From: Gammaproteobacteria bacterium
GTDB lineage: Bacteria > Pseudomonadota > Gammaproteobacteria > Nitrosococcales > Methylophagaceae
Length of the DNA stretch: 64,000 bases
Direction: 5' to 3'
NCBI GenBank assembly: GCA_014859375.1
Contig: JACUUH010000002.1
Span: 62,001 to 126,000 of the forward strand
The position numbers and the translations under genes were made by a program. Below, piece after piece: positions 1 to 64,000 of the stretch (the stretch's first letter is position 1; each line of letters begins with the position of its first letter). Under the pieces are notes generated by a model. That model had not been told where the DNA came from, did no database searches, and was given only the letters and a program-made list of their open reading frames with translations.

Positions 1-1
1 T

Positions 2-199
2 AACGCACATATCTATGACGATCAGTTGGAACTAATGCGCGATGTTCAACTTAAGCGTGAGCCGTTTGAGTCGCCGCAACTGAACATCAATCCAGATATT
101 AAAACGCTGGAAGATTTGGAAACGTGGGTTAGCTTAGATGATTTTGAAGTGATTGGTTATCAATGCCACGATCCGATTCAATATCCTTTTTCGGTTTAA
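2..199 (+). CDS. thyA: Thymidylate synthase, C-terminal fragment (cut by window edge)
   Basis: The frame is open from base 2 and ends at a TAA at 197-199, leaving 65 codons. The peptide starts [12 protein letters not shown] and ends with a [10 protein letters not shown] stretch. This matches the end of ThyA, where an N-x-H-x-Y segment precedes the helix that contacts dUMP and a phi-E-D-F-x-phi-x-G-Y motif lies near the C-terminus. ThyA makes dTMP from dUMP with methylene-tetrahydrofolate. The active-site cysteine lies upstream of the window. A folate-dependent enzyme is expected even in an H4MPT user, because the two C1 carriers coexist. The identification is firm, but the rest of the gene is not visible. 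Confidence 0.88.
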
Positions 200-255
200 G
201 CTTCATTTAAGGACGTTACGATTTAATTATCGCTAAACATTCACTGGAGCATGTT

Positions 256-987
256 ATGAGCGAGCAAGTTACTCATTATCAAGTATGGGATAAAACAGTA
301 CGACTTTTTCACTGGGTCAACGTCATTTGTGTGCTGTGCCTAATCGCCATTGGGGTTGCGATTTTGAATACCAAAGCCCTTGGGGTAACGAATGATGGTA
401 AAATTCTGCTCAAAACACTGCATATCTATTTTGGCTATGTCTTTGCCATCAATTTACTATGGCGAATTATCTGGGGCTTTATCGGCAGTCGCTTTGCCCG
501 CTGGAAAATGGCCTTACCATTTGGAGCTGACTATAAAGCCCAACTAAAAGCTTATATCGACGGTGCTAGAAACAATAAACCCGTTGAGTTCTTAGGTCAT
601 AACCCCATTGGCCGATTAATGGTCGGTTTACTGTTTTTATTGATGTCTTTACAGGCAATTACCGGCTTAGTGTTAGCGGGTACTGATATGTATATGGCAC
701 CGTTTGGCAACACGTTTAAACACATGGTTGCTATTGATGCTGCCAGTGTTGATTTAGTTAAGCCCTATTCAAAAGAAGGCATTGATCAAGCGGCCTACAC
801 AGAAATGCGTGATCTCAGAAAACCGTTTGTTACGGTTCATTACTATGTGTTTTATAGCCTGTTAGCGGCGATAATTTTGCATCTTGTTGGGGTATTGGTG
901 GCAGAGCTACGGGAACGCAATGGGCTTGTTTCAGCGATGATTACGGGTAAGAAGGTGTTTGCTGAAAAGCCGTTTGATGCAGAGTAA
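256..987 (+). CDS. Cytochrome b561 / Ni-Fe hydrogenase b-type cytochrome family protein
   Basis: A 243-residue membrane protein of the bacterial di-haem cytochrome b561 family, which carries electrons between the quinone pool and partner c-type cytochromes or dehydrogenases. The family signature W-D-x-x-x-R-x-F-H-W is present near residues 11-20. Likely haem-ligand histidines sit at the start of helix 1 (FHWVN), in helix 2 (LHIYFGY), and in the C-terminal pair (VHYYVFY and IILHLVG). Four hydrophobic segments are visible. It follows thyA by 56 bases and its ATG is preceded by a GGAG-type site. A repeat element follows it. The physiological partner cannot be read from the window, and no hydrogenase genes are nearby. 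Confidence 0.85.
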   Translation: MSEQVTHYQVWDKTVRLFHWVNVICVLCLIAIGVAILNTKALGVTNDGKILLKTLHIYFGYVFAINLLWRIIWGFIGSRFARWKMALPFGADYKAQLKAYIDGARNNKPVEFLGHNPIGRLMVGLLFLLMSLQAITGLVLAGTDMYMAPFGNTFKHMVAIDAASVDLVKPYSKEGIDQAAYTEMRDLRKPFVTVHYYVFYSLLAAIILHLVGVLVAELRERNGLVSAMITGKKVFAEKPFDAE

Positions 988-996
988 GTTATATTA

Positions 997-1315
997 GCTG
1001 CCGCTGGGCGTTCATTTCTTTTGCGTTGCCAAAAGAAACGAACCAAAGAAAAGGCAACCCAATATCGCCTTATTTCCAAATTCTAACCTATTTGTTGGGC
1101 GTAGACGAAAACTCGCTACGCTCAGACACTCGTCCACTTATTCCCATCAAATAGCTCAGAGTTTGGCAGCGATAACATGGGGATTAGGTGCAAGTCTAAC
1201 AGTAAGAAAAATCCCCTGAGCGCCCTTGATGTGAAGCCGAGCATCGGAAATATGACTGGATTAGCACTTCGGGTGTTTGAGCGATAGCGACAAATTTGAG
1301 ATTTTTGTTATAAGT
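997..1315. repeat. Dispersed intergenic repeat, copy 1
   Basis: This 328-base gap has no convincing gene. From about 997 to 1190 it is clearly similar to the reverse complement of about 58145-58340. Shared blocks include GGCGTTCATTTCTTTTG, AAAAGAAACGAACCAAAG-type sequence, GCCTTAT, and a GGCGTAG block leading into AACTCGCTACGCTCA. Copy 1 also folds on itself: the arm at 1113-1129 (TCGCTACGCTCAGACAC) is an imperfect inverted match to 1273-1290 (GTGTTTGAGCGATAGCGA), so the element probably extends to about 1300. From memory, sequences of this kind are scattered between genes in several proteobacteria. The boundaries are approximate. Confidence 0.75.
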
Positions 1316-1699
1316 TCATTTAAACCAGAGTACATAACTAAAACCACATAAAGCAGCCAACATTATTAAGCTGAAAATAAAGAGTAATAAAGTTAGAACA
1401 GCTAGCTCGGGAGCTACTTCTAACCCAAGTTTATCTCTTAATTTAAAAACATCTTTTCTTGTGACCGTTGACCAGTAAGCACCCATAGCAAAGAAAACTA
1501 AAAATCCTAAACTCATAAGCCAAGGGAGATAAAGAGCTAGCTTAGCGTCTGCATCATTTCCATTGGCGAAATAAAACGAAAGCATTGCACCTGCAACAAC
1601 AAAGTAAACGCCTATAAGCTTGACGAGTATTTCTAGATAAAACTTATACATAACTATATGTTGTTCGTACTGTTTCCACAAAAGTTCAGTTTGATTCAT
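1316..1699 (-). CDS. Hypothetical three-helix membrane protein
   Basis: I do not recognise this 127-residue protein. It has an N-terminal amphipathic stretch with an MNQTELLWKQYEQH start. Three hydrophobic segments follow at roughly residues 23-45, 53-76 and 98-125. A charged cytosolic-looking loop (TRKDVFKLRDKLG) lies between the second and third. No catalytic motif is visible. It stands alone between a dispersed repeat, which abuts its stop codon, and radC, which reads in the same direction. The composition looks like genuine membrane protein and there is an ATG start, so it is probably real. Its position beside a repeat is compatible with a small accessory cargo gene. No function is proposed. 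Confidence 0.6.
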   Translation of the reverse strand: MNQTELLWKQYEQHIVMYKFYLEILVKLIGVYFVVAGAMLSFYFANGNDADAKLALYLPWLMSLGFLVFFAMGAYWSTVTRKDVFKLRDKLGLEVAPELAVLTLLLFIFSLIMLAALCGFSYVLWFK

Positions 1700-1840
1700 A
1701 GCTTTAGCAACTTATAACTTGTTGTTAACGGAAATAACAATTTCCAGAAATTCTTACTACATAGACGACAATAATTGCCTTGTATCCTTGAAACGAGTGA
1801 AGCAGGAATTTTTCTCGCATCTGACTTTAACATACTCATT

Positions 1841-2515
1841 CTATAGCCTCCCTATCTCTGCAAACGAAACCGTTTCCCCATCCCCAACCACTATATGATC
1901 CAACACCCGAATATCAACCGTATTCAAAGCTGATTTAAGTCGTTCGGTGATCGCAAAATCAGCTTGACTCGGTTCAGCAACACCAGAAGGGTGGTTGTGA
2001 GCAAAAATAACGGCAGCGGCATTATGCGCCAGAGCGTGTTTAACGACTTCACGTGGATAAACACTGGCGCCATCAATTGTGCCTCGAAATAATTCTTCAA
2101 ATGCGATCATGCGGTGTTTGTTATCAAGGAACAGACAGGCAAAGACTTCGTGAGAGTAATGGCGTAAACGTTGTTGCAAATACTGTTTGGTGCTGGTGAC
2201 ATCGCTGAGTGCATCACCGCGAGTTAGGGTAGATTCAAGATGGCGCCGACTCATTTCAAGTACGGCTTGCAGTTGCACGTATTTTGCTGGACCTAGACCA
2301 TGTTGCAGACAGAATTGTGTTTGGTTCGCTTCAAGTAGGGCGCGAAGGCTGCCGAAGTTCGATAATAGTTGTCGTGCTAATTCAACAGCGGATAATCCAG
2401 TGACTCCTGTTCGCAAAAAAATGGCTAATAATTCAGCATCGGTTAAGGTGGAAGCGCCATGGCGTAGCAGTTTTTCTCGTGGTCGATCTTCTGAGGGCCA
2501 ATCCTTTATTGCCAT
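1841..2515 (-). CDS. radC: RadC family JAMM/MPN-domain protein
   Basis: A 224-residue member of the RadC (YicR) family. The start [16 protein letters not shown] is the standard family N-terminus. An HhH-like region follows (about residues 15-90, with LLAIFLRTG and [11 protein letters not shown]). The C-terminal JAB/MPN domain holds the metal motif HNHPSG plus an upstream E (IAFEELFRG) and a downstream D. The historical link to DNA repair came from a misassigned mutation. Biochemical function remains uncertain, and a link to competence and recombination has been proposed in some bacteria. It is divergent from miaB across about 140 bases. In many gammaproteobacteria radC neighbours dfp/coaBC and rpmB, which are not seen here. 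Confidence 0.95.
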
Positions 2516-2655
2516 AGTGTTGAATCCTTTCAGTATGTGGCGTTAGTAAACTTTACTCTAATTTACCGGCTGTTTTTAATAAAAACAATAACTTGTTTTG
2601 AATTAAACATGGAATAATAGTATTCTATTCAACCTTTTTTTACGAATACGCTTTC

Positions 2656-3996
2656 ATGGCCGGAAAACTTTTTATCAGAACCTTTGGCTGCCAGATGAAT
2701 GAATATGATTCATCCAAGATGGCAGAAGTACTTGCAGAATCACACCAGTTAGAAGTAACGGATATTGCTGAAGATGCTGATGTGTTATTGCTGAATACCT
2801 GTTCAATACGCGAGAAAGCACAAGAGAAAGTGTTTCATCAACTTGGACGTTGGAAAAAGTGGAAAGATACTAAACCGGGATTAGTGATTGGTGTCGGTGG
2901 TTGTGTTGCCAGTCAGGAAGGTGACGCTATTCGCCGTCGTGCGCCGTATGTTGATCTGGTTTTTGGCCCTCAAACATTGCATCGTTTGCCGGCAATGTTA
3001 GATCAAGTCCGTCAAAATCATAAGCCAAGCATAGATATTTCATTTCCTGAAATTGAAAAGTTCGATAATTTACCTGCGGCAAAAGCTGAAGGCCCAACTG
3101 CTTTTGTTTCTATTATGGAAGGCTGTAGCAAGTACTGTACATTCTGTGTTGTGCCTTATACCCGTGGTGAAGAAGTCAGCCGTCCTGTCGGAGGAATTTT
3201 GCGTGAAATTCGTGCATTAGCTGCGCAAGGTGTGCGTGAAGTCAATTTGCTCGGTCAAAACGTTAATGCCTATCAAGGTGAAATTGAAGATGGCGATTAT
3301 GCCGATCTGGCCGAGTTGATTCATTATGTGGCAGCGATTGATGGTATTGATCGTATTCGTTTTACGACATCTCATCCGGTTGAATTCTCAGAGAGCTTGA
3401 TCCAGGCTTATGCTGACGTGCCAGAGCTGGTGGATCACTTACATTTACCAATTCAATCAGGTTCTGATCGTATTTTGGCGATGATGAAACGCGGTCATAC
3501 TGTGTTGGAATATAAAGCCAAGATCAAACGTTTGAAAGAAATTCGACCAAATTTAAGTATGTCGAGCGACTTTATTATTGGTTTCCCTGATGAAAGCGAT
3601 GCTGATTTTGACGCGACGATGACGATAATTAACGACATTGAATTCGATCATTCATTTAGCTTTATTTATAGTGCGCGTCCTGGTACACCGGCATCGGCCT
3701 TTGTTGATTCAGTATCGGATGACGTTAAAAAGCAACGTCTGCAAACGGTTCAAACACGGTTATTACAGTTAGAACGCCAACATAGTGAAGCGATGCTCAA
3801 TACACGGCAACGTGTGTTAGTTGAACGTGTTGGTGAGCGTGATGAGGGCGAAATGGTTGGTCGTACCGAAAATAACCGTACCGTTATGTTTGTTGGTGAC
3901 CAAGCATTGTTAGGCAAGTTTGTTGATGTCAACATAACCGAAGCTTATAGTAATTCACTACGTGGTGAATTATATGCTGATAGTGTTATCAGCTAA
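2656..3996 (+). CDS. miaB: tRNA-2-methylthio-N6-dimethylallyladenosine synthase MiaB
   Basis: This radical-SAM methylthiotransferase converts i6A37 to ms2i6A37 in tRNAs. It is 446 residues, a normal length. The N-terminal UPF0004 domain has the three cysteines of the auxiliary cluster ([27 protein letters not shown]). The radical-SAM motif C-x3-C-x2-C is in [15 protein letters not shown], about residue 155. A C-terminal TRAM domain ends the protein (about 380-440, with [11 protein letters not shown]). It heads the conserved run miaB-ybeZ-ybeY-corC-lnt, and ybeZ starts 23 bases after its stop. The downstream genes are so tightly packed that the whole run is probably one transcript from the miaB/radC intergenic region. 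Confidence 0.98.
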
Positions 3997-4019
3997 CCCA
4001 ATTTAGGAATTTATCCTTA

Positions 4020-5000
4020 GTGACAATATCTGCTCCTATCCTAGATAGCATTAGTTTTGAATTAAGCCCATCTGATAACCAACGATTAGCCAATTTGTGT
4101 GGCCATCTTGATGAACATCTTCGTATGATGGAACGTGGCTTTGGCGTTGAAATCAATAATCGAGGCGGCAAGTTTCAAATAATTGGCGAAGCGGCAACCT
4201 TGACTCAGGTTCAGGATGTTATTCATCAACTATATGCTGAAACATCGCAAACAGTATTAGCGCCAGAACAAGTGCATTTAGCTATTCGACAAGTTGGTGG
4301 TGAAGCCACACTTGTTACCAAAGAAGACAAAGAAATAGTGATTAAAACCAAACGTGGTTTGGTCAAGGCGCGCGGTGAAAATCAGCAAGCCTATTTGCAA
4401 CGTGTTATGACACACGATATCAATTTTGGTATTGGGCCTGCGGGTACGGGTAAAACCTATTTAGCGGTTGCCTGTGCAGTTGAAGCATTAGAACGTGATT
4501 TTGCAAGGCGTATTGTGTTGGTGCGTCCTGCTGTTGAAGCAGGTGAAAAATTAGGTTTCTTGCCAGGCGATTTAACCCAAAAAGTCGATCCTTATTTACG
4601 TCCTTTATACGATGCGTTATATGAAATGTTGGGGTTTGAGCGTGTAGCAAAATTGATCGAACGTAATGTGATTGAAGTTGCACCATTAGCCTATATGCGT
4701 GGTCGTACCTTGAATGAGTCATTCATTATTTTGGATGAAGCTCAAAATACGACGACTGAACAAATGAAGATGTTTTTGACACGATTGGGTTATAACTCGA
4801 CTGCGGTGATCACCGGTGATATTACTCAAATCGACTTACCAAGTGCGCAGAAATCAGGCCTACGCCATGCGATTGAAGTGCTGAAAGAGGTTGAAGGTAT
4901 TGGTTTTACCTTTTTCCAAGCGAAAGATGTGGTGCGCCATTCATTAGTTCAGAAGGTGATTTTGGCTTATGAAAAATCAGAGCGGAATGCTGAAAAATGA
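4020..5000 (+). CDS. ybeZ: PhoH-like ATPase YbeZ
   Basis: A 326-residue PhoH-family P-loop ATPase. An N-terminal KH-like region (about 1-100) precedes the ATPase domain. Walker A is [13 protein letters not shown] (about residue 140) and Walker B is [11 protein letters not shown] (about 236), followed by the [10 protein letters not shown] motif typical of PhoH. In this gene order the protein partners YbeY in ribosome maturation and RNA handling. The start used here is GTG at 4020. The next in-frame ATG lies well inside the conserved region, so GTG is likely right. Its last four bases overlap the first four of ybeY (ATGA), which implies translational coupling. Confidence 0.95.
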
Positions 5001-5458
5001 CTGTAACGCTAGATCTACAAATTGCCTGCGATGGTAATGTACCTGGTCAGCAACAATTTCAACAGTGGGTTGATGTTGCTTTACAGCAGGTAACAGAAGA
5101 TTGTGAGCTGAGTATCCGTCTGGTTGATCAAGCTGAATCTGCTGAATTAAACGGCACTTATCGTGGTAAATATTATGCAACTAATGTGTTGTCATTTCCT
5201 TTTGAAGCGCCAGTCGAAATCGAGCCTATTTTATTAGGCGATTTAGTTGTGTGCGTGCCTATTGTGCTCAAAGAAGCAATACAACAAAATAAGCTGGTAG
5301 AACATCATTGGGCGCATATGATCGTGCATGGCTGTCTGCACCTTTTGGGTTACGACCATATTGACGATGATGAAGCACAAGAGATGGAATCGTTAGAAAC
5401 AACACTCTTAAAATCATTAGCTATTAGCGATCCCTACCAAGAGCAAGGTGATATATAA
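4997..5458 (+). CDS. ybeY: Endoribonuclease YbeY (16S rRNA maturation)
   Basis: A 153-residue zinc-dependent RNase needed for 16S rRNA 3'-end maturation and 70S quality control. The UPF0054 signature H-x3-H-x5-H is complete in the segment [15 protein letters not shown] near residues 108-122. The usual acidic tail [12 protein letters not shown] follows it. The [16 protein letters not shown] segment upstream is the conserved substrate-binding face. It overlaps ybeZ by four bases, and its stop is directly followed by the ATG of corC with no gap. YbeZ, YbeY and CorC/YbeX are functionally linked in other gammaproteobacteria. Confidence 0.97.
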
Positions 5459-6322
5459 ATGAACGAAGGCCGACAGAGTCAAACTAAAAGTCAGTCATGG
5501 ATAAAAAGGATCAGCAAATTATTTGTTGAACCGCAAGATCAGGAGCAGCTTATTGAGCTACTTCGATCTGCTTCGCAACGCCACATCATGGATGCTGAAG
5601 CGTTATCAATTGTAGAAGGAGCGTTGAGTGTGTCGCAGATGCAGGCACGCGATATTATGATTCCTCGATCACAAGTAACGATGGTTTCTCGCAATGCCAG
5701 TGTAGCAGACATGTTGCAAGTGATGACAGAAACGGCACATTCTCGTTTCCCAGTTGTGGATGATGATCGTGATGATGTTATTGGTATTTTGCTAGCAAAA
5801 GACGTGTTGTCTGCCGTTGTCGCTAATGAAAAGTTTGAATTTGATCTGCGTGAGATTCTACGTCCAGCAGTATTTATCCCCGAAAGTAAGCGTTTGAATG
5901 TGTTGTTACGTGAGTTTCGTGCTCGTCGTAATCATATGGCGATTGTGGTTGATGAATATGGTGGCGTAGCCGGTATTGTCACCATAGAAAACGTATTGGA
6001 ACAAATCGTCGGTGAGATTGAAGATGAGCATGATGTTGATGACGATGCCCCGATCCTCAAGCGCGATGACACGACTTATATGGTTAAAGCACTAACGGAA
6101 GTTGAAGATTTCAATGCGCATTTTGAGCTTGAGTGGAGTGATGATGACTTTGATACGGTTGGAGGCTATATTGTTAACCAGTTCGGTCATTTGCCAAAAC
6201 GTGGTGAAACCATAACCATTGATCGCTTGCAATTTACCGTCGTTCGAGCAGATAACCGTCGAGTACATTTGCTTGAGATGGTTATTTTGCCGGAACAAGA
6301 ACAGATTTCTGAAGCAGAATAA
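5459..6322 (+). CDS. corC: CorC/YbeX family CBS-domain protein
   Basis: A 287-residue cytosolic protein with an N-terminal linker, two CBS domains (about 65-190; the motif RDIMIPRSQVTM opens the first and VVDEYGGVAGIVTIENVLE the second) and a C-terminal CorC_HlyC domain (about 205-285, with DFDTVGGYIV and GHLPKRGE). CorC was named for magnesium/cobalt efflux, and YbeX has since been linked to ribosome metabolism. There is no DUF21 membrane part, so it is the short YbeX type, not a full CorB-like transporter. Its ATG directly follows the ybeY stop, and its TAA shares one base with the lnt ATG (TAATG). Confidence 0.95.
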   Translation: MNEGRQSQTKSQSWIKRISKLFVEPQDQEQLIELLRSASQRHIMDAEALSIVEGALSVSQMQARDIMIPRSQVTMVSRNASVADMLQVMTETAHSRFPVVDDDRDDVIGILLAKDVLSAVVANEKFEFDLREILRPAVFIPESKRLNVLLREFRARRNHMAIVVDEYGGVAGIVTIENVLEQIVGEIEDEHDVDDDAPILKRDDTTYMVKALTEVEDFNAHFELEWSDDDFDTVGGYIVNQFGHLPKRGETITIDRLQFTVVRADNRRVHLLEMVILPEQEQISEAE

Positions 6323-7833
6323 TGCTTGCTGGCGTTGAGCAATTGCTTGCTGGATGGCGTGGCCATGTCTTAGCCTTGTTAGCGGGCATGGTGTTACCGT
6401 TATCATTTTCACCTTTTCATTTTTATCCTATTGCCGTAGCAAGTCTCGCGATATTGTTTTTAACGTGGCAGGCCGATGATCTGCGTTATGCCTCAGTGCG
6501 AGGGTTTTTATTTGGTTTAGGATTATTTGGTGTTGGTGTGTCATGGGTATATGTTGCTATTCATGATTTTGGCAGTGCCAGTTTGCCCTTGGCTACATTT
6601 TTAACCGCATTATTTGTTAGTTTTTTAGCGTTGTATCTGGCTGCAATGGGCTGGCTTTTAAAACGGTTTGCAAGTCATTCATCTGCCCACCTGAATTACG
6701 TCTTATTGTTTCCTGTTAGTTGGCTGGTATTTGAATTATTTAAAGGCTGGTTTCTTACAGGTTTTCCGTGGTTAGACCTTGGCGTTGGACAAATTGATGG
6801 TCCTTTGCGAGGTTATACACCGATAATTGGTGTATTAGGTGTGTCTTTATTAACCGCGCTTTCAGCAGGCCTGGTTGCAAGCACGGTAATGATCAAACGC
6901 TGGTGGACTTTAATGTTAGTCGTTGTTATCTGGGGTGGTGGTGATTTACTGAGCGATAAAAGCTGGACGGAAGCTAAGGATGGTTCAATTAAAGTCAGTT
7001 TGATTCAGGGTAATATCCCCCAAGAAATAAAGTGGAATAAAGATCAGCAATACAAAACATTAGCGCTCTACCAACAGCGAACACAACAAAACTGGGCCAG
7101 CGATTTAATTGTTTGGCCAGAAAATGCAGTGACCTTTTTTTATCATCAGGCAAAAGCGTTTTATCTCGATCCTCTTGCCGAACAAGCACGAGCCAACAAT
7201 ACGGATATTTTGTTAGGCTTACCTTATATGGATTTGGACTCAAAAAAATACTTTAACAGTATGATGAGTTTAGGCAGTCATGACGGTTTTTATCATAAAA
7301 AACAATTGGTTCCTTTTGGTGACTATGTTCCGTTTGCCTGGCTTAGAGGTTTGATTGCTTTTTTTGATTTGCCGATGTCGAGTTTTGAGCCGGGTCCACA
7401 ACAACAGCCGCTATTAAAAGCCGCAGGGCAGAATATCGGTGTTTCAATTTGTTATGAGGATGTTTTTTCAACAGAAGTACTTGAAACGGTGCCTGATGCG
7501 AGCATGTTAGTTAATGCGACCAATAATGCGTGGTATGGCAACTCGTTTGCACCCCATCAACATTTACAAATTTCACAAAATCGCGCTTTGGAAACAGGCC
7601 GTCCCATTATTCGCGCAACGACGAATGGTATCTCAGCGCTTATTGATTCGCATGGACATTTACAGGCTGTAACCAAGCAGTTTGAAGAGGCTGTGTTGAC
7701 TGGAAATGTACAACCACACCAAGGCTCAACACCCTATGTTCAGTGGCGGCAATGGCCAGTAATGTTATTGTCACTGTTCATGTTTATGGTGTGGGCGTAT
7801 TATCGTCGAATTGTTATCAACAAGAAGTCGTAA
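6322..7833 (+). CDS. lnt: Apolipoprotein N-acyltransferase Lnt
   Basis: This inner-membrane enzyme adds the third acyl chain to the N-terminal cysteine of lipoproteins. It has 503 residues with about six N-terminal membrane segments and a periplasmic nitrilase domain (about 220-470). The catalytic triad can be placed by position: Glu267 in WPENAV, Lys326 in YHKKQLVPFGDY and Cys377 in SICYEDVF. A last membrane helix lies near residue 485. It overlaps corC by one base and its TAA shares a base with the trkH ATG. Several lipoproteins that would be substrates are encoded nearby (PilP and the M48 peptidase). Confidence 0.97.
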   Translation: MLAGVEQLLAGWRGHVLALLAGMVLPLSFSPFHFYPIAVASLAILFLTWQADDLRYASVRGFLFGLGLFGVGVSWVYVAIHDFGSASLPLATFLTALFVSFLALYLAAMGWLLKRFASHSSAHLNYVLLFPVSWLVFELFKGWFLTGFPWLDLGVGQIDGPLRGYTPIIGVLGVSLLTALSAGLVASTVMIKRWWTLMLVVVIWGGGDLLSDKSWTEAKDGSIKVSLIQGNIPQEIKWNKDQQYKTLALYQQRTQQNWASDLIVWPENAVTFFYHQAKAFYLDPLAEQARANNTDILLGLPYMDLDSKKYFNSMMSLGSHDGFYHKKQLVPFGDYVPFAWLRGLIAFFDLPMSSFEPGPQQQPLLKAAGQNIGVSICYEDVFSTEVLETVPDASMLVNATNNAWYGNSFAPHQHLQISQNRALETGRPIIRATTNGISALIDSHGHLQAVTKQFEEAVLTGNVQPHQGSTPYVQWRQWPVMLLSLFMFMVWAYYRRIVINKKS

Positions 7834-9284
7834 TGCAGTTTTTAACTATACAACGTATCTTGGGTATTTTATTAGGCCTGTTTAGTTTCACCTTATTGCC
7901 TCCGATTGCTGTGTCTTTGTTTTATAACGATGGTGCAACGCAGGCATTTATTAACGCATTTTTATTGCTATTAGTACTTGGTTTATTGTTTTGGTTTCCG
8001 GTACGCAAACACCGCAAAGAACTAAAAATTCGTGACGGCTTTTTAGTTGTTGTTATGTTTTGGGTTGCGCTTGGCCTGTCAGGGGCTATTCCATTTTATA
8101 TGACCCAAGTCCCTGCAATGTCATTTACCGATGCTGTATTTGAGTCGATGTCTGGTTTGACGACCACCGGAGCGACTGTACTAACGGGCTTGGATGACTT
8201 ACCTGAATCAGTGTTGTTTTACCGCCAATTTCTACAATGGTTAGGTGGAATGGGGATCGTGGTATTAGCTGTCGCTATTTTACCTTTATTAGGTATTGGT
8301 GGGATGCAGTTATATCGAGCTGAAACGCCTGGCCCGATCAAGGATTCGAAGCTAACCCCACGTATTGCCGAAACAGCCAAAGCACTCTGGTATATCTATT
8401 TATCACTTACCATTGCATGTGCGGTAGCATTTTATTGGGCGGGCATGTCTTGGTTTGATGCAATTGGCCATAGTTTTTCGACGGTGGCGATTGGTGGGTT
8501 TTCAACACATGATGCCAGCATGGGGTTTTTTGATAGCGCAACTATAGAAATGATTACCGTGGTTTTTATGCTTGTTTCAGGTATGAATTTCTCATTACAC
8601 TTTTTAGCGTGGCGACATCGTTCGATTAAAAATTACTGGGCAGATGCGGAATTACGTACCTATGTCTGGATTTTGGTATTGCTTTCTGCTGTTACGTCAG
8701 GCTATTTATTTTTTACGAATACTTTTGATGACCCGTGGACAGCAGTTCATCAAGGGATATTCCAGGCTGTATCAATTGGTACAACAACCGGATTTACAAC
8801 TACTGACTATTCTTTATGGCCAGGGTTTTTGCCGATTTTATTATTGATGGCAAGCTATGTTGGTGGTTGCGCAGGTTCTACTGGTGGTGGCATTAAAGTG
8901 ATTAGGATCATGCTATTGTTTAAACAGGGATATCGCGAAGTATTGCGTTTGATTCACCCTAATGCCATTTTTTCAATCAAAGTGAATAACAAAGCCTTAT
9001 CGTCTAAAGTTGTTGGCGCGGTTTGGGGTTTCTTTGCATTATATATATTCTGTTTTAGTGTAATGTATATCATGTTGATGGCTACCGGATTAGATATCGT
9101 GACCTCTTTTTCTGCGGTGACAGCATGTTTGAATAACTTGGGCCCAGGCTTAGGTGAGGTTGGCGCTAACTTTAGTAGTATTAATGCACCATCAAAGTGG
9201 ATATTGTGTGTCGCCATGTTGCTTGGGCGCTTAGAAATATTTACATTGTTGGTAGTGTTAACACCTGCATTTTGGAGACGCTGA
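7833..9284 (+). CDS. trkH: Trk potassium uptake protein TrkH
   Basis: The membrane pore subunit of the Trk K+ uptake system. The ATG at 7833 overlaps the lnt stop (TAATG) and gives 483 residues, the typical TrkH length. A further 30 in-frame codons upstream lie inside lnt and are not expected to be used. The four half-pore filter segments are visible: SGLTTTGATVL, STVAIGGFSTHD, SIGTTTGFTTTDY and TACLNNLGPGLG. The helix-breaking glycine-rich stretch GGCAGSTGGGIKVIR is also present. No trkA is adjacent, so the cytosolic NAD-binding partner must be elsewhere. It is followed within two bases by a methyltransferase with a TTG start. Confidence 0.96.
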   Translation: MQFLTIQRILGILLGLFSFTLLPPIAVSLFYNDGATQAFINAFLLLLVLGLLFWFPVRKHRKELKIRDGFLVVVMFWVALGLSGAIPFYMTQVPAMSFTDAVFESMSGLTTTGATVLTGLDDLPESVLFYRQFLQWLGGMGIVVLAVAILPLLGIGGMQLYRAETPGPIKDSKLTPRIAETAKALWYIYLSLTIACAVAFYWAGMSWFDAIGHSFSTVAIGGFSTHDASMGFFDSATIEMITVVFMLVSGMNFSLHFLAWRHRSIKNYWADAELRTYVWILVLLSAVTSGYLFFTNTFDDPWTAVHQGIFQAVSIGTTTGFTTTDYSLWPGFLPILLLMASYVGGCAGSTGGGIKVIRIMLLFKQGYREVLRLIHPNAIFSIKVNNKALSSKVVGAVWGFFALYIFCFSVMYIMLMATGLDIVTSFSAVTACLNNLGPGLGEVGANFSSINAPSKWILCVAMLLGRLEIFTLLVVLTPAFWRR

Positions 9285-9285
9285 G

Positions 9286-9879
9286 TTGCAATCAGGTCAA
9301 ATAAAATGGGATCGTATTTATAAAGAACGTCCGATTCTAGCGACGTCAGCACAAGTATTACAGCAAAATAAACACCTACTACCGAGGTCTGGGACGGCCT
9401 TGGACATCGCGTGTGGTCAAGGTGGAAATGCAGTGTTACTTGCTGAATCTGGTTTGAGTGTCGATGCATGGGATCTATCATCAGTAGCGATTGAGCAGCT
9501 TGATTTGATTGCAAGGCAAAAAAGGTTAACCATAGCTACTAACGTTGTTGATGTGATGGCGCATCCACCTGAGATTAGTAAATTTGATGTTATCACCGTA
9601 AGTTATTTTCTTGAACGGACTTTATGTCCAGCAATTATTGCGGCACTTAAGCCTGGTGGTGTGCTGTTTTATCAGACATATTGTCAACAAAAAGTATTTG
9701 AACAGGGGCCAACAAACCCAGATTATTTATTGTCTGACAATGAGCTACTGACATTGTTTTCAGGTTTAAATATACGGGTTTATCGTGAAGAAGCGTTATT
9801 AGGGCAGCATGATCAAGGTTGGCGGAACCAGGCTATGTTGGTTGCGCAAAAGCCTGCACAGGCTGTAACTGTAAGTTAA
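9286..9879 (+). CDS. Class I SAM-dependent methyltransferase (TehB-like)
   Basis: A 197-residue methyltransferase. SAM-binding motif I is ALDIACGQGGNAVLLAE (about residues 38-54), motif II is VDAWDLSS with the acidic ribose-binding residue, and FDVITVSYFLER is the motif IV region. The family includes tellurite-resistance TehB and many unassigned small-molecule methyltransferases, and the substrate cannot be read here. The start is TTG at 9286, supported by a GGAG at 9274-9277 with eight-base spacing. No ATG gives the full N-terminus. The gene is two bases after trkH, so it is probably the last gene of the miaB-trkH run. Confidence 0.85.
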   Translation: MQSGQIKWDRIYKERPILATSAQVLQQNKHLLPRSGTALDIACGQGGNAVLLAESGLSVDAWDLSSVAIEQLDLIARQKRLTIATNVVDVMAHPPEISKFDVITVSYFLERTLCPAIIAALKPGGVLFYQTYCQQKVFEQGPTNPDYLLSDNELLTLFSGLNIRVYREEALLGQHDQGWRNQAMLVAQKPAQAVTVS

Positions 9880-9935
9880 ATTAAAGAAAAACTTGATGCG
9901 AACAAGTTTGATCAGTAGAATTGATTGGTTCTAAG

Positions 9936-9966
9936 AGCCCTCATGTTGAAATTAAGGGCTGTTTTT
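9936..9966 (+). terminator. Probable intrinsic terminator after the methyltransferase
   Basis: The arms AGCCCT (9936-9941) and AGGGCT (9955-9960) enclose a 13-base loop and are followed by GTTTTTAG. The stem is short, so this is a moderate terminator. It falls in the only gap between the miaB-trkH run and rpmE. Confidence 0.55.
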
Positions 9967-9994
9967 AGCCAAACACTAATTGATGAGTACAGAT

Positions 9995-10195
9995 ATGAAA
10001 GCGGATATCCATCCAGAATACAACGAGATCGATGTTACCTGCAGTTGTGGTAATTCATTTAAAACACGCTCTACACGTAATAGCGCTTTGACTTTAGATG
10101 TCTGTGCAGAATGTCACCCGTTCTACACTGGCAAGCAAAAAATGCTTGATACTGCTGGTCGTGTTGATAAATTCCGTCAAAAATACGGTAAATAA
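9995..10195 (+). CDS. rpmE: 50S ribosomal protein L31 (zinc-binding type)
   Basis: Ribosomal protein L31 of the central protuberance. The start at ATG 9995 gives [11 protein letters not shown], the canonical L31 N-terminus. In-frame ATGs at 9980 and 9983 would add five or four residues with no better ribosome site. The protein is 66 residues. The zinc ligands of the C+ type are present: C-S-C in VTCSCGNSF and C-x2-C in [12 protein letters not shown]. This suggests the zinc-containing paralogue and leaves open a zinc-independent rpmE2 elsewhere. A weak hairpin (CAGACA/TGTCTG, 10202-10217) follows the stop, and a strong terminator lies about 80 bases further on, inside the next gene. Confidence 0.97.
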
Positions 10196-10248
10196 TCACG
10201 TCAGACACGTTTGTCTGGTATTGATTTGCAACTAACGAGATTGTGCTT

Positions 10249-11721
10249 ATGAGTACATATCGCACTAGTTTGAAAAGCCTCTGCGTAATAGCAGGGGCTT
10301 TTTTGTTTTTTATCCTAGCTGGTTGTGCACAAAATCCTGTTACCGGTAGTAGCGATTTTGTGATGTTGAGCGAAGATAGTGAAATCGCAATTGGTCGTAC
10401 CAATCATCCTAAAATCATCGCGCAATATGGGCGATATGAAGATGAAAGTTTACAAACATATGTTCAGTCCGTTGGCGAACGTTTGGCAAATGTTAGTCAC
10501 CGTAACGATTTGCGCTACCGATTTACCGTTTTAGATTCTCCGGTTATCAATGCGTTTGCCTTGCCAGGCGGTTATATATACATAACACGTGGTCTTATGG
10601 CTTATCTTAATTCTGAAGCAGAGTTAGCTGCTGTATTAGGTCATGAAATTGGTCACGTCACCGCACGTCATGGGGTGCGTCAACAAAGTGCTGCACAGGC
10701 AGCAAATCTTGGTTACACCATTGGTGCTATTTTGTTCCCTGAGTTACGTGCAGCACCTTCACAGAATTTATTTAATATTTTTGGTGGCGCTTTACTAAGT
10801 GGTTATGGTCGAGAGCATGAACTGGAATCTGATGGTTTAGGCGCGGAATATCTAGCACGATCGGGCTATAATCCTAATGCGATGATTGATGTTATTAAAG
10901 TATTGAAAGATCAGGAGCTATTTGCCGCAGCACAGGCCAAAAAACTGGGACAAGAAAGCCAAGGCTATCACGGCTTATTTGCTAGTCACCCAGATAACGA
11001 TACGCGCCTAAAACAAGTTGTTGCAGCTGCAGCTAAATATGAAACAACAAAAGATGCCCAGATAAACCATGATATCTATTTAACTAAAATAGATGGTATG
11101 ACTTTTGGTGATAGTGAGAAACAGGGCATTCGTTCGGGTAGAAATTTTTATCATTTAGCAATGCAGTTTGCTTTGGCTTTCCCCGAAAACTGGCATGTGA
11201 ATAACAAAACCAATAGTTTGCAGGCTATTGCTAATGATAGCGTTGCATTGATTGAGATTGGTGTAGCAGATATCAATCGTAAAATTGAGCCACAAGCGTT
11301 CATAAAACAACGTTTAAAAATCGATAATTTACGTAATGGCCAGCCATTGAATTCAAATGGACTGAAGGGGTATACCGGATTATTCGATGTGCAGGGCAAA
11401 CCTGCACGCATTTCAGTTGTGTATCTAATGGATCAAGCATTTATCTTTTTCGGAAGTGTTAAAGACAAGTCACAATTTGCCCAATTTGACCAAGCATTTA
11501 TTGATTGCGCCAATAGTTTGCATCGCTTGCGACAAGATGAAATAAAATTGGCAAAGGCACAAACAATTGAAGTGGTGACTATCGAAAAGGGTGATAGCTA
11601 CACATCATGGGCAAAAAGTTCTCGTATTACAAACAGCCCTTTAACCCAGCTCAAACTACTTAATGGTGATTATCCAAATGGAGAACTCGTTGTAGGCCAA
11701 CGCGCAAAACGAGTTCGATAG
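10249..11721 (+). CDS. M48 family zinc metallopeptidase, lipoprotein
   Basis: A 490-residue periplasmic lipoprotein peptidase. The ATG at 10249 is preferred over an in-frame GTG two codons earlier. The signal peptide ends in a clear lipobox, LAGC, with the cysteine near residue 27. The M48 domain (about 70-255) carries the zinc motif HEIGHVTARHG and the third-ligand motif HELESDGLGAEYL. The region after about residue 300 is a separate domain, and the last 50 residues (KGDSYTSWAKSSRIT, then LKLLNGDYPNGEL) resemble a LysM-like or M48-associated module. Relatives such as BepA and LoiP act in outer-membrane protein quality control. The TPR region of BepA is not evident, so the exact subfamily is open. 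Its early codons form a terminator hairpin. Confidence 0.9.
   Translation: MSTYRTSLKSLCVIAGAFLFFILAGCAQNPVTGSSDFVMLSEDSEIAIGRTNHPKIIAQYGRYEDESLQTYVQSVGERLANVSHRNDLRYRFTVLDSPVINAFALPGGYIYITRGLMAYLNSEAELAAVLGHEIGHVTARHGVRQQSAAQAANLGYTIGAILFPELRAAPSQNLFNIFGGALLSGYGREHELESDGLGAEYLARSGYNPNAMIDVIKVLKDQELFAAAQAKKLGQESQGYHGLFASHPDNDTRLKQVVAAAAKYETTKDAQINHDIYLTKIDGMTFGDSEKQGIRSGRNFYHLAMQFALAFPENWHVNNKTNSLQAIANDSVALIEIGVADINRKIEPQAFIKQRLKIDNLRNGQPLNSNGLKGYTGLFDVQGKPARISVVYLMDQAFIFFGSVKDKSQFAQFDQAFIDCANSLHRLRQDEIKLAKAQTIEVVTIEKGDSYTSWAKSSRITNSPLTQLKLLNGDYPNGELVVGQRAKRVR
10273..10311 (+). terminator. Strong intrinsic terminator lying inside the M48 lipoprotein signal-peptide codons
   Basis: AAAAGCCTCTGC (10273-10284) pairs with GCAGGGGCTTTT (10291-10302) across a six-base loop. 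The 12-bp stem has one G-T pair and is followed by TTTGTTTTTT. It is the best terminator downstream of rpmE, yet it sits 24 bases after the ATG of the next gene, within the Leu/Phe codons of the signal peptide. Confidence 0.75.
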
Positions 11722-11738
11722 TCGCATAGTGGGGTATG

Positions 11739-11774
11739 TTTATCTTTCATTACCCAGCAGTGGTAATAAACGAT
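11739..11774. terminator. Possible bidirectional hairpin between convergent M48 and mrcA genes
   Basis: TTTATC at about 11739 pairs with GATAA near 11772 and ATTACC pairs with GGTAAT in the middle, with mismatches between. It lies in the 58-base gap between two convergent stops. No clear T-run follows on either strand, so the call is weak. Confidence 0.35.
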
Positions 11775-11779
11775 AACAC

Positions 11780-14194
11780 TTAGAACAATTCAATCAATGA
11801 CGATGTCTCTGACGCACTTTCTGTTTCGTTAGTATCAGAATTAATGGGGGTTAATTCTGATGGCACATGCTCCTTACGAAAGGTTTCATAGATTGCATTG
11901 TCTGTTTCAGGACGAGCGAGTAAACCTGTTTTTGGGTCAATACGAACAGTCACCATATCGACAGGTACTTTTAACGGTTCTTCAGGAACATCTTGAAGTG
12001 CGACTTTCATAAAATCAATCCACATAGGTAAGGCTGCTCGCCCACCGGTTTCATAGCGACCTAGGGTACGAGGTGAATCGAAGCCTACCCATGCAATAGC
12101 AACTAATTCGGGGTTGAAGCCATTAAACCAGGCATCGACCTGGTCATTGGTTGTCCCCGTTTTCCCAGCTAAATCGTTTCGGCCTAAACTCAGTGCTTTT
12201 TTACCCGTACCAAATTTAACAACATCTCTTAACAGACTATTCATTATGTAGTTATTTTGGGGTGTCATTATACGTTTGGCTGCATTGAAGCGTATTTCAC
12301 TGTCGTTTGATTCTTGCTTCAATTCAGATGTGTTTTCACTCGGGATACAGGTTTCACATACCGTTGCAGGTTGTGCTTGGTAAAGAATCGAACCAAAAGC
12401 ATCTTCGATACGCTGAATAATATAAGGTTCGACTCGATAACCACCATTGGCAAGTGCTGAATAGGCGCGGGCCATATCCCAAGGCGCAGCACTGCCACTT
12501 CCTAGTGCGAGAGATAGGTTGCGAGGCATTTGACTGATGTTAAAACCAAAACGAGCTGCATAATCGATAGCATAGTTAGGAGTGATATCTCTTAATAATC
12601 GTATGGAAACTAAGTTTCTTGAGTGAGTGAGTGCGTCTCTTAATCTGGTTGGGCCAAAAAATTTACCACTATAGTTTTCTGGTCGCCACACATTTTCTAA
12701 TCCGGGATCATCAAATACGACAGGCGCATCATTTATAATACTGGCAGCTGTATAACCTTTTTCTAGTGCGGCAGAATAGATATAAGGTTTGAAACCAGAT
12801 CCTGGTTGGCGACGTGATTGAGTGACACGATTGAATTTGTTTTGGAAGTATTCAAAGCCACCATTAAGTGCTGTTACCGCGCCATCGTGAGGTGAAACGG
12901 CAACCAGTGCTCCTTCAGCTTCAGGTAGTTGGGCTAATTGCCATTGCTCACTCTCATTAGCGTGTAGATAAATGACATCACCCTTATTTAATACGTCGCT
13001 AATTTGCTTAGGTATCTTGCCTTGACGATTGATCGAGATATATTTTCTGGCCCAAGATAAGGATGTTATGTCAAGTTCAGTAAAACCAAATTTTTTGATG
13101 TAGATTTTAGCTGTTGTTTCAGTCGAATCAATGACTAAAGATGGGTGTAAGGGGCCAATTTTATCGACTTTAGATAGAGTCTGTTCCAGAGCTTCGGTTG
13201 TTGAATCAGTATCGGCTAACCTAACGTTGTCGATAGGGCCTCGGTAACCGTGACGTTGGTCATAATCTATTAACGCAGTTTGTAGTGCTTTGTTAGCGGC
13301 TCGCTGGTGATTGGCGCGGATGGTTGTGTAGACATTTAGCCCCATATTATAAGCTTCTTCACCATATTGACTGACGAGTTCATTTCTTACCATCTCAGCG
13401 ACAAAAGGTGCGTACACTTCAACGTCACGGCTATGATAATTGGCGGTAACGGATTGTTGCGATGCAGATTGATAGTCTAGCTTAGAAATGTAGCCAACCT
13501 CCCACATTCTGCGTAATACGTAATTTCGCCGTTGGATTGCCCGTTCTGGATCGATGATTGGATTATATTTGGATGGCGCCTTTGGAAGGCCAGCGATCAT
13601 CGCAAATTCTGCAAGCGTTAATTCATGCAGTGGGCGGCCATAATAAACAACAGAGGCTGCGCCAACACCATATGCGCGATTACCTAAATAAATTTTATTT
13701 AAATAGAGTGTGAGAATTTCTTCTTTCGTAAGAACTTGTTCGATCTGAAACGCTAATATAATTTCGTTTAGTTTTCTAAGATAGGTTTTTTCACTGCTAA
13801 GGTAAAAGTTGCGAGCGACTTGCATTGTGATGGTGCTGCCACCCTGAGCTTTGTGGCCTGTAGTCACTAATGAATAAACTGCGCGAAGCAGACCTTGATA
13901 ATCAACACCATGATGCTGGAAAAAACGATCATCTTCTGAGGCAAGGAAAGCCTGTATTAGTAATGGCGGTACATCATTGTATTCAACAGGAATGCGCCTT
14001 TTTTCACCAAATTCAGCAATGAGTAATTTGTCAGCACTGAAAATTCGAAGTGGAACTTGAAGTTGGGTTTCTTTTAATTGTGCAGTAGAAGGGAGCTTTG
14101 GTGCCAACAGTAAATACACTGTGCTAGCAGAGATAATAGCCAATATAGTTACAATAAGGCCTAAAGTTAGAATATACTTTGTTATACGTAGCAT
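11780..14194 (-). CDS. mrcA: Penicillin-binding protein 1A (bifunctional transglycosylase/transpeptidase)
   Basis: This inner-membrane-anchored enzyme polymerises and cross-links peptidoglycan. The ATG at 14194 (MLRITKYILTLG) gives 804 residues. A TTG 13 codons upstream is less likely. After one membrane anchor (about 5-30) comes the GT51 domain (about 50-230, with EDDRFFQHHGVDYQG and KAQGGSTITMQVARN). An OB-like insert follows, then the transpeptidase domain with S-x-x-K in RQPGSGFKPYIYS, S-x-N in HSRNLVS, and KTGTTNDQVDAWF. It is divergent from pilM across about 200 bases, the standard ponA/pilM arrangement in gammaproteobacteria. Confidence 0.97.
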   Translation of the reverse strand: MLRITKYILTLGLIVTILAIISASTVYLLLAPKLPSTAQLKETQLQVPLRIFSADKLLIAEFGEKRRIPVEYNDVPPLLIQAFLASEDDRFFQHHGVDYQGLLRAVYSLVTTGHKAQGGSTITMQVARNFYLSSEKTYLRKLNEIILAFQIEQVLTKEEILTLYLNKIYLGNRAYGVGAASVVYYGRPLHELTLAEFAMIAGLPKAPSKYNPIIDPERAIQRRNYVLRRMWEVGYISKLDYQSASQQSVTANYHSRDVEVYAPFVAEMVRNELVSQYGEEAYNMGLNVYTTIRANHQRAANKALQTALIDYDQRHGYRGPIDNVRLADTDSTTEALEQTLSKVDKIGPLHPSLVIDSTETTAKIYIKKFGFTELDITSLSWARKYISINRQGKIPKQISDVLNKGDVIYLHANESEQWQLAQLPEAEGALVAVSPHDGAVTALNGGFEYFQNKFNRVTQSRRQPGSGFKPYIYSAALEKGYTAASIINDAPVVFDDPGLENVWRPENYSGKFFGPTRLRDALTHSRNLVSIRLLRDITPNYAIDYAARFGFNISQMPRNLSLALGSGSAAPWDMARAYSALANGGYRVEPYIIQRIEDAFGSILYQAQPATVCETCIPSENTSELKQESNDSEIRFNAAKRIMTPQNNYIMNSLLRDVVKFGTGKKALSLGRNDLAGKTGTTNDQVDAWFNGFNPELVAIAWVGFDSPRTLGRYETGGRAALPMWIDFMKVALQDVPEEPLKVPVDMVTVRIDPKTGLLARPETDNAIYETFRKEHVPSELTPINSDTNETESASETSSLIELF

Positions 14195-14398
14195 AGGTTT
14201 TTGTAAATTAACTAGTGTTGAAAAAAATAACAAGCCAAGTATATTAAGTCTGGTGTGAATTAAACAGAACTAAATTGAATTAGCCTGTTTTAAAATTGTT
14301 TTTTTAGAATACTTGATCTATAGTCTTGAGAAACTACTTTAAGTTGACGTTCTAAATGGTAGTTGAGTTGTTGCATTTAACTGGAATTGAGGCAATAC

Positions 14399-15457
14399 AT
14401 GTTTGGACGAAAAAAATCCCCCCTTTTAGGGATCGATATTAGTTCATCAGTGGTGAAAGTGATTGAACTTAGTCATAAAAATGGCAAGTATACCGTCGAA
14501 GCATATTCTGTTGAACCGCTGCCTCTAAATTCTGTCATCGAAGGTCGAATTGAAAATGTAGAAGAAGTTGCTGGGGCATTAAAAAGGGCAATAAAGCGCT
14601 CCAACACCAAAGCAAAAGAAGCGGCTGTTGCTGTTTCAGCTAATTCGGCTATCACTAAAATCATATCTTTCCCTGCTGATCTATCCGAACGCGAGATGGA
14701 AGAGCAAATCATGTTAGAAGCAGATAACTATATTCCCTATCCACTAGAAGAAGTTAGATTGGATTTTGAGGTGTTAGGTACTTCTGCTATCGATAGTAAT
14801 GCTGTTGATGTTTTGTTGGCCGCATCTAGAAGTGAAAATGTTGATGCGCGAACAGATGTTATTGAGCAAGCCGGCTTAAAAGCTAAACTGGTTGATGTCG
14901 AGGCCTATACAATAGAAAATGCGTTTAGCTTAATTGCAGAGCAAATGCCTAATCATGGACAAGGTTTAACGGTTGCGGTAGTTGATGTCGGTGCTACAGT
15001 GACAACATTGCATGTGCTGGTCGATGGCAAAATTGTGTTCACTCGTGAACAAACCTTTGGTGGTCGTATGTTAACCGAGGATATTGAACGTCATTATGGT
15101 ATGTCTTACCAAGAGGCGGGCAGAGCTAAAAAAGAGAATAATCTACCGGATGACTATGGTCCCAAAGTATTAGAACCTTTTAAGCGATCAATGACTACAA
15201 CGGTTAGTCGTGCATTACAGTTTTTCTTTTCTGCATCAACGCAATATCAATCAATAGACCATATAGTTTTGTCAGGAGGTTGTGCATCTATAAACGGTGT
15301 CGATGCAATGATAGAAGAAGATACCGGTACTTCAACGTCAATTGCCAATCCTTTTTCAGACATGATTTTGGGACCCAAAGTTAAGAAACAGGCTTTGAGT
15401 AACGATGCACCATCAATGTTAATCGCATGTGGTTTAGCAATGAGGAGTTTTGATTAA
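14399..15457 (+). CDS. pilM: Type IV pilus inner-membrane assembly protein PilM
   Basis: A cytoplasmic actin-like protein that binds ATP and the N-terminal tail of PilN. The ATG at 14399 is chosen because GAGG at 14389-14392 gives a good ribosome site at six-base spacing; an upstream TTG overlaps that site. The protein has 352 residues. The phosphate-1 motif is LLGIDISSSVVKVIEL (about 11-26), the second nucleotide-binding segment is VAVVDVGATVTTLHVL, and VLSGGCASINGV near 300 is the adenosine-side motif. It heads pilMNOPQ, with one-base overlap into pilN. Confidence 0.97.
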   Translation: MFGRKKSPLLGIDISSSVVKVIELSHKNGKYTVEAYSVEPLPLNSVIEGRIENVEEVAGALKRAIKRSNTKAKEAAVAVSANSAITKIISFPADLSEREMEEQIMLEADNYIPYPLEEVRLDFEVLGTSAIDSNAVDVLLAASRSENVDARTDVIEQAGLKAKLVDVEAYTIENAFSLIAEQMPNHGQGLTVAVVDVGATVTTLHVLVDGKIVFTREQTFGGRMLTEDIERHYGMSYQEAGRAKKENNLPDDYGPKVLEPFKRSMTTTVSRALQFFFSASTQYQSIDHIVLSGGCASINGVDAMIEEDTGTSTSIANPFSDMILGPKVKKQALSNDAPSMLIACGLAMRSFD

Positions 15458-16020
15458 TGGCTCATATTAATTTACTCCCTTGGCGAGAACAAAAACGACA
15501 AGAGCGGCAAAAGCAGTTTTATACGGTTTTAGTATTAGGCGTTATTTTTGCAATAGCTGTTTTGTATGGCGCGATTACATTTGTAAATGGTTTAATTACC
15601 GAACAAGCAGATCGAAATATTTTTTTGCAGAAAGAAATTGCTGCATTAGATATCAAAATAAAAGAAATTAGCGAGTTAGAGCAAGAAAAGGCGAGTTTAT
15701 TAGCTCGTATGCAAGTAATTCAAGAATTGCAAGCGAGCCGATCAAAAGTAGTCAAAGTATTTGACTCGTTAGCTCGTACCGTGCCAGAAGGTGCCTATCT
15801 AGAAGACCTAACCAGACAAGGCTCAACTTTAACTTTGAATGGTGTAGCACAATCGAACGCTCGTGTTTCTGTTTTTATGCGTCAATTAGATGAAAATGCA
15901 GAATTTGAAGAGTCGAAATTACAAGTTATAAAACGGACATCGACTAATCCTGATGCAATTAGAAAATTTACGTTATCAGTATCAGAATCGAAACCAAAAC
16001 CACAAGAAGGAGGGCTGTAA
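15457..16020 (+). CDS. pilN: Type IV pilus assembly protein PilN
   Basis: A 187-residue bitopic inner-membrane protein. The conserved cytosolic N-terminus INLLPWREQKRQER is the PilM-binding sequence. One membrane helix (about 23-45) is followed by a coiled coil (about 50-95) and a periplasmic ferredoxin-like domain. PilN and PilO form the heterodimer of the alignment subcomplex between PilM and PilP-PilQ. It overlaps the pilM stop by one base (TAATG) and abuts pilO with no gap. Confidence 0.97.
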   Translation: MAHINLLPWREQKRQERQKQFYTVLVLGVIFAIAVLYGAITFVNGLITEQADRNIFLQKEIAALDIKIKEISELEQEKASLLARMQVIQELQASRSKVVKVFDSLARTVPEGAYLEDLTRQGSTLTLNGVAQSNARVSVFMRQLDENAEFEESKLQVIKRTSTNPDAIRKFTLSVSESKPKPQEGGL

Positions 16021-16608
16021 ATGGAAATCCCCTCACTAAGTGAATTAGATTTTAATGAGAGTGGTGAATGGCCAGTATCGATTAAGGCGATCGCGATTAT
16101 ATTGTTATGCGCTGTCATTTGGGCTATAGGCTACTATTTTGTAATAAATGATAAAAAGATAGAATTACAAGTTTTAGAGCAAAAAGAGGTGCAATTAAAA
16201 GCAAGTTTTGAAAAAAAACAAGCTAAAGCGGCTAATCTCGATGCCTATAAAGAGCAAATGAAAGAAATGAAGGTGGTGTTCTCGGGGATGTTGCAACAGT
16301 TACCTCGTAAAAGTGAGGTTGCTGATCTGTTAGTCGATATATCTCGAACTGGTTTGGTCAATGGCCTAGAGTTTGAGTTATTCCAGCCAGAAGATGAACG
16401 GCCGATAGATTTTTACGCTGAACTACCTATCGCAATGAATGTAACAGGGACGTATCATCAATTTGGGGAGTTTGTCAGTGCTATTGCGGCTCTACCAAGG
16501 ATTGTTACCTTACACGATTTTCAAGTAAAACCGCTCGGTGATTCAGGTAAAATGTCTATGACGATTACTGCAAAAACATATCGATATTTTGATGAAAAAG
16601 AAGAATAG
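16021..16608 (+). CDS. pilO: Type IV pilus assembly protein PilO
   Basis: A 195-residue bitopic protein that pairs with PilN. A short cytosolic tail (about 1-20) precedes one membrane helix (about 21-41, with AIAIILLCAVIWAIGYYFV). A lysine-rich coiled coil (about 48-90) and a periplasmic domain containing LPRKSEVADLLVDIS and GTYHQFGEFVSAIA follow. Both periplasmic motifs are standard for PilO. It directly follows pilN, and a 42-base gap precedes pilP. Confidence 0.96.
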   Translation: MEIPSLSELDFNESGEWPVSIKAIAIILLCAVIWAIGYYFVINDKKIELQVLEQKEVQLKASFEKKQAKAANLDAYKEQMKEMKVVFSGMLQQLPRKSEVADLLVDISRTGLVNGLEFELFQPEDERPIDFYAELPIAMNVTGTYHQFGEFVSAIAALPRIVTLHDFQVKPLGDSGKMSMTITAKTYRYFDEKEE

Positions 16609-16650
16609 AATTTCTATAAAGACGACGATCGAAGCTAAGGATAATTTTGT

Positions 16651-17181
16651 ATGGCAAATTTAATTAAGGCATCACTGTTGATATTGATGAGTTTGCTAAT
16701 AGGTTGTCAGCAACAAAAACAGGATTTAGCATCATATATCGCTGAAATAAAAGCACAGCAGAAACCAGATATTGAACCCATACCCGTAATGAAGCCATAC
16801 GAAAAGTTTAGCTATTCAGCCTCTGATATTCGAAGCCCATTTGTCAAAACAGTAGTTGAAACACCAAGGGATGAACAAACAACCCCTATCATTGATAATG
16901 GCATTCATCCAGATGAAAACAGATTAAAAGAAGCATTAGAGTCTTATTCATTATCAGAGCTCCAATTTGTTGGGACTTTGGGTAGAGATGTTCCATGGGC
17001 ATTAATAAGAGCATCTGATGGCGTAATACATCGTGTCAAGGTCGGTAACTATATGGGACAAGATCATGGGCAGATCCTTTCAGTGACTGAGTCTGAACTA
17101 ACATTAAAAGAAATTGTGTCAGATGAACGTGGAGCCTATATAGAGCGGGAATCATCTCTATCTGTAGTAGATGTGAACTAA
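16651..17181 (+). CDS. pilP: Type IV pilus lipoprotein PilP
   Basis: A 176-residue lipoprotein with signal sequence and lipobox LIGC (Cys near residue 19). The proline-rich extended segment FSYSASDIRSPF is the part that contacts PilN/PilO. The C-terminal beta domain (about 95-170, with LQFVGTLGRDVPWALI and VKVGNYMGQDHGQI) docks on the N0 domain of PilQ. It lies within the operon between pilO and pilQ. Lipidation would be completed by Lnt, also encoded in this window. Confidence 0.96.
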   Translation: MANLIKASLLILMSLLIGCQQQKQDLASYIAEIKAQQKPDIEPIPVMKPYEKFSYSASDIRSPFVKTVVETPRDEQTTPIIDNGIHPDENRLKEALESYSLSELQFVGTLGRDVPWALIRASDGVIHRVKVGNYMGQDHGQILSVTESELTLKEIVSDERGAYIERESSLSVVDVN

Positions 17182-17197
17182 AGGCAAATAAATAGTT

Positions 17198-19339
17198 ATG
17201 ACTAATAAAGATGGAATTACAATGAAAAATCAACCGTTAGCAGCAGTAAAATATTACATCGCAACGTTGTCAGTTAGACATGTGTCATTGATTATAGCTT
17301 TATTCGGATTACAGCTACTTACACTGGCCTCTGTTAAGGCTGCAGATCTTCAATCTTTAGGCTATTCATCGCTTCCAGGTGATAAGACCCAGCTAATTTT
17401 GACATTTTCAGAACCAGTTGAAGCCCCAAATAGTTTTGCAATAGATGATCCTGCTCGAGTTGTAGTTGATTTTCCTGGTGTTTCAAACAAATTAGACAAA
17501 AAAACACAGCAGATAAATGTCGGCATGACTCGAAGTGTTTCTGCCGTCGAAGCGAGTGATCGAACTCGAGTAGTCGTCAATTTGGTGTCCAAGTCTTCAT
17601 ACACAATCAGTCATGAAGCTAACGTTGTCATGATTACTATTGGCGGTGGTGTTAATGCCACTAAATTTGATAGTGACGTAGCCAGCAACGAAGTTACAGA
17701 TGTTGATTTTAGAAGGGGCAAAGAGGGTGAGGCTCATCTCACAATAACATTACGTAATGACAGTACGGTTTTAGATGTACAAAAGCAACGTGAAAATATT
17801 ATTGTTGATTTGATCGATGTTACATTGCCTGAAAAATTTCGTCGCCGGTTAGATGTGATTGATTTTGCTACACCTGTCCAGATCATCAATAGTGAATCAA
17901 AAGGCAATAATACACGATTAACTTTGTCAACAGATGGAAAGTTCGATCATTTGGCTTATCAATCTGAAAATACAGTAGTTATTGAGGTCAAACCGATACC
18001 AAAAGAGGTTCAGGAAGCAAGTAAAAAAGATCAGTTTGGCTATAAAGGTGACAAGCTATCTCTGAACTTCCAAAATATTGAAGTGAGAGCAGTGCTGCAA
18101 TTATTAGCAGATTTCACCAAATTAAACCTGGTTACAAGTGATACTGTTCAGGGTAGCGTAACACTACGTTTGCAGAATGTGCCATGGGATCAAGCCTTGG
18201 ATATCATTCTAAAAACTAAAGGGTTGGGGATGCGACAAAATGGTAACGTGATGCTGGTCGCGCCGGCAGCTGAACTTGCAGCTCAAGAAAAACAAGAATT
18301 AGAAGCAACAAAACAACTCAAGGAGTTGGAGCCACTTTACTCTGAAGTATTTGAAATTAACTTTGCCAAAGCAACGGACTTAGAAAAAATACTAAATAAA
18401 AATACGGGCTCTACTAGTTCTAATTCATCAAACAATGAAGAAGAAGGTTTTATTTCAGAGAGAGGTAGTATCACAGTCGATCTTCGCACAAATTCATTAT
18501 TGATACGTGATACCGCAAAACAATTAGATGAAGTTAGAGCCTTGATTGCCCAGTTAGACAAACCTGTTCGCCAGGTGTTGATAGAGTCACGTATTGTGAT
18601 TGCAAATGATAACTTTGCGAAAGATTTAGGGGTTAGATTTGGTGCCTCCAAATCTAAAACATCAAACAATAAATTTGTTACAAATGGGGCTACGTCAGGC
18701 ACGTTAAATGGTACTACCCAGATCCTTAATGGCAATACTCTGGAACAAGCAGATCGATTAAATGTTGATTTACCTGTTACTAATCCTGCTGGTTCGATTG
18801 CCTTAGCGTTGGCAAAACTTCCTTTAGGTGCGGTATTAGAACTTGAGCTGTCAGCGATGCAAGAAGAAGATCAAGGTGAAATTGTATCGAGTCCGAGGAT
18901 AATTACATCAAATCAACAACAAGCAGTTATAGAGCAAGGTACAGAAATACCTTTTCAGGAAGCAAGTTCCAGTGGTGCAACATCAGTGTCATTTAAATCA
19001 GCGACACTTAAATTGGGTGTAACACCTCAAATTACCCCTGATGATCATATTATTATGGATCTGGAAGTAACAAAGGATGAAGTTGGTACCATTTTTAACG
19101 GTGTACCTAGTATCGATACACGATCTGTTCAAACACAAGTTTTGGTTGATAATGGTGAAACGGTAGTTTTAGGCGGTATTTATGAACAAAGAACGATCAG
19201 TGGTTCAACCCGTGTTCCATTTTTCGGTGACTTACCTTATGTCGGCTTTTTGTTCAAAACAACCAATAAAACAAATGATAAGACTGAGTTACTCGTTTTC
19301 GTCACACCGAAGATTATCAAAGACAATATTAGTTTTTAG
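17198..19339 (+). CDS. pilQ: Type IV pilus secretin PilQ
   Basis: The outer-membrane secretin through which the pilus emerges. There are 713 residues from the ATG at 17198; a second in-frame ATG at 17222 (MKNQPLAAV) would also give a signal peptide ending near VKAADLQS. Two AMIN domains (about 45-150 and 160-270) bind peptidoglycan. An STN/N0 domain follows (about 285-350, with NFQNIEVRAVLQLLADFT), then an N1/NolW-type domain with a short Ser/Asn-rich loop (about 385-460). The secretin domain ends with VLVDNGETVVLGGIYE and VPFFGDLPYVGFLF. A good terminator closes the pil genes just downstream. Confidence 0.97.
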   Translation: MTNKDGITMKNQPLAAVKYYIATLSVRHVSLIIALFGLQLLTLASVKAADLQSLGYSSLPGDKTQLILTFSEPVEAPNSFAIDDPARVVVDFPGVSNKLDKKTQQINVGMTRSVSAVEASDRTRVVVNLVSKSSYTISHEANVVMITIGGGVNATKFDSDVASNEVTDVDFRRGKEGEAHLTITLRNDSTVLDVQKQRENIIVDLIDVTLPEKFRRRLDVIDFATPVQIINSESKGNNTRLTLSTDGKFDHLAYQSENTVVIEVKPIPKEVQEASKKDQFGYKGDKLSLNFQNIEVRAVLQLLADFTKLNLVTSDTVQGSVTLRLQNVPWDQALDIILKTKGLGMRQNGNVMLVAPAAELAAQEKQELEATKQLKELEPLYSEVFEINFAKATDLEKILNKNTGSTSSNSSNNEEEGFISERGSITVDLRTNSLLIRDTAKQLDEVRALIAQLDKPVRQVLIESRIVIANDNFAKDLGVRFGASKSKTSNNKFVTNGATSGTLNGTTQILNGNTLEQADRLNVDLPVTNPAGSIALALAKLPLGAVLELELSAMQEEDQGEIVSSPRIITSNQQQAVIEQGTEIPFQEASSSGATSVSFKSATLKLGVTPQITPDDHIIMDLEVTKDEVGTIFNGVPSIDTRSVQTQVLVDNGETVVLGGIYEQRTISGSTRVPFFGDLPYVGFLFKTTNKTNDKTELLVFVTPKIIKDNISF

Positions 19340-19365
19340 TTAAAACTAATGTTGAAAGACAGACT

Positions 19366-19394
19366 AAGCCGGATCCCATGGTCCGGCTTTTTTA
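19366..19394 (+). terminator. Intrinsic terminator after pilQ
   Basis: AAGCCGGA (19366-19373) pairs perfectly with TCCGGCTT (19382-19389) and runs into a T-tract to 19393. It separates pilMNOPQ from aroK, so aroK probably has its own promoter or depends on read-through. Confidence 0.85.
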
Positions 19395-19430
19395 TCGCAA
19401 CATTAATCAGAGAAAAGAGATAATTATCAC

Positions 19431-19952
19431 GTGATATCGGGCAATATTTTTTTAGTTGGACCAATGGGCGCTGGCAAGTCTACCGTTGGTAAACAACTGG
19501 CCAAATCACTAGGTCGAGATTTTTATGACAGTGATAAAGAATTGGAAAAGCGAACTGGCGTTTCAATTTCATGGATATTTGAGATGGAAGGTGAGCAAGG
19601 GTTTCGGATCCGTGAACAGAAAATTATTGATGAGTTAACAGGACTCAAAGATATTGTTTTGGCTACAGGTGGTGGTGTCGTTCTTGCCGAAGAAAATCGC
19701 CGTGTTTTACGATCACGAGGGCATGTTGTTTATTTATCGGCATCAGTAGAACAATTATTGAAAAGAACGTCCAAGGATAAATCCAGACCCTTATTACAAA
19801 CAGAGAATCCAAAACAACGAATTAAAGACATTATGTCTGTGCGCGATCCCTTATATCGAGATGTTGCAGACATTGAGCTTAAAACTGGCGAACAATCTCT
19901 GCAACATGTAGTATCCGACTTAATTAAGCAACTAGAACAACTAGGCCAATAA
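19431..19952 (+). CDS. aroK: Shikimate kinase AroK
   Basis: Phosphorylates shikimate at the 3-hydroxyl in the chorismate pathway. It has 173 residues from a GTG start at 19431; the first residues VISGNIFLVGPMGAGKSTVG run directly into the Walker A motif, as in AroK. The shikimate-binding DSDKELEKRTG segment and the FRIREQ and TGGGVV motifs are present, as is the lid with DKSRPLL. It lies 37 bases after the pilQ terminator and is followed by aroB, the conserved pilQ-aroK-aroB-damX order. Chorismate from this route also feeds the pabB product encoded nearby. Confidence 0.97.
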   Translation: MISGNIFLVGPMGAGKSTVGKQLAKSLGRDFYDSDKELEKRTGVSISWIFEMEGEQGFRIREQKIIDELTGLKDIVLATGGGVVLAEENRRVLRSRGHVVYLSASVEQLLKRTSKDKSRPLLQTENPKQRIKDIMSVRDPLYRDVADIELKTGEQSLQHVVSDLIKQLEQLGQ

Positions 19953-19964
19953 GATAATACAATA

Positions 19965-21050
19965 ATGAATACATTACAGGTTTCACTGGCAGATCGCAGT
20001 TACCCTATCTACATTGGTGATGCGCTGCTTTCAGATAGAGAATTACTGTGTCAGCACATTAACAGCAAAGAAGTGCTTGTTGTAACCAACACAACTATCG
20101 CCCCCCTTTATTTAGAAACTGTATTAGCTAATTTGACAGAGTATCGTTGCGATTCAGTGATATTGCCCGATGGCGAACAATTTAAAACGCTTGATGTTCT
20201 AAATCACATCTTTGATGCGTTATTACAAAACCATTTTTCAAGACAAGTGACATTGATTGCACTTGGTGGTGGCGTGATTGGGGACATGACTGGCTTTGCA
20301 GCCGCATGCTATCAACGTGGTGTTGCCTTTATACAGATCCCAACAACATTACTTTCACAAGTAGATTCTTCTGTTGGTGGCAAAACTGCTGTTAATCATC
20401 CTCTTGGCAAAAATATGATTGGTGCATTTTACCAACCACAATGTGTGATTGCTGACACAGCAACCTTGAATACACTTGAACAACGCCAGTTATCATCTGG
20501 GTTAGCGGAAGTTATTAAATACGGCATTATTAACGATCCTGAGTTCTTTCGCTGGCTTGAACAAAATATTGATGACTTAGTGGCTAGAAAAACATCGGCC
20601 TTAATAGAAGCCGTTGAACGCTCATGCCGAGACAAGGCAGATATTGTTGCAAGCGATGAGTTTGAGCATGGCGTGAGAGCCTTATTAAATTTAGGTCATA
20701 CCTTTGGGCATGCGATTGAAACAGGTATGGGTTACGGTAGTTGGCTACACGGTGAGGCAATTGCGGTCGGTATGATTATGGCTGCTGAATTATCATGTCG
20801 GATGGGATGGGTCAGTCGTGAGCAAGTCGATCGAATTACCCAGTTGATCCAGGCTGCTGGCTTACCTGTTAAATCTCCAACAACTATGTCAACGCAACAA
20901 TTTATGGATTTGATGGCAGTAGATAAGAAAGTACAAGATGGTCGTATTCGCCTTGTCTTGCTTACAGATATTGGTAAAGCGATTGTCACTGATGATTATG
21001 ATGCTGAGGCATTACAGGCTACTTTAGACTACTTCCAATCTCAGAGCTGA
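19965..21050 (+). CDS. aroB: 3-dehydroquinate synthase AroB
   Basis: This NAD+- and metal-dependent enzyme makes dehydroquinate from DAHP. It is 361 residues, the usual length. The dinucleotide motif is [21 protein letters not shown] with the following [20 protein letters not shown]. Metal ligands are expected in [18 protein letters not shown] and the [11 protein letters not shown] segment. It follows aroK by 12 bases and precedes the damX-like gene by nine, so the three are probably co-transcribed. Confidence 0.98.
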
Positions 21051-21059
21051 GGCTATGCG

Positions 21060-22508
21060 ATGAGCGAATTATCGACATCTTTTGCTGAGCCAGCCTATGT
21101 TTCCAGACTAGCACTAAGGTGCGCCCCCTTTAGCAACAGTGTCGACAATACCCTTTACTATAGTAGTGGACAATTAGAACATCGACTTAACCTGCTACTT
21201 CACCTTGTTAGGGCTAGTGATAAAATTGGTTTAATAATGGCCGAACATGGTCTTGGTAAAACGACATTACTCACACAGCTAAAATCACGGACTGGTGACG
21301 AATTACGGTTATGTATGATTGATGCCAAACAGCATCAAACGATAGACACTATATTAATCAAATGCCTGCAAGATCTTGGCGTTGAACAGAATGACCTTGA
21401 TCCAAGTTTAAGCCAGACTGACAATTTTCGTAATCGACTTAAACAATTACGAAAACTTAATATTCGCCCAATTCTTGTGCTGGATGATGCTCAGACATTT
21501 TCTACGTCGATCATCGCTGAAATATCACACTGGCTTAGCTGGCAGGACAACAATCAATTTCTGCTACAAGCCATTATTGCAACAACGCATCCATTGCCAC
21601 TGTCAGAGTTCGTTCTGGCACGAATTCAGCACATTGATCTGCCTGCATTAACCCGAGATGAGCTCGCATCGTATTTAACAGACCGGATGACAAAAGCTGG
21701 CTACATTGGTGATTTTATTTTCACTGACAAAGAGTTGAATAAATTCTACAAACGCGCTCGTGGCAACCCGGCTTTAGTAAATCAATTGGCGCATCAAAAA
21801 CTATTAGGAATAAAATCTGGATTAACAGATATAAAGGCATTTAACGTAAGTTCGTTATTGAATTTTCGCAGGCTTGGTGTTGCTATTATTGTTGTATTGC
21901 TAGCGTTATTACTTGTTTACCAGGATGAGGTTAATACCTTTTTTAAAATTGATACAACTAGCCAAGTTGATAATGATATTACCCTGGTTCAACCAGAAGA
22001 CGATGTTGCCACCATTACTGTTGAACACGATAAAGTAATGTCACATCAGGACGCTGTTCGGCAAGAATTGGTCGAGCTTATTGAACAATTACCACAGCCA
22101 GAAGATGACATTACACCGGTAGAGAATCATAAGCCGATAATCGAAAACATTCCTAATGCTGAACCGACTCCGCCATTGGAGCTTGGCGTTGCAAAGATGT
22201 CTTTACCAGAACTGTATCGAGAACCATGGGTATTGCAACAACAGGGTACGGATTATACGTTTCAATTAATGGGATCATGGCAACAGCAAGAAGTATATGA
22301 TTTCGTTAATAAATATGCACTCACTGGCGATGTTGCCATGTTGGAAAGCATGCGAAATGGTCGGCCTTGGTATGCACTTATTTATGGTGTGTTTGATAAT
22401 AAAGATCAGGCTTTGGCAGCAAGTAAACAATGGCCAGCGCCATTAAATACTTTACCATCGTGGTTACGGCGTTTTGACAGTGTACAAAAGCAGATTACAG
22501 GTTCTTAG
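21060..22508 (+). CDS. damX: DamX-like AAA ATPase with C-terminal SPOR domain
   Basis: A 482-residue protein. The N-terminal AAA domain (about 35-260) has Walker A in AEHGLGKTTLL and Walker B in ILVLDDAQTF, resembling the GspA/ExeA class. A single membrane helix (about 270-288) is followed by an acidic periplasmic linker. The C-terminal SPOR domain (about 395-475, with YTFQLMGSWQQQEV and WYALIYGVFDNKDQA) would bind denuded septal glycan. The order aroK-aroB-damX is conserved, and DamX acts in cell division. E. coli DamX lacks a functional ATPase; here the P-loop looks intact. Its last 14 bases overlap the convergent decarboxylase gene. Confidence 0.88.
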   Translation: MSELSTSFAEPAYVSRLALRCAPFSNSVDNTLYYSSGQLEHRLNLLLHLVRASDKIGLIMAEHGLGKTTLLTQLKSRTGDELRLCMIDAKQHQTIDTILIKCLQDLGVEQNDLDPSLSQTDNFRNRLKQLRKLNIRPILVLDDAQTFSTSIIAEISHWLSWQDNNQFLLQAIIATTHPLPLSEFVLARIQHIDLPALTRDELASYLTDRMTKAGYIGDFIFTDKELNKFYKRARGNPALVNQLAHQKLLGIKSGLTDIKAFNVSSLLNFRRLGVAIIVVLLALLLVYQDEVNTFFKIDTTSQVDNDITLVQPEDDVATITVEHDKVMSHQDAVRQELVELIEQLPQPEDDITPVENHKPIIENIPNAEPTPPLELGVAKMSLPELYREPWVLQQQGTDYTFQLMGSWQQQEVYDFVNKYALTGDVAMLESMRNGRPWYALIYGVFDNKDQALAASKQWPAPLNTLPSWLRRFDSVQKQITGS

Positions 22509-23691
22509 CAATCTCATTCATTAACGTTTGTGCCTGAACATAGTGATGGCAAAACACGGTTCTATACACCGGCTTGCCAGCAATGTTCGCTTTTGAAATC
22601 ATGCCTTGATCAACTAAGGTATTTAAAGCTGACATTGGTTCCAGGCTAAAACACACAATGCCTGTCTCTGATCGATACAGTTCAAACCCCAGTGTGTCAG
22701 CAAGCATGTCAGAAAAAGCATTAGCTTGTTCCAAACGTTGTTTAAACCGTGAACTTAGTGCATCAACACCATTGATGATTAGATCAAACCACAAGGCTAA
22801 AAATAGTTCGCCACCATGGGAGCCAACCAAGCTGTTCAAAGGCGGTGATTCAAGATAATTAGTGTCAAAAGACAGCATTGGTTCAATATTCTTCTTGTAG
22901 AGTAAGACACCTGCAGGTTTAGGTTGTTGCCAGCCTTTATGTGGATCGAAACAGATCGAATCAGCTTGCCCAGACAACGCAAACAAAGGCTGATATTCGG
23001 GCAATATTGCCAAGGCACCGCCCCATGCCGCGTCAATATGACACCAAGCATTAAAACGTTTAGCAAGGTCACAACATGCTGCAATGGGATCGATTACACC
23101 GGCAGCCGAAGTGCCTAGTGTTGCAATAATTGCCAGTGGTGTTTGGGTTCGACACGCTGCTTCCAACGCACTTGGGATGAGTTGATCATGATCATTTGTT
23201 TCGATTAGTCTAAGTTCAAGATCGAGTATTTGGCAGGCCTTAGCGATTGAATAATGTGCCGCTGTTGACGCATAAACGATACGTGATGTTGTTGAGTGTT
23301 TTTTGGCTTGCCACAGTGCGTCTAAATTGCCATAAGTACTGCCACAGGTGAAATGGCCATAGGGCTGATGAAATAACTGGCTAAACCATGATAATAGCTG
23401 TTTTTCGATAGTGGCAAGGACAGGATAGAGCGATGCAGATAACAGGTTACCATTGTGTAAGTTTGCCACCAGTTGACCAAACATACTGGCAGCAGAGATT
23501 GGTGCAGTCATGTGTGCTGCCCAGGTTGGACTACGATGTTTGTTTCCTTCAGATACGACACTGTTGATTAGCTTTTCAAGTGACTCTGACTCTATCGGCT
23601 GATCATGTATAGCTATATTAAATGGTTGTGCTTGAACGATATTATGTAAACTACGCTCTAGTTCAGAGATAACAGTAAAGAATTGGTTCAT
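22495..23691 (-). CDS. mfnA: Group II PLP-dependent decarboxylase, MfnA-like (probable tyrosine or aspartate decarboxylase)
   Basis: A 398-residue fold-type I decarboxylase, close in length to archaeal MfnA. The PLP region is intact: HIDAAWGGALA holds the Asp and Ala contacts, and ADSICFDPHKGW holds the Schiff-base lysine, followed by a PAGVLLYKK turn. The S-x-GTSAAGVIDP segment is the usual cofactor-binding loop. Archaeal MfnA makes tyramine from tyrosine for methanofuran; relatives make beta-alanine from aspartate. The context favours the first: the gene overlaps the MfnE-like kinase by four bases (ATGA) and ends a tight run with pabB, MfnF-like and MfnD-like genes. Substrate assignment is inference from context. 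The 3' end overlaps damX convergently. Confidence 0.8.
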   Translation of the reverse strand: MNQFFTVISELERSLHNIVQAQPFNIAIHDQPIESESLEKLINSVVSEGNKHRSPTWAAHMTAPISAASMFGQLVANLHNGNLLSASLYPVLATIEKQLLSWFSQLFHQPYGHFTCGSTYGNLDALWQAKKHSTTSRIVYASTAAHYSIAKACQILDLELRLIETNDHDQLIPSALEAACRTQTPLAIIATLGTSAAGVIDPIAACCDLAKRFNAWCHIDAAWGGALAILPEYQPLFALSGQADSICFDPHKGWQQPKPAGVLLYKKNIEPMLSFDTNYLESPPLNSLVGSHGGELFLALWFDLIINGVDALSSRFKQRLEQANAFSDMLADTLGFELYRSETGIVCFSLEPMSALNTLVDQGMISKANIAGKPVYRTVFCHHYVQAQTLMNEIAKNL

Positions 23692-24287
23692 GACAAATCG
23701 ATTTTAGTCGTGCCGCTGGTGTGGCGTGACTGTTGAAGCAGATGATGATTTGCTGCATTTATCAGCTGAAGTGTTACTGGTGAGCTTCGGTAAAGTTGCT
23801 CAAAGCCAGCATCAATAATGCCGTTTTTAGTTAAGAATGGAATGCTGACATCATTTGGAATGTCACACGATTTAACTAATATCAGTTGTTCAGCATTGAG
23901 TTTGTTTGCTAACCACAATGCCAAGCTATCAGAGGTGATATCCCAGCTGTGAACAAGTTCTGATTCGGCTAATAATGTCTCGTCAGGTAGCCATACAGAA
24001 ACAGAATTTGCTGCTATTGGTGATTCGTTATATCGAAAACGCTGGCAATCAGATGATATTCCGGTCAGTAACAAACCAAATTGAGCCATCGCCAGTAGCG
24101 CCATATGATGCGCCGTACTATCATCAAAGTGGTAATTGTCTTGGGCTTTGCGCACATTGTCAGCAAATGGGCCACCACCCGGTACGATAATAATCGAACT
24201 GTGTTGTGCCAAGTTGGCTAATGCCTTTAGCCAAGGTTTTAGGTGTGAACTTTGATAAAGGCTGCCACCCAATTTGACGATGATCAT
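23688..24287 (-). CDS. mfnE: Amino-acid-kinase-family protein, MfnE-like (aminomethylfuran phosphate kinase)
   Basis: A 199-residue small amino acid kinase fold protein starting at ATG 24287, one base after the pabB stop. A TTG six codons upstream would overlap pabB and is unlikely. The nucleotide-phosphate motif KLGGSLYQS opens the protein, IIIVPGGGPFADNVRKAQ is the substrate/phosphate loop, and SWDITSDSLALWLA near residue 135 is characteristic of this family. In methanogens MfnE phosphorylates (5-aminomethyl-furan-3-yl)methyl phosphate to the diphosphate before coupling to the tyramine-glutamate part. The operon places it between pabB and the decarboxylase, overlapping the latter by four bases. 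Confidence 0.82.
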   Translation of the reverse strand: MIIVKLGGSLYQSSHLKPWLKALANLAQHSSIIIVPGGGPFADNVRKAQDNYHFDDSTAHHMALLAMAQFGLLLTGISSDCQRFRYNESPIAANSVSVWLPDETLLAESELVHSWDITSDSLALWLANKLNAEQLILVKSCDIPNDVSIPFLTKNGIIDAGFEQLYRSSPVTLQLINAANHHLLQQSRHTSGTTKIDLS

Positions 24288-24288
24288 A

Positions 24289-25680
24289 TCAACGTAATTG
24301 TTCAACTAATGACAACATAGCTGCCGCTTTGTCATGTACTTCCTGATATTCTGCATCTGCAGTTGAATCAGATACGATACCTCCGCCAGCCCAAAACCGA
24401 AGTCGATTATCACTATAAACAAGTGTGCGAATTAAAATATTGCTGTCCATTTCACCATCAAAACCAATATAAGCAATGGAACCACAATAGGCACCACGTC
24501 GATCAGGTTCTAGTTGTTCAATAATTTCCATTGCGCGTAATTTGGGGGCACCTGTAATTGAGCCACCGGGAAAACAGGCACGAAGTAGTGAAACAGCATC
24601 CTGATCAGATGCTAAGGTGCCAGTAATGGTACTTACTAAATGATGAACAGTAGCAAAAGATTCAAGTGCAAAGGGTTTGGGCACTTTGATGCTACCAGGT
24701 GTGCAAACTTTACCTAAATCATTACGCAACAAATCAACAATCATTAAGTTTTCAGCACGATCTTTAATACTATTAACTAATTCATCAGCAAGCGCTTTAT
24801 CTTGCTCGGGATTGTTTAATGCTCGGCGGCGAGTTCCTTTTATAGGTTTTGTTTCAACGAGTCCATTTTTTACTTGTAACAGGCGTTCGGGCGATGAGCT
24901 TAATAAGGTCACACCTGCAAAGGATAAATAGGCTGAAAAGGGTGCTGCATTAGCCTGACGTAACTGTTTATAGGCAAACCAGGGATCGCCTTGCGCTGAA
25001 ATTTCAAAACGTTTAGCAAGATTGACCTGATAGCAATCGCCTTCATGAATGTAATGTTGGATTTTATCGAAGGCACGTTGATAATCATGGCGGTTTAGAT
25101 TACAGATGAGCTCACCACTGACGATAAATTTTTCTTGATCAGAAGACCGTATCTGTGTGAGTCGGTCTATCAGTAATTGCCATTGTGTATGAGTATGTTC
25201 ATCTAAGCCAAAGCTGGCAAGCCAGCAGCGTTTTTCCTGATGATCGACCGTCACCGCCCAATCATAGATCGCAACAGCCATATCTGGGATCTGTTCATTA
25301 TTTCGTGCGATAACCGGCACGGTTTCAATATATCGACCTAAATCATATGAGAAGTAACCTATTGCACCCCCATTAAATGGCTGATCGCTCGGTGTTTGGC
25401 GTGGATAGTGGGCAAGCTGTTGGCGCAACACTAAGAAAGGATCATCTTGAGAGTGCGTTTGCTCGCCAAGTCGATTAGTAATAACCGTACCGAGTTCAGT
25501 TGTAGTTATGTTAACTAGTGGATCGGCAGCAATTATGTCATAACGACCTTGTTGATTTTTTTGACTGTGGCTACTATCAAGAAAGACGGGCCAAGGCATA
25601 TCACGTAATCGTTCAAAATAATGACTACTGTCGGCTAAATAAGGCAGTTCAAAATACAGTGGTGGGTGTGATGATGGCAT
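24289..25680 (-). CDS. pabB: Aminodeoxychorismate synthase component I (PabB)
   Basis: A 463-residue chorismate-binding enzyme. The PIKGTRRR motif near residue 280, with lysine in the second-last position of the loop, marks PabB; anthranilate synthase (TrpE) has PIAGT. Other family motifs are SPERLLQV, VDLLRNDLGKVC, PGGSITGAPKLRAMEIIE and YCGSIAYIG. It forms 4-amino-4-deoxychorismate, the p-aminobenzoate precursor of both folate and H4MPT. No glutamine amidotransferase (pabA) or lyase (pabC) is adjacent, so these must be elsewhere. It sits nine bases after the MfnF-like gene and one base before the kinase, which ties pABA supply to C1-cofactor synthesis. Confidence 0.92.
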   Translation of the reverse strand: MPSSHPPLYFELPYLADSSHYFERLRDMPWPVFLDSSHSQKNQQGRYDIIAADPLVNITTTELGTVITNRLGEQTHSQDDPFLVLRQQLAHYPRQTPSDQPFNGGAIGYFSYDLGRYIETVPVIARNNEQIPDMAVAIYDWAVTVDHQEKRCWLASFGLDEHTHTQWQLLIDRLTQIRSSDQEKFIVSGELICNLNRHDYQRAFDKIQHYIHEGDCYQVNLAKRFEISAQGDPWFAYKQLRQANAAPFSAYLSFAGVTLLSSSPERLLQVKNGLVETKPIKGTRRRALNNPEQDKALADELVNSIKDRAENLMIVDLLRNDLGKVCTPGSIKVPKPFALESFATVHHLVSTITGTLASDQDAVSLLRACFPGGSITGAPKLRAMEIIEQLEPDRRGAYCGSIAYIGFDGEMDSNILIRTLVYSDNRLRFWAGGGIVSDSTADAEYQEVHDKAAAMLSLVEQLR

Positions 25681-25689
25681 GGCAGTATT

Positions 25690-26733
25690 TTACGTTAACT
25701 GTTGCCATGCTAAAAGCGCAATTGCTACCGCTGGGGCATGATCTGCGGCAGCTGTTAACTCTGGTTGGCAAAGTGTTGCAAAATCAATGTAGTCATAACC
25801 CAGTTGCGCTGCACATTGCTTAATAATAAAGCGACCAATACCTGCGCCAACAATAGTGTGATTTTGTTGATGCGGGTGACAAGATAATACTTGCAAGATT
25901 GCATTAGTAATTTGGTGGATCTGTTGTTGAGCAAACCATTTAGCCAAGAGTTGCCACGAGGCTGACTCAACCTCATGAGCATCAGTACCTAATAAACGGG
26001 CTAACCGGTACACGCAATTAGCCTTATTCCATGGCTTGCCATCTGCTGAATTGTCTAAAATATCGTTAGGATTTAATTGATCCAGCATCACCCACACATC
26101 ACCAGTGGTAGCAAATAGTTCAGCAGCAAGGCTAATCAATTGGCCATCAAATGGCGCAACGGACGTTAACGCGATTAGAGGTGTTCGTATCGTACCGGTA
26201 TAAAGTAATTCACGGCTAATTTGACGGTGATGATCATCATAAGCTGAAGTAGCAACCTGATTTGAGATAATGGGAATGATGTCACAGGTAGTGCTACCAA
26301 GATCGATAAATACACTATTTGTAATCTTAGATGCAACGAAGTTAGCACTTGCTTGCCAGTTTCGTGAAGCAACATATTGCCATTCTCGTTTAGCATCTTC
26401 TACCGATAACCAGCCTTTTTCACCGGCATAGATCTGACATTGTTCTGATAGAATTAACTGTGTAACGCAGTTCAAAATCTCAGCAACACCAATTTCACGA
26501 TTTGCAAACAGATCGACTAATTCTCCGGTCATGGTTATAGCAGCCAGATCATGATGATTATTTAATTCATTTTGTGCCGCTATAATTGCATTCTCTAAGT
26601 GTTCAAGCCCTTGCCATAAGGGACATAGATATTGTCTCACTTCGAGTAGCTGACCGTCATGATCGCAACGTGCTACTTTTAGGTGAGCACCACCAATATC
26701 CCAACCCGACACATAAGATGACTGTTTGCTCAT
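25690..26733 (-). CDS. mfnF: H4MPT-linked C1 transfer pathway protein, MfnF-like
   Basis: A 347-residue protein of the hydantoinase/oxoprolinase-like ASKHA group, annotated in methylotrophs as an H4MPT-linked C1-transfer protein. The phosphate-1 motif is SGWDIGGAHLKVA (about 9-21). The second nucleotide motif is FIDLGSTTCDIIPI (about 138-151), and IVGAGIGRFI near 300 is the adenosine loop. ITMTGELVDLF and KREWQYVASRNW are further family signatures. In methanogens MfnF joins the activated furan to gamma-glutamyltyramine through an ether bond. It overlaps the upstream ATP-grasp gene by four bases (ATGA). Family membership is firm; the precise reaction in bacteria is by homology. Confidence 0.88.
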   Translation of the reverse strand: MSKQSSYVSGWDIGGAHLKVARCDHDGQLLEVRQYLCPLWQGLEHLENAIIAAQNELNNHHDLAAITMTGELVDLFANREIGVAEILNCVTQLILSEQCQIYAGEKGWLSVEDAKREWQYVASRNWQASANFVASKITNSVFIDLGSTTCDIIPIISNQVATSAYDDHHRQISRELLYTGTIRTPLIALTSVAPFDGQLISLAAELFATTGDVWVMLDQLNPNDILDNSADGKPWNKANCVYRLARLLGTDAHEVESASWQLLAKWFAQQQIHQITNAILQVLSCHPHQQNHTIVGAGIGRFIIKQCAAQLGYDYIDFATLCQPELTAAADHAPAVAIALLAWQQLT

Positions 26734-27752
26734 AATTGAATATGAACCTTATTTCTATGAGTAATAACTGATGGTGTCATTGAACCAGTCTTTTGCATAG
26801 TAAAAAAACGTGCCATCGGATTGAGTTGGAGAGATTCCCTCAAACCGGTATAGGATGTGGTTAAACGAGGGTTGATATCCACAACCACAGCCTGATCCGG
26901 TGTCAGTATAATATCAATACCAATAAAGCCAGATAAGCCTTCTATGGCGCGATCTATCGATGATGCTAACTGATAGGCCTGTTCAAGTGACAAGGTTGTA
27001 CTATCGATCTCATTGACGATGCAACCATGAAACTCGAGTTTATTATTGATCGAGATCAATTGTTGGTTTATCGCAAGCACTTCTATCTGATCGTTTGATA
27101 GTAATACAGATAAGCTAGCGGCACTACCCTTAACATAGGCTTGTACCAGATAAGAGTGAAGTTGCTTTATCGGTAATGAACTTAAATAGTGTTCAAGTTC
27201 TTTGGCATTCTTGAACAGAAACGTATCAATACAGCCTGCACCATCAATCGGCTTAGCAATGTAACCAGATTCTGAGATAAAGCGGTGTTGAGGCCATTCT
27301 TTAGCGATACAGCTATGTGTTGTGGCAATGTTATTCGCTGTTAATATTTGTTCACATATCAATTTATTGCTTGTAAGTCTAATCGCTTCTGGTGAACAAC
27401 CTAAAATGGCTTTTCCTGTTTGCAAAGCCTGTTGTTGAAGTTGGGCTAATATATCGTCTGTTTCAGGTGCGATAATAAAAATAGTATCGGCATCATCTAG
27501 ACATTGTTGCCATAATCGACTGTAATCACTGTTTGTAGAAACGAGATGGCGGCAGTGACGCTCAGGTTTTATCAGCTGATCATGATTTGATAGTCTTGTA
27601 TCACATAAAGTTATTAGCTCTATGTCAGTTAACTCGTGGCAATCAGTCAAAACAGCAGACAACATTTCAGTGCCTTCAAGCGCGAGACTTGTAGGTAACT
27701 CCTGCTCGGCAAAAGCACCACTGGTAATGTGTTCGTAAACAAATAATTTCAT
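26730..27752 (-). CDS. mfnD: ATP-grasp ligase, MfnD-like (tyramine/tyrosine-glutamate ligase)
   Basis: A 340-residue ATP-grasp protein. The N-terminus MKLFVYEHITSGAFA is typical of the MfnD group found with archaeal-type C1 genes. The ATP-binding core lies at about 120-320: GYIAKPIDGAGCIDTF is the nucleotide lysine region, YLVQAYVKGSAASLSVLL follows, and FIGIDIILTPDQAVVVDINPRLTTSY carries the D and N-x-R metal/phosphate residues. MfnD adds the first gamma-glutamate to tyramine in methanofuran synthesis. It heads the leftward five-gene run and is divergent from the HisA-like gene across only 23 bases. I see no strong ribosome site before its ATG. Confidence 0.85.
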   Translation of the reverse strand: MKLFVYEHITSGAFAEQELPTSLALEGTEMLSAVLTDCHELTDIELITLCDTRLSNHDQLIKPERHCRHLVSTNSDYSRLWQQCLDDADTIFIIAPETDDILAQLQQQALQTGKAILGCSPEAIRLTSNKLICEQILTANNIATTHSCIAKEWPQHRFISESGYIAKPIDGAGCIDTFLFKNAKELEHYLSSLPIKQLHSYLVQAYVKGSAASLSVLLSNDQIEVLAINQQLISINNKLEFHGCIVNEIDSTTLSLEQAYQLASSIDRAIEGLSGFIGIDIILTPDQAVVVDINPRLTTSYTGLRESLQLNPMARFFTMQKTGSMTPSVITHRNKVHIQL

Positions 27753-27775
27753 GAGTTAGGCAGAAAGGAATTTAA

Positions 27776-28438
27776 GTGGAAATTATACCGGTGATTGATT
27801 TAATGGGGGGAATAGTTGTGCGAGCAGGTGGCGGCAATCGCACACACTATCCGCCTTTATCATCATTAATAACCCAACATATCAATCCAATTGGCGTTAT
27901 TGCCGATATGTTGACTCTGCATAATTTCAAAAAGATATATATCGCAGACCTTGATGCGATATTTCATCAGCAACCGAAGTGGGATATTTATCGGGCGTTA
28001 CGATCCCGTTTTCCCGCGGTTACTTTGTTGATAGATGCTGGTATTCAAGATCAAAATCGTCTGTCTCAAATTACTGAACTGGGTGTTATTCCTATCATTG
28101 GGAGTGAGACGCTATCAGATATTTCATTATTGAAAGATCTCAAACAAGGCATCTTATCACTCGATTTTCAAAACGGAAGGTTGTTGGGGGATCAAACTTT
28201 GTTAGCACATCCTGAGATTTGGCCAGACACAGTTATCGCAATGAATATTGATTATATTGGCGCTAACAAAGGCGTGGATCTTGCGCTGTTGGATACAATT
28301 AGAAGCTTAAGATCTGACTGTAAGCTTATTGCTGCTGGCGGAGTCAGAAATCTGCAGGATATCGAACTATTAAAACAAATGGGAGTATCGGGAGCGCTTG
28401 TTGCCAGTGCATTGCATGACAAAAGAGTGGGCTTTTAA
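27776..28438 (+). CDS. HisA-family TIM-barrel protein in the C1-cofactor cluster
   Basis: A 220-residue (beta/alpha)8 protein related to HisA but about 20 residues shorter. The GTG start at 27776 has AAGGA at a seven-base distance. Both acid/base aspartates used by HisA for the Amadori rearrangement are retained, Asp8 in IPVIDLMGG and Asp130 in ILSLDFQNG. The C-terminal phosphate loop is also kept (AAGGVRNLQD, then GALVASALHD). No other his gene is near. HisA-like proteins recur next to archaeal-type formaldehyde genes in methylotrophs, which suggests an isomerase or aldol-type step in H4MPT or furan-cofactor synthesis. The actual substrate is unknown. It is the only rightward gene in this block and converges on fae. 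Confidence 0.8.
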   Translation: MEIIPVIDLMGGIVVRAGGGNRTHYPPLSSLITQHINPIGVIADMLTLHNFKKIYIADLDAIFHQQPKWDIYRALRSRFPAVTLLIDAGIQDQNRLSQITELGVIPIIGSETLSDISLLKDLKQGILSLDFQNGRLLGDQTLLAHPEIWPDTVIAMNIDYIGANKGVDLALLDTIRSLRSDCKLIAAGGVRNLQDIELLKQMGVSGALVASALHDKRVGF

Positions 28439-28475
28439 AATAAAACATCGCTCCTCCATTGCTGAAGGAGCGATG
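28437..28475 (-). terminator. Intrinsic terminator of fae (also able to stop the convergent HisA-like gene)
   Basis: CATCGCTCCT (28446-28455) pairs perfectly with AGGAGCGATG (28466-28475) over a ten-base loop. On the minus strand the stem is followed by TTTTATTTT (28437-28445). The plus strand lacks a comparable T-run, so it is strongest for fae. Confidence 0.85.
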
Positions 28476-28491
28476 ATTATTAGAGTATTAC

Positions 28492-29013
28492 TTACTCAGC
28501 TGCCGCAAAAGGATGCGAGCTAGTTTTGTATTGTGCTACTACGTCAGCTGCTTTTGGTTCACGAGCAACGGCACGCTTGATTGATTCTTTAGTTGCACGG
28601 TAGTTCCAATCTTGGATTTTTTTGTCGCTGTCAGCTGTTGGAGAAATGAATACACCAACACAGATGAAGCAATCATCAGCTTCAACAGCTGGGATTGTGC
28701 CATCTTCAACACATTCAGCAACAGCCATAGCTACGCCACGTTGTGCTGGGCCAAACATTTGAACAGCTTGTTTCATGTTTTTGATTGTAACTTTGTTGAA
28801 CATAACTGTTGCAGGTTTAACCATAAGGTTAGGCGCAACTACGGCTAAAAGGCCGTTAACACCTTGTTTTTGGTCTGTTAAAGTGCGGCAGAAAGCATCT
28901 TCTGCAGCTGAGCCACGTGGGCCCATGATTAAATCAATGTGAGCAACGTTGTCTAAGTCACCATCTTCAATGACCAAAGATTCACCTACAAGTACGCGAT
29001 CGATAACTGGCAT
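28492..29013 (-). CDS. fae: Formaldehyde-activating enzyme Fae
   Basis: A 173-residue cytosolic enzyme that condenses formaldehyde with H4MPT to methylene-H4MPT, the entry reaction of the archaeal-type formaldehyde oxidation route. The Fae signature [17 protein letters not shown] (about residues 26-42) includes the conserved histidine at the active site. [22 protein letters not shown] and [14 protein letters not shown] are also typical. AGGA lies eight bases before the ATG. A 145-base gap separates it from orf5, and it ends in its own terminator, so it can be expressed independently at a high level, as known for Fae. The regular codon choice along the gene fits high expression. Confidence 0.97.
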
Positions 29014-29158
29014 GTTATTTGTCCTGTTTAAAAATTAATAAAAAAGCTCAATTCCTAACCATACACTGTATAGCAAGGTTATATACGTATTAAAGGACCG
29101 TATACCCTGCTCAGAACCCCGATTTGCAAAAAACGCACGCTGGTACTGAAATTCTATG

Positions 29159-30007
29159 TTAAGAAAGCGCCTCACGGAATGCATGAACTAACAGCGTTGC
29201 AGCGGTTAAATCAGCGGTTGTTCCTGGGTTTATCGCTTCCTTTTTTAATTCTATATCCCATTTGATAATATCGCGTTCTATCCGGCTTATCCCTTTGAAT
29301 TGCAAGGGATATCGTAGTAATTGTTTCGCAAATTTCATAACTTCATGGGCGCGTTCAAGACCATATTTACGATATATAAGAGAGTCAGGAACGTTACTTA
29401 GAAGGTTAAGATACGCGAAAGTGGTAGCCCATTCAACACTTTCGCCACAATTTAACGATTCTGTCAACTTAGCCAGCCCAATTGTATATATTTCGTGATA
29501 ATTATTTAGGTATTGTGCGGCAATAGCATCGTGATTCCGAGCAATTGCCATTGCTTGTCTAAGAGTGACGGTTGGGGTGTTATTAATATCTTGTTGTTCA
29601 CTGTGGCCTAAGCCACCAGCTTGAGCTAATCGAATGGCCTGATAGGTATCTATTGCATCTTTAATCGTTAAGTTGTTGAGGACATGATCTAGTTTTTGTG
29701 GCAATTGTTCAAAAGAATCGCAGTTTTGAATGGCGCAGCATAGTGGTGCAAATAACAGTACTATGCCGAGATTAGTATTGCAATCGACAACGGTTCGCGT
29801 GGCAATAATTGCATCAAGGATCATCTGACCAACATTACTATTGGGCACCGATAAAGCGGGTGCAATAGCATGGGCACTATTGATGAAGTCTTGTAGCTGC
29901 ATATTATGTGCATCGCTAAAGCAATTTACATTGCCCGGTTTAGGCGCTGCAACTTCATGTTCACATGCCCAGACGATACATTTTTGTATTTGTTCAGTTG
30001 ATAGCAT
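29159..30007 (-). CDS. Triphosphoribosyl-dephospho-CoA synthase-like protein (methylotroph orf5 type)
   Basis: A 282-residue all-helical protein of the CitG/MdcB family. Family motifs include CEHEVAAPKPGNVNCFSDAH (about 15-34), DCNTNLGIVLLFAPL (about 75-90) and a C-terminal IKKEAINPGTTADLTAATLLVHA-like segment that holds the conserved N-P-G-T-T-A-D-L. In methylotrophs this homologue is called orf5, sits with mch and fae, and is needed for the H4MPT pathway, presumably in cofactor synthesis with a ribosyl-phosphate donor. It overlaps orf7 by 14 bases. No citrate lyase or malonate decarboxylase genes are near, which argues against the classical CitG role. Confidence 0.85.
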   Translation of the reverse strand: MLSTEQIQKCIVWACEHEVAAPKPGNVNCFSDAHNMQLQDFINSAHAIAPALSVPNSNVGQMILDAIIATRTVVDCNTNLGIVLLFAPLCCAIQNCDSFEQLPQKLDHVLNNLTIKDAIDTYQAIRLAQAGGLGHSEQQDINNTPTVTLRQAMAIARNHDAIAAQYLNNYHEIYTIGLAKLTESLNCGESVEWATTFAYLNLLSNVPDSLIYRKYGLERAHEVMKFAKQLLRYPLQFKGISRIERDIIKWDIELKKEAINPGTTADLTAATLLVHAFREALS

Positions 30008-30953
30008 GTTCAGATGTGTCGATCGGTGCTGCGCTAATTTTATTAACTAATGCTTGCGCCAAGGTTGCTGCAACATCAATTCCCGTAGCCTGATAGAGTC
30101 CTTTCCAGGCTGGAACACTATTCACCTCTAACACAGTATAGTGACCATCCTGATGTCTGATTAGATCAACGCCGGCATAATCAGCCTCTACTGCTTTGGT
30201 GGCCGAGATCGCAAGCTGTGTCATTTCATCGGTAATGGTTGTGGCGGAACACATTGCACCTTGAGCGAAATTAGTTATCCAATGATCGGAATGGCGAGAC
30301 ATTGCTGCACAGACTGTGCCTTCAATCACCATTAATCGCCAGTCTTGCCATTGTTTCTGTTCACGAGGAGCAACATATTCCTGAAGATATAAGGCGTCTC
30401 CAATGGCATCATAGCTATCAAATTCTTTGATTGAGCTGACTTTAGCCAGCCCCTTGCCTTGGCAACCAAATAAAGGTTTTAAAATTAAGGTTTTATTTTG
30501 TCTAAATTGGTCAATAGCGATATCACGCGCAACCGCTCTATTTTCACAAGCCCAAGTGGTTGGTGTCTTTATTCCAGCAAGGTGAAGTCGAAGTGACGTG
30601 CGCGCTTTATCGACAGTGTGCTCTATGGCCTTGGCTGGATTAAATACCGGTACATTGAGTTCGGCAAGTGTATGTAAGACATCCATACGAAGGGTGATTT
30701 GTTCTAGCGTGCCCGGAGCAATGCCGCGTACTAAGACTGCCGCAGGTAGTTTATTTTCAAAGCCGGGAATATGTAGTCCTGTTGGATGTGTTAGATCGAT
30801 GCAGCAGTCAGCAAGATCACTCAGCACAACGGAAACGTTGTATTTGGCAAAGGCATCGACCAATTGCTGACTATGCCAGCCATGTGTGTCATTAAATATT
30901 ACGATTTTAGGTGAAGGCATAATAGTCGATTTGGAGTTAGGGAGTAGTGACAT
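29994..30953 (-). CDS. RimK-like ATP-grasp ligase (methylotroph orf7 type)
   Basis: A 319-residue ATP-grasp protein of the RimK/MptN group. The ATG at 30953 is supported by GGGGAG at six-base spacing; a second ATG at 30920 has none. The ATP-grasp core (about 110-310) includes KTLILKPLFGCQGKGLAKV, YLQEYVAPREQKQWQDWR and AGVDLIRHQDGHYTVLEVNSVPAW with the metal-binding E-x-N. In methylotrophs this gene (orf7) accompanies mch and orf5, and glutamyl or ribosyl-acid ligation on H4MPT is the usual proposal. It lies 21 bases after mch and overlaps orf5 by 14 bases, so mch-orf7-orf5 form one transcript. Confidence 0.85.
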   Translation of the reverse strand: MSLLPNSKSTIMPSPKIVIFNDTHGWHSQQLVDAFAKYNVSVVLSDLADCCIDLTHPTGLHIPGFENKLPAAVLVRGIAPGTLEQITLRMDVLHTLAELNVPVFNPAKAIEHTVDKARTSLRLHLAGIKTPTTWACENRAVARDIAIDQFRQNKTLILKPLFGCQGKGLAKVSSIKEFDSYDAIGDALYLQEYVAPREQKQWQDWRLMVIEGTVCAAMSRHSDHWITNFAQGAMCSATTITDEMTQLAISATKAVEADYAGVDLIRHQDGHYTVLEVNSVPAWKGLYQATGIDVAATLAQALVNKISAAPIDTSEHAIN

Positions 30954-30974
30954 TACTACTCCCCAATTAAGTAA

Positions 30975-31958
30975 TTACAGTCCGAAAGACAATGTGAGTA
31001 ATTCTTGATTTAAGGTTCCAGCGGTGAAGCTTTTACCAGTATTGGTATTGGTTACAATAACTTTTGCTGGGCTAAACAACATCGGATCAATTTTAAAAAA
31101 ATCGAATTCGTAAGACTTAAAAATCTCACCAAATGGACGACCATAATCTGATGATGAATTACTCGGCATTTTTTCAGCTAAGTCTTTGGCTTCATCGTCA
31201 GTTGCATCAACAAATAAATGCACCATACCACCATACAAAATCGCATCATTGGTGCGACCCATACCTGTCATAAAGTCACCACCTGGTGGTGCTACAGGTG
31301 TTACACCAAAACCATCAACAATTTTTTCCATAGGGAAATGAACGGTGTGGGCTTTGTGCATGGCAACTTCAAGTACACGAATTGCAATTTGCATCACACC
31401 AGCAAGGCTTGATGTCGGTGTCAAAATGAACGTTAAGTTTTCAGGTTTGATGCCACAGTTGTTTGCGACTTTTTCTGCCACTTCAATCGGTGGAAATGAA
31501 TCAACTTCTAATACGATGCAGGTTGATTCTGCTTCGTCTTTGTAAGCAAATTCTTTTAATACTTCTTCACGACCTGCCAATGCGCGGCCTGGGCCTGAAC
31601 CTAAAGCAAAGAATTTTGTATTTTCGTCTTTATGAGAAAGACTCCAGCCAGCATATTGACTGCCTAGGCAGCTTAAAACAGGAGTTTTAGCATGGACATT
31701 GACCGACCATGGCCAGTTGTCAAAACCACTATTTGTGCCCAGCGTAGCCGTGCCTAAACCGCCCATACAAATTTCACCGATACGGCGGCCAGCCTCAAGG
31801 CCACCGACACAGTTAATACCTGCGTCAACAATACGTGTACCGTTTTCAAGGGTGCTAATTTCGAGTTGGAGTGCTTGTGCGTCAGCAACAAGGCTCTCTA
31901 CTAAAGGTTGGCATGCAGCGTTAACGCTGGTCCAATTGGCAGAAATGGTACTGCTCAT
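30975..31958 (-). CDS. mch: Methenyl-tetrahydromethanopterin cyclohydrolase Mch
   Basis: Converts methenyl-H4MPT to N5-formyl-H4MPT in the formaldehyde oxidation route. The start at ATG 31958 gives MSSTISANWTSVNAACQ and 327 residues; an in-frame TTG eight codons earlier is rejected because the family begins at the MSS region and a GGGAA lies just upstream of the ATG. Characteristic segments are GLEAGRRIGEICMGGLGTA, YAGWSLSHKDENTKFFALGSGPGRALA and ILYGGMVHLFVDATDD. It is the first gene of mch-orf7-orf5. No mtdB or formyltransferase/hydrolase genes are in the window. Confidence 0.97.
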   Translation of the reverse strand: MSSTISANWTSVNAACQPLVESLVADAQALQLEISTLENGTRIVDAGINCVGGLEAGRRIGEICMGGLGTATLGTNSGFDNWPWSVNVHAKTPVLSCLGSQYAGWSLSHKDENTKFFALGSGPGRALAGREEVLKEFAYKDEAESTCIVLEVDSFPPIEVAEKVANNCGIKPENLTFILTPTSSLAGVMQIAIRVLEVAMHKAHTVHFPMEKIVDGFGVTPVAPPGGDFMTGMGRTNDAILYGGMVHLFVDATDDEAKDLAEKMPSNSSSDYGRPFGEIFKSYEFDFFKIDPMLFSPAKVIVTNTNTGKSFTAGTLNQELLTLSFGL

Positions 31959-32028
31959 GGCAAAGTTCCCGTGTGTAATCAAATAGATAATTATACGTTA
32001 TGTGTGTTTAACTGTAATCTACTGGCAC

Positions 32029-33255
32029 TTATTTATTTTGTTTAGCGATATCAGTATATTGTTTGATTATCTCAATTCGCTGCTTTCTGATCGCTTTTGA
32101 AATGGCTGGACCAGTTAATCCTGAGTCTATAAAAGGTTTGGCTGTGACAGCTTGAATCGCATCAAAATAATCTTGAAACAATTTGATTGCTGGCATTGGC
32201 AAGTCTTCATAACCAGGTCGGCCACGAAAATCAGCTTCACAGGCCAATAAAAATTGTTTAATCCGATGGGGTTTACGAAAGGCATCAAGCGCTTCAAAAA
32301 CCTTGAGAATAGTTGCAGGGCGAAGTTCATTTAATAAATGGATATGAGTATGAAATTCTGCTACTTTCATTGCCAAAGACTGAATCTCGCTAGGCACGCG
32401 TAAACGTTGACACAATGCTTTTGTCAGTCCGATGCTACGATGTTCATGACCAATATGTTGCGGCAAAATATCCGATGGAGTGGTGCCTTTGCCAAGATCA
32501 TGACATAAAGCAGCAAAGCGTACAGCGACATCATCAGTTAGTCGAGCTGCTTGATCGATTACCATCATTACATGGATACCGGTATCAATTTCCGGGTGCC
32601 ATTTAACAACCTGTGGCACACCAAATAAGCGGTCAACTTCAGGGAATAATATAGCAAGAGCGTGTACGTGTTTTAATGTCGTAAAAAATAGCGATGGTTG
32701 ATCGGTCTTTAGTGCCTTTTCCAGTTCTTGCCATACACGCTCGGGTACCAAATGGTCTAATTCACCGGCATCAATCATCTCAAGAATGAGTGTTTTGGTT
32801 TCATCGGCTACCGTGAAATTAAATCTGGCAGCAAAGCGGGCAAGGCGCAGTACACGAACAGGATCTTCAACAAAAGCCGGTGAGACATGGCGAAGTATTT
32901 TATTTTTAAGATCATTTTGACCGTTAAATGGATCGATCAAAGTGCCATCCTTACTCTGGGCAATCGCATTAATAGTGAGATCGCGTCGAGCCAGATCTTG
33001 CTCCAAGCTTACGTCGGGGGCTGCATGAACCACAAAACCTCGATAGCCAGGACCTGTTTTCCGCTCTGTTCTTGCTAACGCATATTCTTCATGAGTTTTG
33101 GGGTGTAAAAATACCGGGAAATCTTTGCCAACAGCTTGGTAGCCTTGATCAATCATCTGTTGCGGCGTACTGCCGACCACGACCCAGTCTCGATCTTTTA
33201 CCGAAAGGCCAAGTAATTTATCGCGGACACTGCCGCCTACAAGATAGGTTTCCAT
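32029..33255 (-). CDS. cca: CCA tRNA nucleotidyltransferase (with HD domain)
   Basis: A 408-residue enzyme adding or repairing the 3' CCA end of tRNA. The class II nucleotidyltransferase motif GGSVRDKLLG with DRDWVVVG (catalytic D-x-D) opens the protein. RRDLTINAIA and ARFAARFNFTVADET complete the head. A C-terminal HD phosphohydrolase domain is present (HPEIDTGIHVMMV, LCHDLGKG, IGHEHRS), as in the gammaproteobacterial type. It lies three bases after slt in the same direction, so the two are probably co-transcribed. The 70-base gap to mch has no obvious terminator. Confidence 0.96.
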   Translation of the reverse strand: METYLVGGSVRDKLLGLSVKDRDWVVVGSTPQQMIDQGYQAVGKDFPVFLHPKTHEEYALARTERKTGPGYRGFVVHAAPDVSLEQDLARRDLTINAIAQSKDGTLIDPFNGQNDLKNKILRHVSPAFVEDPVRVLRLARFAARFNFTVADETKTLILEMIDAGELDHLVPERVWQELEKALKTDQPSLFFTTLKHVHALAILFPEVDRLFGVPQVVKWHPEIDTGIHVMMVIDQAARLTDDVAVRFAALCHDLGKGTTPSDILPQHIGHEHRSIGLTKALCQRLRVPSEIQSLAMKVAEFHTHIHLLNELRPATILKVFEALDAFRKPHRIKQFLLACEADFRGRPGYEDLPMPAIKLFQDYFDAIQAVTAKPFIDSGLTGPAISKAIRKQRIEIIKQYTDIAKQNK

Positions 33256-33258
33256 AAG

Positions 33259-35208
33259 CTATTTAGATTTGTCTGGGTTTATTTTAGGCATACGTTCCAT
33301 CATTGGTGTGATCGTCTGTTTGCGTTGATAGTCAAATATTGCAGCATAACTGAGTACATTGCGTGTGTAACGTCGTGTTTCCGTAAACGGAATATTTTCA
33401 ATCCAAATGTCAGCGTCAATCGTTTTGTTTGGAAGCCAGTTACTAACGCGATTGGGTCCTGCATTATAGGATGCTGTAGCGAGTACCGGGTTTTGCTGAT
33501 GTTGGTCATAGACACGGCGTAAATAGGCACTACCTAGTTCAATATTTCTATCAGGGTTTAATAACTCAGAGGTGTTTTTAAGTGGCCGATTAATAAGCTT
33601 GGCTATTAGTTTGCCTGTTTCAGGCATAAGCTGCATAAGCCCGGTCGCTCCGACATGGGAACGGGCTTCAGGATTGAACGCACTTTCTTGGCGGGCGATA
33701 CCAAATAACCATGATGGATCGACGCCCTGTTTCTTGCTTGCTTTTAAAATCGCAGTGTCATATACCACTGGAAAGCGGATATCTAATGCGTCCCAATACT
33801 GAGCCGTACCTAATAAAGCGATACTTTGGTTATGCCAGCCCCATTGATGGGTTAGGGTTGCAAGTAATTGCAGTTCTCGTGGCGTATAGCTTTGTCGTTG
33901 TTGATAGGCTTCACGACGTGCTTCTAAATTCATATTAAGCGCATAAAACTCATGTAAACGTAATACCTCGGGGCGTTGACGAAACTCGTCCAGCTCAGCC
34001 GCTGTGACCACGATAGGATTATGATTCATTTGGTACGTCAGTCCGAGTTTATCGGCAGCTAAAAAGGCATAATAATCTCGATCCATTATTAGGCCTTGGT
34101 AGGTTTGGGTAGCAGCTGTTTTATCCCCTAGTGCTGCTTGACTTCTACCTAACCAATACTGCCAAACAGGTGCTTTTTGCTGTTGTGACTCCAGATTAAG
34201 AATGGCTTTTTGTGCTGTTTTCCAGTCATGCTGCCAAAGTGCGGCACGTACATGCCAAGGCTCATTGACCAAGTCACCAAAATAGGTGAGGGTGTTGTCA
34301 TCTCTATTTAAGGCAGCACGATTTGCTATTGCACTTTGAATATCGCGTTTTTCCTGTTCACTAAATTGGTAGGCAGGCTTAATTCGCAGCCATGTTTGAA
34401 AAGCCTGCTCAAGTGATTTTCTTGCCAGGCGTTCAATACCATGTGCAATGATAGCGCGAGATAGCGGTGTATCTTGAGCCAAGCTGACAGACTTGCTTGA
34501 TGTGTTGTTTGAAGGCAAGTGCTTTAGCGATGTTAATGGATTATCGTGTGTGCTTTTCCATAATTTTATCCATGCATTGGCTTGTTCATGCTGTTGCAGT
34601 GATTTGGCCAAATAGCTAGCAAGACTGTATTGATCGTGTTTAAGAGCAAGCTCAATTCGTTGCCAGCGCATGGCATCGGTTAATAAGCCTTTTTGCTGAT
34701 AAATCTTAAACACTGGATCACAGGCTTTATCTTGTGATTTAGGCACTAGCCAAAGTTCTGGAACACGTTCAAATGCCCGTTGTTGATTGCCGGTATTAAT
34801 CAAGGCTTGTAGTTGTTGGCATTGCAGGCTAGCTGGTGATGATGGTTGATAAAACTGTAAAAAAACAGACCATTGTTTGTTTTTAGCTAGTTTTCCTAAC
34901 CAAACATCTCGAAGTCGTTCAGCGAAAAATGTACCCTGATAGTGTGTAATAAAACGGCTTATCACATTACTGTCTGCATGATCAAGGCGGTGCCTTAAAT
35001 ACAGGTAATCAAGATAGGGTTGTAACGGGTAATCGACGATCTGTTCTTTTAGTTTATTAAATTCGCTAATTTGATTGGTTTCAAGGGCTTTTTTGGCTTG
35101 TTGAAATAACTGTCTCTGTTTATTTAATAACGCATTACTATCCGCATAACCAGCTATGGGCAAAAGTAAGCAACAAAAAGCAATAATCAGATATTTAACG
35201 TTGTTCAT
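33259..35208 (-). CDS. slt: Soluble lytic murein transglycosylase Slt
   Basis: A 649-residue periplasmic enzyme that cleaves the MurNAc-GlcNAc bond to anhydro ends. The ATG at 35208 gives the signal peptide MNNVKYLIIAFCCLLLP with cleavage near GYA-DSN. An in-frame TTG six codons before is less likely. The long helical U/L superhelix (about 30-470) precedes the GH23 domain (about 490-640), with catalytic Glu in ARQESAFNPEARS, the GATGLMQLMPETG loop and ATASYNAGPNRVSNWL. It sits between the chemosensory gene chpC and cca. Confidence 0.95.
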   Translation of the reverse strand: MNNVKYLIIAFCCLLLPIAGYADSNALLNKQRQLFQQAKKALETNQISEFNKLKEQIVDYPLQPYLDYLYLRHRLDHADSNVISRFITHYQGTFFAERLRDVWLGKLAKNKQWSVFLQFYQPSSPASLQCQQLQALINTGNQQRAFERVPELWLVPKSQDKACDPVFKIYQQKGLLTDAMRWQRIELALKHDQYSLASYLAKSLQQHEQANAWIKLWKSTHDNPLTSLKHLPSNNTSSKSVSLAQDTPLSRAIIAHGIERLARKSLEQAFQTWLRIKPAYQFSEQEKRDIQSAIANRAALNRDDNTLTYFGDLVNEPWHVRAALWQHDWKTAQKAILNLESQQQKAPVWQYWLGRSQAALGDKTAATQTYQGLIMDRDYYAFLAADKLGLTYQMNHNPIVVTAAELDEFRQRPEVLRLHEFYALNMNLEARREAYQQRQSYTPRELQLLATLTHQWGWHNQSIALLGTAQYWDALDIRFPVVYDTAILKASKKQGVDPSWLFGIARQESAFNPEARSHVGATGLMQLMPETGKLIAKLINRPLKNTSELLNPDRNIELGSAYLRRVYDQHQQNPVLATASYNAGPNRVSNWLPNKTIDADIWIENIPFTETRRYTRNVLSYAAIFDYQRKQTITPMMERMPKINPDKSK

Positions 35209-35255
35209 CGCACTATCATAAACCAAATGAGTGCGAGATATACGGGTCTTGCCGA

Positions 35256-35714
35256 CTATTTTTTCTTGGAAATTACGATTTCAATTGCATCCAAATTTGG
35301 AATGTAGGCAATTTTGTTACCTATTTGTAGCTGGCAGTGGATGTAGTCAGATTGCTCAGGTGTGTCAATAACTTTAAGTGCGGATTCAGTTAAGTGAATT
35401 AATTGTGCTGCACCATAGCATGGGAAAGCGTAATTATTTAGAGCCGCTTGTGTATTGATGCCTCGAACAATACATAATTTATTGGCATCATCACAAGCAG
35501 ATGGTTTGTCTTCAATTAAACTGTCTAAATCTATGACTGGCAATGTGTGATCTTGCCAATCATATTGTCCTACCCAAAATGGTGTACTCATGTCTGACGA
35601 TTTAAGTTTTGGTAAAGGAATGACTTCGGCAATAGTGGTGTTGGGCAGTATTAAATAATGCAATTTTAACGGAATCAACACACATGGAATAAAGTCAGGG
35701 GAAATATCAGCCAT
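35256..35714 (-). CDS. chpC: CheW-like adaptor ChpC of the Pil-Chp system
   Basis: A 152-residue single CheW-domain protein. The order of small beta segments fits CheW: CVLIPLKLHYLILPNTTIAEVIPLP, then TPFWVGQYDWQDHTLPVIDLDSL, then LCIVRGINTQAALNNYAFPCYG. In Pseudomonas, ChpC couples further receptors to ChpA. It follows chpA by 14 bases. The domain is divergent, as ChpC usually is, and the name rests mainly on position after chpA. Confidence 0.8.
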   Translation of the reverse strand: MADISPDFIPCVLIPLKLHYLILPNTTIAEVIPLPKLKSSDMSTPFWVGQYDWQDHTLPVIDLDSLIEDKPSACDDANKLCIVRGINTQAALNNYAFPCYGAAQLIHLTESALKVIDTPEQSDYIHCQLQIGNKIAYIPNLDAIEIVISKKK

Positions 35715-35728
35715 ACAGTAATCCCGGG

Positions 35729-38700
35729 TTAATTTAGAGTGTTAGGGTAAAGATCACCCAATAAATCTTGTAAGGTCTGAACAAGTTCATTTTCCTGATA
35801 GGGCTTGCCCAGATAAGCATTTACACCGATGGTTGATGCTCTTTCACGATGTTTATCACCTGTTCGAGAGGTAATCATAATAATGGGCAATGACTTTGTT
35901 TCAGGATTATTCCTGACTACAGATGCAAATTCAAACCCATCCATTCGAGGCATCTCGACATCAAGCAAAATAATATCGGGTATTTGTTCATTTATGAGTG
36001 CAACCGCATCGATACCATCACGTGCCGTTATAACATCAAAGCCATGTCGTTTTAGTAGATTACCAGTGGCTTTACGCATGGTGATTGAATCATCAACTAC
36101 CATAGCAATAGGTGTTCGTTTTTCAGCCTGTTTTGGTTCTATATTGAAAGCATTTTTTCGTTTTGCATCGTTACCATGATCTAAAATTGTAGATTTTTCG
36201 ATTAAGGTTGGAATATCCAACACAAATGCGACTTGGCCATCACCCATAATCGTTGCCCCAGTGATAGCATCAATCTGACCTAGTTGTGGACCGACTGATT
36301 TCAGTACTATTTCACGATTGCTATTGATGGCATCAACTAATAAAGCAATATGTTTATCACTATAGCGGAACAGTAATAGTGGTAGTTGTTTATTGGCATC
36401 ATCCGCTAAATTAAAAGGTTGATCGAGTAGCTGTGCCAAGGCAATAAATTGATAATAGGCACCATTAAATTCATAGCGAGGTTCGCCTTCTTGAGCTAAT
36501 AACGTTTTTACATTGGCGACGGTAATCCGTTCACCGGCATGGACTGCTGCCAGCGGAATAGCATATTGGTGGTCATAACTACTGACTAGTAGTGCTTGCA
36601 TGATCGATAAGGTTAAGGGTAAACGAATACTAAAGGTCGTGCCTTGACCAAATATCGATTGGATTGAGAGCCGACCTTTTAATGCTCGGATTTCATTACT
36701 GACTACATCCATGCCTACACCCCGACCAGAAAGTTGTGAGACATCGTCGGCTGTAGTGAAGCCAGAGCTCAGGATCAATTGAATTAACTCATCATCACCG
36801 GGGATATTGTCAGGATTAATTAAGTTTTGACTCAAGGCTTTTTGTTTGATCTTTTCTACATCAATACCGCGACCATCATCAGCAAGCGTGATCAGAATTT
36901 CAGTGCCATCTCGCGTAATGGTCAGGTCTAGTTGTCCTGTCCGGTCTTTACCTGAACGCATTCGTTGTTCAGGAGCTTCAATACCATGACCAATTGCATT
37001 TCTTAAAATATGTTCAATAGGTGCAACAATATGGTCAAGGATGGAGCGATCTAGTTCGCGTTCAGCGCCATAAACAGTAAGTTTAGATGACTTACCAAGA
37101 CTTTCATTTGTTTGGCGGACAATACGTTCTAAACGTGGTATCAGACCACTAAAAGGTAATAAACGTGTGTTCATTAAACCTTGCTGAATATCCGTGCTCA
37201 GACGAGATTGTTGTAATAAAATGGCATCGGAATCACGGACCAAACTATTCAGTGACTGTGTGATGTCATTTAAATCGCTGACACTCTCTGTTAAGCCACG
37301 AGATAATTGCTGAATCATCGAGAATCGATCTAGTTCAAGTGGATCAAATTCAGATTGTCGGGTTAACTCACCCTCGTAACGGAATAAAATTTGTGTTTCC
37401 GTTTCAATTTCAAGATTACGTAGTTGATCTTGTAGACGCTCAACAGTGGCTTCCATTTCACTGAGTTGTTGGCGAATTGCAGTGTTATGTTGGCTGACGC
37501 GATCACGCGAAATATTGACTTCGCCAGCGAAATTGGTCAAGAAATCGAGTAAGTCAGAACGCACCCTGACTTGTTCAACATGGGCAGGCTGTTGTGGTGT
37601 TGCTGGTGCATCAACCGGTGCTGTGTTTGGTAACTTTGTGACATAGTCATTTACAATATCGGATGGTAGAGCAGCTTGTGGCTCGCTTAATTCAGGTTCT
37701 TGGCCTGAGAATGCGGCAATCTCTGCCAGCAAATCATCAGCAAAAGCAATGGATGCCTGTTGTGCTAATAAATCTTGCATATCTGCCATACGATCCTGGC
37801 AGCGCTGTAGAAGATTGAAAAAACGGTCATTGGCTTCACATTTATGTTCAACCGCTAACAGCACTAACGATTCTGTCTGATGACTTAGATCTGCTATTGG
37901 AGTAATGCCTGTTAAGCGCGCCCCGCCTTTTAATGTATGAAGATCGCGTTGAAGTTGCATTGCAGCATCAACATCATTTGGAGCGTGTTGCCAATTTTTA
38001 ATTGCATCGCCACTGGATTCGAGTAGTTCGGCACACTCTTCAGTGAATGCTTCAAGTAGCTCCTCTTCTCCAGTTGGAATTGCGAATAATGTAGCCGCTG
38101 TGCCATCTGGCGCTACCATAGGAGATGCTGGCAGAGCAATGTACTGCTCGACATCAGATTGAAACGTTCCAATATCAGTAGCGGCTTGATTTTGAATGAC
38201 ACGATCAATTTGATCGTTGATATGTTCGAATCCCTGTTCGAGTAGTTTGAAGCCATGTTGATTATCAGATGAGTTGGTATGAGTGATAATTTGACCAAGC
38301 AACTCATACAGCTTGGCAATGGTTGTTAATTTTGCATTACGAGAACCGTCAGCAAGCTGGATTAAGGTGTCATTAACAGACTGTTTGTAAGCTTGATTAC
38401 TTGGATCGGTTCGATAATTAGCAAGCTGTTGACTGTATTGCTCTAATAATTCATCAGTTTCTTCCAAATAGACAACCAAAAATTCTGGATCGATGATAGG
38501 TTCTACTTTATTTTGTCTAGGCGTGATCTTGAATAAATTATCAGATAAAACACATAAATTAGGTTCTTCGATTTCCGGGTTGTTTTGATGTTCTATGATT
38601 TGATAGATAGCCTCAATTGTGTGTTGTAATAACAAGAATTCGTCGCTATTTAAACGGTGATCGTGTTCGTAAATTGTACGAAGAGCGTGATCGAGTTCGG

Positions 38701-41700
38701 TTGCGATCAAGGCTACGGGAGTAACTTGAGCGATATTGGCGCAGCCTTTTAAAGAATGGGCCGCACGTAATAACTCTTTATTTAGTACAAATGGAATGTG
38801 TGCATGTTCGAACGCATGCTTAAAGGTGGCTAGATGCTGCTGTGCCTCGGCATGAAATATTTGCAGTAACTCATCGTGTTCAGACATCTCTGTTGCAGTG
38901 GCTTCAAAAGAGTCTGTCAATTCTGGCTCAGAAAAATCATGATCAAGTTCTAATGTTTCACTGATAGAGGCTAGTTCTTGTAAGAGTGTTGTTTCAGACG
39001 CTTCACTACTTGGCTCATCCGTCTCCACGTTTTGCTCTGTAACATCGATATTATTATCAAAGGTCAGTTCAATATGGTCTTGCTTGGTTGCAAGCGTATC
39101 AATATACCGCTGAACAGACGTTGGTTGAGGCTCAGAAACCGGTGTTAATTCAGACTCAAGCTCAATAGGTTCGAACGGTAAATCCAGAGCAGTATCGTCA
39201 CGTTCTAGCGGTTGCTGTTCAGTACTATCGAATGCGAGATCAACATTGTCTTGCTTGGTTGCAAGTGCATCGATATAGCGTTGAACAGACGTTGGTTGAG
39301 GTTCAGAGACAGGTGCTAATTCAGGTTCAGGTTCGACAGCTTCGAGTGTTAAATCAAGTGGCGTATCATCAATTTCAAGTACTGGTTGTGCGACACGTTG
39401 ATCAAGCGCGATATCTTGAACTGCATTATTGATTGCAGATGCTTGTTCTGGATTAAGTAATGCATTTGCTCTAGCTGAAATAGTGTCGACTTCAATGGTC
39501 GATGAAATATCTGCATGGATAAAGCGCGTTAACAAGTCAGGAATGATTTCAAAACCATCAAGGACAAGCTGAACGATATCTGTTGAAATCGTACTGTTTT
39601 TCTCTATAACTTGATTTAATAACGATTCAATAGACCATGCCAGTTGCCCTATAACGTCAGCACCAGCCATACGCCCGCTACCTTTAAGGGTATGGAAATG
39701 TCTTCTTATTACAGCTAACACATCAGCATCATGCCGTGTCTGCCATTCAGGAATAAGCGTCGCTAATTCACCCAAGACCTCATTGGCTTCTTCAATAAAG
39801 ATCTCTGCTATCTCAGGGTCAATGCCTTGTGCAAACGATGGTGTTAACTCTGTCTTTAGTTCGATTGACTCGTTCTCGACTGGTTCTAACGTTAGGGTAT
39901 GTTGCTGGTTTTCAACAGCATCAATATAACGTTGTACACCTGTTAATTGAGGTTCAGAAGGCGCTACAGAATTAACATCGGAGTCATTATGTCCGAGAGT
40001 AAGAGCAAGCGCTTCCTGATCAAGGCTTATCGATGTGTAAGCAGTGCTGACATCAAATGGTGCTTTATCAACGTTTAAATTATGAGTTTCTGAGATATTA
40101 AATTGTTGGTCAATATCTTGATTTTGCTTGGTAATATACTCTTCAACAGGACGAGTTTGCTTGTCCTCAATTTCAGATAATGTAGTCTTAGTGATAGTCG
40201 GAGTTGGCTGATCCAGTTTGTTTTGTGCTTGTTGTAATAAGTGTAACTGCTGTTGTCCATGTTTAGTAACACCACCCATGTAAAGTTCAATAGCTGCGAT
40301 GACTTCTGCAAAAATAGACAATACGTCACGTGTCACAGTTTGAGGTTCACGCATTCGGGTAGCAGTGTTTTCTAGTAAAGAGGCGACTTCTGTCAAGTTC
40401 AACATGGTTAAACTTCCAGCAATCAATTCCATCTGAATTGCTACTTCCGGCAATGTTTCGTGAGCGGTGTCCAAATGGGTTTCTAATTGTGTTAACGCTT
40501 CTTTTATTGTGAATAACTCTGTCAGACATTCATTAATCACAATAGGTTGAAGCTGGGCAGTTTCATTGCCATTATCGCCGGTGTTATTACTATCTTTGCG
40601 CAGTAAATTCTCAACAGTTAATACATCATCTGCCAGCGACAATAATTGCTCATCACTCAGCAATGTTTCGTTGTCGTGGATAGCCGCCAGTTGTTGAGCC
40701 TGTTGACGCAATATGTTGCTTGCAGTCGATTCGCTTAATAAATCAAGCGTATCTGCAATCGTATTAAAACTGTCAGAGAGCACTGCTGCTGTTTGTTGAG
40801 AGTCAACAGTATGGCGATCAAATTGATCAATTTGTGCTTTAATTTCTTGTAATTGTTCTAATAGTGCCGAATGCACTTCTGTCAAAGCATTATCACTGAA
40901 GCTATAGAGTTTTTGATGTTTTTGCACATCATAAAAATCTAGTTTAAATACGTGCTTTAACAAACTAACATGTTTACCAGAACTGCTTGAACGAGCAATA
41001 AACAGGAGAAGATTTTTGACTAAATCAGTTGGATATTTAGCCATTAATTGTTGAATGTCATTTTGACCAAATAACTTGATCGAATGATTTAAATTACCCA
41101 AGGTCAATTTGGTTTCAGAATTTATTGGTAAGCCATCATCAAGCAGTGCTTCAATGAAGCCTTCTGCTACCCACCATAAAATGACCAGGCGATCATGGGT
41201 CGACTGTGTTCTCAAATAATGAACAATCTGACTAATTTTTTTCAGGCCGATTCTGTCTTGAGTTTTGATCCATTGCAACAATGAAATTTGAAAAGCATGG
41301 CTTGCTTTATCGAGAGATAAACCCGTTGCTGATTCTTGCTGTGATGGCAAGGCTATGTCATTAGGTAAAACGATTGAAAAATTTGGTTTGAACAAGTTTG
41401 TTGGAGAAAGTGGCGCCTCACCTCGAGCTGTTCTGAGTTCATTGATGGTTTCAATCAGGCGTAAGGGATGATCTTCGAAGTCATGTCCAATTAACTTGAG
41501 ATAATTAGGCAGTAGTAATAACCCTTTCAATATCGTATCGGCAATGCTTTCTGAGTTAGTGCTGGTCTGTTTTGTTAACATTGAAATTGAGCTTAACATC
41601 TCTCTTATTAGCAGGTTCGCACCTGCAAGCCCAAGCATATCAATGACACCATGGGTTTGCCCCAATTGATTTATACAGGGTACTAATTTGCTTGTATCAT

Positions 41701-41812
41701 CGGGTGAATCGATGAAGCGAGTTACTGCCGTAAGCGCATCAGCTAGTGATTGCTGAATGTCATCTTGAACCCAGACAAGGGCGTCATAATTACCACTATT
41801 TGTCTGTGCCAT
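35729..41812 (-). CDS. chpA: ChpA/PilL hybrid chemosensory histidine kinase with multiple Hpt domains
   Basis: A 2027-residue CheA-type hybrid kinase controlling type IV pilus motors. Three canonical Hpt domains have phospho-accepting histidines at about H707 (RRHFHTLKGSGRMAG), H1019 (AAHSLKGCA) and H1292 (DLHTLKGGARLTG). The N-terminal 600 residues contain degenerate Hpt-like bundles lacking the H-x-L-K-G core. A dimerisation helix region (about 1420-1540) is followed by the HATPase core (about 1590-1730; HILRNAIGHGIE, LADDGRGID, LSGRGVGMDVV), a CheW domain (about 1735-1870) and a C-terminal receiver with the phosphorylation site near D1951 (ILLDVEMPRMDG). Acidic linkers carry a repeated VQRYID motif. 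It lies between pilJ and chpC. Confidence 0.95.
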   Translation of the reverse strand: MAQTNSGNYDALVWVQDDIQQSLADALTAVTRFIDSPDDTSKLVPCINQLGQTHGVIDMLGLAGANLLIREMLSSISMLTKQTSTNSESIADTILKGLLLLPNYLKLIGHDFEDHPLRLIETINELRTARGEAPLSPTNLFKPNFSIVLPNDIALPSQQESATGLSLDKASHAFQISLLQWIKTQDRIGLKKISQIVHYLRTQSTHDRLVILWWVAEGFIEALLDDGLPINSETKLTLGNLNHSIKLFGQNDIQQLMAKYPTDLVKNLLLFIARSSSSGKHVSLLKHVFKLDFYDVQKHQKLYSFSDNALTEVHSALLEQLQEIKAQIDQFDRHTVDSQQTAAVLSDSFNTIADTLDLLSESTASNILRQQAQQLAAIHDNETLLSDEQLLSLADDVLTVENLLRKDSNNTGDNGNETAQLQPIVINECLTELFTIKEALTQLETHLDTAHETLPEVAIQMELIAGSLTMLNLTEVASLLENTATRMREPQTVTRDVLSIFAEVIAAIELYMGGVTKHGQQQLHLLQQAQNKLDQPTPTITKTTLSEIEDKQTRPVEEYITKQNQDIDQQFNISETHNLNVDKAPFDVSTAYTSISLDQEALALTLGHNDSDVNSVAPSEPQLTGVQRYIDAVENQQHTLTLEPVENESIELKTELTPSFAQGIDPEIAEIFIEEANEVLGELATLIPEWQTRHDADVLAVIRRHFHTLKGSGRMAGADVIGQLAWSIESLLNQVIEKNSTISTDIVQLVLDGFEIIPDLLTRFIHADISSTIEVDTISARANALLNPEQASAINNAVQDIALDQRVAQPVLEIDDTPLDLTLEAVEPEPELAPVSEPQPTSVQRYIDALATKQDNVDLAFDSTEQQPLERDDTALDLPFEPIELESELTPVSEPQPTSVQRYIDTLATKQDHIELTFDNNIDVTEQNVETDEPSSEASETTLLQELASISETLELDHDFSEPELTDSFEATATEMSEHDELLQIFHAEAQQHLATFKHAFEHAHIPFVLNKELLRAAHSLKGCANIAQVTPVALIATELDHALRTIYEHDHRLNSDEFLLLQHTIEAIYQIIEHQNNPEIEEPNLCVLSDNLFKITPRQNKVEPIIDPEFLVVYLEETDELLEQYSQQLANYRTDPSNQAYKQSVNDTLIQLADGSRNAKLTTIAKLYELLGQIITHTNSSDNQHGFKLLEQGFEHINDQIDRVIQNQAATDIGTFQSDVEQYIALPASPMVAPDGTAATLFAIPTGEEELLEAFTEECAELLESSGDAIKNWQHAPNDVDAAMQLQRDLHTLKGGARLTGITPIADLSHQTESLVLLAVEHKCEANDRFFNLLQRCQDRMADMQDLLAQQASIAFADDLLAEIAAFSGQEPELSEPQAALPSDIVNDYVTKLPNTAPVDAPATPQQPAHVEQVRVRSDLLDFLTNFAGEVNISRDRVSQHNTAIRQQLSEMEATVERLQDQLRNLEIETETQILFRYEGELTRQSEFDPLELDRFSMIQQLSRGLTESVSDLNDITQSLNSLVRDSDAILLQQSRLSTDIQQGLMNTRLLPFSGLIPRLERIVRQTNESLGKSSKLTVYGAERELDRSILDHIVAPIEHILRNAIGHGIEAPEQRMRSGKDRTGQLDLTITRDGTEILITLADDGRGIDVEKIKQKALSQNLINPDNIPGDDELIQLILSSGFTTADDVSQLSGRGVGMDVVSNEIRALKGRLSIQSIFGQGTTFSIRLPLTLSIMQALLVSSYDHQYAIPLAAVHAGERITVANVKTLLAQEGEPRYEFNGAYYQFIALAQLLDQPFNLADDANKQLPLLLFRYSDKHIALLVDAINSNREIVLKSVGPQLGQIDAITGATIMGDGQVAFVLDIPTLIEKSTILDHGNDAKRKNAFNIEPKQAEKRTPIAMVVDDSITMRKATGNLLKRHGFDVITARDGIDAVALINEQIPDIILLDVEMPRMDGFEFASVVRNNPETKSLPIIMITSRTGDKHRERASTIGVNAYLGKPYQENELVQTLQDLLGDLYPNTLN
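39029..39370 (-). repeat. 171-bp tandem duplication inside chpA (two 57-residue units)
   Basis: Unit 1 (39370-39200, residues 815-871) and unit 2 (39199-39029, residues 872-928) both run DDT-x-LDL ... SEPQPTSVQRYID-x-LATKQD. The DNA is also alike over most of the length. A third, diverged copy of the motif (LTGVQRYIDAVENQQ) lies near residue 626, after the degenerate Hpt region. Confidence 0.85.
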
Positions 41813-41880
41813 CAGCTACTCCGAATTGAGTGATGTTGAACTGTAATATCAAATGTCTCACCATATTGTTGCAATTTAGA

Positions 41881-43140
41881 TTAAGGCAATTTGAAGCCAG
41901 AAACTGACGTACGCAATTCATTGGCTAATTCCAATAAACGCCCAATAGATGCTGCACTTTCATTGGTGCCAGTAGATGTTTGCATGGTGATTTCTTGAAT
42001 AACATTCATGCTATCAGACGTGCTAATCGCTGCTTGTGCTTGTTGTTTAGCCGCATCACTAATGTTATTGATTAGATCCGCTAGTTGATGTGATACCGCT
42101 TCAATTTGCTTCAAGGAGGTACCAGCATCTTGAGATAATTTCGCTCCTGAAACAACCTCAGTAGTACTACGTTCCATTGAGCTGATAGCCTCATTAGTAT
42201 CGCTTTGAATTGTTTTTACAAGTGCATCAATTTGCTTGGTGGCATTACTTGAACGCTCTGCCAGACGTTGCACCTCATCGGCAACCACAGCAAAACCCCG
42301 ACCTGCTTCACCCGCCATTGCAGCTTGAATGGCAGCGTTCAATGACAAAATATTGGTTTGTTCAGCGATGTCATTGATAAGTTCGACAATGTCACCAATT
42401 TGTTGCGAGCTTTCACCAAGACGTTTGATGCGTTTAGATGTTTCTTGAATTTGTTCACGAATGGTATCCATTCCGTTAATGGCTTTTTTAACGGCTTCGT
42501 TACCTTGGGCGGCTAATGTTACAGATTGAGCAGCAACGTTAGATGATTGGCTGGCATTTTGTGATACTTGTTCGATAGAGCCAGCCATTTGAGTGATCGC
42601 ACTACTCACTTCGCTTATTTGTTGTGATTGATGATCACTGGCATCCGTTAAATGTAATGCTGTGGCTTGTGTTTCTTGTGCTGCTGATGCTACTTGTAGT
42701 GTGGTGGTATTAATTTGTTGTACCAGATTACGCAAGGCATCAATGGTGTAGTTTACGGAATCAGCAATAGCACCGGTAATATCTTCTGTAACCGTCGCTG
42801 ACACGGTGAGATCACCATCAGCCAGATCGCCCATTTCATCTAATAAACGCAAGATGGCGTCTTGATTATGGCGATTTTGTAATTCCATGTTATCAAGTGA
42901 ACTTTTCAGATGTTTGAATGGTATGTAACTCAGACGAAGTACAAAGATGACAGTAAGTACTAATCCCGCAAAAATAGCCGCTGAAAATAACATGATGTGG
43001 TTTAGGTAAATTTGGTATTGACCTGTCGCTATAAGCCAAAGTCCAAATGATGTTCCTGCGGCAAAGATGATTGTCAGTAATAGGTTAACGATATTATCTT
43101 TCGATACCAGTGCAGAAAGAAAAAGTTTAGTTACGTTCAT
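41881..43140 (-). CDS. pilJ: PilJ-type methyl-accepting chemotaxis protein, short form
   Basis: The receptor of the Pil-Chp array. The ATG at 43140 (MNVTKLFL) is preferred because AGGA lies eight bases upstream; another ATG two codons earlier leaves only two bases. There are 419 residues, against nearly 700 in Pseudomonas PilJ. Two membrane helices (about 17-39 and 46-70) are separated by a loop of under ten residues, so there is essentially no periplasmic sensory domain. A HAMP-like linker follows, then a standard signalling domain with the hairpin tip [35 protein letters not shown]-type sequence (about 255-290). It lies between pilI and chpA. Confidence 0.88.
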
Positions 43141-43164
43141 GGTCATTATCCTGAAATCAAAATA

Positions 43165-43701
43165 TCATGCGGCTGCATTTAAAAAGCGTATGTCGGAAGC
43201 CAGTTTTTCGAAACTAAAGACTTTCCATTGGGTGTCTTGTTGGCTAACGCAACCATCAACAAAGGGCATAATGTCATTATCTTGCTCCTGAAATTGTTCC
43301 GGCCGTTGTTGAACATGTTTTAAACCAAACACTTCATCGATCAACAAACCTGAATAGATATCGGGATGATTGATCACCATAATACGGCTGTGTTTATTCA
43401 CTTTAGTTAATTTGCCATATAGAAAGTGCTTTAAATCAAATAGTGGTAACAATTCACCTCTCAGGTTGGCAATACCAAACACCCAAGGTTCTGATTTTGG
43501 TACAGACGTTATTTGAGAGGGAACAGGGAATACTTCGCGAGTTTGTTTGAGGGGTACTAAAAAATGTTCATTTGCAACGCGAAAGCCAATTGCTGTCCAC
43601 ACCCCATGTTGATTATTATGCTGTAAGGAGCCTTGGCGACTACGTTGTTCAATATCCCGAAGCAGGCTAAAAATGTAAGATGATGAAAGCGTTGATGTCA
43701 T
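43165..43701 (-). CDS. pilI: CheW-like adaptor PilI
   Basis: A 178-residue CheW-domain protein linking PilJ to ChpA. After an N-terminal helix (LLRDIEQRSRQ), the CheW core starts at about residue 35 (GFRVANEHFLVPLKQTREVFPVP) and includes VFGIANLRGELLPLFDLKHFL and GLLIDEVFGLKHV, all typical of PilI. It overlaps pilH by four bases and precedes pilJ by 24. Confidence 0.93.
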   Translation of the reverse strand: MTSTLSSSYIFSLLRDIEQRSRQGSLQHNNQHGVWTAIGFRVANEHFLVPLKQTREVFPVPSQITSVPKSEPWVFGIANLRGELLPLFDLKHFLYGKLTKVNKHSRIMVINHPDIYSGLLIDEVFGLKHVQQRPEQFQEQDNDIMPFVDGCVSQQDTQWKVFSFEKLASDIRFLNAAA

Positions 43702-44069
43702 GCTGAAAGTCCTAACAGGATATCCATTTCTTGAATTAATTTTGCTTCATCTACGGGCTTGCTTAAATAGCCTTTGGCACCCTGACGTAGTCCCCAGAGT
43801 CGATCAGTTTCCTGATATTTAGACGAGACAATGATGATGGGTATTGAACTGGTTTCAGGATCTTTGCTTAAACGTCGTGTTGCCTGAAAGCCATTGAGTT
43901 TGGGCATGACAACATCCATCAAAATTAAAGCCGGTCGCTTGGTTTGAGCGAGTTCCATTGCCTGTTCGCCATCTTCAGCAATAAGCACTTGATGATTATG
44001 TTTTTCAAGAATTTTTTTTATAACATACACCTCTGTTGGTGAATCATCAGCAATCAGAATCAGTGCCAT
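43698..44069 (-). CDS. pilH: Response regulator PilH
   Basis: A 123-residue stand-alone receiver domain. The acid pocket is ADDSPTE, the phosphorylated Asp is D52 in ILMDVVMPKLNGFQATR, the conserved Ser is in IIVSSKYQETD, and the Lys is in YLSKPVDE. PilH tunes pilus retraction and acts as a phosphate sink in Pseudomonas. GFQATRRLSKDPETSSIP is diagnostic of PilH over PilG. It lies five bases after pilG and overlaps pilI by four. Confidence 0.95.
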   Translation of the reverse strand: MALILIADDSPTEVYVIKKILEKHNHQVLIAEDGEQAMELAQTKRPALILMDVVMPKLNGFQATRRLSKDPETSSIPIIIVSSKYQETDRLWGLRQGAKGYLSKPVDEAKLIQEMDILLGLSA

Positions 44070-44074
44070 TTTGG

Positions 44075-44482
44075 TTAAGCATCCTTGTTTTTATCTAACA
44101 AATGAGTCCGGATAGCACCAAGGAGATCTTCGCGCGTAAATGGTTTGGTCAGGTATTGTTCTGCACCAACTACGCGTCCTTTAGCACGATCAAAAAGACC
44201 ATCCTTACTTGATAACATGACGATCGGCGTATTATGGAATTTAGCGTTATTTTTGACTAAAGAACAGGTTTGATAGCCATCCAGGCGAGGCATCATAATA
44301 TCAATGAATAAAATATCAGGATGCTGAGCATTGATGATAGGCAACGCTTCGAATCCATTTTCAGCCGTTATAACATCACAGCCAGCTCGTGTTAGCAGTG
44401 TTTCGGCGGTACGACGAATCGTTTTGCTATCGTCTATAACCATCACTTTTAGACCTGAAAATTCAGTTTGATTCTCGCTCAC
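44075..44482 (-). CDS. pilG: Response regulator PilG
   Basis: A 135-residue receiver domain that promotes pilus extension. The GTG start at 44482 gives an N-terminal tail before LKVMVIDDSKTIRRTAETLL. The phosphorylation site is D61 (FIDIMMPRLDGYQTC), and VMLSSKDGLFDRAKGR and YLTKPFTREDLLGAI are near-invariant in PilG. It is first in pilGHIJ-chpA-chpC and divergent from gshA across 230 bases, where the operon promoter must lie. Confidence 0.95.
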   Translation of the reverse strand: MSENQTEFSGLKVMVIDDSKTIRRTAETLLTRAGCDVITAENGFEALPIINAQHPDILFIDIMMPRLDGYQTCSLVKNNAKFHNTPIVMLSSKDGLFDRAKGRVVGAEQYLTKPFTREDLLGAIRTHLLDKNKDA

Positions 44483-44712
44483 ACTAAAACATTACCTTAA
44501 AAACTTAACTGTATTGGATAGGACATATAAAATACGAAGATACCCCATTTTTCAACGTCAAGCTAGTCAATATCGAATAAAAGTTATTCTTGCTAAACTC
44601 CGACCCACATAAGAGAATGCAGTATGAATGAGATGGAAAGCATAAACTGTGTTCTGGTTCACATGACTACTTAAGCGCTAGGCTTTTAAACGAATCTTTA
44701 AGGTAAAAAACT

Positions 44713-45990
44713 ATGATATCTGGTGTCCCACATTTGACAACGGCATTGACCGGTCCCCTATTGAAACTGGAAGGCCATTTGTTAGAACATCAAATTAGTG
44801 TGGAAACATGGTTAAGGCAGCAGTGGCTGTTAACGCCAGCACCATTTTATACCTCAGTAGATTTGAGAAATGCCGGTTTTAAGTTGGCTCCAGTGGATAC
44901 AAATTTATTTCCAGCAGGCTTTAATAATCTCAATGCTGCGTTTATGCCCTTATGCATAAATGCAGTACAATCAGCGGTTGAAAGGCATTGCCCTCATGCA
45001 CGAACAGTGTTGATTATTGCTGAAAATCATACTCGAAACTTATTTTATCTTGAAAGTTTGGAAACATTACGTCAAATATTTGAGCAAGCTGGTCTGGAAG
45101 CAAGAATCGGTAGTATGCGTGATGATATTACCGAGCTAACAACAATCGAATTACCATCAGGTAAAATTAGCCAATTAGAACCCTTAATACGTAAGGGAAA
45201 TAGAGTGATGGTCGGTGAGTTTTCACCCTGTTTGGTGTTGTTAAACAATGATCTGTCAGCTGGGCGACCAGCGATATTAGAAGATCTGGAACAACAGCTT
45301 GTACCGCCATTATCTGCGGGTTGGTCAGATCGTAAAAAATCCGACCATTTCCGACATTATCATACCGTTGCTCAAGAATTTGCCGAGCAAATAGGTATTG
45401 ACCCTTGGCTGATCTCACCGCTGTCGCTGCAATGCGGTGAGGTTAACTTTATGGAGCGCACTGGCACCGAATGTCTGGCAAAAAATGTTGAATTCGCGTT
45501 AACCGCAATTCAGAAGAAATACGACGAATATGGCATCGATAAAGAGCCATTTGTTGTTGTCAAAGCCGATTCTGGTACCTATGGCATGGGCATTATGATG
45601 GTGAAAAGTGCAGAAGAAATTATTAGCCTAAACCGAAAACAACGTACAAAAATGGCATCGGCTAAAGAAGGAATGACCGTAGAAAATGTGTTAATTCAAG
45701 AAGGGGTTTATACCTTTGAAACAATTGGTCAGGATCATGCCGTCGCTGAACCTGTTGTTTATATGATGGATCACTATGTTGTCGGTGGGTTTTATCGTGT
45801 TCACACCGGTCGTGGCGTCAATGAAAATTTGAATGCACCAGGCATGCATTTTGAACCGTTAGCCTTTGCTCAATCGTGTATTACCTCAGATAAAACAGAA
45901 CAGCCAGATGCCGGACCAAATCGTTTTTATGCGTATGGTGTGATTGCCCGTCTGGCATTATTGGCAGCAGCGAGAGAGTTGGCGGATTAA
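44713..45990 (+). CDS. gshA: Glutamate-cysteine ligase, proteobacterial GshA type
   Basis: Makes gamma-glutamylcysteine, the first step of glutathione synthesis. The 425-residue protein belongs to the distinct ATP-grasp-like GshA group of some beta- and gammaproteobacteria rather than the E. coli form. Typical segments are TSVDLRNAGFKLAPVDTNLFPAGFNN-type sequence near residue 48, FVVVKADSGTYGMGIMMV near 280 (nucleotide binding) and VYMMDHYVVGGFYRVHTGRG near 350. A weak AAGG lies upstream of the ATG. It is divergent from pilG and overlaps the FIST gene by four bases tail-to-tail. gshB is not in the window. Confidence 0.93.
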   Translation: MISGVPHLTTALTGPLLKLEGHLLEHQISVETWLRQQWLLTPAPFYTSVDLRNAGFKLAPVDTNLFPAGFNNLNAAFMPLCINAVQSAVERHCPHARTVLIIAENHTRNLFYLESLETLRQIFEQAGLEARIGSMRDDITELTTIELPSGKISQLEPLIRKGNRVMVGEFSPCLVLLNNDLSAGRPAILEDLEQQLVPPLSAGWSDRKKSDHFRHYHTVAQEFAEQIGIDPWLISPLSLQCGEVNFMERTGTECLAKNVEFALTAIQKKYDEYGIDKEPFVVVKADSGTYGMGIMMVKSAEEIISLNRKQRTKMASAKEGMTVENVLIQEGVYTFETIGQDHAVAEPVVYMMDHYVVGGFYRVHTGRGVNENLNAPGMHFEPLAFAQSCITSDKTEQPDAGPNRFYAYGVIARLALLAAARELAD

Positions 45991-47132
45991 TCAGTATGTT
46001 CGCTTAAATAGGCGATAGTCATAGTTTGATTATGCAATTGACTATGACTGTCGTCATCGCCAGAACAGATTTCTCCGTTAGAATAAAAGCCAGTAATCCC
46101 AGTATTGTCCCCGAGTAATTGCTTGACAGCGATAACTTCGTCTGAGACTTGATCTGCCATAACCAATTTTCGACCAACACAACTGACACAGATAGCCAGA
46201 CCACTATCATTTAAATCAACGTGTTTGTCGAGGATCTGTTGTGCGGCTGAGCTGGCACCATTAACCAAGCTATCATGATCAGACTTTAAAAAACGGATGG
46301 TTGAATTTTCAGCAACATTGCCAGCAAAGGTCATACTATTGTCGTCCTCATTGACTGCCAATAGGGTTCTAATAACCGAGATATTCTTATCTTCGGTCAT
46401 AATGGCAAAAGGAAAATTAAGACCAGACGACGGTAAGGCATTGGCATAATAGCCAAGATACATTTTATATAGTGGTAAGGCAGGTTTGTTATCCAGCTGA
46501 TAAACCACATTTTTAATTGAGCTGCTAATTTTACGAGGGGGACCATAAGGTTTCCAACCACCCAAGGCGCCACTGGTGACTATCGCTTTATCGCCATAAA
46601 TGCCTACAGCAACAACTATGTTATCTGAGACTTTACTGTTGTGTAGCACTAATGTTTGATTGAATTGGGCATTATCACCAGCTAACCCCCCTGTGATAGG
46701 AATGTTGGGCAAGGTCGCTTGTAGCCCTTGTACTAAATCAGAACCATTAATATTGAGGCCATCACTTAATACAAAAATGCCTTTTAGATCTGCCTGATCA
46801 AGATCTTGAGCAATTTGTGTACCGATAGCATAAGACATACCCATGCTGGCAATAGGTTTGGCAACAAACTTTAAGTGACTGTTTTCCCATTTCATCGCGG
46901 TTATTTGAAGGCTGTCATCATGCACACCATCAGGAGCAATTTCGCCCGAAGTGGTACAGCCAATTATTTCAGCTTTAGGATAACGTTTTTGGAGGAGTTG
47001 TCCGAGATTACGTTCTTTAAAAGCAGAAATAGAGCCAAATACCAACACCCAATTGGCATCAGGCAACGGAGAGGGTGTTGCCAATTTACTTAATGTCATT
47101 TTCGATGTCAGGTGTTCTTGCTTAAACTTCAT
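45987..47132 (-). CDS. FIST-domain (FIST_N plus FIST_C) sensory protein
   Basis: A cytosolic protein of 381 residues from ATG 47132; an ATG at 47159 would add nine residues, and neither has a clear ribosome site. FIST_N (about 20-215) carries VLVFGSISAF, IIGCTTSGEIAPDGV and FVLSDGLNINGSDLVQGL. FIST_C (about 225-370) carries LPLYKMYLGYYANALP and GFYSNGEICSG. FIST domains are predicted small-molecule sensors, and the NO-sensing haem protein NosP of Pseudomonas has this architecture. Whether a haem histidine is kept cannot be decided by eye. It stands alone, near the Pil-Chp cluster and convergent with gshA. Confidence 0.88.
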   Translation of the reverse strand: MKFKQEHLTSKMTLSKLATPSPLPDANWVLVFGSISAFKERNLGQLLQKRYPKAEIIGCTTSGEIAPDGVHDDSLQITAMKWENSHLKFVAKPIASMGMSYAIGTQIAQDLDQADLKGIFVLSDGLNINGSDLVQGLQATLPNIPITGGLAGDNAQFNQTLVLHNSKVSDNIVVAVGIYGDKAIVTSGALGGWKPYGPPRKISSSIKNVVYQLDNKPALPLYKMYLGYYANALPSSGLNFPFAIMTEDKNISVIRTLLAVNEDDNSMTFAGNVAENSTIRFLKSDHDSLVNGASSAAQQILDKHVDLNDSGLAICVSCVGRKLVMADQVSDEVIAVKQLLGDNTGITGFYSNGEICSGDDDSHSQLHNQTMTIAYLSEHTD

Positions 47133-47263
47133 GTATAAATAGATTCCGTTGCTTATCATTACGTTGTTCAGGTGAACAATTAGTAGCAGATATTAGCTGA
47201 ATATGACAGCAAAATAATGTGCATCAGTCGAGATAAATGCAAACTTGGATCCCATTTAGACAT

Positions 47264-47298
47264 AAAAAAGGCCATCACGCCTTTAACGTGGTGGCCTT
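47264..47298 (-). terminator. Intrinsic terminator after gatB
   Basis: Read on the minus strand, AAGGCCACCACG (47298-47287) pairs with CGTGATGGCCTT (47279-47268) across a seven-base loop, with one C-A mismatch, and is followed by TTTT. It closes the HAD-gatB transcript before the FIST gene. Confidence 0.85.
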
Positions 47299-47321
47299 AG
47301 GTGCTATTAAGTCCGGGCTAA

Positions 47322-48764
47322 TTAGCTAGCGAGTTTTGCTGTTAACAACTCATTGACTTGTGCTGGGTTAGCCTTACCTTTTGATGCCTTCATAACTTGA
47401 CCGACAAAGAAGCCAAATAACTGCTCTTTACCAGCACGATATTGTTGAACTTGGTCATGATTATTAGCAATGACCTCATCAATAAGTGATTCAATTGCGC
47501 CACTGTCTGTGACTTGTTTGAGTCCTTTGGCTTCGATAATACTATCCGTATCATCACCTTCTCCATTCCAAAGCGCATCAAAGATTTGCTTGGCGATTTT
47601 GCCTGAAATGGTGTTATCAGAGATGCGAACAAGCAGGCCAGCTAATTGTTCGGCACTAATGGGTGACTCGGTGATGTCCAATCCAGCTTTATTTAAAGCG
47701 CCTAACAACTGGGTAATGATCCAGTTTGCACATTGTTTTGGATCGTGGTTGTTTGACGCGGCCAAGACAGCTTCAAAATAGTTCGCTAACTCACGACTAC
47801 TTGTTAGAACCGAGGCATCATAAAGCGATAAACTCATATCAGAGACAAATCGATCGCGTTTTGCATTAGGTAATTCTGGCAGGCTGGCTCGAATTTCTTC
47901 GATTAATTCGGGTTCCAGAACGACGGGCAGTAAATCGGGATCAGGGAAGTAGCGATAGTCATTGGCTTCTTCTTTACTACGCATTGAGCGAGTCACATTG
48001 TTATCAGCATCGTATAAACGTGTTTCTTGTACAACGGTACCGCCATCTTCAATCAGTTCAATTTGGCGTTCAATCTCAATATTGATAGCGCGTTCAACAT
48101 TGCGGAACGAGTTAATGTTTTTCAACTCAGTGCGCGTGCCATATTCTTTTTGACCTTTAGGGCGAACAGAGACATTTGAGTCACAACGGAATGATCCTTC
48201 TTGCATATTACCGTCACAAATCTCAAGGTATTGCACAAGAGAGTGAATTTTCTTCATATAAGCAACAGCTTCTTTGGCGCTACGCATGTCGGGTTCAGAC
48301 ACGATTTCGAGTAACGGTGTACCCGCACGGTTTAAATCAACGCCAGTTTGACCATGAAAATCTCCATGCATTGACTTACCTGCATCTTCTTCCAAATGCG
48401 CACGCGTTATACCAATAACTTTTTCACTGCCATCTTCAAGCTCAATCGATAAATGACCTTTGCCGACGATAGGTAAGTCAAGCTGACTGATTTGATAGCC
48501 TTTAGGTAAATCTGGATAAAAGTAATTTTTTCTGGCAAACACTGATCGTTGGGTCAGCTCGGCATCAACGGCAAGACCAAATTTGATCGCCATTGTTACC
48601 GCCTCTTTGTTAAGTACTGGCAATACACCAGGTAAACCGAGGTCTACAGCACATGCTTGTGTATTTGGTTCTGCACCATATGCCGTAGCCGCACCAGAAA
48701 AAATTTTACTTTTTGTAGCAAGTTGGGCGTGAATTTCTAACCCAATAACAACTTCCCATTCCAT
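47322..48764 (-). CDS. gatB: Aspartyl/glutamyl-tRNA(Asn/Gln) amidotransferase subunit B
   Basis: The kinase/tRNA-binding subunit of the GatCAB transamidosome, which makes Gln-tRNA(Gln) and/or Asn-tRNA(Asn). The ATG at 48764 ([20 protein letters not shown]) is the family start and gives 480 residues; 14 further in-frame codons lack a role. AGG lies about eight bases upstream. [42 protein letters not shown] and [13 protein letters not shown] are diagnostic, and the C-terminal YqeY-like tail ([18 protein letters not shown]) is complete. gatC and gatA are not adjacent, which is unusual because most proteobacteria keep gatCAB together. Confidence 0.96.
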
Positions 48765-48806
48765 AGTGATGGCCTGATCTGAATAAAAAACGATGAATTG
48801 TACCAA

Positions 48807-49463
48807 TTATTGACGCAAACTAAGAACTTTCCAACCCTGTTGTTGTGCAAAATCTTCTAAAGTTGAATCTGGATCAACCGCGACTGGATAGTCTACGCGT
48901 TTTAACAAAGGGATATCGTTATGGGAGTCACTATAAAAATAGCTGCCATTTAGATCTTGACCATGCTCTGTCAGCCATGAGTCAAGGCGTTGTACCTTGC
49001 CTTCTTTAAATGACGGTATGCCCGCGACTTCACCGGTGTATCTACCATCAATACATTCTGGCTCTGTTGCAATCAAATGTTCAATGCCAAATTTTTGTGC
49101 GATTGGTGCTGTAATAAAGCTATTAGTTGCAGTGATGATGATCAAGGTATCACCTTGCTGGCGGTGCTGTTCAACTAACTTATGCGCAGCAGGTAACATG
49201 ATCGGGTCAATTTTTTGTGTTAAAAATTGTTCACGCCAGTTAACGAGTTGCGCTGTTGGATGTTCAGACAAGGGTTTGAGTGTGAAGGCGAGAAATTCAA
49301 AAATATCGAGATTGCCATCAAGGTATCTTTGATAAAACAGGTCATTGGCTTGTCGATAGGTATCCTTGTCGACAATACCTTTTTCAACTAAAAATTCACC
49401 CCATAGATGGTCACTGTCACCGCCAAGTAAAGTGTTATCTAAATCAAAAATCGCTAATGCCAT
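48807..49463 (-). CDS. HAD subfamily IB hydrolase (SerB-like phosphatase)
   Basis: A 218-residue haloacid-dehalogenase-type phosphatase. The ATG at 49463 starts MALAIFDLDNTLLGGDSD, placing the nucleophile motif D-x-D near residue 7; an upstream in-frame TTG adds eight residues. Motif II is LIIITATNS, the conserved lysine is in FKEGKVQRL, and motif III is FYSDSHNDIPLL. The family includes phosphoserine and histidinol-phosphate phosphatases. The substrate cannot be fixed here. It precedes gatB by 42 bases in the same direction. Confidence 0.9.
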   Translation of the reverse strand: MALAIFDLDNTLLGGDSDHLWGEFLVEKGIVDKDTYRQANDLFYQRYLDGNLDIFEFLAFTLKPLSEHPTAQLVNWREQFLTQKIDPIMLPAAHKLVEQHRQQGDTLIIITATNSFITAPIAQKFGIEHLIATEPECIDGRYTGEVAGIPSFKEGKVQRLDSWLTEHGQDLNGSYFYSDSHNDIPLLKRVDYPVAVDPDSTLEDFAQQQGWKVLSLRQ

Positions 49464-49610
49464 TTGGTGTGCTGTCCGATATTTCAAAAAATGTGGCTAT
49501 TGTAAGCCAAAATCGATTGCATACAGAGAGTGCTTTGTCTAATCTAACAACTATTGAAGAATTATCACGTTACGCGAAGTTAATACTAAGGTAACGAAAG
49601 AGTATGAGCT

Positions 49611-50120
49611 GTGATTGATAAAGATGGCTATAGGCCGAATGTAGGGATTATTCTCTGCAATGAAAAAGATCAGGTATTGTGGGCGCAACGTGCGCAACAT
49701 GACTCGTGGCAATTTCCGCAAGGCGGAATTAAAGAGCATGAAACGCCAGAAGAGGCCGTATACCGAGAGTTGATGGAAGAGGTTGGCCTTGCACCAGAGC
49801 ACGTCCAATTGCTTGGCATGACGCGAGGTTGGTTACGCTATCGCTTACCCAAACGCTATTTGCGTTATGGCAATAAGCCGCTCTGTATCGGCCAGAAACA
49901 ACGCTGGTTCTTATTACGATTTACTGGTGAAGAAACCGATGTTCGGCTTGATTTGCATGACAAGCCTGAATTTGATGCATGGCGTTGGGAAAACTATTGG
50001 AAACCTGCACAGGAAATCGTATTTTTCAAACGGCGTGTTTATCAAAAAGCCTTACATGAATTAGCACCGCTATTGTTTCCGGAATATAAAAGACGCGTTG
50101 AAAAACAGCGACAAAATTAA
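49611..50120 (+). CDS. rppH: RNA pyrophosphohydrolase RppH
   Basis: A 169-residue Nudix enzyme that removes pyrophosphate from 5'-triphosphate mRNA ends and so triggers decay. The GTG start at 49611 gives [15 protein letters not shown], the standard RppH N-terminus. The Nudix box G-x5-E-x7-R-E-x2-E-E-x-G is intact in [23 protein letters not shown]-type sequence near residues 38-60. [11 protein letters not shown] and [12 protein letters not shown] are further RppH marks. It is convergent with argA and overlaps its stop by four bases, with no terminator between. Confidence 0.96.
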
Positions 50121-51433
50121 TCCAGAATTTTGCGAAACACCTTGGCATTACGCTGATAGTTATAGAGTTGCTGCTTTTCCATAGGTAAATCAACAATCTG
50201 TGCTGGTTTGTAGCCATGCTCAATAAACCAATGTGTGGTTTGTGTCGATAAAACACAGAGATCGGTCAATCCCGTTTGCTTGGCTTTTTTTTCCATAACA
50301 GTGAGCAGCTGGTCGCCACGACCAGAATTTTGATAATCCTGTGCAACCGCAAGGCAAGCAAGTTCGCCAACCGTATTGTCAGAATAAGCATACAGTGCAG
50401 CACAGGCAATGACCCTGCCATCACGCTCCATTACCATGAAATGATCAATTTCAATTTCGAGCAATTCCCGAGAACGTTTCACTAAAACACCTCTAGCTTC
50501 TAGAGGTTGAATCAGTTCCAGAATACCACCCACATCTTCAATTTTCGCCTGACGCGTTGTTTCAAATAATGCTGCGCTAACGAGTGTGCCAGCACCATCT
50601 CGACTGAATAATTCCTGCAATAAAGCACCATCGACGGAACGATCTAATAAGTGCACTCGTTGCACACCAGCATTACAGGCATTGATGGCAGCAGTTAAGG
50701 TGCGGGTATCTGTCATCGCATTATGTGTGACAATATCTATGGCCTGGCTCACGGTTAATTCGCGTGGTAAATCTGCTTTCTGACCACCGATAAAAATAAG
50801 TTTATCCGCTTTTAGTTCTGAGGCGACGGCGGTGGCAATCGCTTTAAACGACAGATTAAAGATCTCACCTGTTGGCGAAAAGCCAAGCGGAGGCAGTAAC
50901 ACAATATTGCCCAATGCAAGTTGCTGGTTGATGCTTTTGATATCAACGCGACGCACTTCACCCGTGTGACCTAAGTCGATACCATCACGAATCCCAACAG
51001 GACGTGCAGTAACAAAGTTACCACTGGTACAACGAATTTGCGCATCAGCCATAGGTGTATAAGGCAGACTAAAAGATAGCTTTGCTTCAATCTCCAAACG
51101 TAATTTACCGATAACAGACTTGGCTATTTTCAAGCTGGCATCATCTGTGATTCGTAAACCTTGGTGATACTTGATAGCAATTTTATGGGTTGCACACTGC
51201 TGTTCAATTTGAGTGCGGGCACCATAGGTTAATACAACACGAATACCCAAGCTATTTAACAGGGCTAAATCGTGTACCAAATTATCAAAGTTATCGGCTA
51301 AAATCGTTTCGCCATCAAACGCGATAACAAATGTTGCACCACGATGAGCGTGAATATATGGCGCAGCATTACGAAACCAGTTGGTTGTGGTAGTCAGATT
51401 GGTCGCATTTGACGTTGATTTTGTTGTATTCAT
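50117..51433 (-). CDS. argA: Amino-acid N-acetyltransferase ArgA (N-acetylglutamate synthase)
   Basis: The first step of arginine synthesis, acetyl-CoA plus glutamate. It has 438 residues in two domains: an amino-acid-kinase-like domain (about 25-290, with [25 protein letters not shown] and [14 protein letters not shown]), which binds arginine as inhibitor, and a C-terminal GNAT domain (about 295-438, with [22 protein letters not shown] as the acetyl-CoA pyrophosphate loop and [10 protein letters not shown]). The layout matches E. coli ArgA. It ends inside the last codons of rppH. Confidence 0.96.
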
Positions 51434-51552
51434 AATGCTCTTTTTATCCTAGTCTCAGCATGCTTGCAAAGTTAGTGTAAAATTCAAAAGATAAATCTTA
51501 TGTGGCCAAAGGTCATAAACGCCTGAAATTATATATTGTTTGGAGAGTCAAC

Positions 51553-53406
51553 ATGCCTGAATACCGTTCAAGAACATCCACAGCCGGTCGCAATATGGCA
51601 GGTGCCCGAGCCTTATGGCGGGCGACAGGTATGAAAGATGACGACTTTAAAAAACCTATTATTGCGGTTGCAAACTCATTTACCCAGTTTGTACCAGGTC
51701 ACGTTCATTTAAAAGATATGGGGCAATTGGTTGCACGTGAAATTGAACGTGCAGGCGGTGTTGCCAAAGAGTTTAATACCATTGCGGTCGATGACGGCAT
51801 CGCGATGGGGCATGGTGGCATGTTATATAGCTTGCCGTCACGCGACATCATTGCTGATTCAGTTGAGTATATGGTCAATGCGCATTGTGCTGATGCCATT
51901 GTTTGCATTTCTAACTGTGACAAAATTACCCCAGGCATGTTGATGGCGGCGATGCGCTTAAATATTCCTGTAATTTTTGTATCTGGCGGCCCAATGGAGG
52001 CTGGCAAAACCAGATTGGCAGGCAAAGATGTCAAACTCGATTTAGTTGATGCGATGGTACAAGCCGCTGATGAGCATGTCAGTGACCAAGATGTTGCACA
52101 GGTTGAACGTAGCGCCTGTCCTACCTGTGGGTCATGCTCAGGCATGTTTACTGCAAATTCGATGAACTGCTTAACAGAAGCATTGGGTTTATCTTTGCCT
52201 GGTAATGGTTCTTTGTTGGCGACCCATACTGATCGCGAACAACTTTTCCTTGAAGCAGGTCGTATTATTGTTGAGTTAGCGAAACGTTATTATGAACAGG
52301 ATGATGAATCAGTATTACCACGATCTATAGCAACCAAGGCGGCATTTGAAAATGCGATTGCCTTAGATATTGCCATGGGTGGATCGACCAATACGGTTTT
52401 ACATTTACTAGCTGCTGCCAACGAAGGCGATGTTGATTTCACCATGGCTGATATCGATCGCATGTCTCGCAAGATCCCGAATTTGTGTAAGGTTGCTCCT
52501 GCCACGCCTGACTATCATATGGAAGATGTGCATCGTGCTGGAGGTGTGGTTGGCATCTTAGGAGAATTAGCCGCCGGTGGTTTATTACATACTGAATTGC
52601 CAACCGTTCATACTAGGACTGTTGCTGAGTCACTAGCAAAATGGGATGTTAAACGTAGTGATAATGACATCGCTAAATTACGCTATTTAGCAGGTCCAGC
52701 AGGTATTCCTACACAAACGGCTTTCAGTCAATCATGTCGCTGGCCCGAACTGGATTTAGATCGTGAAAAAGGCTGTATTCGAGATATTGAACATGCCTAC
52801 AGTCAAGATGGTGGCTTAGCGGTATTGTTCGGTAATATCGCGCAAGAAGGGTGCATCGTTAAAACAGCGGGTGTTGATGATTCAATTTTAAAATTCACCG
52901 GTCGTGCACGTATTTTCGAATCACAAGAAGCCTCGGTCACCGCGATTTTAACAGGGCAAATCGTTGAAGGTGATGTGGTATTAATCCGTTACGAAGGACC
53001 AAAAGGTGGTCCTGGTATGCAAGAAATGTTGTATCCAACCAGCTATCTAAAATCAAAAGGTTTAGGCAAACAATGTGCGTTATTAACCGATGGACGTTTT
53101 TCAGGTGGTACATCGGGTTTATCTATTGGTCATGCCTCTCCTGAAGCCGCAGAAGGCGGTAACATTGGTTTGGTGGAAGAAGGTGATACCATCATCATTG
53201 ATATTCCAAATCGTAGCATCAATGTTGATGTATCTGAAGACGTCTTAGCTCAACGTCGTTCTGCAATGGAAGCTCGCGGTGACACAGCATGGCAACCTGT
53301 TCAGCGTGAACGTCAGGTCAGTCTCGCTTTGCAAGCCTATGCGGCTCTGACCACCTCTGCGTCAAAAGGTGCTGTTCGTGATTTGGAGCAATTAAAACGT
53401 CGTTAA
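51553..53406 (+). CDS. ilvD: Dihydroxy-acid dehydratase IlvD
   Basis: The Fe-S dehydratase of branched-chain amino acid synthesis. The ATG at 51553 ([26 protein letters not shown]-type start) has GGAGAG just upstream and gives 617 residues; 17 in-frame codons before it are not family sequence. Cluster cysteines lie in [13 protein letters not shown] and [19 protein letters not shown], and [16 protein letters not shown] and [17 protein letters not shown] are active-site segments. It stands alone between divergent argA and convergent gdhA, ending at a shared terminator. Confidence 0.98.
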
Positions 53407-53454
53407 TAGTAAGCAGAGCTGAACGGGGGCTATCTTAACCATCCGTAATGACAT

Positions 53455-53488
53455 AAAAAAACCGCACTTTCTCAAGTGCGGTTTTTTA
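53455..53488. terminator. Bidirectional intrinsic terminator between ilvD and gdhA
   Basis: AAAAAAACCGCACTT (53455-53469) pairs without mismatch with AAGTGCGGTTTTTT (53474-53487) across the loop TCTC. Both strands have a GC stem followed by a T-run, which suits the two convergent genes. Confidence 0.93.
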
Positions 53489-53520
53489 GTTTTTACTGAG
53501 AGACAGGCTGTGTTTTCTGC

Positions 53521-54942
<1,422 letters not shown>

Positions 54943-55138
54943 TCAACAAAGGCTTGATCTGAAGAGAAATCAATTTTTTGCTCCAAAATTAAGGCACACT
55001 TTTTGGCGTACAAATTTAGTGCGGTCAGTCACTTTAATGCATCAGTCATTGCTAAGCAAGTGTATTAGTGTGTATCCAGGAAATTTTGCGCTAATGCACG
55101 AGAGTTTTTGTTTTTAATATCAGTGAGCTAACTGTTTA

Positions 55139-56161
55139 TCAGGCAAACCAATGCCGTGTGCGATTCGCAAAATACACCAACGATAGCATTACTGGCACCT
55201 CCACCAAAACACCAACAACGGTCGCTAAAGCTGCGCCAGAGTGTAGACCAAATAACGAAATTGCTACAGCAACTGCTAGTTCAAAAAAATTAGAGGCTCC
55301 AATCATCGATGCAGGTGCCGCAATGTTATGAGGGAGCCGTAATCGCTTAGCCGCCAGATAACTAATTGTAAAAATACCATAAGTTTGAATTAGCAATGGA
55401 ATGGCAATCAAAATGATGGTTTCAGGTTGCTTGATAATAATTTCTGCTTGAAAGCCAAAGAGTAATACGACAGTGGCTAACAGCCCCATGATCGACCACG
55501 GTTTTATGCGAGTTAGAAACTCTGCCAATTGTTTTCCATCGCCATCTTGTTCTAACTTACGTCTAGTGCAAATCCCAGCTAGCAATGGTAAAACAACATA
55601 TAAAACAACCGAAAGTAATAAGGTTTGCCAAGGCACAATGATGTCGCTTATGCCTAAGAGAAAAGCTGTGATTGGCGCAAATGCAAAGATCATAATGATA
55701 TCGTTGATTGAGACTTGAACTAGGGTGTAATTAGGATCACCTTTGGTTAATTGACTCCAAACAAACACCATCGCTGTACACGGTGCTACGCCTAATAAAA
55801 TCATGCCTGCAATGTATTGAGTTGCTGTTTCAGGGGCAACCAAATCGACAAATAACACCCTGAAAAATAACCAACCGAGCAATGCCATAGTGAATGGTTT
55901 TATCAGCCAATTAATAAGCAATGTCAGGATGATGCCTTTAGGTTGCTTGCCGACATTTTTAACAGCATGGAAATCAACTTGTACCATCATCGGATAAATC
56001 ATTAGCCAGATAAAAACGGCAATAACCAGATTGACATGAGCAATCTCAAGTTGGGAAACCAGAGCAAAGACGTGAGGGAAAAAGCTACCAGCAAACACAC
56101 CAAGGATGATAGCGAAACCTACCCAAATTGATAAATATCGTTCAAATGTTCCCACGATCAA
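55139..56161 (-). CDS. acr3: Arsenite efflux permease Acr3
   Basis: A 340-residue membrane protein with ten predicted helices, of the ACR3/bile-acid-sodium-symporter-like family that exports arsenite. Diagnostic segments are [22 protein letters not shown] near residue 55, [31 protein letters not shown] near 125 with the essential cysteine of the APCTAMVF motif, and [18 protein letters not shown] near 290. It follows arsJ by eight bases in the arsR-gapdh-arsJ-acr3 run. Confidence 0.95.
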
Positions 56162-56169
56162 GCCTCAGG

Positions 56170-57366
56170 TTAGTTAGGAAGTTTTTGTGCAAGCAATGCT
56201 GACACAGCAATCATTGCACTAGAAGCAAGCAGGCATCCCATTAGATCATAGTTTTGGTATAACCAGCCTGAGAGGATTGTGCCGGCGAGACGACCACCCG
56301 CATTTGCCATGTAATAAAAGCCGACATTCAAAGCGACTTTGTCATGATCAGACCAGTCAACAATTAAAAAAGAATGCACGGCTGAATTAAGCGCAAATAA
56401 TACGGCAAACACAGTTAAGCCAACGATGATCACCCCATCTAAATTAAGTTGCTGGCTCAGGGCAAACGCAATTGCCACGGGTACTAACATTAATAGTATC
56501 GCTAACCATTTTGTTGTTTGGCCGGAGGGATGATGTTTTCCTAATAGATTGGGTGTTGCTGCTTGTACCAAACCATAACCAATAATCCAAAGGGCAAAAA
56601 AAGCACCAATTTGTTCGAAACGCCAGCCTAAGCTTGCTGTTAAATAAACCGGTAAACCAACAACAAACCAAACATCGCGTGAACCAAATAAGAAAAAACG
56701 GGCAGCAGATAACCAGTTAATCGCGGCAGTGTTTGAAAAAAGCTGAGAAAATTTTACCTTTGATGCTGTTTTGCCGAGCTCACTGGGTAATAACAGCCAT
56801 GTCAGAACAAGTGCCAATGACAATGCGCTTGCCAAAATACATAAGGCGCCTTGAAAGCCAAAATAAGCAAGTAACAAACCGCCTAAGAAAAAACCAATGC
56901 CTTTTAAGGTGTTTTTTGAGCCAGTTAAAACAGCAACCCATTTAAACAATGGTGACGTTTTATGCGGGTCGGAAGAGGGTAAAGCAAACAGTTTGATGCT
57001 AGCTTTAGCACTCATTTTATTGAGATCTTTTGCAATGCCTGATAACGCCTGTGCCAACATAACATAAGCCACAGTCAGATAGTCAGTAGGGACTGTGAGC
57101 ATAAGTAAGGCGACAATTTGCATCACCATGCCGATATGCATGGTGTTATTCAGACCAAAGCGTGCGCCCAGCCAGCCACCCACTAAATTGGTGACTATGC
57201 CAAAAAACTCATAAAACAAAAACAAGCTGGCAATGGCAAGAGGCGAGTAACCAAGCTGGTGAAAAAATAACACCACCAGCATACGAATGGCACCGTCAGT
57301 TAGGGTAAAAGCCCAATAACCACCGCTAATTACGGCATAATTTTTAATGTTGTCTGTGGCAGACAT
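56170..57366 (-). CDS. arsJ: Organoarsenical efflux MFS permease ArsJ
   Basis: A 398-residue 12-helix MFS transporter. ArsJ exports 1-arseno-3-phosphoglycerate made by a partner GAPDH from arsenate, an energy-cheap arsenate resistance route. The N-terminus with YAVISGGYWAFTLTDGAIRMLVVLFFHQLG and the segment GIAKDLNKMSAKASIKLF (about 110) followed by LTGSKNTLKGIGFFLGG are characteristic of ArsJ. The start ATG lies two bases after the stop of a residual gapdh, the usual gapdh-arsJ pairing. The transporter looks intact although its enzyme partner is not. Confidence 0.92.
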   Translation of the reverse strand: MSATDNIKNYAVISGGYWAFTLTDGAIRMLVVLFFHQLGYSPLAIASLFLFYEFFGIVTNLVGGWLGARFGLNNTMHIGMVMQIVALLMLTVPTDYLTVAYVMLAQALSGIAKDLNKMSAKASIKLFALPSSDPHKTSPLFKWVAVLTGSKNTLKGIGFFLGGLLLAYFGFQGALCILASALSLALVLTWLLLPSELGKTASKVKFSQLFSNTAAINWLSAARFFLFGSRDVWFVVGLPVYLTASLGWRFEQIGAFFALWIIGYGLVQAATPNLLGKHHPSGQTTKWLAILLMLVPVAIAFALSQQLNLDGVIIVGLTVFAVLFALNSAVHSFLIVDWSDHDKVALNVGFYYMANAGGRLAGTILSGWLYQNYDLMGCLLASSAMIAVSALLAQKLPN

Positions 57367-57368
57367 GA

Positions 57369-57536
57369 TTACAGCGATTGTCCGATCATCTTGGCAAGAT
57401 CAATCATACGGTTAACATAACCCCACTCATTGTCATACCACGCTAAAACTTTTACCTGTGTTTCATCATTCCAACCAGCTTGCAGAGCCAGTTTACCCAT
57501 GCGGCCAAAGCCATTGATTGCTATTCTAATAGTCAT
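57369..57536 (-). pseudogene. Internally deleted arsJ-associated glyceraldehyde-3-phosphate dehydrogenase
   Basis: A 55-codon frame with the GAPDH N-terminus [22 protein letters not shown] (about 22 residues, with the G-x-G-R-x-G nucleotide motif) joined in frame to the GAPDH C-terminus, [21 protein letters not shown] (about the last 30 residues). Roughly 280 residues, including the catalytic Cys-His region, are missing. The join falls near 57466-57475 at a Trp-Asn-Asp-Glu stretch. The position between arsR (16-base gap) and arsJ (two bases) is exactly where the arsenate-acting GAPDH normally lies. It is a single in-frame deletion rather than decay, and the product cannot be an active dehydrogenase. 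Confidence 0.88.
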
Positions 57537-57552
57537 AAATAGGCTCGATAAA

Positions 57553-57894
57553 TTAACAGCATTCAGACTGATTTGATGACTGAAAAAGGTGATAATCATC
57601 AAGATAAGGTGATGACAGACCAACACCGTTAAACGTATTGCTTAGTGTATTAATGGCCCATTCTGGTAGTTTGCTATTGATGCGGTAATAGATCCATACA
57701 CCGTGACGGCGACTAGACAAAATTTCTGAATTTTTTAGTTGTGCTAATTGTTTAGACAGAACTGGTTGAGTCACGTCAAGAGCCTGTGTCAGTTCACATA
57801 CGCAGAGTTCATCAACCCGGCTTAGCAACATAACGACTCTTAGTCGAAGCGGGTGTGACAGTGAGGCGAAGAAAGCTTCTGTATTAAACGGCAT
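57553..57894 (-). CDS. arsR: ArsR family arsenic-responsive repressor
   Basis: A 113-residue winged-helix repressor. The helix-turn-helix is in [25 protein letters not shown] (about 36-60), preceded by the metalloid-binding ELCVCEL motif (Cys pair near residues 31 and 33), as in the E. coli-type ArsR. A wing segment [15 protein letters not shown] follows, and the protein ends in Glu-Cys-Cys, a possible further ligand. It heads arsR-gapdh remnant-arsJ-acr3 and should repress from the AT-rich dyad upstream. Confidence 0.93.
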
Positions 57895-57911
57895 TTTATA
57901 TTCTTTTATTT

Positions 57912-57951
57912 ATATGTATAGAATTTTATATATGGATAGATGTTATTGCAA
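57912..57951 (-). promoter_or_regulatory. Candidate arsR promoter with overlapping operator dyad
   Basis: On the minus strand a -35-like TTGCAA (57951-57946) is followed after 17 bases by TAAAAT (57928-57923). An imperfect AT-rich palindrome (57912-57933, ATAT-TATA arms) covers the -10 region, a suitable place for ArsR binding about 20-40 bases before the ATG. Confidence 0.5.
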
Positions 57952-58018
57952 CGCTTTGGAATAAAAAGCTTCTCGTTCAATGGCAGGGAAGATCGATCTA
58001 ATTTTTAAGAAAAACTAG

Positions 58019-58430
58019 TAATTAACCTGAACTTTGGATAAGCAATTCAGTTATTTAGTGAAAAAGGTAATGGCTAAATAAATGAGAAACACCACGTAAT
58101 TCGTGATACGAATAAGTGGTCTAAGGTAAGCGTTAGAATATTTTAGGATATCATCTTCCCGTTTATTGCCGCCAACAACCAAGCTAGTTTTGTGGGTGAA
58201 GTAGTCGCGTGTTTGAGCGTAGCGAGTTGTCGACTACGCCACAAAAGTAGCTTGATTGTTGGAGATAAGGCAATGTCGGGTGCCATTTTCTTTGGTTCTG
58301 TTTCTTTTGGGCACACAAAAGAAATGAACGCCTAGCGGCGAGCGTTGGACTTCGAATAGAAAAAATAACTTTAAAATAAATACTTAACTCAATTATGAGA
58401 CTTTTTCTTATCCAGAGTTCAGGTTAATTA
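58019..58430. mobile_element. 412-bp element with 24-bp terminal inverted repeats (MITE-like)
   Basis: The left end (58019-58042, beginning TAATTAACCTGAACT) and right end (58407-58430) are inverted copies of each other with one mismatch in 24 bases. The inside has no gene and contains the dispersed repeat copy 2 (58145-58340). No convincing target duplication is visible; the flanks are CTAG and GATT. A third copy of the end sequence lies at 58744-58768. This size and structure, with no transposase, fit a non-autonomous transposable element. Confidence 0.65.
58145..58340. repeat. Dispersed intergenic repeat, copy 2 (inverted relative to copy 1)
   Basis: The reverse complement of this stretch aligns with 997-1190 over nearly its whole length, with shared blocks listed under copy 1. 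Only this copy is bounded by the 24-bp inverted ends. Confidence 0.75.
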
Positions 58431-58497
58431 GATTAATTAACCAAAGAGGAACAGTGAACTGGAGGGAGATGAGGATAAATAAAGTGCCTGTGCCGTT

Positions 58498-58543
58498 GTA
58501 GGTTCGGCTTTAGCCGAACACTGTCGGACTGATGTCCGACCCA
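58498..58543. repeat. REP-like double palindrome
   Basis: Two perfect 7-bp-stem palindromes in a row: GTTCGGC-TTTA-GCCGAAC (58502-58519) and GTCGGAC-TGAT-GTCCGAC (58523-58540), bracketed by GTAGG and CCCAC. It is a member of the GTAGGTCGG-type repeat family seen again at 58785-58856 and 59023-59108. Confidence 0.75.
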
Positions 58544-58585
58544 CATCAAGGAAAACGGCATAAAACAGTGATGAACAAAAAAAGC

Positions 58586-58620
58586 TGTCATTGCGAGGTC
58601 GTAGACCGTGGCAATCTGGT
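58586..58620. repeat. Second short palindromic repeat type (GTCATTGCGAG family)
   Basis: Begins TGTCATTGCGAGG and ends GGCAATCTGG, with inner arms GGTC/GACC and outer arms ATTGC/GCAAT. From memory, sequences of the form GTCATTGCGAG...GCAATC are widely scattered in proteobacteria. Only one copy is in this window. Confidence 0.55.
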
Positions 58621-58743
58621 GGTGAACCTAGGCTTGGATAGCCGCTAAAAAAAAGGCACTGCTTATGTCATTAAAACTAGTTTTAGTGGTTTTACTAGCT
58701 AATTGTTGGTAAGTCATTGTTCGTTATAGGGTAGCTGACTATT

Positions 58744-58768
58744 CTTATCCAGAACTGAGGTTAATTAA
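58744..58768. repeat. Third copy of the MITE-like end sequence
   Basis: CTTATCCAGAACTGAGG followed by TTAATTAA matches the right end of the 412-bp element with a few changes. The sequence just after it, TTAATTAACCACAGAGG, also resembles 58433-58449. It may be a solo end left by an excised or truncated element. Confidence 0.55.
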
Positions 58769-58784
58769 CCACAGAGGCGCATCG

Positions 58785-58856
58785 TTCGATTAAAATCGAA
58801 CCTACGAGGTCGGACTTTAGCCCAACGTCAGATTGTCGGGTTAAAACCCGACCTAC
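58785..58856. repeat. REP-like palindrome cluster
   Basis: Three units follow each other: TTCGAT-TAAA-ATCGAA (58785-58800), a degenerate GTCGGACTTTAGCCCAAC (58809-58826) and a perfect GTCGGGTT-AA-AACCCGAC (58835-58852) followed by CTAC. Confidence 0.72.
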
Positions 58857-58899
58857 AGGATTTTTATCGTAGATACCATCTCCCTCACACCATCACAAG

Positions 58900-59022
58900 T
58901 CAATTAATTAACTGTGGTTGATACGGGGTTTGGTGTTTCAACACACCAAAACAAATTTGTACTAACTTACGCATTGAAGCACCAAGCGCTGCCATTTTAG
59001 ATTTTCCATTCTTTAGCAAACG
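58900..59022 (-). pseudogene. Remnant of an IS110-family transposase, C-terminal end
   Basis: Read leftwards from 59022 the frame gives RLLKNGKSKMAALGASMRK, then LVQICFGVLKHQTPYQPQLIN and a stop at 58902-58900. The K-x-K-M-A-A-L-G-A-x-M-R-K-L stretch and the following GVLK segment match the C-terminal end of IS110/IS1111-type DEDD transposases. Only about 40 codons survive and the upstream part is replaced by REP-like sequence, so it is a dead fragment. Confidence 0.75.
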
Positions 59023-59108
59023 GTCGAGTTTTAATTCGACAATCCATTTTTTCAGTCAAAACTGAACCCACAACACAAGCATTATCGTAGGTCGTATTTT
59101 AATGCGAC
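59023..59108. repeat. REP-like palindrome cluster next to the IS110 remnant
   Basis: Three palindromes lie here: GTCGAGTTTTAATTCGAC (59023-59040), TTCAGT-CAAA-ACTGAA (59051-59066) and GTCGTATTTTAATGCGAC (59091-59108, preceded by GTAG). Stems are five to eight base pairs with G-T pairs. Confidence 0.7.
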
Positions 59109-59126
59109 AAAACCGAAGCGACAGAC

Positions 59127-59154
59127 AAAAAAAGCCCCAACCGAAGTCAGGGCT
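59127..59154 (-). terminator. Intrinsic terminator of the SH3-domain gene
   Basis: On the minus strand AGCCCTGAC pairs with GTTGGGGCT around a TTCG tetraloop (59154-59133) and is followed by seven T residues. Two stem pairs are G-T. It is an excellent terminator 35 bases after the stop of the gene at 59190. Confidence 0.9.
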
Positions 59155-59189
59155 CCTTACATTCCCAATTCAGGACGTGACTTTAATAA

Positions 59190-59864
59190 TTATAAATTAC
59201 CCCAGCCGCTTTTCTTTTGAAAACGTAAACGGGGCAAGATTAAGCCCAGAATAATGCCACCGAACAACACTGCGGCACCAATTAAAAACCAGCTTTTTGC
59301 CGCATTATCTTTCAGGGCGCTATTCTCAATGACAATAGATTGCATTTCGTGATCAATCTGTTGCAGCTTTTCTTTTAATAAACGATTCTCATTATCTAAA
59401 GCTACAGCGCTTGATGCTGTTCTTCTAAGATCATCCAATTCTTTACTCAAGCGTTGCGAGGTTTCTTTCAATGACATATTTTCACTGCCAGCATCGGTAT
59501 TTTGCGATGATAAAGCATGGATTTCTTCTTTATATTTCGCCAGTTCCAATTCCAGATTGGCTACTTTTTGTTGACTGGCAATCAATTGATTACGAGCGCT
59601 GGCACTATTGCTGAGATAACGAGTTAGCACCCAACCTTCAACGCCTGAATCAGTACGAACTTTTGAATAACCTGCCGGATCGGTTTCGAGCAAATCCAAC
59701 TTGGTGCCACTTGGCAACATTTTAACAATGCCAAATTTAACGCCTTGGCCGGTTCTCATCGTTATTTCAAGCTGATCGGAAACGTAGCGTGATGTTTCAG
59801 AAAAAGCGATGAGCGGTGTCGCTAAGCTGAAGACAAAAAGTGTGCTGACAATAAATTTTTTCAC
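59190..59864 (-). CDS. SH3b-domain periplasmic/membrane protein (YgiM-like, TIGR04211 type)
   Basis: A 224-residue protein with signal peptide (MKKFIVSTLFVFSLATPLIAF, cleavage near SET). A bacterial SH3 domain follows (about 25-85, with LEITMRTGQGVKFGIVKMLPSGTKLDLLE-type sequence and GVEGWVLTRYLS). A long coiled coil (about 92-185) precedes one C-terminal membrane helix (about 192-212) and a basic tail. This layout matches YgiM, whose exact role is unclear though a cell-envelope function is likely. It has its own terminator and is unrelated to the flanking ars genes. Confidence 0.88.
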   Translation of the reverse strand: MKKFIVSTLFVFSLATPLIAFSETSRYVSDQLEITMRTGQGVKFGIVKMLPSGTKLDLLETDPAGYSKVRTDSGVEGWVLTRYLSNSASARNQLIASQQKVANLELELAKYKEEIHALSSQNTDAGSENMSLKETSQRLSKELDDLRRTASSAVALDNENRLLKEKLQQIDHEMQSIVIENSALKDNAAKSWFLIGAAVLFGGIILGLILPRLRFQKKSGWGNL

Positions 59865-60040
59865 GGCGAAGATTCTATATTGAGTTAAGTTAAACGCTTA
59901 TTCTAACAGATGAGAATTCACGATAAGAGTAGTGACATCATAAATATATCTAATCGTTATTGAAAGCCATCCTTTGATTCATAGCTTTGTAATATAAAAC
60001 TGTTAGTCTCTCGGCTGATAAATAATATGGTGTTGAAGTA

Positions 60041-60544
60041 ATGGAAAAAATTAGGGTTATGTTTTTGTGCACAGGCAATTCTTGTCGTTCGCAAATGGCA
60101 CAAGGATGGGCACAGGCGTTAGCACCAACATTAATTGAAGCACGTTCTGCCGGTATTGAGGCGCATGGTCAACATGCTACAGCGATCAAAGTCATGGCAG
60201 AGGTGGATATTGATATTTCCAAACAACAATCTATTCGGGTGAATAGTGAAATGTTGGAATGGGCAGATTTGCTGGTAACTTTGTGTGACAACACCGAACA
60301 GCAGTGTCCGGTAGTAAATCCTCACACGATAAAATTACATTTACCTTTGACTGACCCCGCCAAAATTAAGGGTACAGAGCAAGAAGTATTAGCTGAATTT
60401 CGTGAGGCTTGCGAAAAAGTCAAACAACGTGTTCATTTTGTTATAGAACAACTAGGGTCTGTTGAACTTTCATCGCCACCCCTGCGAGAGGCTGTTTTTG
60501 GGTCGAACAAGGCGGACATGATGCAATGTAGTTATGCTACATAA
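60041..60544 (+). CDS. arsC: Arsenate reductase ArsC, thioredoxin-coupled (LMW phosphatase) type
   Basis: A 167-residue arsenate reductase of the low-molecular-weight tyrosine-phosphatase fold. The P-loop FLCTGNSCRSQMAQGW carries the nucleophile Cys10, and the redox pair Cys82 and Cys89 is in TLCDNTEQQCPV. These are the same positions as in the Staphylococcus pI258 enzyme, which points to thioredoxin as reductant rather than glutaredoxin. About 25 residues extend past the usual C-terminus (from SPPLREAVFG), of unknown role. The gene faces away from arsR-arsJ-acr3 and is 2.1 kb from it across the repeat region, so it has its own promoter. Its product arsenite would leave through Acr3. Confidence 0.93.
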   Translation: MEKIRVMFLCTGNSCRSQMAQGWAQALAPTLIEARSAGIEAHGQHATAIKVMAEVDIDISKQQSIRVNSEMLEWADLLVTLCDNTEQQCPVVNPHTIKLHLPLTDPAKIKGTEQEVLAEFREACEKVKQRVHFVIEQLGSVELSSPPLREAVFGSNKADMMQCSYAT

Positions 60545-60758
60545 GTCATTTCCAACGCTGTGGTGCGGAAAAACAGCCCTAGCCCTCCGGATTGTGATTG
60601 AAAAACCGCCCCCCGCTGTTGCTCGCCATTCACTTGGAACAACCAAGCTTCATTGCTCGCGCCTTGGTTGACGGCTTTTCAACTGACAACAGAGGCGGCT
60701 ATGAAAGATAAACAGACCCTGGCTGAATAAATAGGCACTTTCAGTACACGTAACAAAA
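60545..60758. other. Gene-free stretch with nested inverted repeats
   Basis: No coding region is seen between arsC and the Pho box. Outer arms TTGAAAAACCG (60598-60608) and CGGCTTTTCAA (60672-60682) pair with one mismatch. Inner arms CAACCAAG (60640-60647) and CTTGGTTG (60663-60670) pair perfectly. TTGCTCGC occurs twice in the loop regions. It could be a structured RNA, a REP-type unit or part of an arsC terminator; no T-run follows. Confidence 0.5.
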
Positions 60759-60791
60759 CTGTCATAAAAACTTCATAAAACGGTCACCTAA
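60759..60791 (+). promoter_or_regulatory. PhoB box (three 11-bp direct repeats) upstream of phnFDCE
   Basis: Three consecutive 11-base units, CTGTCATAAAA, ACTTCATAAAA and CGGTCACCTAA, match the Pho-box pattern of TGTCA half-sites followed by AT. It lies 64 bases before the phnF ATG, with AT-rich sequence at about the right distance for a -10. This predicts phosphate-starvation induction. A dyad TCAAC...GTTGA (60792-60819) just after it could be a PhnF operator. Confidence 0.8.
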
Positions 60792-60855
60792 TCAACATTT
60801 AACAGTCACATTAAGTTGATTTAATGCTCCCATAAATTCTTATGGAGATGTCTAG

Positions 60856-61584
60856 ATGACATTGTATGCAGTTAATCGACATACCGGTGAGGCCGTCTAT
60901 CAGCAAATCACGCGGATTCTGGAACAGGAAATCAAATCTAGTTACGAAGCGGGTGATTACCTGTCGACAGAAAATGAGCTTGCGGCTCGCTTTTCGGTTA
61001 ATCGCCATACTATACGTCACGCCATTGATGAATTAGTAAGCGCAGGTGTGGTTGAACGCCAACATGGTCGAGGAACTGTCGTTCTTGGTGCGGCATTAGA
61101 TTATCAAATTGGCGAACATACCCGTTTTACTGAAACCCTTGAATCATTGGGTAAAACCACTAATACACGCATCATTCGTAAAATTATCGTTCCCGCACGC
61201 GGTGGCGTGGCTCGTCGGTTGAATATCGATAATGAAACGCCAGTCTTACTGCTTGAAACCTTAAGAAAGGTTGATGACCGACCATTTTGTGTTATCTCAC
61301 ATTTCATCCCCGTTAATGCTTATCCAGAAATTGAAACAGATTATCTGAGTGGATCGCTGCATGCTTTTTTTAAGCAGACATTAAATATTTCGCTGTTACG
61401 CAAAGAAAGTTTAGCCACTGCCAGCATGCCGATAGGTGATGATGCTTCACACCTGCAAATCCCTAACAACTTTCCTGTTTTACGGGTGAAAAGCATCAAT
61501 ATTGATGCTGTCAGCAAACACCCTGTTGAATACTCGATTACCCGTTTTCGTGCTGACCGAGTTCAACTTTCTTTTATCCCCTGA
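60856..61584 (+). CDS. phnF: GntR/HutC-family regulator PhnF
   Basis: A 242-residue transcription factor. The N-terminal GntR winged helix (about 10-75) includes QQITRILEQEIKSSYEAGDYLSTENELAARF and VNRHTIRHAIDELVSAGVVERQHGRGT segments. The C-terminal UTRA ligand-binding domain (about 95-240) includes LLLETLRKVDDRPFCVISHFIP and YSITRFRADRVQLSF. The sequence and the adjacent phnDCE make it PhnF, a phosphonate/phosphate-responsive regulator. GGAG lies eight bases before the ATG. It is first in the operon, downstream of the Pho box. Confidence 0.92.
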   Translation: MTLYAVNRHTGEAVYQQITRILEQEIKSSYEAGDYLSTENELAARFSVNRHTIRHAIDELVSAGVVERQHGRGTVVLGAALDYQIGEHTRFTETLESLGKTTNTRIIRKIIVPARGGVARRLNIDNETPVLLLETLRKVDDRPFCVISHFIPVNAYPEIETDYLSGSLHAFFKQTLNISLLRKESLATASMPIGDDASHLQIPNNFPVLRVKSINIDAVSKHPVEYSITRFRADRVQLSFIP

Positions 61585-61632
61585 TTGACCTTTTTTAATT
61601 TTATCCCGACTAATCGACTGGAGTTTTTCCAA

Positions 61633-62550
61633 ATGAAATTGAAGCAACTTTTTACAGCTGCAACAGTAGTTATTGTTATGAGTTCAAGCGCTTTTGCCGT
61701 TGATTTACCGACAGGTACAGCAGCCGATCCTTTACGTGTAATGATGGTGCCTGCTGATGTGGGTGGCGGTGATGTGACCCAAGACTACAAACCCGTTTTT
61801 GATGCGATTGCCAAGCAATATGGCGTTCACTTTAAACTCATGTCAGGTGAAAGTTACGCAGCTGTCGTGAAAGGTCTATGTGGCAACCAAACAGATATCG
61901 CCTGGTATGGCCCGGTCACGTTTGGACAAGCGCATGAAATGTGTGGTGCAGAATTACTGGCCTTAGACGTGAAAAAGGGTCAGTCAGTTTACTACTCAGG
62001 TATTTTCACTAAAAAAGGTAATGGTATTGACACGGTTATAGACCTAAAAGGTAGATCCTTAGCAGTGGGCGATACATCATCAACATCGTCTTTTAACTTC
62101 CCTATGGCAATGATTATCGATGCCGGTGTTGATCCTGTGAATGATATTGCAAAAGTCATTCTGGCCGGCAGCCACACTAACTCAATCGCGGCCTTGAAAG
62201 AAGGTAAAGTCGATGCAGCAGCAGCGTCATTTAACTCATGGGAAAAAGCCGTCAATGCCAACATTATTGACCCAGAGTTATTCCGTGTATTAGTTAAATC
62301 TGAAACGATCCCTAACCCACCATTGGCGATGAACCCAAACTTATCTCCAGAATTGAAAGCGAAGTTACGCCACGCATTTAGCGATATTCATAACCATGTT
62401 GATCCTGAAATCATTCGTGGTTATGGCGCTAAGAAAGTCGATCGTTACGATACAACATATCCACAAGAAAAAATGCTGGCTGCTTTGAAAAAACTATCAA
62501 AGGTGACAGATGAGCTAAAAGCAGAGCTTATCGACAAGGCAGGCAAGTAA
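61633..62550 (+). CDS. phnD: Phosphonate ABC transporter substrate-binding protein PhnD
   Basis: A periplasmic binding protein of 305 residues. The ATG at 61633 gives the signal peptide MKLKQLFTAATVVIVMSSSAFA with cleavage before VDLPTG; 16 in-frame codons from a TTG directly after the phnF stop are rejected. MMVPADVGGGDVTQDYKPVFDAIAKQYG, GESYAAVVKGLCGNQTDIAWYGP and DTSSTSSFNFPMAMI contain the phosphonate-binding loops seen in PhnD. Substrate range (aminoethylphosphonate, methylphosphonate or phosphite) cannot be told. It is followed by a hairpin and then phnC. Confidence 0.93.
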   Translation: MKLKQLFTAATVVIVMSSSAFAVDLPTGTAADPLRVMMVPADVGGGDVTQDYKPVFDAIAKQYGVHFKLMSGESYAAVVKGLCGNQTDIAWYGPVTFGQAHEMCGAELLALDVKKGQSVYYSGIFTKKGNGIDTVIDLKGRSLAVGDTSSTSSFNFPMAMIIDAGVDPVNDIAKVILAGSHTNSIAALKEGKVDAAAASFNSWEKAVNANIIDPELFRVLVKSETIPNPPLAMNPNLSPELKAKLRHAFSDIHNHVDPEIIRGYGAKKVDRYDTTYPQEKMLAALKKLSKVTDELKAELIDKAGK

Positions 62551-62558
62551 AAATCAGC

Positions 62559-62590
62559 AAGGAAGACGCAAGCACGTGCGTCTGCCTTTT
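62559..62590 (+). terminator. Hairpin between phnD and phnC, possible partial terminator
   Basis: AAGGAAGACGCA (62559-62570) pairs with TGCGTCTGCCTT (62577-62588) with one mismatch over a six-base loop, then TT. A similar placement after binding-protein genes in other transporters keeps their mRNA more abundant than that of the ATPase and permease. Confidence 0.55.
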
Positions 62591-62622
62591 CCTGAACTTA
62601 ACAACAAAAAGCAGGTATGTAT

Positions 62623-63441
62623 ATGCTGGAATTTAAATCAACATCAGTCGTATATGGCGACGGCACTAAAGCGGTTGATAACATCAGTCTCACTATTAAA
62701 GAAGGTGAGTTTTGTGTGTTACTTGGCCCATCAGGTGCGGGTAAATCAACCCTAATGGGTATGTTAAATGGGTTAGTGACACCGACATCTGGCGAAGTTG
62801 CTTTGGATGGTGTGGTGATGACTAAACAAACCAAACGTACGCTACAGCAACAAATCAGCATGATCCATCAGCAATTGCATTTAGTACCAAGATTATCGGT
62901 ATTGCATAACGTATTAAGCGGTAAATTGTTTGCAGTGCCTACTATTAAAAGTTTGTTCAAATTGTTTGATAACAAAGATCAACGCCGTGCATGCATGTTA
63001 TTACAAGAAGTCGATTTGGAAGAAAAACACCTGTATCGACGCGCCTCAGCACTATCAGGAGGACAGCAACAACGTGTAGCCATTGCCCGAGCTTTTATGG
63101 CGGAACCAAAAGTTGTTTTAGCTGATGAGCCTGTCGCCAGCTTAGATCCTACCGTCAGTCGTCAGGTATTAAATAGCCTCAAATTAGCATCACATGCACA
63201 TAACGCAACCGTTTTGTGTAGCTTGCATCAGATTGAATATGCCATTGAATTTGCTGATCGCATCATTGCCATGCGCAAAGGTCAGGTTGTGTTCAACGGT
63301 GTGCCAAGTGAGCTTGATGATGCCGCACTCAAAGCAATTTATGGTGATGAGTATCGTGCAGCAACGGCAGAAGAACGTGCAGCATCAACACAGGACAAGA
63401 CTCTGTTTGTTCCCTCTAAATTAACTAGTGCAGTGGCATAA
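62623..63441 (+). CDS. phnC: Phosphonate ABC transporter ATP-binding protein PhnC
   Basis: A 272-residue ABC ATPase. The ATG at 62623 (MLEFKSTSVVYGD) has AGG at seven-base spacing; an ATG two codons upstream leaves one base and is less likely. Walker A is LLGPSGAGKSTLMG, the Q-loop is in MIHQQLHLVPRLSV, the signature is ALSGGQQQRVAIARAF, Walker B is VVLADEPVASLDP, and the switch His is in SLHQIEYAIEFADRII. The C-terminal tail past 250 is typical of PhnC. It would energise uptake with PhnE. Confidence 0.95.
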   Translation: MLEFKSTSVVYGDGTKAVDNISLTIKEGEFCVLLGPSGAGKSTLMGMLNGLVTPTSGEVALDGVVMTKQTKRTLQQQISMIHQQLHLVPRLSVLHNVLSGKLFAVPTIKSLFKLFDNKDQRRACMLLQEVDLEEKHLYRRASALSGGQQQRVAIARAFMAEPKVVLADEPVASLDPTVSRQVLNSLKLASHAHNATVLCSLHQIEYAIEFADRIIAMRKGQVVFNGVPSELDDAALKAIYGDEYRAATAEERAASTQDKTLFVPSKLTSAVA

Positions 63442-63451
63442 GAGATATCAC

Positions 63452-64000
63452 ATGTTAGAAAACCAACACCCAAGCAATCCTAAAAATTGGCACCAATGGT
63501 CTTTAGAGCAGATGGTGACACCAAAAATGATTGGTATCTTACTTTTAATAATAGTGCTGTTAGGCTTATCTGCTCGCAACACCGAAATGGACAAAGCTGC
63601 CTATAAAACGGGTGAAGCAGTATTGGCGGTGATCGGTTTGAGTCAGTCTACGGTGTTAGATGGCGGGGCAAGTTTTGTTAAACAAGCGTTTCCATTCACC
63701 ATAGAGTCAAGACGTTCAACCAATAGAATAGTTGATTTTGATCGTGACAACTTACCCCTGTTTAGTCATATCGAAGTGGTTGAAGAGCAACGCTATGATG
63801 CACTCAATGAAACCTACACCGCTGAAATCAAAGAATATTTGGTGACGCCATTTGGTTATCTATGGAAAGTATTGGTCAAAATGTGGGAAACCATCGAAAT
63901 GGGTTTCTGGGGCACATTATTATCAGTGATGATTTCGATACCGCTGGCTATTTTTTCAGCTAAAAACTATAGCCCCAATAAATTCACCTATCTTGGCGCA
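63452..64000 (+). CDS. phnE: Phosphonate ABC transporter permease PhnE, N-terminal part (runs off window)
   Basis: The frame opens with ATG at 63452, ten bases after phnC, and stays open for 183 codons to the window edge. A cytosolic N-terminus (MLENQHPSNPKNWHQWSL) precedes one membrane helix (about 26-41). A long periplasmic stretch (about 45-140) follows, and a second hydrophobic segment begins at WETIEMGFWGTLLSVMISIPLAIF, which matches the start of the permease core (ETIEM-x-x-x-GT-x-x) of PhnE. The extended N-terminal region before the core is longer than in E. coli PhnE. Confidence 0.9.
   Translation, partial: MLENQHPSNPKNWHQWSLEQMVTPKMIGILLLIIVLLGLSARNTEMDKAAYKTGEAVLAVIGLSQSTVLDGGASFVKQAFPFTIESRRSTNRIVDFDRDNLPLFSHIEVVEEQRYDALNETYTAEIKEYLVTPFGYLWKVLVKMWETIEMGFWGTLLSVMISIPLAIFSAKNYSPNKFTYLGA

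Follow-up and report, generated by a model that had tools for sequence, protein, structure and literature searches.

In the window, a 64 000-nucleotide stretch of DNA, five genes on the minus strand (22495–27752) code for MfnD-, MfnF-, PabB- and MfnE-like proteins and for a PF00282 PLP decarboxylase. We consider it likely that this operon is a methylofuran/H4MPT block in which the last gene encodes a PLP L-tyrosine decarboxylase giving tyramine for methylofuran. The decarboxylase was probably recruited from outside archaeal MfnA. A tyramine-type methylofuran core is our best prediction for the Methylophaga family, with the substrate and the cofactor structure both predicted.

The window comes from a relative of Methylophaga. 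The earlier note had described five tightly packed leftward genes, and this was confirmed, neighbouring genes having 4-base overlaps or gaps of 1–9 bases. The mfnD-like gene (26730–27752, minus strand) encodes an ATP-grasp ligase of the tyramine:glutamate ligase type, with NF040722 as best match (95 bits, the cut-off of 400 not being reached). It is overlapped by 4 bases by an mfnF-like gene (25690–26733, minus strand) for a furan coupling enzyme of the Orf9 type (PMC8141765; TIGR03123, 326 bits, cut-off 244). After a gap of 9 bases comes a pabB-like gene (24289–25680, minus strand) for aminodeoxychorismate synthase component I, a source of p-aminobenzoate for H4MPT/folate (TIGR00553, 378 bits, cut-off 328), and 1 base separates it from an mfnE-like gene (23688–24287, minus strand) for a kinase of the [5-(aminomethyl)furan-3-yl]methyl phosphate kinase type (NF040622, 95 bits, under the cut-off of 300). 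For mfnE the ATG start is at 24287 (199 amino acids); with the listed TTG start at 24305 the gene would run into pabB, and the NCBIfam score was taken on an in-frame 203 amino acid version starting at 24299. The gene for the group II (PF00282) PLP decarboxylase (22495–23691, minus strand; 398 amino acids) overlaps mfnE by 4 bases. Among the NCBIfam profiles, the MfnF-like and PabB proteins pass their cut-offs, whereas the MfnE-, MfnD- and MfnA-like profiles are best matches yet stay well under theirs.

Divergent from mfnD lies a HisA/HisF-related gene (27776–28438, plus strand; TIGR00734, 132 bits, under the cut-off of 180); the window thus holds the mfnD-mfnF-pabB-mfnE block together with the divergent gene, the arrangement by which we recognise a methylofuran/H4MPT operon. 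Further pathway genes near the block within the window are fae, for formaldehyde-activating enzyme (28492–29013, minus strand; TIGR03126, 216 bits, cut-off 118), and mch, for methenyl-H4MPT cyclohydrolase (30975–31982, minus strand; TIGR03120, 409 bits, cut-off 229). A gene for a RimK/MptN-type ATP-grasp glutamate ligase is found at 29994–30953 on the minus strand (TIGR00768, 163 bits, cut-off 143; NF040720, 205 bits, under the cut-off of 350).

The view of the earlier note that the methylofuran operon has a decarboxylase locked into it was borne out; the same gene order recurs family-wide. The decarboxylase is present in 53 of the 57 genomes of the window's family. Of the 51 genomes with both this gene and mfnF, 50 carry the two on one contig and one strand, the decarboxylase lying 2003–2119 bases after mfnF; in the single exception, the two genes are split over two contigs. 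Only two family genomes are without both genes, one of 1.1 Mb (G003) and one that is 86% complete (G006). In a second collection, mfnE is directly upstream of the decarboxylase in 23 out of 23 family loci, several of which come from the same genomes. This decarboxylase is the sole PF00282 match of the genome in 52 of the 53 family genomes carrying it, among them the window's own genome (96.7% complete). It is under purifying selection, with the lowest dN/dS of the five operon genes (0.127, against 0.202–0.278 for the others, in comparison with the nearest genome, G020).

With 133 bits against PF00282 (cut-off 27), the protein clearly belongs to this family, and its PLP lysine, histidine and aspartate are K252, H146 and D220. 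These residues, like Y279 and R377, do not vary in any of the 62 family loci, some of which share a genome. The AF2 model of the decarboxylase has a pLDDT of 87.2. The long loop that follows the YL/FL motif in AADC and plant tyrosine decarboxylase is absent; unlike plant TyDC, the operon protein has a short catalytic loop, about 10 columns shorter than that of plant TyDC1. The best profile matches are the Sphaerobacter PLP decarboxylase 4rit (174 bits) and 8zpi (186 bits), and the Foldseek matches are headed by the Ruminococcus (R.) gnavus tryptophan decarboxylase 4obu and by 4rit. All three are longer than the operon protein (about 480–490 amino acids), and we know of no furan-cofactor link for any of them. 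In the alignment with 4rit, the invariant Y279 falls on chain position 336; if the chain has a 3-residue tag, we take this to be, probably, the Y333 that was mutated in 4riz/4rj0.

The NCBIfam scores of the decarboxylase are 113 bits for MfnA (TIGR03812), 111 for histidine, 101 for diaminobutyrate and 98 for aspartate decarboxylase. Since the Tyr, His, DABA and Asp models fall within 16 bits of each other, the substrate is not named by sequence, and these models were rejected as substrate evidence. Structure was rejected for the same purpose because substrate classes are mixed among the best 50 Foldseek matches, where Trp, Lys, His, Glu, cysteine-sulfinate, aromatic and Tyr enzymes occur together.

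The earlier note had called the decarboxylase MfnA-like, which holds for its fold, length and position but not for its score, which falls far short of the MfnA cut-off and lies closer to bacterial decarboxylases. The operon protein shares with archaeal MfnA (M. jannaschii; PDB 3f9t, 6jy1) the PF00282 fold, the PLP lysine in DPHK, a length of ∼390 amino acids, the short catalytic loop and the proposed reaction. However, the window protein reaches 113.2 bits against the archaeal MfnA equivalog model, whose cut-off is 299.4, and three other family members reach 79–124 bits. Its scores favour R. gnavus TrpDC (104 bits) over M. jannaschii MfnA (53 bits), and an archaeal MfnA instead scores 163 bits with a sphingosine-phosphate lyase. 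The phylogeny with archaeal MfnA that the earlier note had proposed as a check gave a divided answer in AU tests: a common group survives without a lyase row (P = 0.206), whereas a grouping that joins the family to MfnA with lyase outside it is rejected (P = 0.00022) with one lyase row flagged as long-branched, so that the tree evidence against orthology comes from this one added outgroup row. In the best tree with lyase, the family, MfnA and lyase stand on one side of a branch with a support of 69/36, which argues neither way. Grouping of the family with the whole 13-row aromatic clade, the fair form of this test, gave P = 0.064. Two other AU tests, one with the sister-family rows (P = 4.5e-6) and one in which two aromatic references were used (P = 7e-68), were set aside as unfair because their constraints also split well-supported groups. 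The operon decarboxylase is probably not an MfnA ortholog. That it is a true MfnA ortholog from archaea, strongly diverged, would concern descent only and would be compatible with the function preferred here; the furan-operon position, the length, the DPHK and short loop and the test without a lyase row speak for it, but in view of the scores and of the test with that row we consider it unlikely.

Short PF00282 proteins of Burkholderiaceae, Zwartia and Acidiferrobacteraceae (L070–L072 and L076) resemble the operon decarboxylase in length (∼400 amino acids), in the WxHVDAAWGG and HK..QPK motifs and in the GSxGA loop, and are 28–30% identical to it. They were the sister group of the family decarboxylase in the first tree (support 99/89); in the tree with lyase this relation is missing from the best tree, yet it is not rejected (P = 0.43). 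No mfn neighbours were found at these loci, nor any TIGR03123 match in their four genomes.

The premise of the earlier note, which set the tyrosine-containing methylofuran of Methylobacterium extorquens against the archaeal tyramine type, is outdated for bacteria: Hemmann et al. (2021; PMC8141765) report tyramine-type methylofuran in six of nine strains, all six proteobacterial, and tyrosine-type methylofuran in another of the nine, Methylomicrobium album. According to the same source, PF00282 MfnA homologs occur in three of the six tyramine-type strains, and MfnD is mostly missing in tyrosine-type strains. That system shares with ours the cofactor pathway, a PF00282 decarboxylase proposed for tyramine and MfnD/E/F homologs. 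Its candidate decarboxylase genes are presented one by one (Snov_0063, VAPA_RS28950 and, next to the mxa cluster, Mfla_2033); in the passages covered here none of them is placed within an mfnD-mfnF-pabB-mfnE operon, and ‘Methylophaga’ is absent from the main text. Our literature search found no mass-spectrometry report of a tyramine-containing cofactor from Methylophaga. The presence of mfnD in the operon is in favour of the tyramine reading, given its scarcity in the tyrosine-type strains of PMC8141765; counted against this reading are the many other mfnD genomes without a PF00282 match over the cut-off (see below), in which tyramine may come from elsewhere or MfnD may also accept tyrosine.

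Gene order, its conservation, the catalytic residues, the lone PF00282 status and purifying selection were computed here, and we infer the substrate, the order of steps and the cofactor. The decarboxylase would convert tyrosine to tyramine, which the MfnD-like ligase would join to glutamate; the MfnE-like kinase would activate the aminomethyl-furan, and the MfnF-like enzyme would couple the tyramine-glutamate part with the activated furan, with PabB as predicted source of p-aminobenzoate for H4MPT. The product would be a tyramine-type methylofuran, as in other proteobacteria, with the core of archaeal methanofuran.

The same tyramine-type cofactor would result if decarboxylation followed furan joining, the enzyme acting on the tyrosine moiety of the glutamate-free core. 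PLP chemistry requires a free alpha-amine, and the amine of this core is still free. A glutamate-free core was seen in a mutant, and furan coupling before glutamate addition has been called conceivable (PMC8141765); however, archaeal MfnA takes free tyrosine (cited in PMC8141765) and an MfnD-like ligase points to glutamylation of tyramine at an early stage, as happens in archaea, which makes a late step improbable. We give similarly little weight to the production of some other aromatic or basic amine (histamine, tryptamine or dopamine-like) unrelated to methylofuran, the place in the operon being historical: Trp, His and DABA decarboxylases are among the best matches, but the same slot is kept in 50 of 51 testable genomes under purifying selection, and losses of both genes are limited to the 1.1-Mb and the 86% complete genome. 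Least probable is a decarboxylase of aspartate or another acidic amino acid for beta-alanine or a similar amine, placed here for co-regulation: although the M. jannaschii enzyme was deposited as an L-tyrosine/L-aspartate decarboxylase, the 98 bits with the PanP/PLP aspartate decarboxylase model (TIGR03799) are far off its cut-off of 606, no other operon product needs beta-alanine in the established pathways, and the window's genome carries panD (PF02261), as do 60 of the 63 genomes examined from its order, so that the operon decarboxylase is not needed for beta-alanine and aspartate decarboxylation was rejected as the main reading.

The sister family, which we take to be probably Nitrosococcaceae, has the same operon without the operon decarboxylase, plus a distant aromatic-type decarboxylase gene. 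In its four loci the mfnD-mfnF-pabB-mfnE block is always complete, and the HisA/F-related gene is beside it in three and 2.2 kb off in the fourth. In other families, this gene is beside the block in 16/16 loci, 12 of which have the complete block with the divergent gene. A shared gene in the slot after mfnE was rejected for these families, no protein family being common to more than 4 of 19 loci; one gene found there is mfnB-type (L166). Among the other genomes sampled, 37 have mfnD next to mfnF and 39 have a strong mfnD match; in each set, 26 are without a PF00282 match over the cut-off. Thus, mfnD is not generally paired with such a decarboxylase, and its use as a marker of a linked decarboxylase was rejected. 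Before counting, the class sample was cleared of four own-family genomes and of G154, G416 and G421, whose matches were weak and partial; 42 genomes were kept, five of them under the TIGR03123 cut-off (G100, G203, G315, G347 and G411). It is conceivable, at somewhat less than even chances, that the tyramine step was solved several times in bacteria by decarboxylases of separate descent: a short PF00282 lineage as fifth operon gene in the Methylophaga family, a distant aromatic-type PF00282 protein in the sister family, a third type near an mfnB-type gene in the G301 lineage and, in most mfnD lineages, an enzyme yet to be found.

Methylomicrobium album belongs to the Gammaproteobacteria in the older sense and is the only one that we so recognise among the nine strains. 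As tyramine-type methylofuran is already known in bacteria, the novelty would lie in its occurrence in Gammaproteobacteria in that sense. The tyramine source was left open in three of the six tyramine-type strains (Hemmann et al., PMC8141765); a candidate decarboxylase is now linked to the pathway through its place in the operon throughout one family, and because this family has cultivated members the candidate is directly testable. The width of the gap is apparent from our survey, in the 26 of 37 genomes mentioned above. If a rule links mfnD, the decarboxylase and the cofactor type, the cofactor would become predictable from genomes.

In the window, five leftward genes (22495–27752) follow one another with 4-base overlaps or gaps of 1–9 bases; NCBIfam names them mfnD-, mfnF-, pabB-, mfnE- and mfnA-like, the last (22495–23691) being the PF00282 decarboxylase. 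The curated cut-offs are passed by mfnF (TIGR03123) and pabB (TIGR00553), while mfnD, mfnE and mfnA are best matches with scores far under their own. Gene calls and best matches thus agree with the tight operon described in the earlier note. A divergently oriented HisA/HisF-related gene adjoins mfnD, and beyond it come fae, a gene resembling CitG, a RimK/MptN-type ligase gene and mch; the region is an H4MPT/methylofuran gene island. Elsewhere in the window, 35729–41812 encodes a hybrid chemotaxis kinase of 2027 aa (three Hpt matches, CheW and receiver domains) and 61585–62550 a periplasmic binding protein of a phosphonate-type ABC transporter (PF12974).

The genome carrying the window is 2.35 Mb in size (completeness 96.7%). 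The majority of the nearest loci in the genome collection are labelled Methylophaga, for example M. muralis (L057), M. thiooxydans (L059) and M. aminisulfidivorans (L064); the label is Piscirickettsiaceae for two others and no finer than Gammaproteobacteria for some. Because most carry the first label, the window's family (57 genomes) was taken as the Methylophaga family. The decarboxylase is present in 53 of its genomes and so is mfnF, the copy in G039 being a fragment under the cut-off. Both genes occur together in 51 genomes. In 50 of these they share contig and strand at a separation of 2003–2119 bases, space enough for pabB and mfnE; in the sole exception, G011, they lie on two contigs. 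The decarboxylase is missing from two genomes with mfnF (G032, where just 495 bases of contig are left at the expected position, and G042), mfnF is missing from two with the decarboxylase (G024 and G051), and in G003 and G006 neither was detected. In a second collection of 78 loci, mfnE is directly upstream of the decarboxylase in all 23 loci assigned to the family by identity and gene order (several of these contigs also occur in the set of 57 genomes); the remaining 55 have no mfn neighbour. Compared with its G020 counterpart, the window's decarboxylase shows 93.7% identity and a dN/dS of 0.127; the remaining four operon genes give 0.202–0.278. No further PF00282 match was found in 52 of the 53 genomes that carry the decarboxylase gene; G010 has an additional match truncated by the contig start (G010:C23:10-654; 38% identity to the window protein). 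The 50 of 51 genomes confirm that the decarboxylase is locked into the operon, as had been claimed, and show this association to be genuine and general across the family.

The window protein belongs to PF00282 (133 bits), and H146, D220, K252, Y279 and R377 are invariant in all 62 family loci. Its AlphaFold2 model (mean pLDDT 87.2) is of low confidence at residues 19–23 and 275–291, the latter being the catalytic-loop region. Foldseek placed the R. gnavus tryptophan decarboxylase and a Sphaerobacter decarboxylase at the top and the M. jannaschii enzyme at rank 47 (TM 0.76/0.78). Against the R. gnavus enzyme the protein scored 104 bits, against M. jannaschii MfnA 53; the family profile gave 186 bits with 8zpi versus 102 with MfnA. 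The catalytic loop is short in the alignment, as in archaeal MfnA, and the two also have in common an LYP/LFx motif (family residue Y89, Tyr in 60 of 62 loci) that is absent from the other decarboxylases aligned. Positions 23422–23445 encode LLSxxLYP, which resembles NLGNPGLYP of archaeal MfnA, unlike the remaining decarboxylases aligned. This likeness could come either from common descent or from a similar pocket, possibly a shared substrate pocket.

In a tree of 59 proteins, the family decarboxylases form a single clade (100/100) whose sisters are short beta/gammaproteobacterial proteins (99/89), and a long branch separates archaeal MfnA from the clade. No TIGR03123 match was found in nine genomes tested, four of them from the short-protein sister group. 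A group of the family with archaeal MfnA was not rejected in the absence of lyases (AU test, p = 0.206), but was rejected (p = 0.00022) as a group excluding the lyase once one sphingosine-phosphate lyase was added, a long-branched row flagged by the tree program. The tree with the lyase places the family beside MfnA plus lyase with support of only 69/36; the sister link to the short proteins is not recovered there, yet is not rejected (p = 0.43). Grouping the family with the whole aromatic clade was not rejected either (p = 0.064). For one archaeal MfnA the score was 274 bits against M. jannaschii MfnA and 163 against a sphingosine-phosphate lyase. What evidence there is suggests that archaeal MfnA is closer to lyases than to the family decarboxylase, which is therefore probably not an MfnA ortholog. 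The MfnA-like label suits the fold, length and operon position of the protein, though not its score, which is far under the MfnA cut-off.

As for function, the window's genome has panD, as do 60 of the 63 genomes sampled from the order, and an aspartate role for the decarboxylase is therefore not needed. In the sister family (six genomes, which we take to be, perhaps, Nitrosococcaceae), mfnD, mfnF, pabB and mfnE form a cluster that lacks a decarboxylase in all four loci examined, and all six genomes carry a PF00282 gene separated from mfnF by some 60 kb or more (e.g. L044 and L046). The L044 protein is, judging from its nearest PDB entries (R. gnavus TrpDC, 241 bits, then tyrosine decarboxylase, 216 bits), of the aromatic-decarboxylase type.

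The wider class was sampled with 369 genomes. TIGR03123 matched in 49 and passed the cut-off in 41; four own-family genomes and three weak partial matches were dropped, leaving 42, five of them under the cut-off. The family decarboxylase profile matched in 18 of the 42 (14 with E < 1e-20). An mfnD match was found in 40, strong (E < 1e-25) in 39 and adjoining mfnF in 37. PF00282 was over the cut-off in 16 genomes. These comprise 13 of the 39 whose mfnD match is strong (11 among the 37 with mfnD beside mfnF) and all three that lack a strong match (G152, G181 and G273). No PF00282 gene over the cut-off was found in 26 of those 37. Among 16 loci fetched from 16 of the 42 genomes, 12 have the full block, L177 among them with mfnD split in two pieces. 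Of the other four, L178:5719-9362 (G152) has HisAF, mfnF, pabB and mfnE in order, mfnD missing; L175 has HisAF, mfnD and mfnF as sole block genes; L179 contains no mfnE match; and the L180 contig ends after pabB. Of the PF00282 proteins in the genomes lacking a strong mfnD match, those from G152 (L137) and one from G181 (L148) group with plant TyDC1 in the 59-protein tree. Among the 16 loci, only that of G301 has a match to the window decarboxylase, a different PF00282 type (L166:14099-15679). It is found 6.3 kb downstream of mfnE, on the far side of an mfnB-type gene and just ahead of a dihydropteroate-synthase-like gene (named from sequence reading); this is possibly another recruitment.

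The premise that a tyramine-type cofactor would be unusual for bacteria no longer holds, since PMC8141765 already shows tyramine-type methylofuran in six strains. It gives the tyrosine type for M. extorquens, M. radiotolerans and M. album. Three of the six tyramine-type strains have a PF00282 candidate for 'MfnA' in that paper and the other three none, and MfnD is said to be missing from most tyrosine-type strains. Among the open-access papers searched, none addressed the point for Methylophaga. The earlier prediction of a tyramine-type cofactor is a good one, but the cofactor type itself was known from bacteria (PMC8141765). What is new is a decarboxylase locked into the operon and probably recruited independently, together with the size of the gap that would remain in tyramine supply if the mfnD genomes without PF00282 use tyramine.
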